From: a virus
DNA length: 29,917 bases
Reading direction: 5' to 3' (one strand)
IMG/VR virus record: IMGVR_UViG_3300024346_000358
Span: 1 to 29,917 of that record
How positions within the stretch are numbered: the stretch's first letter is position 1; each line of letters starts with the position of its first letter. A program made the translations under genes and the position numbers. Below, piece by piece: positions 1 to 29,917 of this stretch. The notes beneath the pieces were generated by a model, which worked only from the letters and a program-made list of their open reading frames with translations, was not told the origin of the DNA and did not search any database.

Positions 1-3000
1 AAGCCGCAAGTATTGATTTTAGCAATACTGATTCATTAAATGTTACAACAGCAGGCAACACATTCTTTATTGATGACACTCAAGTTAGATCAGATTTTTT
101 AAGATTACGTTCAAACAAACTAGAAAGTTTGGTTGGTAATTTAACAATAGATTCAGCACTTAATACTGTAAACATAACTGCAAATACAAATATAACAGGA
201 AATTTAACTACTAGTGGCAATGCTACAATTACTGGCGCTATTGTTAGATTAGGTGATGCAGATTCAGATGAGGTTGTATTTACTTCTGATGTTGCATCAG
301 GCATGATTCCAAATGTACATGCATCTTTTGACTTAGGTTCAACTAGCAAAATGTGGCAAACAGCGTATGCTGAAAAACTAACAACAGATGAAATTAATAT
401 TGAAGGTAACAATATTACAACAACTAGTTCAGATGCAGATTTAGATTTAGATCCAGCAGGTACAGGACAAGTATTATTTAATGAATTTACAGCGGACCAA
501 GCATTTACACAAAGCGGTACAAACTCAACTGCTACTGCACAAATTAATTCAACATTAGGTATTACAGGAACACTTACAGTAAATTCAGACACTACACTTA
601 ATAATGTAATTACTCCAACAATACAAGCAAATGGTTATGCTAACATTGGAACTACTAGTTTTGTAGGTAATAGAATTACAACAAACGACACAAATGCAAA
701 TTTAGAATTAAAACCTGCAGGCACCGGTGCTGTAAAAGTTCCAGGTAATATGCTTGTTGAAAATACTATTATTGCACCTACAGCAAATTATAGTTTTTCA
801 AATGCAACTATGAATAGTAACAGTGGTGAACGATTAATAACAACAAATTATAATGTTGAAAATCAAATCATTGGTGATGTTAGAATTGAAGGCAACGTAA
901 TTGATACACTAAGTTCTAACACAGATTTAGAGTTTAGAGCCAACGGTACTGGCAAAGTTATTATACAAGAAAACGTTGATGCATTAAATGTTAATGTTGA
1001 TGCAACAACAGCAGTATCAACAGCAAACGTTACAACTAATACACACGCTACAAATATAACAGTAAATACATTTTCAACTAAAGATACTAATATTGAATCA
1101 ATTTCAATTATACAAAATAGAATTGATACTGTAGTATCAGATGCAGATTTAGATCTACGTGCAAGCGGAACAGGAACAGTTTCCTTGCAAGAGCATGTAG
1201 ATGTAACAAACGATGTAAACGTTCAAGGATCGACGAATTTGAACGCCACAACTGTTGCTAACGGACTTAGTGCATTACAAGTTACAACTGGAAAATTAAC
1301 AACTGGTAGTACAACAATTGAAGGCATAAATTTATTTGGTAATAGCATTGATACTAATGGCGTAGATACGGATTTACAATTAAGTGCAAGCGGTACTGGT
1401 AGAGTAAGTTTAGGCGAAGATGTTATAGTTACAAATGATTTAACTGCTGACAATATAACATTTGATGCACTAACTATTACAGCAAGTGAACTAGCAAACT
1501 TACAAGTAACAGGTAATAAAATTATATCTAATACACAAATGGTTATAGGTGATATTGCTATTGACGGTAATGCTATTAGTACTCATGTAACTAATGCTGA
1601 TTTAGAATTTAGAGCCAATCAAACAGGTAAAGTGCGTTTACAAGAAAATGTAAATGTAACAAATAATTTTACAGTTAATGGTACACTGACAGCATACAAT
1701 ATTGGTATTGAAGGCGATGTTGATCTTAGTGAACTTGAAACTGACGGTAACATTGAATTTAATGACAACTATGTTACAACTACAGTTTCAGACAGTAACT
1801 TAGAACTTCGAACAAGTGGTGTAGGATTTTTAGATTTACAAGGTATAAAAATTAAAGACACTGTAATTCAATCTAGTTCATCATCAGACCTTGTAATTTT
1901 ACCAGATACATATTTAGAAATTGGATCAACTGGTAGTGTTGTTTTACCAAACAGTACTGTGTCAGGATCTGATCCTGAATACAACAATGGCGCTTTTAGT
2001 AATGTTACAGGCGATGGAAGTAATTTCTTTAGTAGAGAAGTTACAGTTAATGGTGTAAGAATTGTAGCGGCAGGAGCAGTTGGTGGCCAGACAGCAGTGC
2101 CTGATGCCTTTGTTGAAAAGGTAGCACGTATGTTTGAATTATTTACTGACGTAAATGGAGCAGGCATCAACGAAGCATCACAGCGTACATTTATTAAAAC
2201 ACTAAGTGGTGACGCAGGCACGTATCATGCGGCAGTTGGACCAACACTACAACGAGTAGCAAGGGGCGCCGGCAGTGATTATACTCCAAACTTCCTAACA
2301 GACTCTGGTATTGCATCTTACAATTTATCGCCACTATTTGATAGTCACGTTGCTAACGATATGGTTTGGTATCTAAACTCAACTGGTGGTGCTCCTGGAG
2401 ACGGTGACAACGATGCACAAGAAGTAATTGAACACGTATTCCATACACTACATATGCACGGTCTTGACGCAGTATCATTAAAGATGTATTCTTATATTAG
2501 TGCAGACTGGGCAAGCGGTCCTTTGTATGCGGCTATGGAAGAAGCATACGATGCAGGCAAATGGGATTCATCAGGATATGGCGGAAATGCTTGGAAGACT
2601 GATGGGGATGCATTTGAAGTAGCGGCTAAAGAATATTTGTTTTTGTTAAACTTTGGTATGTTTGAATACTCAAGTCTATGGGATGGTGGAAGTCTTAGTC
2701 CTGAATGGACAGACGATATGCGTACACAGTCTGGCATACAAGCAAATAACCCATTAGGCTATGCATTACATAATACATATATTGCTCCTGTTATTAGTAA
2801 GCCTTCATTGACAACAATTAGAAGCATATTCCAAGACGGCGACACAGGCAATCCTACACTAGCAGGTGCATCAGGATATGTAGTAGACAACTACACTCCG
2901 ATATTTTCAAATAATATTGGTGCTGTGCAATATAATTCAGATATTAATCAATTTGCTGGTAGACGTAATAGCGGTGTAAAAAGTGTATTAGGTGGATTGT

Positions 3001-3521
3001 ATAGTGATGATTACCAAACATTTGTAAGACCTAATAGTGATAATACAATTAACTTTACTACACAAGGTGTTAATGTTGCAACTATGTCATATCAAGCAAC
3101 AACACTTAATCGCTTAGAACTAGGTGGCATAGATATTGATGGCAACACAATACAAACAAATACTACAAATAGCGATCTAATACTTGCACCAGAATCTGGA
3201 CAAGGTAAAGTTCAATTTGAAAATTTACACTTCCTTGATAATACAATTACAAATACTTCTAACGGAGCGGCTCTGTTTAATGTAACAGGCGACGGATATA
3301 TTAAACTTAATCAACCCACAGCATTTGTTATACCAGCAGGATCAACAGTACAACGACCAAGTAATCCTCAAGTAGGTGAAATAAGACGTAATAGCGATTT
3401 GGATTATTTAGAAGTTTATACTGTGGGCGGTATTTGGTCAGATGCTTCAGGCTCAGGCGAAACAGTTAGCGAAGATGAGATGAATAATATAATGAATGAA
3501 TATATACTCATCTTTGGATAA
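1..3521 (+). CDS. Giant repetitive tail-fibre-like protein with an embedded unknown domain (5' partial)
   Basis: The reading frame is already open at base 3 with no start in the window, so the N-terminus is missing; the TTG at 129 is merely internal. Bases about 400-1850 encode seven copies of a repeat with the theme N-x-I-x-T, then (S/T)(D/N)-x-(D/N)-L-x-L/F and GTG; an eighth lies near 3140-3220. An early D-L-G-S-T-S-x-x-W segment is typical of phage fibres. Bases about 2055-2860 hold a non-repetitive, helix-rich domain of about 270 residues with the motif EVIEHVFHTLH (from 2421) and many Trp, Tyr and Asp. The C-terminus has a fibre-tip-like VIPAGSTVQRP segment and ends YILIFG. The role is inferred: a long trimeric fibre or other virion appendage. 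The next gene shares repeats and tip. I vaguely recall the embedded domain from large secreted marine bacterial proteins, but its function is unknown to me. Confidence 0.85.
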   Translation, partial: AASIDFSNTDSLNVTTAGNTFFIDDTQVRSDFLRLRSNKLESLVGNLTIDSALNTVNITANTNITGNLTTSGNATITGAIVRLGDADSDEVVFTSDVASGMIPNVHASFDLGSTSKMWQTAYAEKLTTDEINIEGNNITTTSSDADLDLDPAGTGQVLFNEFTADQAFTQSGTNSTATAQINSTLGITGTLTVNSDTTLNNVITPTIQANGYANIGTTSFVGNRITTNDTNANLELKPAGTGAVKVPGNMLVENTIIAPTANYSFSNATMNSNSGERLITTNYNVENQIIGDVRIEGNVIDTLSSNTDLEFRANGTGKVIIQENVDALNVNVDATTAVSTANVTTNTHATNITVNTFSTKDTNIESISIIQNRIDTVVSDADLDLRASGTGTVSLQEHVDVTNDVNVQGSTNLNATTVANGLSALQVTTGKLTTGSTTIEGINLFGNSIDTNGVDTDLQLSASGTGRVSLGEDVIVTNDLTADNITFDALTITASELANLQVTGNKIISNTQMVIGDIAIDGNAISTHVTNADLEFRANQTGKVRLQENVNVTNNFTVNGTLTAYNIGIEGDVDLSELETDGNIEFNDNYVTTTVSDSNLELRTSGVGFLDLQGIKIKDTVIQSSSSSDLVILPDTYLEIGSTGSVVLPNSTVSGSDPEYNNGAFSNVTGDGSNFFSREVTVNGVRIVAAGAVGGQTAVPDAFVEKVARMFELFTDVNGAGINEASQRTFIKTLSGDAGTYHAAVGPTLQRVARGAGSDYTPNFLTDSGIASYNLSPLFDSHVANDMVWYLNSTGGAPGDGDNDAQEVIEHVFHTLHMHGLDAVSLKMYSYISADWASGPLYAAMEEAYDAGKWDSSGYGGNAWKTDGDAFEVAAKEYLFLLNFGMFEYSSLWDGGSLSPEWTDDMRTQSGIQANNPLGYALHNTYIAPVISKPSLTTIRSIFQDGDTGNPTLAGASGYVVDNYTPIFSNNIGAVQYNSDINQFAGRRNSGVKSVLGGLYSDDYQTFVRPNSDNTINFTTQGVNVATMSYQATTLNRLELGGIDIDGNTIQTNTTNSDLILAPESGQGKVQFENLHFLDNTITNTSNGAALFNVTGDGYIKLNQPTAFVIPAGSTVQRPSNPQVGEIRRNSDLDYLEVYTVGGIWSDASGSGETVSEDEMNNIMNEYILIFG
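400..1850 (+). repeat. Coding array of seven degenerate fibre repeats
   Basis: Seven degenerate units are translated from this stretch. Each carries N-x-I-x-T, a DL-x-L or DLEF core and a GTG turn, separated by Thr/Asn-rich beta-prone sequence of variable length. At DNA level the units are diverged, so this is an old protein-level amplification rather than a recent exact duplication. The same unit is used at 6535-8040 in the next gene. Confidence 0.75.
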
Positions 3522-3547
3522 CTAAGTCATTATAATATTCGCATTCA

Positions 3548-3556
3548 CATAAATAC
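3548..3556 (+). promoter_or_regulatory. T4-type late promoter candidate
   Basis: CATAAATAC lies in the 140-base gap between two giant genes and matches the T4/cyanophage late core (T/N)ATAAATA. It stands about 105 bases before the ATG at 3662, giving an unusually long leader. The leader contains a GC-rich stretch (about 3595-3660) and ends with a strong ribosome site, GAGGAG at 3651-3656, five bases before the start. Confidence 0.6.
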
Positions 3557-3661
3557 ATTATATAACGTAGAATCAGACCTAAAATTCAATGTTATCCGAC
3601 TGTGGTCAACCCGCAATGCAAGGTGGTTGGAGGGACAGGATCCCCGTATTGAGGAGAAGAG

Positions 3662-6600
3662 ATGGCCGTAGGTCGCATATCCGGACCGCTCTTGAAGTCG
3701 AACTTAATCCGTAATGGGATTGACTTGGCATTTGAGACGGATCTATTATATCTTGATGTAACAAATCAACGTATTGGTATCAATACTAACTCTCCACAAT
3801 ACGATTTAGATGTTAACGGAACAATCAGAACTACAAACTTGGTGTTAGATAAACTAACAGCAGGTAACATCACGATTGAAAATAATGATATTACAAGTAA
3901 CACTGGGACTATTGATTTAGGAACTGCTGATCAAGTTGTATACCAAAATAAACTAGTTGTTGATAGTTTTGAAATTAATGATAATACCATTAGAACAATA
4001 GACTCAGATGCAAATTTAGAAATAAATCCAAACGGTACAGGTACAATTGAGTTACTTGCAAATACTAATGTAACCGGAAACTTGCATGCAACAGGCAATA
4101 TTAGTGCAGACGGAAACATCATATTAGGTGATGCTGATACCGATAGTATTAATTTTAATGCAGAAATTGCTAGTAATATTATACCAGATGCTAGTGGAAC
4201 ATATAACTTAGGTTCATCTGTAAAATCATGGCAAGATGTACACGTTAATAATGTTAACGGACAAACAATAAATGCACAAATTGTTATTTCGGATGGTATT
4301 AATTTAAATACCAGACATGCTAATACTTTATATGTTGCTGAAAACGGAAACAATAATAACACAGGAAATCATCCACAATCTCCTTACTTAACTGTTGAAA
4401 AAGCATTACAAAATGCTACAGCAGGAGATACAATTCACATCCTTCCAGGCGTGTATCAAGAAAGACTTCCATTAGTAATTCCGGTAGGAGTTACAGTTAA
4501 AGGACACAGTATGCGAGCAGTTACTATCAAGCCTGATAGTGTTGACTCAGAAGATGTATTCCATCTTAATGGTGAATCAACTGTTGAAGATTTATCTATT
4601 ATGGATTTCTATTACAACAGTGGAACTAATGTTGGACACGCATTTAGATATGCACCTAATATAAAAGTAACATCACGTTCGCCATATATTAGAAACGTTA
4701 CAGTTATCACAAAAGGTAGTGTAACAAATGCTAGTGATCCAAGAGGATTTAATCAAGGCGATGCTGGACGTGGCGCATACTTAGACGGTAGTGTTGCACA
4801 TACAGATTCAAAAGAAGCAAGTTGTTTATTTCACGCTGTAACATTTATTACTCCTGGCGTTGATGCATTAACATTTACAAACGGTGTTAGAGTTGAATGG
4901 TTAAACTCATTTACATATTTTGCTAATAGAGGCTTTTATGCTGTAAACGGGTCAACTGGTTTAAAAGGTGCAGGTCAAACAGAATTTAGAGTAAGCGATG
5001 TAACTGGTTCATTTAGTGCTGGAGAAACATTTGCAGTAAACAGTATTGACGGAAGTACAGTTGTTGCTAGTGGAGTAATTACTGACAAAGATGCATCTGG
5101 TAAGTTTAAGATTGCTGGCAATGTATCAGGTATTACTGAAGCATTAACTAGAACAGAAAAAACAATTAAATTTAATGGCGGTGCTAAGTTACAAACAGGT
5201 ATTAAAAAGTTTGGAACAGCAAGTGCAAACTTAGATGGCGTTAATAGTTATCTTAGTGTAGGAGCAAACGACGAGTTTGGCTTTGGCACAGATGACTTTA
5301 CAATTGAAGCATGGATATATGCAACGTCAACCACAGGCGAACAGCCTATATATGATTTACGTGCAGGTATTGCTACAGATACAGCACCATACTTTTACTT
5401 AGACGGAACAACTTTAAAATACAAAGTAGGAACTTCTGAAAGAATTAGTGGCGGCACTATTACTATTAATACATGGCATCATGTTGCTATAAGCAAACTT
5501 ACTGACGGTGTGCGTATGTACATTGACGGGAACCAAGTTGGTAACACGTATGTTCATAATACTGACTATGGATTTACTAAGCCAGTACTTATTGGTACAA
5601 ACTTTAATTTAGCAAATTACTTTACTGGCAATATTGATGATGTTAGAATTAGTAACAGTGCTAGATATCTTGATACAACTTATACTGTTCCAACTTCGCA
5701 GATAATCGGCGATAGTAATTGTGTATTGTTAACTCACTTAGACGGTGTAAATAATGCAACTACAGTTAATGAGAATATAAAAATAAGACAAAATTTATCA
5801 TTTAGTGGCGGTGCTACCGCTAACTTTATTGATTTTTACAACACAACAGACTTTGGTGGCGAATTAAGATCGATTGGTTCTGCAAACGTTTATGGTAACA
5901 AAGGTGCAGTAGGTGACGGTACTGGTGTTATTATGTATCTAGTAAGTCATAACTTTGCATACATTGGTAACGGCAAAGAAGTTACTAATGATGAAACTAC
6001 AGTAGTGCAAGCAAACGAAGTTGAAGAACTCAACAGTGCTAAAGTAAGATTTACAAGTGTTGATCACAAAGGTGACTTTAGAGTTGGTGATAATTTTTAT
6101 GTTAACCAAGAAACAGGCGAAGTTGTATTTGATGCTGTTAACTTAAACATTACAACACCAGATGGTATTACATTTGGCACAGGCGGCAATGTAACATTTA
6201 TTGATGGTAACAAAATTGAAACAGGTGATTTTAGAATAAGTGGAAACACTATTGAAACACTTACCCAAAATTTTATTATTGATAGTGCAACTAATATAGT
6301 TGACATTGAAGCAGACACAAATATTACAGGTAATTTAAATGTTACTGGTAACTTTACACTAGCCGGTAATATTAATATTGGTGACGCAGATACAGATAGT
6401 GTTGAGTTTGCATCAGATGTAAACAGTGATATTTTACCAAACTTTGACAACACATACGACTTAGGTAGTACATCTCAACGCTGGAAAAACATTTATTCAA
6501 ATCAGTTTGACAACGGTAACTTAAAAATTGAAGGCAATTCAATTACTACACAAGATAGTGATAGTGATTTACAACTAAATGCTGTAGGCGCAGGATCTGT

Positions 6601-8779
6601 TCGTGTACCAAGTAGCAACTTTGAAGTTACAGGAAATACGACTTTTAATAATACAACTACATTTAACGATGCAGTTCAAGTTAATGATAATGTTACTATA
6701 ACCGGAGCATTAAATCAAACAGGTTCTACTACTACAATTAATGCTAATCTTACAATACAAGATGGGCTTACTGTTAACGGTAACACACAACTAGAAAACA
6801 TTAATATTGCTGGTAATAGAATCCAAACAACGGATAGTGATAGTGACTTAGAGTTAGATGCCGCTGGCACAGGTAGAGTTGTTATTCCAAACGCAGACTT
6901 AGAAGTAGGCGGCGACATTGTTGTTAATGGTTCAGCACAATATGCTAACTTGTCAGCATCAGGAACAATTACAACAAACACAATGGTTGCAAACACAGCA
7001 ACTATAAACGGCCAAGCAAACTTTGAAGATATCGAGATTAATGATAACTTTATTACAACTACACAAACTAATAGTAATTTAGAATTACGTGCATCGGGCA
7101 CAGGTAAAATACTTGTTCCTAGCAATACGCTTGAAATCACAAATGATTTAGATGTTAGTGGTACAGCAACTATTAACAATTTAACAACAACTACTATTAC
7201 AACTGATACGTTAACTGTTGCAGATACAATGACAATTAACGGGCAAGTACAGTTTGAAGAAATAGTAATTGACGATAATGTTATTACAACTACATCTACA
7301 AATGCAAACTTAGAACTACGTGCAAGCGGTACTGGTAGAATACTTGTTCCAGATAACAATGTAGCAATTACAAACGATCTTACAGTTGATGGTGCAACTA
7401 GTTTACAAACTACTACAACAGGTAACTTAACAACTGACTCATTGACAGTTACTAATAATATGATTATTAATGGTCAGGCTAATTTTGAAAATATTGAAAT
7501 AAATGATAACGTTCTTACAACTACAGAATCAGATAGTGATTTAGAACTACGTGCAAATGGCACAGGTAATATTATTATTCCAAGTAATAATGTTGTTATT
7601 ACAGGCGGCTTAACTATTGATGGTAATACAACTGTTAATACAGTTACAGTTAATAGCAGTCTTTCAGTTGGTGACTTAACAATTACTAATGCAATTACTG
7701 CACCAAACGCAACATTAGAACTTGCAGAAATTGATATTAACACAAACTTTATTACAACTACAACTACTAATGCAGACTTAGAATTACGTGCTAACGGCAC
7801 TGGTGACATTTTAATACCAAGTAATAATGTTGTTATAGAACAAGACTTAACAGTGCAAGGTGTATTGAATGCAGACAACTTAGATGCATTGGGCAGAGTT
7901 ACAGCAAATAGTTTTAGTACAGGTAATATTTTAATTGATGATAACTTTATTACAACTACTCAATCAAATAGTGATTTAGAGTTACGTGCAAACGGTGCTG
8001 GTAAAGTTGTGTTTGATGATATACAATTTGATAGTAATATTATCAGTAGTACAGCGGATATGGTATTAAATCCAGGTAGCGGTGTACTTAAAATTGATAG
8101 TATTGACAGTGTTGTACTTCCAAAAGGTACCACAGCACAAAGAAACTCAACAGCACAAACTGGTATGTTACGTTATAACACAACTACAAACCATTTTGAA
8201 GGTTACAACGGTGACTGGATAACACTAAGTGACGGATTACGTGATGACGACGGTGACACATATATTACAGCAGAACTTACTCCGGGTGCTAACGATAATG
8301 TAATTAGGTTTTATAATCAAGGTGCTTTAACTGCTGATCTAACAGCAAGTAGATTTAGTACAACTAAACTTATCGTTGATGACATTGAAATTGATAGTAA
8401 TGAAATAAAAACAATATCTACTAACCAAGACTTAGTGTTATCAGGTAACGGCACTGGCGGAGTTGTATTAGATAATTTTAAATTCGACGGTGCTTCGTTT
8501 ACAAATACTGTTACAAATAGTATTACTTCGTTTAACTCAACAGGTAATGGATATTTTAAGTTTGGTGGTACAGGCGGAGTTGTAATTCCAACAGGTAACA
8601 ACGTAGAAAGACCTGCACCAGTCAACTCAGAAGATGGCATGATGCGATACAATAACGAAGATGATCGTGTTGAAATCTTTGACGGTGTAAACTGGGTTAG
8701 TGTCGCAGGCGCAAGCGGCGGGATAAGTAGAAATGATGCGGAATCAATCGCATTAGAATATGTATTGGTATTAGGATAA
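3662..8779 (+). CDS. Giant tail-fibre-like protein with beta-helix and LamG-like domains
   Basis: 1705 residues. The N-terminus (MAVGRISGPLLKSNLIRNG) looks like the conserved start of marine T4-like structural proteins and is probably the attachment end. Residues about 223-433 form a right-handed beta-helix (pectin-lyase-like) stretch with an LPLVIP...VKGHSMRAVTIKP core that also occurs in the genes at 9860 and 14794. Residues about 515-698 are LamG/concanavalin-like: FTIEAWIYA, then NTWHHVAISK, MYIDGNQVG and GNIDDVRISN. A DFRVGDNF segment near 803 is a motif shared with those same two genes. Residues about 958-1456 are the GTG repeat array, followed by two tip segments (VVLPKGTTAQR; VVIPTGNNVERP) and the tail YVLVLG. 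Role inferred: host-binding fibre, with LamG and beta-helix as glycan-binding candidates. No catalytic residues are identifiable. The start is supported by GAGGAG five bases upstream. Confidence 0.9.
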   Translation: MAVGRISGPLLKSNLIRNGIDLAFETDLLYLDVTNQRIGINTNSPQYDLDVNGTIRTTNLVLDKLTAGNITIENNDITSNTGTIDLGTADQVVYQNKLVVDSFEINDNTIRTIDSDANLEINPNGTGTIELLANTNVTGNLHATGNISADGNIILGDADTDSINFNAEIASNIIPDASGTYNLGSSVKSWQDVHVNNVNGQTINAQIVISDGINLNTRHANTLYVAENGNNNNTGNHPQSPYLTVEKALQNATAGDTIHILPGVYQERLPLVIPVGVTVKGHSMRAVTIKPDSVDSEDVFHLNGESTVEDLSIMDFYYNSGTNVGHAFRYAPNIKVTSRSPYIRNVTVITKGSVTNASDPRGFNQGDAGRGAYLDGSVAHTDSKEASCLFHAVTFITPGVDALTFTNGVRVEWLNSFTYFANRGFYAVNGSTGLKGAGQTEFRVSDVTGSFSAGETFAVNSIDGSTVVASGVITDKDASGKFKIAGNVSGITEALTRTEKTIKFNGGAKLQTGIKKFGTASANLDGVNSYLSVGANDEFGFGTDDFTIEAWIYATSTTGEQPIYDLRAGIATDTAPYFYLDGTTLKYKVGTSERISGGTITINTWHHVAISKLTDGVRMYIDGNQVGNTYVHNTDYGFTKPVLIGTNFNLANYFTGNIDDVRISNSARYLDTTYTVPTSQIIGDSNCVLLTHLDGVNNATTVNENIKIRQNLSFSGGATANFIDFYNTTDFGGELRSIGSANVYGNKGAVGDGTGVIMYLVSHNFAYIGNGKEVTNDETTVVQANEVEELNSAKVRFTSVDHKGDFRVGDNFYVNQETGEVVFDAVNLNITTPDGITFGTGGNVTFIDGNKIETGDFRISGNTIETLTQNFIIDSATNIVDIEADTNITGNLNVTGNFTLAGNINIGDADTDSVEFASDVNSDILPNFDNTYDLGSTSQRWKNIYSNQFDNGNLKIEGNSITTQDSDSDLQLNAVGAGSVRVPSSNFEVTGNTTFNNTTTFNDAVQVNDNVTITGALNQTGSTTTINANLTIQDGLTVNGNTQLENINIAGNRIQTTDSDSDLELDAAGTGRVVIPNADLEVGGDIVVNGSAQYANLSASGTITTNTMVANTATINGQANFEDIEINDNFITTTQTNSNLELRASGTGKILVPSNTLEITNDLDVSGTATINNLTTTTITTDTLTVADTMTINGQVQFEEIVIDDNVITTTSTNANLELRASGTGRILVPDNNVAITNDLTVDGATSLQTTTTGNLTTDSLTVTNNMIINGQANFENIEINDNVLTTTESDSDLELRANGTGNIIIPSNNVVITGGLTIDGNTTVNTVTVNSSLSVGDLTITNAITAPNATLELAEIDINTNFITTTTTNADLELRANGTGDILIPSNNVVIEQDLTVQGVLNADNLDALGRVTANSFSTGNILIDDNFITTTQSNSDLELRANGAGKVVFDDIQFDSNIISSTADMVLNPGSGVLKIDSIDSVVLPKGTTAQRNSTAQTGMLRYNTTTNHFEGYNGDWITLSDGLRDDDGDTYITAELTPGANDNVIRFYNQGALTADLTASRFSTTKLIVDDIEIDSNEIKTISTNQDLVLSGNGTGGVVLDNFKFDGASFTNTVTNSITSFNSTGNGYFKFGGTGGVVIPTGNNVERPAPVNSEDGMMRYNNEDDRVEIFDGVNWVSVAGASGGISRNDAESIALEYVLVLG
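6535..8040 (+). repeat. Coding array of about seven fibre repeats
   Basis: Successive units share N-x-I-T-T-T, DLELRA-x-GTG and (V/I)P-x-N-N-x-x-I. They are more alike than the units in the preceding gene, especially those between about 7030 and 8000, where short DNA runs such as gatttagaattacgtgca recur with few changes. This suggests more recent expansion or gene conversion in this gene. An eighth, divergent unit lies near 8395-8480. Confidence 0.75.
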
Positions 8780-8783
8780 AGAT

Positions 8784-9113
8784 ATGGCAACATTTTTTAG
8801 AACAAAAGTAGTAAAAGACATAGGTACTCAAAAAATTGAAGTGTTTGAAGTACCAGCGGCAACAAACGCCACAGTAATTGGTCTTAACTTAGCAAACATT
8901 ACAGACTTTGCTGTGCAAGCAAGCATTTATGTAAAAGATGATACAAGTGTTGAAGGGTTTTATGTTAGAAATGTAATGATACCTCCACAAACAAGTTATA
9001 AAGCAATGATTGGTGGTGAAAAGATTGTATTACCAACAGGTCATAGTTTATTAGTACAAGCAAACGCAAGTAATAGTATAGATGCTATTATCAGTTATGT
9101 AGATATACAATAA
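8784..9113 (+). CDS. Small virion-type beta protein, hypothetical
   Basis: 109 residues, starting four bases after the preceding stop, with AGGA at 8773-8776 inside the end of the upstream gene. It has no signal peptide or membrane segment. Alternating hydrophobic residues and the succession VIGLNLANI, ASIYVKDD, VMIPPQTSYK, VLPTGHSLLVQA suggest a compact beta-sandwich. The 106-residue protein at 19885 has a similar layout (short N-arm, ASLNICN, AAGQIIVAY), so both may be small adaptor, collar or decoration proteins that follow a giant fibre gene. Function is unknown; the structural role is inferred from position only. Confidence 0.75.
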   Translation: MATFFRTKVVKDIGTQKIEVFEVPAATNATVIGLNLANITDFAVQASIYVKDDTSVEGFYVRNVMIPPQTSYKAMIGGEKIVLPTGHSLLVQANASNSIDAIISYVDIQ

Positions 9114-9123
9114 GGAGCAATAG

Positions 9124-9840
9124 ATGAGTCAGTATGCAGGAAATGATGTAACAAGTATAACCGGTGAAGTAGATGGACGTTATATGTATGCTCTCCGCAG
9201 AACAGATCAAGGCGAATTATTTTTTACAAAAGTTGATCAAATGGAAAACGGTGCAAGTATACAAATTAATAAACCAGGTGATCCGTTAGATAATTATAAT
9301 GATTTTGAACAAGGTATTGATTTTTACGAAGGTAGAGATCAAAATCATGAAATTGTATATCCAAACTTAAACTATGAACAAATCCGTTGGGACAATAGGC
9401 ATTTAAATTATTATATTAATGATGCTGGCGAGTTTGTGCTAGTGTTTAATGAATCACATGAATATCAAACAGATATTAGCAGTGACGGAACAACAGCATA
9501 TAACAAGAACTTTTATAATATTACTATTGCAAATGATGGAAGTTCAAATAAGTATTACTTTAATGGAATTAAGACACCGACACTTAATCTATATGAAGGA
9601 CAGACATATACATTTGGTCAAAGTATTGCTTCAAATGCTACGCATCCGTTAAGATTAAGTACCACACCAAACGGAATACATGCTGGTGGTGTAGAGTATA
9701 CAGATGGAGTTACAGTATTAGGTGTACCTGGAGTTGAAGGTAGTTATGTTAAATTTAAAGTGCCAGTTAACGCACCAACTTTATACTACTATTGCATTAA
9801 TCATAGCGGCATGGGCGGACAAATAAATACACTTACATAA
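9124..9840 (+). CDS. Virion-type protein with a C-terminal cupredoxin-like domain
   Basis: 238 residues. The ribosome site AAGGAG (9112-9117) overlaps the preceding stop. The N-terminal half (residues 1-130) is an unrecognised acidic, Tyr/Asn-rich region. From about residue 140 the sequence reads as a cupredoxin fold: PTLNLYEGQTYTF, then H174-P, then a beta-rich stretch, then VNAPTLYYYC-x2-H-x2-M. The four positions H174, C224, H227 and M230 match the type-1 copper ligand set, and the Cys-x2-His-x2-Met spacing is that of amicyanin-like proteins. There is no signal peptide, so this is probably a virion component rather than a periplasmic electron carrier. Whether it binds copper or uses only the fold is unknown. 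A ligand-less relative lies in the protein starting at 27415. Confidence 0.85.
   Translation: MSQYAGNDVTSITGEVDGRYMYALRRTDQGELFFTKVDQMENGASIQINKPGDPLDNYNDFEQGIDFYEGRDQNHEIVYPNLNYEQIRWDNRHLNYYINDAGEFVLVFNESHEYQTDISSDGTTAYNKNFYNITIANDGSSNKYYFNGIKTPTLNLYEGQTYTFGQSIASNATHPLRLSTTPNGIHAGGVEYTDGVTVLGVPGVEGSYVKFKVPVNAPTLYYYCINHSGMGGQINTLT
9822..9830 (+). promoter_or_regulatory. T4-type late promoter candidate inside a gene end
   Basis: AATAAATAC lies in the last codons of the cupredoxin-like gene (encoding part of Q-I-N-T), with its core at 9823-9829. It is 31 bases before the ATG at 9860, a spacing like that of the clearer sites at 14761 and 26957. Confidence 0.5.
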
Positions 9841-9859
9841 TTAGTGATTGGGAAAAACA

Positions 9860-12800
9860 ATGGCAGAATTTAGAATTGATAGAATTAGATTTAACTGGAA
9901 AGGTGTATGGACTGCATCAACAGCATACATTAAAGATGATGTTATAAGTTATGGTGGTAAAGTATTTGTTGCTTTAACAAATCATACTGCAAGTGCAGAC
10001 TTTAATGATGATTTAGACTTTCTTGTATCAGGAGAATCTACTCCTAAATGGGAGCAAATGGGTGATGGTCGTCAATGGAAGGGCGAATGGCAGCCAGAAG
10101 AGTTCTACAAAGTAAATGATGTTGTCAAGTACAGAGGTATACTTTATAATTGTATTGATAGCCATACTAGTGCAACAACTTTAAGTTTAGGCCTTGAATC
10201 AAACGATTCAAATTGGGCACCTTTTGCAAAGGGTGATAATTATCTTGCAACTTGGACTGCTAGTACAATATATAAAAAGAACGATTTAATTAAATACGGC
10301 GGAAGATTATATAGTTGCGTAACTGATCATACAAGTAATACTGTTGAGTTAGGTTTAGAAGCAGATCAAGCAAAATGGGCAGTTTATAATAAAAGTGATG
10401 CATGGCAAGGTGTTTGGTTAGAAAATACAAGATACAAAGTACAAGATATTATACGTTATGGTGGTAATGTATATCGTTGTATAATTGGGCATACTAGTAA
10501 CAGTGATATTAGAGAAGGTGTTGGCTCAGACTTAGGTGACGATTCAACAGCGGCAAAATGGGAATTAGTTGTCGAAGGCATTGAATTTAAAGGTGCATGG
10601 TCTGGAACACAATGGTATAAAACAAATGATATTGTAATTTATGGACCAAACTTATACATAGCAAAGCGTGGTATGAGTGGTACAGATAATTTTGATGATG
10701 TAAGCGACTGGGATATTTGGGTCCCGGGATTAGGCTATGAAGGAATATGGTCTAATAACGAAGTTTATCAACCTGGTGATTTAGTTACGTATGGCGGATA
10801 TACATATACATCATTAACAATTAATATTGGTTCAAATCCAAGTTCGCAAGGACTTGCTCAAGATGTAGGAGATTGGGAAGTATTAGTTCGCGGATATAAT
10901 TTTAAAGGCGAATGGAGTATTCTAAACCCATATGCACCAGGGGATGTTGTACGCAAAGGTGGGTACTTATACGAATCATTAGTAAATAATTTAGCAATCG
11001 AATTAGTTGAACCTGGCGACCCTGATGTTGAAGATGGTAATGCTACTAAGTGGAGATTAATACAAACTGGATTTGCTTGGATGGGCGAATGGGTAGAATC
11101 AAAAGCAACAGAAGATGGCGATAGTACATTATTTGAGTACTTACCTGGACAAGTTGTTATGGATGAAAGTGAAACTTATATTTGTAAACTACAACATTTT
11201 AGTAATATAAGAGAAGCAAGGCCAAAAGAAGATACAGATATACAATCTGGCGCTCAATTATATTGGACAAAATATGCTGGTAATAATGAAACAAGTGCAG
11301 AAAACAATGTACTACGTTACACAGGTGATATTAGAACGTATTCTACTAAAGACGATGGAAGTACAGCAGGAACATCAAGACTAGCAATCGGTCCAGCAGG
11401 CGAACTATTAAAAGTTGACGAAGATGATACATTAAAATATGATACATTATTTGAAATTAATAAAGTGTACTATGTTAGTGCTTACGGAGAAGATATTCCA
11501 ACAAACGGAATAAATCCAGCAAAGCCATTTAAGACAGTAAAATATGCATGTCAATTCCTTCAAGGTAATCTTGAAGCAAGGACGCCGGCGACAATTTTTA
11601 TAGCAACTGGAATGTACAAAGAGTTGCTTCCAATTGTTGTTCCTAGGGATACAGCATTAGTAGGCGACGAATTACGTTCAACAGTTATTATGCCAGCAGA
11701 CGGATATGAACTTGACAATATGTTCTACGTACATAATGGATCCGGCATACGTAACATGACGTTACAAGGATTATCTGGTACACTCGGCAATCCAAATGAC
11801 AATTTAACTAGGCGACCAACAGCAGGAGCATATGTTTCATTAGATCCTGCAACAGGCCCAAGTGCTGAATATGCACATATTGTAACAAAATCACCATACG
11901 TACAAAATGTAACAACATTTGGTACAGGATGTATTGGAATGAAAGTTGATGGCGATTTACATACTACTGGTAACAAATCAATTGTTGCAAACGACTTTAC
12001 ACAAATTCTAAGTGACGGTATTGGATATTGGGCTAACGCTGATGGTAAATCAGAACTTGTGTCAGTGTTTACATACTACTGTCATATTGGATATCTAGCA
12101 ACCAATGGTGGTAAAGTTCGTGCATTGAACGGAAACAACTCGTACGGAGACTATGGTTCTGTTGCAGAAGGGTTTGATGTCGAAGAAGTTCCTATTACAG
12201 CATCTGTAGATAATAGAAGTCAACAAGCACAAATTTTTGAAACATTTAATGATGGTGACAAGATACACGGTGTTTCCTATACACATGCTGGTGAAGGATA
12301 TACAACCGCACAATTAGATATTGTAGGTAATGGTGTTGGTGCTACTGCAACATTTAATGAATTTAGAACCGGCGGCGTTAAACAAATTTTTGTTACTGAA
12401 GAAGATTCAAACTTCATTGGCGGTAGTAATTACACATTTAAAGCAAACAAAGCACAAATTGGTACTCCTACTTCATTAACATTAAGTGGTGCTGACACAG
12501 GAACAGAAGCCGACTATATAGGACAGCGTTTATATATTCACGCTGGCAAAGGCGTTGGACAATATGCTGTAATTAGCGGACTTAATACTACTAATAAAGT
12601 TTGTACTGTTGTTAAAGAATCAAATGGCGAACCAGGCTGGGAACATGTAACAGGCCGTCCTATCGAAGCAACAATAAATGACACAGCACGTTATTATATT
12701 GAGCCAAGACTGTCAGTTGCTGAACCACCATACCAAGTTCCAAGTGTTACTGTAGGTGCAGAAGAGTGGTCCGATATTAAACGTGGAACTAGAAATGATG

Positions 12801-14752
12801 CAGATTTTTGGGTAGCGGCTCATCCAAATGGAGGTAGTATTAGTTCAGATGGTAACGGATTTTCAGGATTCACTAGAAGCAGTAAAAGTGGTTTAGTTGC
12901 TATTACTACTTCTGGAGCAATTTGTTTAGTTAACCCAGATGGTAATAACAATGCAGGGTCATATAGTAATGATGCTGGTTCTACATGGAGTGACACTTCG
13001 CTTGGATTAAGCGGCACACAGACAGCAACAGGTGTCGAAGCGGCATCTTCAAACGAATTTTGCGTTATGACATTTACTGATACAAATTCTCCACCAACTT
13101 CAGTTAAAACATCAACAGATGGCGGTAATAGTTGGGGATCGGCTACAGTACCAGCAGGACAATATAATGATGTTGCATACGGAAATAGTAGATGGGTAAT
13201 AGTTTCAGGAAGTGTTGCTTCCCCAAGTAATGTTGGCGCATACTCAGATGACGGAAATACTTGGGTACAATTTACACTTCCAGCATCAAGTGCTTGGTCC
13301 AAAGTAATATATGGTAAAGATAGATTTGTAGCAGTTACTAATAAAACTGACAGTAGTACAGCAGAAACAGCAGTAAGTTTTGATGGAATAACTTGGTATG
13401 CAGGTACTATGGAGCCAGGTGAGTGGACAGGCCTTGCTTATGCACAAGGACAATATGCCGCAGTAAAAAGTGACACAGGTGCAACTTCAGATGTAATTGC
13501 ATTTAGTAGAGACGGGTTCCATTGGAAAACTAAATTAATGTCAGCAGGTGCTGAAATTAGAGGCGGCATTGCAGGAGCCAGTAATTCAAGTGACTACATT
13601 GCTGTAACAAAAACACAAAATAATGCTGATAAGATAACATTTGGTTGTACAGCATTAGGAAGACCAATTGTTGGTAGTGGTAGAATTGGTACAGTTATTT
13701 TATACGAAACAGGATCTGGATATGGTGCAAGCCCTACAGTAACAGTATTTGATAATAAAAATACATTAGACGTTACTACAGATGCACAAGTTGCTAACGG
13801 AGTATTACCGCAACCTACATTTACTAACAACGGTACTGGTTATTTTAGAGCAACATCGTCGATTAATCAAAATGGTGACGGATTTGCTGATATTGTTCAA
13901 ATTGCAGATACGTTAATTTTAGATAATGTAAGCAAACTTCCAGGACCTGGAGATAATATTAGTATTCAAGGCATTGACGGAGTAACGTACTTTGTTGTTA
14001 AAATTCTAACATCAACTGGGGTACTTGGAGCGTATAAGTTAAAATTACAAATTAGTCCAAATCTAGGACGTAAAGAAGCACCAGTACACGGAGAAAATGT
14101 TACTATTAGACAACAGTATAGCCAAGTTAGATTAACAGGACACGATTTCCTAGATATTGGTACTGGTAACTTTTCAAGCACATCGTATCCTGGACTATAT
14201 GTATTTGGTTACAATCCAGATGAAAATGCTGAACCAAAACAGTTCCAAGAAGTTAGCCAATATAATGGCGGTAGAGTATTTTATACAAGTACTGACCAAG
14301 ATGGTAACTTTAGAGTTGGTGAACTGTTTGAAGTTGAACAAGCAACTGGTACAATTAGTATTAATGCTAGTTTCTTTGAACTAGACGGACTTGAAGAACT
14401 TAGACTTGGCGGGGTTGTACTCGGCGGTACAGGAGCAGTTGTTAGAGAGTTTAGTACAGATCCAACATTTGCGGCAAACTCAAATAATATTGTACCAACA
14501 CAAAGAGCAATAGGAAAATATGTAACACAGCGAGTTTCATCAGGTGGTTCAGATCTTAAAGTTAACAGATTAAACGCAGGTGATATAAGTTTCGAAGGCA
14601 ATAGAATATTTAAAGTATTAGGTGGTACTATTGATTTTACATCACCAGTTACTATTCAAGGCAATGTGTCAGGTGATATGGCAGCACAAAACTACTTTAC
14701 ATCAGGTGCGGCACCAGCACTTGGTGGAGCGCCAGGATTTGGCGATGATTAA
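9860..14752 (+). CDS. Giant CBM-like repeat / beta-helix / BNR structural protein
   Basis: 1630 residues from ATG 9860. A TTG at 9848 is in frame, but the paralogue at 14794 begins with the same MAEF...RIRF at its ATG, so 9860 is preferred. Residues about 11-475 hold eight repeats of the form W-x-G-x-W...Y...(D/G)D-(V/I)-(V/I)-x-YGG-x-x-Y...H-T-S...W, resembling CBM5/12 chitin-binding modules. Residues about 534-770 are a right-handed beta-helix (FKTVKYACQF, LLPIVVPRDTALVGDELRST, NMTLQGLSG). Residues about 1034-1223 carry five Asp-box-like motifs (STDGGNSW, SDDGNTW, SRDGFHW and others) suggesting a BNR beta-propeller-like segment. Residues about 1420-1500 hold the shared block RLTGHDFLDIGTGNFS and DQDGNFRVGELFEVEQATG. 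The C-terminus is Gly/Ala-rich. Inferred: a multi-domain glycan-recognising appendage. No depolymerase active site is evident. Confidence 0.88.
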   Translation: MAEFRIDRIRFNWKGVWTASTAYIKDDVISYGGKVFVALTNHTASADFNDDLDFLVSGESTPKWEQMGDGRQWKGEWQPEEFYKVNDVVKYRGILYNCIDSHTSATTLSLGLESNDSNWAPFAKGDNYLATWTASTIYKKNDLIKYGGRLYSCVTDHTSNTVELGLEADQAKWAVYNKSDAWQGVWLENTRYKVQDIIRYGGNVYRCIIGHTSNSDIREGVGSDLGDDSTAAKWELVVEGIEFKGAWSGTQWYKTNDIVIYGPNLYIAKRGMSGTDNFDDVSDWDIWVPGLGYEGIWSNNEVYQPGDLVTYGGYTYTSLTINIGSNPSSQGLAQDVGDWEVLVRGYNFKGEWSILNPYAPGDVVRKGGYLYESLVNNLAIELVEPGDPDVEDGNATKWRLIQTGFAWMGEWVESKATEDGDSTLFEYLPGQVVMDESETYICKLQHFSNIREARPKEDTDIQSGAQLYWTKYAGNNETSAENNVLRYTGDIRTYSTKDDGSTAGTSRLAIGPAGELLKVDEDDTLKYDTLFEINKVYYVSAYGEDIPTNGINPAKPFKTVKYACQFLQGNLEARTPATIFIATGMYKELLPIVVPRDTALVGDELRSTVIMPADGYELDNMFYVHNGSGIRNMTLQGLSGTLGNPNDNLTRRPTAGAYVSLDPATGPSAEYAHIVTKSPYVQNVTTFGTGCIGMKVDGDLHTTGNKSIVANDFTQILSDGIGYWANADGKSELVSVFTYYCHIGYLATNGGKVRALNGNNSYGDYGSVAEGFDVEEVPITASVDNRSQQAQIFETFNDGDKIHGVSYTHAGEGYTTAQLDIVGNGVGATATFNEFRTGGVKQIFVTEEDSNFIGGSNYTFKANKAQIGTPTSLTLSGADTGTEADYIGQRLYIHAGKGVGQYAVISGLNTTNKVCTVVKESNGEPGWEHVTGRPIEATINDTARYYIEPRLSVAEPPYQVPSVTVGAEEWSDIKRGTRNDADFWVAAHPNGGSISSDGNGFSGFTRSSKSGLVAITTSGAICLVNPDGNNNAGSYSNDAGSTWSDTSLGLSGTQTATGVEAASSNEFCVMTFTDTNSPPTSVKTSTDGGNSWGSATVPAGQYNDVAYGNSRWVIVSGSVASPSNVGAYSDDGNTWVQFTLPASSAWSKVIYGKDRFVAVTNKTDSSTAETAVSFDGITWYAGTMEPGEWTGLAYAQGQYAAVKSDTGATSDVIAFSRDGFHWKTKLMSAGAEIRGGIAGASNSSDYIAVTKTQNNADKITFGCTALGRPIVGSGRIGTVILYETGSGYGASPTVTVFDNKNTLDVTTDAQVANGVLPQPTFTNNGTGYFRATSSINQNGDGFADIVQIADTLILDNVSKLPGPGDNISIQGIDGVTYFVVKILTSTGVLGAYKLKLQISPNLGRKEAPVHGENVTIRQQYSQVRLTGHDFLDIGTGNFSSTSYPGLYVFGYNPDENAEPKQFQEVSQYNGGRVFYTSTDQDGNFRVGELFEVEQATGTISINASFFELDGLEELRLGGVVLGGTGAVVREFSTDPTFAANSNNIVPTQRAIGKYVTQRVSSGGSDLKVNRLNAGDISFEGNRIFKVLGGTIDFTSPVTIQGNVSGDMAAQNYFTSGAAPALGGAPGFGDD
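9890..11286 (+). repeat. Eight tandem CBM5/12-like coding repeats
   Basis: Eight units of about 50-70 residues each keep an opening W...W, a central Y-x-x-x-D-(V/I) and YGG-x-x-Y, and a closing Trp before a Gly. Units six and seven use the more canonical YQPGDLV and YAPGDVV. The last unit is longer and has lost YGG. The paralogous gene has the same number of units (14824-16131), so the array predates their duplication. Confidence 0.7.
11888..11922 (+). repeat. 35-bp direct repeat, copy 1 (in the beta-helix)
   Basis: This 35-base stretch encodes most of K-S-P-Y-V-Q-N-V-T-T-F-G and is identical to 17713-17747 in the paralogous gene, in the same orientation about 5.8 kb apart. The surrounding beta-helix is also alike at DNA level (for example a 26-base match around 12056 and 17878). 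It is a plausible substrate for recombination between the paralogues. Confidence 0.8.
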
Positions 14753-14759
14753 TAATAAT

Positions 14760-14768
14760 GATAAATAT
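14760..14768 (+). promoter_or_regulatory. T4-type late promoter candidate
   Basis: GATAAATAT lies eight bases after the stop of the preceding giant gene. Its core ends 26 bases before the ATG at 14794, and a ribosome site GGTGGAG (14781-14787) lies between. This is the best-placed of the ATAAATA sites: intergenic, short leader, correct strand. Confidence 0.75.
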
Positions 14769-14793
14769 ACAGTATATACGGGTGGAGTAACCA

Positions 14794-17700
14794 ATGGCAG
14801 AATTTAAATTAGGTAGAATCAGATTTATTTGGAAAGACGAATGGTCTGAAGCAACCACTTACTACAAAGATGATGTAGTAAGGTATGGCGGTAAAACGTT
14901 TATGTGTGTCGTAGGACACATTGCACAAACTGACTTTATGTTAGATCTAAACAATGCAACGCCAAAATGGCAAGTATTTGCAGACGGTCAAACTTGGAGA
15001 GGTGATTGGACTGCTCAAACAGTTTATAAAATTAATGATATTGTAAAATATGGTGGACAACTATATATTGCTAACACCGGACATATTTCAGACAACGATG
15101 CCATTGGTGGTCTTGAAAGTAACTTAGGTGACGATAGTACTTCAGCGTATTGGGACTTGTTTGGTGAAGGGTTTGATTACAAGGGTGATTGGGCAATTAA
15201 TACACGCTACAAAGTTAATGATATTGTTAAGTACGGTGCTCGTGTTTATATTTGTAAAACATACCATGTTAGTTCACCAAACTCAACATCAGGATTAGAA
15301 CTAAATCAATCAGCATGGGATATTATTAGTGAAGGATTTGATTGGAAAACAGATTGGGCAGTTGGAACACGTTATAGAGTTGGCGACTTAGTCAAGTATG
15401 GCGGACAGGTTTATTCTTGTAATGCAGGTCATACTTCAGCGGCAACAACAACAATAGGCTTAGAAGCAGATCAATCAAAGTGGGATTACTTTCATAAAGG
15501 TATTGAATACTTAGGTGAATGGGCAAGTGCTTATAGATATAAAATTAATGACGTTGTAAAAGATTCCGGCGGGCTTTGGATTTGTACTACACATCACACA
15601 TCAGCCATTGCTGAAAATCTAAAAACAGATGAATCAAATTGGTCGCAATTTGTTCCAGGATTAGAATTTGAAGACAACTGGGGACCGTATGCAGAGTACC
15701 AACCAGGTGATATTGTAACATACGGTGGATATTCTTATGTTGCAAAAACAAATAATACAGAGAAAAAACCTAGTATTGAAACAACAGATTGGTCTGTATT
15801 CATAACTGGGTTTAATCTTAAAGGCGACTACGGAGATGACTCTTCAGGACAAGATTATCTAACTGGTGATGTAGTAAGAGTTGGCGGATATACATATTTG
15901 GCTGTTGCAAACTCAAATGGTGTTCGCCCACCAAATACAACTTATTGGGAAAAACTTAACGAAGGAGCCCAGTGGAAAAACACTTGGACTGACGCAACAT
16001 ATTATGACTTAGGTGATGTTATTCAGCAGGGTGTGAATAGTTATATTGCAATAGCATCGCATACATCTAGTAATGGTGTAAATGATCCAGCAACTGATAC
16101 AGCAGGCAACTTTTGGAACTTCTTTAGTGGTGGTGCTGAATCTGGAAACTTAACAACCACAGGTGATATTGTTTATTACGGTGGTTCAGGTCCTGCAAGA
16201 TTACCAGTTGGTAAACCAGGTCAAGTATTAAAAGTTAATGATGCGGCAACTGCTCCAGAATGGACTTACTTTGGTCAAGTTAATCATGTGTATTATGTTG
16301 ATACACATAGCGGTGTAGACAAACCAACTCCAGACAGAGGTGTTACATTAGATAGACCATTCAAAACAGTACGCTATGCTACTGAACAAATTAGAGATGG
16401 ATCAGTTAATCAAGATGATCGTATATTAATTCAAGCAAATAGATCTTTCTTACAAGCAGAAACAACAGAATGGATTGATTACCAAATTGCAAATGCTATT
16501 AGTCCGTTTTCAGGGTCATTTACATATGACAAGGCAAAGTGTTTAAGAGACACAGGTCAAATTATTGATGCAGTTGTTTGGGATTTATCACATGGTGGTA
16601 ATGTTAGATCACGCTTATCAGCACTTTCATACTTCCAGCCAGGCGGTGCAAGTTATATCGCAGGACAACAAGGTGAAACTGTTGCGGCAATCAATTACTT
16701 AAAAAGTATTATGCCAAACATCCTTGCAAAAACAGATCCTACAGCAAACTATCAAACACTAAACAGTGTTGGTACACCGATCACTCAACAAAAACTAACA
16801 GCGTATGAAGGAACTACCGGCACAATTACAACTATTGATTCATTAATTGGTATTGTTACTGACGCAATTACAGCAGGAGTAACAACAGGTATTCCAACTG
16901 AGCGTCACGCACAGAAAACAATCTTTATAAAAACTGGTACATACGAAGAAATACTTCCAATTATTATTCCAGAAGACGTTGCACTTGTTGGAGACGAACT
17001 ACGTTCAACAAGAATTAAACCTTCACCGAGTGTAACTAGTGCGGCAGACACACCAAAAAGTATTGCGGCACTTACTAGAATTGAAGCAATAGTTAGCAAC
17101 ATTATACAAAACGTTGCTATTACAAAATCATCAGGTAACAGTGAAACACAAGTTACAACAAGACCAGCAGGCAATGCAAGTGCAGGTACTGCGGCGGCCA
17201 ACTTATTCCGTGAAATTTATGATTACCTTGACTGGGGTGTTAATGGAGCATCAGGCGATAGTACAGAACCTACTATGCGTGGATCAAACACTCCAGAAAC
17301 TTCAACAGGATATACATATGCAGTTGAAGTATTAGAAGCAAATAAAGATTTCCTTGTTGCAGAAGTACATGCTTATATTGCAGTAACTTATCCAAGTTAT
17401 ACATACACACTAGCGGCTTGTGCAAGAGATACTCTTGCATATATTGACGCAGTTAAACATGATTTGATCTATACTGGAAACTATAGATCATTACTAGCGG
17501 CAGAATATTATGTTGCATCAGTTGAAGGTTGCTTATTAGATGATATGTTCTATGCACGTAATGGTACTGGTATACGTAATATGACACTAACAGGATTATC
17601 AGGTGTATTATCTAGTGCAAATGCATATGGAACTAAACGTCCAACCTCGGGCGCATATGTAAGTTTAGATCCAGGTTGGGGGCCAGCACATACAGAAGCA

Positions 17701-19869
17701 TGGATTACTAACAAATCACCATACGTACAAAATGTAACAACATTTGGCGATGCATGTATTGGCCTTAAAGTAGATGGAGATTTACATGACGGCGGTAACG
17801 ATTCGATTGTTGCTAACGACTTTACGCAGATCTTAAGTGACGGTATTGGATATTGGGTTACAAACTTAGGCAGATCAGAACTTGTGTCAGTGTTTACATA
17901 TTATAATCACATTGGATACCTTGCAGAAAATGGTGGTAAGATTCGTGCTACAAACGGTAACAACTCATACGGTGACTTTGGTTCAGTAGCAGAAGGTATT
18001 GATAACACTGAAACTCCAGTATTAGGTAAAGTTGATAACCAACAGTTAGAAGCACAAGTTGCAAATGTAGTTACAGATGGCGCACAAGAAATTCTACAAT
18101 TAGAATATTCAAATGCAGGCCAAAATTATACTACTGAAGCAACTAGTGCAATTATTACAACTGAAAATAATTCTAATAACGATGCAGATCGAGTTCCAGG
18201 AACATACAAGGGTATTACTGGATCATCTAACGGTAGTGGCTCAGGTCAAGAATTTGACATTGAAGTTACAGCAGTTGGTGGATTTATTGTAACTGTTATT
18301 AAAGGCGGTACAGGACATGCAATCGGCAATACAATTACAATCGCAGATGCATTGCTAGGTTCAGGTGGTGCGACAGCAATTACTTTTGATATTGCAACAA
18401 TAGGCGCGGCAACACGATATACACTAAGTGGTGAAGGTTTTGGAGCGGCTGTAAGCGGAGTTAATATTAGAAACGGCGGCGTATTTGAAGTACAACTTGA
18501 AGAAGATTCAACAGTATACGGCGGCGACGGATTTGTTACTATTGCATCAAACGCACAGTCAGGCAATGCTACACAAATTACACTAGCGGCAACAGATATT
18601 AATCCATCTGGAACATATAACGGCATGAGCATTTATATTTTAAGTGGACTTGGCGCAGGACAATTTGGTATTATTAGTGCATTTGATGCCGCAACAAAAA
18701 TAGCAACTATTGTAAAAGAATCAAATGGCTCAGCAGGATTTGAACATATTAAAGGCTCTGCAATAGCAAGTACACTTGATGCTACATCAGCATATGACAT
18801 TACTCCAAGAGTGATATTCAGTGCACCAGCAAGTGGTACACGAGCAAGAGGTAGATGTAGAGTAGCAGACGAAAAAGTTGTTGAAGTTAAAATTATTGAG
18901 CCAGGTAGCGGGTATACTAGTCCGCCATCAATGACATTAATTGATCCGAGTCATACTATTGAAGTTCCTCATACTGTAAGAATCGGTAACGGTGTATTAG
19001 CACAACCTACATACTCAAGTAGAGGTACAGGATTTATTACAGCGGCGGCAGAAGTAGTTGGCGATGGTATAGCAGATATTAGACAACTAGGTACAAAAAT
19101 TAGAGTTGATGAGTTAGATAGTATTCCACAAAAAGGTTCGAATGTTGAATTTGCAAGTTTACCTAATAGATGGTTTAAACTTGTAAGTATTACAAGCCTA
19201 TTAGGCAATGGTCCTTACAGTGCATTACTACAAATTAGTCCAGCACTAGAAGCAGACGAAAGACCACCACAAAATGACGTAATTACAATACGTAGACGTT
19301 TTTCACAAGTACGCTTAACAGGACACGACTTCCTAGACATTGGTACTGGTAACTTTAGTAATACAAACTATCCAGGAGAACCAGTAAGTGATCCGGATCC
19401 ACAATACGAAACAAATGACTACGGTGGTGGACGAGTGTTCTACACAAGTACAGACCAAGACGGTAACTTTAGAGTTGGTGGATTGTTTAACGTTGAACAG
19501 GCAACTGGTATTGCTACACTAAACGTTGAAGCATTTAACATCTCAGGATTGAACGAACTACAACTTGGTAGTGTTGCACTAGGTGGAGCAGGAGCAGTTA
19601 TTACTGAATTTAGTACTGACGGTACATTTAGTGCTGATAGTGATAATGTTGTTCCAACACAAAAAGCAATTAAAACTTACATCACATCACAGATTGGTGG
19701 TGGTGTTGCTACACTTAATGTTAACAGTGTAACAGCAGGTACTATCGAAATTACTGCAAACACTATAGGCACTACTGACGCAGGCAAGATAAATATACTT
19801 AACGCAGTAAACTTTAAAGGCGGAATAGACGGTGCACCAGTTGCATTAAGTATGTTCCTAAACAATTAA
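14794..19869 (+). CDS. Giant CBM-like repeat / beta-helix structural protein, paralogue of the preceding one
   Basis: 1691 residues. It starts MAEFKLGRIRFIWK, parallel to the gene at 9860, with GGAG six bases upstream. Residues about 11-446 hold eight W...YGG-x-x-Y...W repeats. A beta-helix starts near residue 498 but is split by two inserts absent from the paralogue: residues about 541-702 and 749-917. Each carries a C-x-R-D...D-A-V-x-x-D-L motif (CLRDTGQIIDAVVWDLSHGGN; CARDTLAYIDAVKHDL) and looks mainly helical. The beta-helix resumes with NMTLTGLSG and YVQNVTTFG. Residues about 1100-1200 are a Gly-rich, YKGITGSSNGSGSGQ-type beta module. The end carries RLTGHDFLDIGTGNFS, DQDGNFRVGGLFNVEQATG and VPTQKAIKTYI. 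It lacks the Asp-box segment. Inferred role: virion appendage or baseplate fibre working beside its paralogue. Confidence 0.88.
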   Translation: MAEFKLGRIRFIWKDEWSEATTYYKDDVVRYGGKTFMCVVGHIAQTDFMLDLNNATPKWQVFADGQTWRGDWTAQTVYKINDIVKYGGQLYIANTGHISDNDAIGGLESNLGDDSTSAYWDLFGEGFDYKGDWAINTRYKVNDIVKYGARVYICKTYHVSSPNSTSGLELNQSAWDIISEGFDWKTDWAVGTRYRVGDLVKYGGQVYSCNAGHTSAATTTIGLEADQSKWDYFHKGIEYLGEWASAYRYKINDVVKDSGGLWICTTHHTSAIAENLKTDESNWSQFVPGLEFEDNWGPYAEYQPGDIVTYGGYSYVAKTNNTEKKPSIETTDWSVFITGFNLKGDYGDDSSGQDYLTGDVVRVGGYTYLAVANSNGVRPPNTTYWEKLNEGAQWKNTWTDATYYDLGDVIQQGVNSYIAIASHTSSNGVNDPATDTAGNFWNFFSGGAESGNLTTTGDIVYYGGSGPARLPVGKPGQVLKVNDAATAPEWTYFGQVNHVYYVDTHSGVDKPTPDRGVTLDRPFKTVRYATEQIRDGSVNQDDRILIQANRSFLQAETTEWIDYQIANAISPFSGSFTYDKAKCLRDTGQIIDAVVWDLSHGGNVRSRLSALSYFQPGGASYIAGQQGETVAAINYLKSIMPNILAKTDPTANYQTLNSVGTPITQQKLTAYEGTTGTITTIDSLIGIVTDAITAGVTTGIPTERHAQKTIFIKTGTYEEILPIIIPEDVALVGDELRSTRIKPSPSVTSAADTPKSIAALTRIEAIVSNIIQNVAITKSSGNSETQVTTRPAGNASAGTAAANLFREIYDYLDWGVNGASGDSTEPTMRGSNTPETSTGYTYAVEVLEANKDFLVAEVHAYIAVTYPSYTYTLAACARDTLAYIDAVKHDLIYTGNYRSLLAAEYYVASVEGCLLDDMFYARNGTGIRNMTLTGLSGVLSSANAYGTKRPTSGAYVSLDPGWGPAHTEAWITNKSPYVQNVTTFGDACIGLKVDGDLHDGGNDSIVANDFTQILSDGIGYWVTNLGRSELVSVFTYYNHIGYLAENGGKIRATNGNNSYGDFGSVAEGIDNTETPVLGKVDNQQLEAQVANVVTDGAQEILQLEYSNAGQNYTTEATSAIITTENNSNNDADRVPGTYKGITGSSNGSGSGQEFDIEVTAVGGFIVTVIKGGTGHAIGNTITIADALLGSGGATAITFDIATIGAATRYTLSGEGFGAAVSGVNIRNGGVFEVQLEEDSTVYGGDGFVTIASNAQSGNATQITLAATDINPSGTYNGMSIYILSGLGAGQFGIISAFDAATKIATIVKESNGSAGFEHIKGSAIASTLDATSAYDITPRVIFSAPASGTRARGRCRVADEKVVEVKIIEPGSGYTSPPSMTLIDPSHTIEVPHTVRIGNGVLAQPTYSSRGTGFITAAAEVVGDGIADIRQLGTKIRVDELDSIPQKGSNVEFASLPNRWFKLVSITSLLGNGPYSALLQISPALEADERPPQNDVITIRRRFSQVRLTGHDFLDIGTGNFSNTNYPGEPVSDPDPQYETNDYGGGRVFYTSTDQDGNFRVGGLFNVEQATGIATLNVEAFNISGLNELQLGSVALGGAGAVITEFSTDGTFSADSDNVVPTQKAIKTYITSQIGGGVATLNVNSVTAGTIEITANTIGTTDAGKINILNAVNFKGGIDGAPVALSMFLNN
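14824..16131 (+). repeat. Eight tandem CBM5/12-like coding repeats
   Basis: Eight units follow the pattern of those at 9890-11286. Most keep Y-(K/R)-(V/I)-(N/G)-D-(I/L/V)-V-K-YG and a closing W-x-x-(F/I). The unit near 15720 has YQPGDIVTYGGYSY, closest to classical chitin-binding modules, and the final unit lacks YGG. Corresponding units in the two genes look more alike than neighbouring units within one gene. Confidence 0.7.
17713..17747 (+). repeat. 35-bp direct repeat, copy 2 (in the beta-helix)
   Basis: Identical over 35 bases to 11888-11922 and in the same reading frame (K-S-P-Y-V-Q-N-V-T-T-F-G). The preceding codons and the following GDACIGLKVDGDLH are similar to those in the paralogue but not identical. 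Confidence 0.8.
19788..19796 (+). promoter_or_regulatory. T4-type late promoter candidate inside a gene
   Basis: GATAAATAT occurs inside the 3' end of the giant gene (encoding K-I-N-I) about 90 bases before the ATG at 19885. It has the same G-core-T context as the stronger sites at 14760 and 27387, but its coding location and distance lower confidence. Confidence 0.4.
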
Positions 19870-19884
19870 CGGAGAACAAATAAA

Positions 19885-20205
19885 ATGGCAACAGGAAGAT
19901 TAGGCGCATCAAATATGTCAGCAGGTTCGAACACTTCGATTTACACCTGCCCAGCAGATACGTATGCGGTTGCGAGTTTAAACATTTGCAACAGAGGAAA
20001 CCAAGCAACGTCAATTAGAATTGCTGTTGCTGATAACGCTACGCCAGCATTAGGCGAATATATAGAATACGAAGTTGAATTATTAGCAAAAGGTGTATTA
20101 GAAAGAACAGGGATAGTTTTAGCCGCAGGGCAAATTATTGTTGCTTATACATCAGTTGCAAATATTTCAGCAGTAGTTATGGGCATTGAAACGTCTACAG
20201 CATAA
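19885..20205 (+). CDS. Small virion-type beta protein, hypothetical
   Basis: 106 residues, preceded by GGAGAA at 19871-19876, two bases after the upstream stop. No membrane segment or signal peptide. The sequence alternates short hydrophobic strands (YAVASLNICN, TSIRIAVA, GIVLAAGQIIVAYTS, ISAVVMGIE), which suggests a beta-sandwich, and its layout resembles the 109-residue protein at 8784. Position after a giant fibre gene suggests a small adaptor, neck or decoration protein. The function is not recognised. Its stop codon overlaps a late promoter candidate for the next gene. Confidence 0.75.
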   Translation: MATGRLGASNMSAGSNTSIYTCPADTYAVASLNICNRGNQATSIRIAVADNATPALGEYIEYEVELLAKGVLERTGIVLAAGQIIVAYTSVANISAVVMGIETSTA

Positions 20206-20209
20206 ATAC
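20201..20209 (+). promoter_or_regulatory. T4-type late promoter candidate overlapping a stop codon
   Basis: CATAAATAC includes the TAA stop (20203-20205) of the small upstream gene. The core ends 20 bases before the ATG at 20229, and GGAGAAGG (20213-20220) supplies the ribosome site. The resulting message would carry the small gene at 20229 and the cysteine-rich pair. Confidence 0.65.
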
Positions 20210-20228
20210 ATAGGAGAAGGATAACACC

Positions 20229-20561
20229 ATGGGAAGATATATAACAACTACAGGTACTGCTGGCGTTACTACTAGAGAAGTTAGTACAACGTTCAGTGCT
20301 ACAGTAAACGATCGAATCCTTGCAAATACAGCAAGTTCAGGATTCACTATCACTTTACCAGCAAATTCAAGTTTACTTGTTTCTGATACAATTCAAATTA
20401 TTGATATATCAAACAACGCAGGCTCGAATAACATAACTGTCGGAAGAAACAGTAGTAATATTAATGGATCAGCAGAAAACTTAACGATTGACGTTAGTGG
20501 AGCGATTGTTACATTAATTTATACAGGTTCTACATACGGTTGGGTTGTTGGTTCAGTTTAA
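20229..20561 (+). CDS. Small fibre-tip-like protein
   Basis: 110 residues from ATG with GGAGAAGG eight bases upstream. The pattern FTITLPANS, then DTIQIIDISNNAG, NNITVGRNSSNINGSAENLTI and IVTLIYTGSTYGWVV is the short beta unit (a G...ITV...I-x-G...L-x-Y-x-G-x-x-x-x-W signature) often seen in C-terminal tips of phage tail fibres, here as a stand-alone gene. It might form a trimeric knob that connects or caps a fibre, or carry the adhesin encoded next. The assignment rests on the pattern and position; no catalytic residues are visible. Confidence 0.7.
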   Translation: MGRYITTTGTAGVTTREVSTTFSATVNDRILANTASSGFTITLPANSSLLVSDTIQIIDISNNAGSNNITVGRNSSNINGSAENLTIDVSGAIVTLIYTGSTYGWVVGSV

Positions 20562-20576
20562 TAGGGGAAAACAAAA

Positions 20577-21533
20577 ATGGCATCATTAGAAGCATTAATT
20601 AAAGCAAAACTACCATCCACCGCTGAGGAAAATCTCGAGGTTGGCCGGTTATACAGTTTTGCTGAAGGCAACACTTACACTAAGTTTTGTAAGTGTACGT
20701 GCTGGTGCCCACCTAGTAACGGTACAGCAGTTATTGAAGTATGGGGCGCTGGCGGATCTGGCGCAAAAATGTGTTGTTGTGGTAACGGAATTCCAGGCAA
20801 CTCAGGATCATACTCAAAAGCAACACGTACAATGACAACAAGCGATTACTTTTACGGATGTACAGGTTTTGCTTGCGGTAACTCAGACGCTTTGTGTTTT
20901 AGAGGTTGCTCAGAACCAACAATGGTTTGTATTGTAGCGGCGGCATGTAATAGTTGCATGTGTGCAAAAGGTGGTAAAGGTGGAGTGAGTATTTGCTCAA
21001 CAACACCAAGCATGTACTGTTGCTTTAGAGCAAACGGATTTTGTTACACTAACACAGGACCAAACTGCGGTACAATTTGTAACCAATGTAGTGGATCATG
21101 GGACGCTATTGCATATGGCGGAGATGTAAACAGATGCGGAAATATTTCGTGTATGGGATTTCATGGATGTTATGCAAACTGTGTTTGTCTGTTTAGACAA
21201 ATGTTAGCATTTCCTCCAGGCATGATTGCAGAGTGCGGCGGTATTGTACAATACGGTATGGCAACTGACTCAGCACACTCTAATTGGTCCGGCGCTGGAC
21301 AATTAGAAGCGATTGCGGCAATTAACGGTGCAGGGAAAAGCCCAGGATATGGTATTCCGTGGAAAGCATGCTTTAGAGGCGATGTGTCTTGCGGTTGTTA
21401 TAACGCAAACGGTTGCTCAAGTGTACTTCCATACGGTATGGGTGCTCCGGGACCACAGCCGTGTCCAGGTGTTAGAGATCACGCAACCCGTGGCGGCATG
21501 GGTGCAATCCGTGTTAAATTTATAGAAAGTTAA
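20577..21533 (+). CDS. Cysteine-rich, glycine-rich adhesin-like protein (copy 1)
   Basis: 318 residues with 33 Cys by my count, about one residue in ten, and many Gly. A short N-terminal arm (residues 1-30) has few of either. Next comes VIEVWGAGGSGAKMCCC...GNSGSYSK, which is the opening of the Gly-rich fibre-adhesin fold (Gly_rich_2-like; compare gp38-type adhesins of T-even phages). Further on are CFRGCSEP, SCMCAKGGKGG, CCF-x-AN, NCGTICNQCS, YGGDVNR, PPGM-x-x-ECGG and HSNWSG. Pairs and triplets of Cys sit where ordinary family members have Gly or Ser. There is no signal peptide. The next gene is a paralogue of equal length with matching Cys-rich blocks. Likely a receptor-binding tip. Whether the Cys form disulphides or bind metal is open. 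AGGGGA at 20563 is the ribosome site. Confidence 0.85.
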   Translation: MASLEALIKAKLPSTAEENLEVGRLYSFAEGNTYTKFCKCTCWCPPSNGTAVIEVWGAGGSGAKMCCCGNGIPGNSGSYSKATRTMTTSDYFYGCTGFACGNSDALCFRGCSEPTMVCIVAAACNSCMCAKGGKGGVSICSTTPSMYCCFRANGFCYTNTGPNCGTICNQCSGSWDAIAYGGDVNRCGNISCMGFHGCYANCVCLFRQMLAFPPGMIAECGGIVQYGMATDSAHSNWSGAGQLEAIAAINGAGKSPGYGIPWKACFRGDVSCGCYNANGCSSVLPYGMGAPGPQPCPGVRDHATRGGMGAIRVKFIES

Positions 21534-21547
21534 GGAGTACATTAAGG

Positions 21548-22504
21548 ATGGCAACATTAAAGTCAATATTAGAAAGTAGGTCTTCTTCAGGAGCGGAAAC
21601 AAACCTCGAAACTGGAAAGATTTGGGCTTACTCGACGATTGCTTCATACTCCACATATCCAGGCTGTTTTTGTTGGATTGCTCCAGGTAACGGTAATGTA
21701 ACCCTTGAAGTAATTGGAGCAGGCGGCAGCGGATCGAGAATGTGTTGTTGTTCAGCAACAATTTCAGGTAACTCAGGATCGTACGCTAAAAGAGATTTAA
21801 CAGTCAGTACAAACTGTTACATATGTGGTAGAGCAGGTAAAAGTTGTAGAAACGGTGGCCTTTGTCACAGAGGTTGTTCAGAGCCAGGAGAAGTTTGCTG
21901 GACAGGAAACGGCGGAAGTGCTGGATGTATGTGTGCTCAAGGCGGCTGGAGTGGCGCAAGTTGGTGTACAACAGGTACAGCACGTAGATGTTGTTTCTCA
22001 GCAAACAACTGGTGTTATACAGGATATAACGGATATTGCGGATTAGTATGTAATGCATGTAGCAATAGTTGGAAAAACAATGCATATGGCGGCGAAGTAA
22101 ATAGACCAGGCGTAAACAGTTGTGTTACATTTTGGCATTGTTATCCAAACTGTAATTGTTCAACTATTCATCATACTGCATTACCTCCGGGCATGTTCTC
22201 AGAATGTGGCGGTGTTGCATCGTACGGAACAGACGGTGACAACGGTCACTCAGAGTGGTCCGGAATGACGCTAAACGGCTATATCAACGCACTAAATATG
22301 TTGTCAAGAATGCCTGGTACAGGTACGCTATGGTCAGAATGTTGGAATGGAGTAAGACAGTGTGGTTGTTATGAAACCCAAGGTTGCTCAATGTTTGTTC
22401 CACACGGGTCGGGCGGTCCGGCAGCAACACCATGTTCAGGAGTTAGAGATAACGGTTGGGCAGGCGGTGACGCACTAATTAGAATTAAATACGTAGAAAG
22501 TTAA
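21548..22504 (+). CDS. Cysteine-rich, glycine-rich adhesin-like protein (copy 2)
   Basis: 318 residues with 30 Cys by my count, exactly the length of the upstream copy and 14 bases after its stop, with AAGGAG at 21532-21537. It shares VIGAGGSGSRMCCC, GNSGSYAK, CHRGCSEP, GCMCAQGG, CCFSANNWCYT, YCGLVCNACS, YGGEVNR, PPGM-x-x-ECGG, HSEWSG and CGCYETQGCS. The first block differs (GCFCW in place of CKCTCWC) and the copy has more Trp, so the scaffold is kept while surface positions vary. This pattern suits two receptor specificities or a heteromeric tip. Cytoplasmic virus assembly is normally reducing, so disulphides, if any, would form after lysis. Confidence 0.85.
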   Translation: MATLKSILESRSSSGAETNLETGKIWAYSTIASYSTYPGCFCWIAPGNGNVTLEVIGAGGSGSRMCCCSATISGNSGSYAKRDLTVSTNCYICGRAGKSCRNGGLCHRGCSEPGEVCWTGNGGSAGCMCAQGGWSGASWCTTGTARRCCFSANNWCYTGYNGYCGLVCNACSNSWKNNAYGGEVNRPGVNSCVTFWHCYPNCNCSTIHHTALPPGMFSECGGVASYGTDGDNGHSEWSGMTLNGYINALNMLSRMPGTGTLWSECWNGVRQCGCYETQGCSMFVPHGSGGPAATPCSGVRDNGWAGGDALIRIKYVES

Positions 22505-22517
22505 TGGAGATAGAAAA

Positions 22518-23213
22518 ATGAATAAAACTTTTACAGTTACATACGCAGACGAGCCGTACAAAACGACCGTTGCAGATGGTAATACGTTTGAATGTACGTA
22601 TACTGGACCTAGATATATTTTAGGACAAGTTGATCGCGATGATGATCAAGTTAGAGAAGCAGGTCGTGCAGACAAAGCAGACGATACTGCATTAGATGCA
22701 ACAGGATACGAGCCTGATGAATATGATTATATCGTATTAGATGCTGCCGAGAGCGATGATATGGCGTTGCGTTGTGCATTTATGACAGACGAATATACAC
22801 ATCCTGATGTGGACGACTATTCCGAAACAATTACAACTGCAGACGGTACAGAATATACATGGACTCATGTATATGAAGGCACAACTGGTATGCTTGCACA
22901 TATCTATGTAGGCGACAGTTTACTATATAATCACGAAACAACAACATGGACAAACCCAACGTTGCGTACTCACAATAATACACGTGAATCAACATTGGGA
23001 TCGTGGGTTTTACAAGCGGCAGGTATTAGGCGTGCAATTTCATCAGATGGTGACGCTATTAACAACTTAACTAGTGCTGAAAAAACTACGTTGGCAAATC
23101 ACGCAACATGGTTAGAATCAATAGCGGTTCAATATGCAGATATTGATCATTGGAAAGTTAACTATCCAGATACAGTCTTACCAACTTATGAAGACCCAAA
23201 CGATAATCTATAA
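22518..23213 (+). CDS. Acidic hypothetical protein, possible fibre chaperone
   Basis: 231 residues, starting at ATG with GGAGA at 22506-22510. The first half is strongly acidic (runs such as DRDDDQ, YEPDEYDY, DVDDYSE). The middle has Trp/Tyr-rich beta-like sequence, and residues about 155-220 look helical (GSWVLQAAGIRRAI, LTSAEKTTLANHATWLESIA) before the end YPDTVLPTYEDP. I do not recognise a family. Its place directly after two adhesins is where fibre-assembly chaperones (gp38/Tfa type) often lie, and a small acidic protein with a helical C-terminal half would suit that, but no Tfa motif is clear. It is the last gene before a terminator, so it closes this transcription unit. Confidence 0.75.
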   Translation: MNKTFTVTYADEPYKTTVADGNTFECTYTGPRYILGQVDRDDDQVREAGRADKADDTALDATGYEPDEYDYIVLDAAESDDMALRCAFMTDEYTHPDVDDYSETITTADGTEYTWTHVYEGTTGMLAHIYVGDSLLYNHETTTWTNPTLRTHNNTRESTLGSWVLQAAGIRRAISSDGDAINNLTSAEKTTLANHATWLESIAVQYADIDHWKVNYPDTVLPTYEDPNDNL

Positions 23214-23239
23214 GAACTAAAAATCTATCATCCAATCTT

Positions 23240-23289
23240 AATCGGATTCAGCAAATATTTTAATATATATTGTTGAGTCCGATTTTTTT
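23240..23289 (+). terminator. Strong intrinsic terminator
   Basis: Bases 23240-23254 pair with 23270-23284 over 15 positions with no mismatch (two G:U pairs). The loop is 15 bases of A/T that can itself pair weakly, and the right arm runs into seven T (23283-23289). It ends the structural unit 27 bases after the stop at 23213 and lies only 15 bases before the next start, separating the virion genes from the enzyme cassette. Confidence 0.93.
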
Positions 23290-23304
23290 ATGGAGATAAT
23301 ATAG

Positions 23305-24252
23305 ATGACTAGAAGTAAAGCATTTTTCTTAAACGGTGGCGCAGGCCGCATGCTGTGTTCAATACCAGCATTAGAGTTGTATGCAGAAGAATCAGGAGAT
23401 ACTGATTTTATTATAGTATGCGAAGGCGGCACTGACATGTTTAAAGGTCATCCGCTATTACATAAACGTGCATATGACCCATGGCACAAAAATTTATTTG
23501 AAACTGAAATTAAACATAGACAAGTAGTAAATCCAGAACCTTATCAAGTATGGGAATACTATAATCAAGAATGTAATTTGTCACAAGCGTTTGATATCAT
23601 TCTTAACAATAAAGGTGTTAGGCAATTGCCTAAACCGTTATTAAAATTAAGTAAAGACGAATTACTAGTTGGTCGTAAATTACTTAATGAAATTAAAGAA
23701 AAAATAAAAAAAGAAAAAGTATTAGTAGTACAACCATTTGGTAGAGGTATCGAAGTTATAGACGACACTCCTGTTGATGTTACTGCACGGAGTTTTGAAT
23801 TTAAAGATTTAAAACAAATGCTTAAGAAATTAGAAAAAGATTATGCTATTGTGATGATGAGTGAGATGAAAATAGAACTCAAAGGCGAAGGTTTAAAAAA
23901 TGAAGTAGCAATGCCTGAAGGATTAAATTTAAGGCAGTGGTCTGCATTGATTAAAATGGCGGATCATTTTCTAGGTTGCGATAGTGTCGGTCAACATTTA
24001 GCATATGCTGTTGGAACAAAAACTACCGCAGTGATTGGATCTACTTTTCCAGTCAACGTAAGTTATCCTAATGATTCAGATTTAAAAATTGTCGACCTTG
24101 GAATGACTGAAAGAGTATACGATCCTATTAGAATTACACAAGACGAAACTGTTAATAGACACAATGAAAATATTATGGCAATGGATGACGCAATACAAGA
24201 CTATGTTATTTCAGTTGTCAAAGGTGATATAGATCCAGATTCAGAGGAATAA
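23305..24252 (+). CDS. GT9-like glycosyltransferase (heptosyltransferase fold)
   Basis: 315 residues, close to the usual length for glycosyltransferase family 9. The N-terminus FFLNGGAGRMLCSIPALELY matches the glycine-rich GxGD...xPAL opening of the GT-B fold, with the Asp replaced (GAGR). The C-terminal donor-site region at residues about 219-257 reads ADHFLGCDSVGQHLAYAVGT, then AVIGSTFP, matching the family's D-S-x-x-x-H-x-A-x-A and G-x-T-x-P signatures. GT9 enzymes mainly transfer heptose or related sugars from nucleotide donors onto lipopolysaccharide, on the cytoplasmic side. The phage substrate is unknown. It begins a cassette with an SGNH-like hydrolase and a carbamoyltransferase (3-base gaps), so a shared glycan target is likely. 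Ribosome site TGGAGA at 23291. Lys- and Glu-rich middle (residues about 118-140). Confidence 0.82.
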   Translation: MTRSKAFFLNGGAGRMLCSIPALELYAEESGDTDFIIVCEGGTDMFKGHPLLHKRAYDPWHKNLFETEIKHRQVVNPEPYQVWEYYNQECNLSQAFDIILNNKGVRQLPKPLLKLSKDELLVGRKLLNEIKEKIKKEKVLVVQPFGRGIEVIDDTPVDVTARSFEFKDLKQMLKKLEKDYAIVMMSEMKIELKGEGLKNEVAMPEGLNLRQWSALIKMADHFLGCDSVGQHLAYAVGTKTTAVIGSTFPVNVSYPNDSDLKIVDLGMTERVYDPIRITQDETVNRHNENIMAMDDAIQDYVISVVKGDIDPDSEE

Positions 24253-24255
24253 CAA

Positions 24256-25131
24256 GTGAAACGTCTATTTGTTCTCGGATGTTCATTTACTAATTATGCA
24301 TGGCCGTCTTGGGCAGATATGTTAGGATTAGAATTTGATGTTTATGAAAATTGGGCGTATCCTGGATTAGGAAATCGTGCTATTGCTGAACGTGTTGCTG
24401 AACTACATGCTAGAGAAACACTTACACGAGATGATACAGTTATAGTACAATGGACTAGTCATTTAAGACATGACTGGCATTCAAATGACGTGCGCCATGG
24501 TAAGTTAAAAGGTGTTGGATGGAAAACTTCAGGAAGTATTTTTAACTATATAAACGAAGATATATTTGATAAAGATTGGGTCAAAACATTCTTTGATGAA
24601 TATAGTTATATAATGCATTCACTTAATAATATATTATTAACTAAACAAATGTTAAAAAGTATTGGTTGCGACTACTATATGACAAGTATGGGATATATTA
24701 ATAAAATGAATTCAGATTATCCTCACGATGAAGATCATGGCGAAAAGTTACAGTCTAATATTGACTTATGGAATGATGTTCCTAAGTTAGCAATATATAA
24801 AGATAAATTATTTGACGACATTGATAGATGGATTACTCCGATTGGAACATATGCATGGAACCATGAAACTAAACCTTACAAATTTAGATTAAGTGGTGGA
24901 GGTGCTGAATTTTGTTTAGATCGGCATCCAACAGTACTACAACATGCTGATTACCTAAAAAATAAAATTAAACCAAAATTTGGTGAAAGCCAAGACTTGC
25001 ACCCAAAAGCAATTAAATGGATAGATAAAGTAAACACACTATATGAAAACTGTCATAAGGATTTTGATTATTTTTGTGAAGAAGTGAATAACACATTGCC
25101 AGGATGGCTAAACAATTACAGAGGATTTTAA
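24256..25131 (+). CDS. SGNH/GDSL-like hydrolase-fold protein
   Basis: 291 residues from a GTG start three bases after the preceding stop; GAGG near 24244 inside the upstream gene serves as ribosome site. The N-terminus LFVLGCSFT places S10 in the GDSL-type block I (G-x-S). PGLGNRAI gives a block with G39-N40, and D222-x-H224-P is a C-terminal Asp/His pair like the D-x-H-P of many SGNH proteins. Such enzymes are esterases or O-acetyl hydrolases/transferases acting on sugars or lipids. It has no signal peptide, so it would act in the cytoplasm. Trp-rich segments (HDWHS, WDTDWV-like) are typical of marine phage members. Substrate not predictable. Coupling to the GT9-like gene and the carbamoyltransferase suggests glycan tailoring. 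Catalytic assignment is by motif only. Confidence 0.7.
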   Translation: MKRLFVLGCSFTNYAWPSWADMLGLEFDVYENWAYPGLGNRAIAERVAELHARETLTRDDTVIVQWTSHLRHDWHSNDVRHGKLKGVGWKTSGSIFNYINEDIFDKDWVKTFFDEYSYIMHSLNNILLTKQMLKSIGCDYYMTSMGYINKMNSDYPHDEDHGEKLQSNIDLWNDVPKLAIYKDKLFDDIDRWITPIGTYAWNHETKPYKFRLSGGGAEFCLDRHPTVLQHADYLKNKIKPKFGESQDLHPKAIKWIDKVNTLYENCHKDFDYFCEEVNNTLPGWLNNYRGF

Positions 25132-25134
25132 ATT

Positions 25135-26940
25135 ATGAGCAGACCAGTATGGATCGCAGGTATAGCAAGAGGACATAACGCTGGAGTATGTTTAATTAAA
25201 GACGGTGAAGTTGTATTTGCTGTTGAAGAAGAAAGACTAAGTCGTCAAAAGTACGACGGCGGACCGTTTGCATCAATGGTCAAAATACTTGAATACACTG
25301 ATAGGTTAGATTATCTTGTCATTGCACATACACAAAAATTAGCAGAAACAGCCGGTAAGGTTGATTATAGTGGTGACGATGTGTATACAGGACTTGCACG
25401 TAAATTAGGATTAATTGATAAAAAGTCAAATGCTACTACATATGAACATCCTCAAGTTATTGATTTGGCATTTATGCATCATAAGTTACACAGTGCTTGT
25501 GCATTTTACCGTTCTGGATTTGATAGTGCAGTAAGTGTTATTGTTGACGGCGCTGGTACGTTTGTTCCGTTAGGTATTAATAATGAACAAGTAATGAGTT
25601 GGGAAGTCGAAAGCATTATTGACTGTGATTATCCGGCAGTATTTAATACAATGCATAAAGTATACGGAACTAGAGATCCTATACAGGGCGGCATTGTACA
25701 AATGGATAGCGCCCAATTTGGCGAAAGCGGCCGTACGCACTCAGCAGTTGTAAGTGACAGAGCAGGTATCGTTAAAGCATATGAAGCCGCTACTATGTTT
25801 TGTGGATGGTCGAGTATTGAAGCCGGAAAAACTATGGGACTATTTCCTTATGGTAAATCTAACGATAAGTTTCCAAAGTTATTTGAATCCGATGCTGACT
25901 ATACACTAACAAATAGAAATATTGTAGTGCCAAATTATCCTAATGGAGCATTTATTAATTCAGGGTTATATGAAGAATTAAACGAACATGCAAAATCTAA
26001 AGACGATGATGTAACACTATTACAAAGTAGACGTGATATTGCATATGCAGTACAAACAGAAACACAGGAACAAGTTGTAGAATTAATACGTAATGCTGTA
26101 GATTTATCAGGTAAAAAGAAAGTAGTTATTAGTGGCGGCTACGGACTTAATTGCGTTGCTAATTATCATTATCTAGAAGCATTAAAAGATGACGGTATTG
26201 AAATTTATGTCGAACCAGTAAGTAACGATGCAGGAACAGCAATGGGCGCGGCAATGATGTTTTGGTATGGCCTTGAAGATGATACTGAAAAACGCCAAAC
26301 ACAAACACTTTATCTAGGTCCGGATAATAACTATACTACTGAGCAAATTATTGATAAGGCTAATTTAGCCGGAGTTGAAATTAAAGATGCTACTCACGAG
26401 GATGTAGTAAACTTAATTACAAGTAAAAATATTGTTACTTTGTTCCAAGGTAAAAGTGAAAATGGTCCGAGAGCATTAGGCAATCGAAGTGTACTGTACG
26501 ACCCAACTGATCCAGATGGTAAAGACTTTGTTAACGAAGTAAAACACAGAGAATATTTCCGTCCGTTTGCAGGTAGTATTTTACAAGACGATGTACATGA
26601 ATGGTTTGATTTGCGTGGTATGGAAGATAGTCCGCACATGATGTACGCTGTAAATTGTCAACCAGGCATTGAAGAAAAGATTCCTGCTATTATTCACGTA
26701 GATGGAACTTGTCGTATTCAAACAGTAACACATGAACAAAACCCACACTACTATGATTTAATTAAAGCATTTAAAGAAAAGACAGGATGTCCGATTATCT
26801 TTAATACTAGTTTTAATTTAGGTGGCGAGCCATTGGTCGAAACATTTGAAGATGCTATTTGGACATTAGAGAATAGTGATATTGAATATTTGTATCTTCC
26901 TGAGTTTGGAAAGTTAATTACAGTTAAAAACACTTCGTGA
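25135..26940 (+). CDS. NodU/TobZ-family O-carbamoyltransferase
   Basis: 601 residues, full length for the family, with ATG nine bases after GAGGA (25121-25125). The N-terminal Kae1/TsaD-like ATPase part has GHNAGVCLIKDGEVVFAVEEER (H14), FMHHKLHSA (H115, H116, H119) and VIVDGAG (D138), the metal- and nucleotide-binding positions, then VISGGYGLNCVANY (about 331-344) and EPVSNDAGTAMGAAM. The C-terminal part has GKSENGPRALGNRS (439-452), the carbamoyl-adenylate pocket signature, then REYFRPFAGSIL and IIFNTSFNLGGEPLVE. The enzyme uses carbamoyl phosphate and ATP to place a carbamoyl group on a hydroxyl, usually of a sugar (nodulation factor, aminoglycoside, cephem in known cases). All motifs look intact. 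With its two partners it probably decorates a glycan. DNA-base carbamoylation is a less likely alternative considered separately. It is the last gene of the cassette. Confidence 0.93.
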   Translation: MSRPVWIAGIARGHNAGVCLIKDGEVVFAVEEERLSRQKYDGGPFASMVKILEYTDRLDYLVIAHTQKLAETAGKVDYSGDDVYTGLARKLGLIDKKSNATTYEHPQVIDLAFMHHKLHSACAFYRSGFDSAVSVIVDGAGTFVPLGINNEQVMSWEVESIIDCDYPAVFNTMHKVYGTRDPIQGGIVQMDSAQFGESGRTHSAVVSDRAGIVKAYEAATMFCGWSSIEAGKTMGLFPYGKSNDKFPKLFESDADYTLTNRNIVVPNYPNGAFINSGLYEELNEHAKSKDDDVTLLQSRRDIAYAVQTETQEQVVELIRNAVDLSGKKKVVISGGYGLNCVANYHYLEALKDDGIEIYVEPVSNDAGTAMGAAMMFWYGLEDDTEKRQTQTLYLGPDNNYTTEQIIDKANLAGVEIKDATHEDVVNLITSKNIVTLFQGKSENGPRALGNRSVLYDPTDPDGKDFVNEVKHREYFRPFAGSILQDDVHEWFDLRGMEDSPHMMYAVNCQPGIEEKIPAIIHVDGTCRIQTVTHEQNPHYYDLIKAFKEKTGCPIIFNTSFNLGGEPLVETFEDAIWTLENSDIEYLYLPEFGKLITVKNTS

Positions 26941-26945
26941 CTTTC

Positions 26946-26981
26946 TTCAAACTCCGATAAATAGTATAAAGCGAGTTTGAA
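26946..26981 (+). promoter_or_regulatory. Inverted repeat enclosing a late promoter and covering a ribosome site
   Basis: ttcaaactc (26946-26954) and gagtttgaa (26973-26981) are perfect 9-bp complements with an 18-base loop. The loop holds ATAAATA, and the right arm covers the GAG of the ribosome site before ATG 26984. No T-tract follows, so it is not a terminator. Read-through RNA would fold; RNA started at the late promoter would lack the left arm. Confidence 0.6.
26956..26964 (+). promoter_or_regulatory. T4-type late promoter candidate
   Basis: GATAAATAG lies 16 bases after the carbamoyltransferase stop and its core ends 20 bases before the ATG at 26984. It restarts transcription of structural genes after the enzyme cassette and lies in the loop of the inverted repeat at 26946-26981. 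Confidence 0.75.
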
Positions 26982-26983
26982 TT

Positions 26984-27376
26984 ATGATAGATATATTAAA
27001 ATACTTTAAAAGAGGTTTACGAGGAACAATACTTCTTGCAAACGATGGCCATTTCTCATATGGCAGTAAATGGCAAGCAGTACAAAGTTCTCTGTCTCTT
27101 GACCGTTGGTATATGGGTGATTTTTCAAGTGCTGAATATACTATTAATATCGAATTAGGTAAAGACAAAAAAGAAATCATAAAATGTTTAGTGACAGCAT
27201 CACCAAATGAGGCAAGTATTGTTGTATATGGTAGAGCAAGTACAACTACTGATCTTGTAAGTATAACAGCCTCAGTTACAAACTCTTATGTTGAAATATT
27301 ACTAAGTCCAAAAACTGATGCAAGCAAAGGTGCTAAAGCATCATTTGCGGCTACGTACTTTAGAAGTCATACCTAA
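26984..27376 (+). CDS. Small structural-type protein, hypothetical
   Basis: 130 residues from ATG, with GCGAG at 26971-26975 as a modest ribosome site that lies in a possible hairpin. The N-terminus is basic (ILKYFKRGLRGT). Next comes SLDRWYMGDFSSAEYTINIE, KKEIIKCLVTASPNEASIVVYGRAS and a final GAKASFAATYFRSH, which read as a compact beta protein. No enzyme motif, signal or membrane segment is visible. The look is that of a small conserved virion protein of marine T4-like phages, though I cannot name it. It is transcribed from its own late promoter, and another late promoter follows it, so its dose may be set independently of its neighbours. Confidence 0.75.
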   Translation: MIDILKYFKRGLRGTILLANDGHFSYGSKWQAVQSSLSLDRWYMGDFSSAEYTINIELGKDKKEIIKCLVTASPNEASIVVYGRASTTTDLVSITASVTNSYVEILLSPKTDASKGAKASFAATYFRSHT

Positions 27377-27386
27377 ATCGTTGTTG

Positions 27387-27395
27387 GATAAATAT
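27387..27395 (+). promoter_or_regulatory. T4-type late promoter candidate
   Basis: GATAAATAT is intergenic, 11 bases after a stop codon and 20 bases before the GTG start at 27415, with GGAG at 27404-27407 between. A 7-bp inverted repeat (27357-27363 with 27410-27416) encloses it and touches the start codon, a weaker echo of the arrangement at 26946-26981. Confidence 0.72.
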
Positions 27396-27414
27396 ATAAA
27401 ACTGGAGTACTAAA

Positions 27415-28350
27415 GTGGCCGTAGAACAACGTCAATTTGAATCAGAGTTTGGATTTAAAAGTCCGGGCTTCACTGTCGATGCATTAGGTAATATTACAGC
27501 AACATCTATTAATGCGGCAGGCGCAGGTGGTAGTGGTGGTAATGCGGCAGGTGACTTTGCAGTTACAGAATTATTTGGACAATTTAGAATTGCTAGTGAA
27601 ACTGTAATTGTAGGCAGTGGTAATAATCCTACACTTGCTATGACACGGGGACAGATATATTCATTTACTCTTAGTATGGAAGGGTCTCCTATTACTTTCA
27701 ATTTATTAGATTCAACTGGTGTAACATTATACAATAATGGTATTGAACACCAAGCAGTAGATAACGCAGTTAGTAGTGGCGCCGCGGCGCAAGGTAAACT
27801 AACAGGTAAATTTGTATTTACAGTTCCAGCAGATGCACCAGAAACATTATATTATGGTAATGCAACAGGTACCGTTAAAGGAACAATTAATGTAAGTGAT
27901 CCTATTGCAGTAGACGGTACATTTAATGATCTAACAGTAAATGGACTTTCGTCACTTGCATCACTTACGGCAACTGCATTTACGTTAAATGGTAACGGCA
28001 CAGTTACTGGTAATATGACTGTGCAAGGAAAATTAATTGGTGATTCATTAAGTATTAATGGTTTAGGAGTTGCTGAATTCAATGCAGGAACAAATATTGT
28101 TTTAACTGCTGGTAATAAAGTAGATTTTATTATTAACAATGTATTAAAAGGTACATTAGATTCTACAGGCATAAGTGTTCCTGTAGTAGACACATCAATA
28201 GATAACACAACAATTGGCGCTACGGTGCCATCGACGGGCGCATTTACTTCAGGAACCGTTGCTAGTCAACCGACCACGGCAACAGGCATAAGTAATAAGA
28301 CATACGTAGATAACACATCAACAGCATTAGCGATTGCACTTGGGGTATAA
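27415..28350 (+). CDS. Structural protein with a ligand-less cupredoxin-like domain
   Basis: 311 residues from GTG, with GGAG seven bases upstream and a late promoter before it; the N-terminus MAVEQRQFESEFGFKSPGF looks like a conserved attachment segment of marine T4-like virion proteins. Residues about 70-160 align with the cupredoxin-like domain of the gene at 9124: PTLAMTRGQIYSF, then VPADAPETLYYGNATGT. The copper ligands are gone (His to S91 before a kept Pro, Cys to about G148, and no His or Met after it). The rest repeats fibre vocabulary: DGTFNDLTVNG, GNMTVQGKLIGDSLSING, a TIGATVPSTGAFTSGT segment and the end NKTYVDNTSTALAIALGV. Role inferred: fibre or baseplate component. The next gene begins three bases later. 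Confidence 0.82.
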   Translation: MAVEQRQFESEFGFKSPGFTVDALGNITATSINAAGAGGSGGNAAGDFAVTELFGQFRIASETVIVGSGNNPTLAMTRGQIYSFTLSMEGSPITFNLLDSTGVTLYNNGIEHQAVDNAVSSGAAAQGKLTGKFVFTVPADAPETLYYGNATGTVKGTINVSDPIAVDGTFNDLTVNGLSSLASLTATAFTLNGNGTVTGNMTVQGKLIGDSLSINGLGVAEFNAGTNIVLTAGNKVDFIINNVLKGTLDSTGISVPVVDTSIDNTTIGATVPSTGAFTSGTVASQPTTATGISNKTYVDNTSTALAIALGV

Positions 28351-28353
28351 TTA

Positions 28354-29917
28354 ATGGCAAAGAAGAAGATTAGTAATTATAAGTTTAAGCCGGGAATAGG
28401 TTACACAGATAATCAATATCCAAATGCTTATACATTATTGAAAAATAATAAACTGTTTATACAAGCAGAAACGGCTCAATTTATTGCTGAACGTGTAACT
28501 GATGCTACTAGTTTTAATGCACAATTAGTAGCAGGCATAAGAGACTTAGAACAAGACATTGTGTTAGGTACAACGGCTTCTCAACGTTTATGGGGACAAA
28601 TTGAAAATAATAAAACTGTTAATCAAAAGTTAACACGTAAGAGAACTTGGACAAGACTTAAAGCAAGTCTTGCTACACTTAGTAATATAACTGGCACATA
28701 TCAAACTTCGTTAGAAAATGCAATCGATCAAATTATTGATGTTGCTGACAACGGATTTGCAAATGCTCCTACTCTTGTAACTTCAACTCGTACTGCTGAA
28801 GTTGACTTAAACTTAGGATATGCTGGTGCAAGAATTGCTGTTAACAGAGCGTTTATGATTTCTGAAATAAAAGCATATATTAACGATGATACTCCGTCAA
28901 ATACTATTACAGAAAGTGCAACTTTTGAAACAAATTTAGGATTACTACTTGATTGTATTGCCCAAGATATAGCAACAGATGTTAATAACTTAGTAAGAAC
29001 AATTAATGAATACATTTATCTTGATACTGCACCGTCTGACAAAACCGCATTAGGTGATGGTATGACTAGATTAGGTACTGTAATTAAGCAAGTTGTAGAA
29101 GGCGCTACAGTTACACGAACAACTGGTAATAGTTTAACACAGTCAACAGCAGGCGAAAATTGTAGCATTGCTGTAGGTGATAAATGTAAAACGTTTGTAG
29201 ATAATACACAACTTACTATTGCTAATGGTAATACTAGCGGACTAGCAACTCTTGCATATCCAAATTATTCAGATGAACCAGCGGCAGGACTTGCGGCGGC
29301 TACAGACTTAGCCAATAATGCAACTGCTAAAGCAACTGTAGATAATGCATTTTTTAATTACACTTATAATCAACCAAAATGTGAACGTGATGTAGGATTA
29401 ATTATTAGTGCATATTTGTTTGATTTACGCTACGGCGGTAATCTAAAAACATATGATTATGCAAGTAAGTACTGGGAAGGCGATGTTGCACAAGTTGACG
29501 GCACACGATATCCTGAATTAGATACACACTCTTGGGTAACTATATTAATTAAGGATTATATTTTTAATAAAGCCACTTACCCAAATGAACAAACAGGCAC
29601 AATTCAATCTATTGTTGGTAGTGATGCTGAAACTGCGGCAGACACTTCAATTACATCTTTAGGATCTTTAGTAGTTGATACTATTGAAGGCGGTCTAAGT
29701 GCAAGACCTGCATTTTTAGATACTGGCGCAGGCTATGTTAAATTTCCAGGAAATTATGATTCAAGTGATATATTATTAATTACTAACACTTCTGAAAATG
29801 AAGTTATATATTCATTCAACGATCCAAATACTGGCGGCTATACAGAAATAATTACAAATTTTGAATCAACAAACGGTGTTAAATATGTCGAAGACGTAGA
29901 CTTTCCAAAATATTTAC
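28354..29917 (+). CDS. Structural protein with C-x-R-D / GGN helical modules (3' partial)
   Basis: The frame is open from ATG 28354 to the window end, at least 521 residues, with GGGG at 28342-28345 as the ribosome site. The start MAKKKISNYKFKPGIGY, then YPNAYTLLKNNKLFIQAETAQFI, resembles starts of marine T4-like structural proteins. Residues about 15-240 look largely helical. Residues about 335-370 contain CERDVGLIISAYLFDLRYGGNLKTYDYASKYW, matching the inserts CLRDTGQIIDA...GGN in the gene at 14794, and LFIQAET matches its FLQAETTEWI. From about residue 450 the sequence turns beta-rich (LDTGAGYVKFPGNYD, VIYSFNDPN). No enzyme motif is visible. Probably a baseplate or fibre structural protein that continues beyond the window. 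Confidence 0.85.
   Translation, partial: MAKKKISNYKFKPGIGYTDNQYPNAYTLLKNNKLFIQAETAQFIAERVTDATSFNAQLVAGIRDLEQDIVLGTTASQRLWGQIENNKTVNQKLTRKRTWTRLKASLATLSNITGTYQTSLENAIDQIIDVADNGFANAPTLVTSTRTAEVDLNLGYAGARIAVNRAFMISEIKAYINDDTPSNTITESATFETNLGLLLDCIAQDIATDVNNLVRTINEYIYLDTAPSDKTALGDGMTRLGTVIKQVVEGATVTRTTGNSLTQSTAGENCSIAVGDKCKTFVDNTQLTIANGNTSGLATLAYPNYSDEPAAGLAAATDLANNATAKATVDNAFFNYTYNQPKCERDVGLIISAYLFDLRYGGNLKTYDYASKYWEGDVAQVDGTRYPELDTHSWVTILIKDYIFNKATYPNEQTGTIQSIVGSDAETAADTSITSLGSLVVDTIEGGLSARPAFLDTGAGYVKFPGNYDSSDILLITNTSENEVIYSFNDPNTGGYTEIITNFESTNGVKYVEDVDFPKYL

Follow-up and report, generated by a model that had tools for sequence, protein, structure and literature searches.

The stretch of DNA analysed here, called the window, is a viral sequence of 29,917 nucleotides (IMG/VR record IMGVR_UViG_3300024346_000358). 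It contains two adjacent genes for cysteine-rich proteins of equal length, flanked by small tail-fibre-related genes and a putative fibre assembly chaperone gene (Table 1). Both frames are open throughout, with no internal stop. Cysteine makes up 10.4% of protein 1 and 9.4% of protein 2, and glycine 15–16% of the pair overall. The other 14 genes called in the window hold 45 cysteines in 8602 residues (0.5%), a background at which the binomial chance of such contents is about 1e-31 for protein 1 and 1e-27 for protein 2. The proteins are identical in 146 of 319 alignment columns (46%); 28 of the 33 cysteines of protein 1 align with a cysteine of protein 2, against identities at 118 of the 284 other positions. 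The original prediction of two tandem, Cys-rich paralogues of 318 residues is confirmed. Of the motifs it named, CCC, CC, CxC, and GNSGSY occur in both proteins, as does RGCSEP, but the longer HRGCSEP is present in the second only. GC content peaks at 0.457 in positions 21,001–22,000, compared with 0.32–0.42 in the remaining 1-kb steps, as would follow from the glycine and cysteine codons.

Table 1. Genes of the putative fibre-tip module and the fibre gene at the window start.
Feature	Position	Strand	Details
Fibre gene, probably cut by window start	129..3521	+	related fibre gene follows the third Cys-rich paralogue in relatives
106-aa tail-fibre-related protein, same module	19885..20205	+	phrog_11338 tail fiber protein, E 1.1e-10
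110-aa fibre-end protein	20229..20561	+	related to the C-terminal part of a 1477-aa 'tail fiber-like protein' in S-SSM7
Cys-rich protein 1, putative fibre tip	20577..21533	+	318 aa, 33 Cys; phrog_4205 E 2.1e-12
Cys-rich protein 2, putative fibre tip	21548..22504	+	318 aa, 30 Cys; phrog_4205 E 9.5e-8
231-aa putative tail-fibre assembly chaperone	22518..23213	+	phrog_9740 E 2.4e-7

The profile of phrog_4205, a PHROG family of unknown function, spans most of each protein (residues 32–316 of protein 1 and 31–316 of protein 2). Proteins of phages S-CAM1 and S-SSM7 match it at E 1e-63 or better, and 119 of the 120 members of the alignment of relatives (A6) match at E ≤ 0.001. Like the window proteins they are Cys-rich and have the same neighbours, as three genes in tandem; the window's subgroup differs in having two genes plus one. 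An IMG/VR scan with protein 1 found 15 loci and one with an alignment found 110 relatives (80 top loci retained); further scans with the named-phage relatives described next gave 249 and at least 291 relatives (80 and 77 loci retained). Against named phages, tblastn of protein 1 gave no match at 1e-5, and tblastn of protein 2 at E ≤ 10 gave weak matches alone, including one to S-CAM1 at E 2 that the gene order at that locus supports. The syntenic locus of this Synechococcus phage has three Cys-rich genes, with 36, 31, and 25 cysteines, and S-CAM3, S-SSM7, and Sf-FS3 have three each. In the cultured cyanophages S-CAM1, S-CAM3, S-SSM7, and P-SSM2, members of the family are annotated as 'hypothetical protein'. 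The annotated starts of two of the S-CAM1 genes (6961 and 7944 in locus L083) seem too far downstream; contigs identical to the S-CAM1 matches have ORFs of 310 and 299 aa, compared with the annotated 278 and 259 aa. At another locus (L010:10973–11931), two ORFs of 242 and 67 aa stand in place of an intact second Cys-rich gene, which points to a broken gene or a sequencing error. The fibre region of Syn9 (gp35–gp40), used as a control, has Gly-rich proteins with 2–8 cysteines and none of the Cys-rich kind.

The family also borders on a known glycine-rich domain. Some proteins of S-SSM7, S-CAM1, S-CAM3, and Sf-FS3 score above the Pfam cut-off for PF21722 Gly_rich_2, and 25 of the 120 aligned relatives match it at E ≤ 0.01; the window pair has no match, and the profile gave none in the three IMG/VR records examined (G001, G007, and G017). 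Cysteine is common in the window's family where typical Gly_rich_2 members have glycine. Other Pfam names among the 120 relatives, namely Ntox44 (2), EF-hand_8 (1), and HmuI-like (1), at E 0.0026–0.0078, were taken as chance. A scan of contigs from cellular genomes found one relative, on a contig assigned to a Euryarchaeota MAG (SAT205; PAOW01000006.1), which bears a pair of Cys-rich genes close to one end, a chaperone-like gene, GT9-like genes, and a carbamoyltransferase gene. This contig is most likely phage DNA binned with the MAG.

Copy number was counted over runs, defined as neighbouring family ORFs on the + strand with more than 5% cysteine (the cysteine filter removed none). Two re-cuts of the window (L016 and L017) were left out; near-identical contigs are counted separately, and several loci share one contig. 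Among 244 such runs, three genes are found in 193 (128 clear of the locus ends), two in 28 (18 clear of them), and one in 23; none has four or more. The two-gene runs away from locus ends come from the window subgroup and from locus L075. Of the single genes, 21 are the third copy of the window subgroup and two belong to AG-345-F15. In the window subgroup, two copies are tandem and the third is 22–24 kb upstream of the pair. The gene next to this detached copy is a fibre gene in 19 of the 21 single-copy loci, the remaining two of which end there, and its best match is window 129–3521 or 3662–8779. In close colinear relatives this puts the third copy just left of where the window starts; by the same gene order, the third paralogue of the window's own phage would lie just outside the sequence. 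The tandem pair is real in the window, but it belongs to a trio in relatives. Exactly three copies are present in 13 of 16 chosen long records, and in the other three the contig stops short of where the missing copy is expected. An exception is the whole genome of the Prochlorococcus phage P-SSM2, in which two members were detected (36 and 36 cysteines) with the chaperone-like gene between them. Two members are also seen in AG-345-F15, a P-SSM2-related fragment of 19 kb.

The surroundings of these runs are nearly invariant. A relative of the 110-aa fibre-end gene is directly upstream in all 149 testable runs of at least two genes, the window included, and a match to a phrog_9740-type profile immediately follows all 206 of 206 runs; in both counts near-identical contigs are separate entries and a few profile-building rows are included. 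The 106-aa gene is found at the equivalent place in S-CAM1, S-CAM3, and P-SSM2. The downstream-gene profile was built from an alignment (A7) of the genes of the window, S-SSM7, Sf-FS3, S-CAM1, S-CAM3, and P-SSM2 and iterated once on these loci, so that the source genes match it by construction. When these six genes were scanned, those of S-SSM7 and Sf-FS3 scored 38.4 and 42.6 bits for PF16778 Phage_tail_APC, above its cut-off of 26.6, and matched 'tail fiber assembly' PHROGs; those of the window, S-CAM1, S-CAM3, and P-SSM2 fell below any Pfam cut-off. Across 12 phage records PF16778 matched in five, four of them over the cut-off. The match is in the gene after the trio in S-SSM7 and Sf-FS3 and, by position, in record G017, and elsewhere in the genome in P-SSM2 (27 kb) and S-CAM3 (47 kb, below cut-off); among the 12, S-CAM1 and the A1/A4-type records had none. 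From this pattern, the assignment of the window gene as a chaperone rests on its phrog_9740 link. One chaperone-like gene is present in the 182-kb record G001, and P-SSM2 has a second, weaker match to the chaperone profile elsewhere in its genome.

Five carbohydrate-binding stretches of the CBM_5_12 type (PF02839, E 3.6e-37) occur in the large fibre-like protein encoded at positions 9848–14752 of the window. After the tip module come glycosyltransferase-9-like (GT9-like) and carbamoyltransferase genes (23,305–24,252 and 25,135–26,940). All 50 runs with sufficient flank, 49 being A1/A4-type, have a relative of the carbamoyltransferase gene no more than 6 kb downstream; the enzyme could have a putative role in modifying a glycan or the tip. 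In the Pelagibacter phage Mosig, a fibre with the same 110-aa end is followed by a Gly_rich_2 protein that is poor in cysteine, with 4 in 516 aa. The 61-kb genome of another Pelagibacter phage, HTVC023P, has five Gly_rich_2 matches compared with one in Mosig, so the copy number of the domain varies in these phages; one of the five proteins, for which cysteines were counted, has 6 in 491 aa.

The cysteines are strongly conserved. When the pair is aligned with 17 relatives (19 sequences), 26 of the 33 cysteine columns are invariant, compared with 59 of 285 other columns (Fisher p 5e-11, only a guide because the rows are related). The clusters CCC, CxC, and CC are likewise conserved among relatives. 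Cysteines that are not conserved in homologues would have spoken against the original prediction, and this did not occur. Pairwise co-variation of cysteines is weak. The best weighted correlation is 0.60 with about 31 effective rows; in the A1/A4 set the best unweighted value is 0.68, and a tree-aware test gave no significant pair among those listed.

In trees the copies group by position, to different degrees in different groups. In the A1/A4 tree, each of the three window-type copies has a clade of its own, with supports of 100/100, 100/99, and 100/100, with L075 falling outside the second-copy clade, and in the three-in-a-row group the first, second, and third genes need 3, 3, and 2 changes. 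In a quick tree of the S-CAM type, a single branch suffices to separate the second position from the rest, and likewise the third, and two changes are required for the first. The S-SSM7-type set is clustered by order but less cleanly, with 3–4 changes each, so that position-specific clades are cleanest in the window and S-CAM types. A tree of 57 rows across subfamilies groups A1+A4 and A2 at 100/100 and A3 at 96/90, and each of the subfamilies A1+A4, A2, and A3 has its own three paralogues. This points to repeated triplication or to homogenised trios (concerted evolution); three are kept either way. Within-trio identity is about 30–62% in the six trios checked, which means that the copies are distinct.

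A structural model of protein 1 was calculated with AlphaFold2 from 120 sequences (75 A1/A4-type and 45 A2/A3-type rows). It has a pLDDT of 82.3 and a pTM of 0.81 and is weak at residues 12–20 and about 261–280; an earlier model from the 19-row alignment A1 was dropped (pLDDT 36.7). In comparisons with Foldseek and VIA-align, the fibre of cyanophage Pam3 ranks first, with Z scores of 15.7 and 15.3. Pam3 gp24 aligns with residues 20–318 of the model over 195 residues (Z 15.7, rmsd 3.1 Å); the Foldseek TM-scores are modest, at 0.41–0.50. A tail-tip chain of Bxb1 is next (Z 12.0), then the TNF-like glycine-rich domain of ALK/LTK (Z 8.1–9.5), an animal receptor domain for which the likeness is of fold only, before a drop to 4.5. 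Among predicted viral proteins, S-CAM3 matches the model first. Sequence searches against solved structures with P0001, A1, A2, and A6 as queries gave nothing relevant. The predicted fold is thus TNF-like plus glycine-rich and already known from Pam3 gp24, and the suggestion of a new fibre fold is not supported.

Pam3 gp24 is described as trimeric, with receptor binding proposed for its TNF-like/Gly-rich tip, and it pairs with the chaperone gp25 (PDB 7ypx and 7yfw; PMC9608196). Its glycine-rich domain is 39% glycine, and the loops are the part proposed for receptor recognition (PMC9608196, section 3.2); the main text of that report uses neither 'cystein' nor 'disulfide'. The Pam3 fibre was likened by its authors to the structure of S16 gp38 (PMC9608196), and PDB 6F45, an S16 gp38-type polyglycine adhesin, is not among the structural matches listed for the protein 1 model. 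In Pam3 a fibre chaperone accompanies the fibre, and the product of the putative chaperone gene in the window may do likewise. Unlike the window's family, with three genes in relatives and about 10% cysteine, Pam3 gp24 is a single protein forming a homotrimer and has a long helical part; this long N-terminal trimerising helix is missing from the protein 1 model, which has a short helix at residues 4–10 alone. Only one of the 33 cysteines of protein 1 is in a strand of at least six residues (50 of 318 residues are in such strands; p 0.04, with the six-residue limit picked after the model was seen), and 21 of the 33 are outside any listed strand or helix. By these strand counts the cysteines are mainly in loops. 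Their conservation together with their near-absence from long strands of the model suggests that they serve the structure away from the beta core.

The notion of a receptor-binding tip gains from these results, in that the predicted fold matches the Pam3 tip and all testable runs of two or three genes are preceded by a fibre-end gene and followed by a gene resembling those of fibre chaperones. The best reading, to which we give roughly an even chance, is a disulphide-hardened, receptor-binding fibre tip built from three different subunits. The two window genes would encode tip subunits of a tail fibre of a marine T4-like phage, each a TNF-like beta-sandwich with extended glycine-rich loops bearing many cysteines, and the loop ends at the distal fibre tip would bind the receptor. 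The pair and the third paralogue would come together in a single unit, most likely heterotrimeric, on a trimeric fibre end made by the 106- and 110-aa genes, and the downstream chaperone would assist the folding of this three-subunit tip. After lysis, the loop cysteines would most likely join as disulphides and harden a tip that glycine packing may hold in the Cys-poor relatives. No match to PF04777 (Erv1/ALR-type sulphydryl oxidase) was found in the 12 phage records, but the control genomes likewise had none, so that no conclusion can be drawn from it.

Most phage fibre tips are either homotrimeric or single adhesins. A precedent for three paralogues in one trimer is complement C1q, a heterotrimer of three paralogous TNF-fold chains. 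The likeness extends to three paralogous genes and a predicted TNF-like fold; C1q differs in being eukaryotic and having a collagen stalk, and TNF/C1q-family chains match the model weakly (Z about 3.7–4.5). A stronger form of the proposal is more tentative and somewhat doubtful. It holds that a homotrimeric TNF-like/glycine-rich tip was repeatedly turned into an obligate heterotrimer, a non-interchangeable, Cys-loaded trio served by one chaperone, in at least three aquatic phage lineages, with disulphides, some of them linking chains, formed when the virion is exposed to oxygen. Among the open-access papers listed by the searches, judged by title and abstract opening (most subscription journals being outside), none describes Cys-rich trios or heterotrimeric fibre tips. 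Virion proteomics turned up for no family member; the data named in PMC3037559 cover S-SM1, S-PM2, and Syn9, phages without demonstrated family members.

The pair had been taken to suggest two specificities, which needs changing, and because most lineages keep exactly three distinct paralogues, one three-part assembly fits better than interchangeable specificities. Nevertheless, P-SSM2 with two members and AG-345-F15 showing two count against that assembly, and with four large fibre-like genes upstream of the pair, different paralogues could cap different fibres. The copies may accordingly be three independent adhesins, each a homotrimer or monomer on its own fibre or branch with its own specificity. 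The third copy of the window subgroup adjoins a fibre gene of its own, 22–24 kb from the pair, and the Gly_rich_2 domains in five places in HTVC023P make several tips per phage possible. However, the number of copies hardly ever departs from three; the clades by position are maintained without shuffling; and the sole chaperone-like gene found is at the pair, whereas nine loci examined near the detached copy have none. Independent adhesins therefore appear rather unlikely. It is improbable that this is an ordinary family maintained by duplication or gene conversion, in which three has no structural meaning. Paralogues within a subfamily are indeed more similar to one another than to those of different subfamilies, and P-SSM2 manages with two, but none of the 244 runs reaches four, the members of the six trios checked are distinct in sequence, and three separate subfamilies all have three.

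A different question is what the cysteines do. In place of disulphides, they may bind zinc, iron, or an iron-sulphur centre, loaded in the reducing cytoplasm in which the proteins are made, for structure or for docking on metal-uptake receptors. The conserved CCC, CxC, and CC clusters would suit such a site, the weak pairwise co-variation is compatible with it, and an iron-for-entry hypothesis exists for other phages. However, neither window protein matches any Pfam family at E ≤ 1, metal-binding families included, and the 120 relatives give one weak EF-hand match (E 0.0026), attributed above to chance. Metal binding is unlikely, and disulphides are the likelier reading.

The host of the window phage is probably not a cyanobacterium. 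A cyanophage origin was judged unlikely, with PF00124 (psbA-type) absent from all eight A1/A4-type long records, some of which may be fragments; the A2-type record G017 has PF00124. The capsid protein of one relative (locus L032) is about 67–70% identical to those of the 15 best-listed phages, out of 2486 records matched overall, and these infect Sinorhizobium, Vibrio, Pseudomonas, Xanthomonas, and Pectobacterium. These phages are T4-like. Relatives of the family are spread through ocean and lake phages.

The presence of the family in cultured S-CAM1, S-CAM3, S-SSM7, and P-SSM2 makes laboratory testing possible now. If the proposal is true, a tip of exactly three paralogues would represent repeated symmetry breaking in a viral attachment organelle and would offer three different faces for receptor binding. 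A conserved cysteine content of about 10% also raises a testable question, namely by what route hardening or metal loading comes about in a protein that folds in a reducing cytoplasm, and whether this sets the stability of the phage in oxic water.
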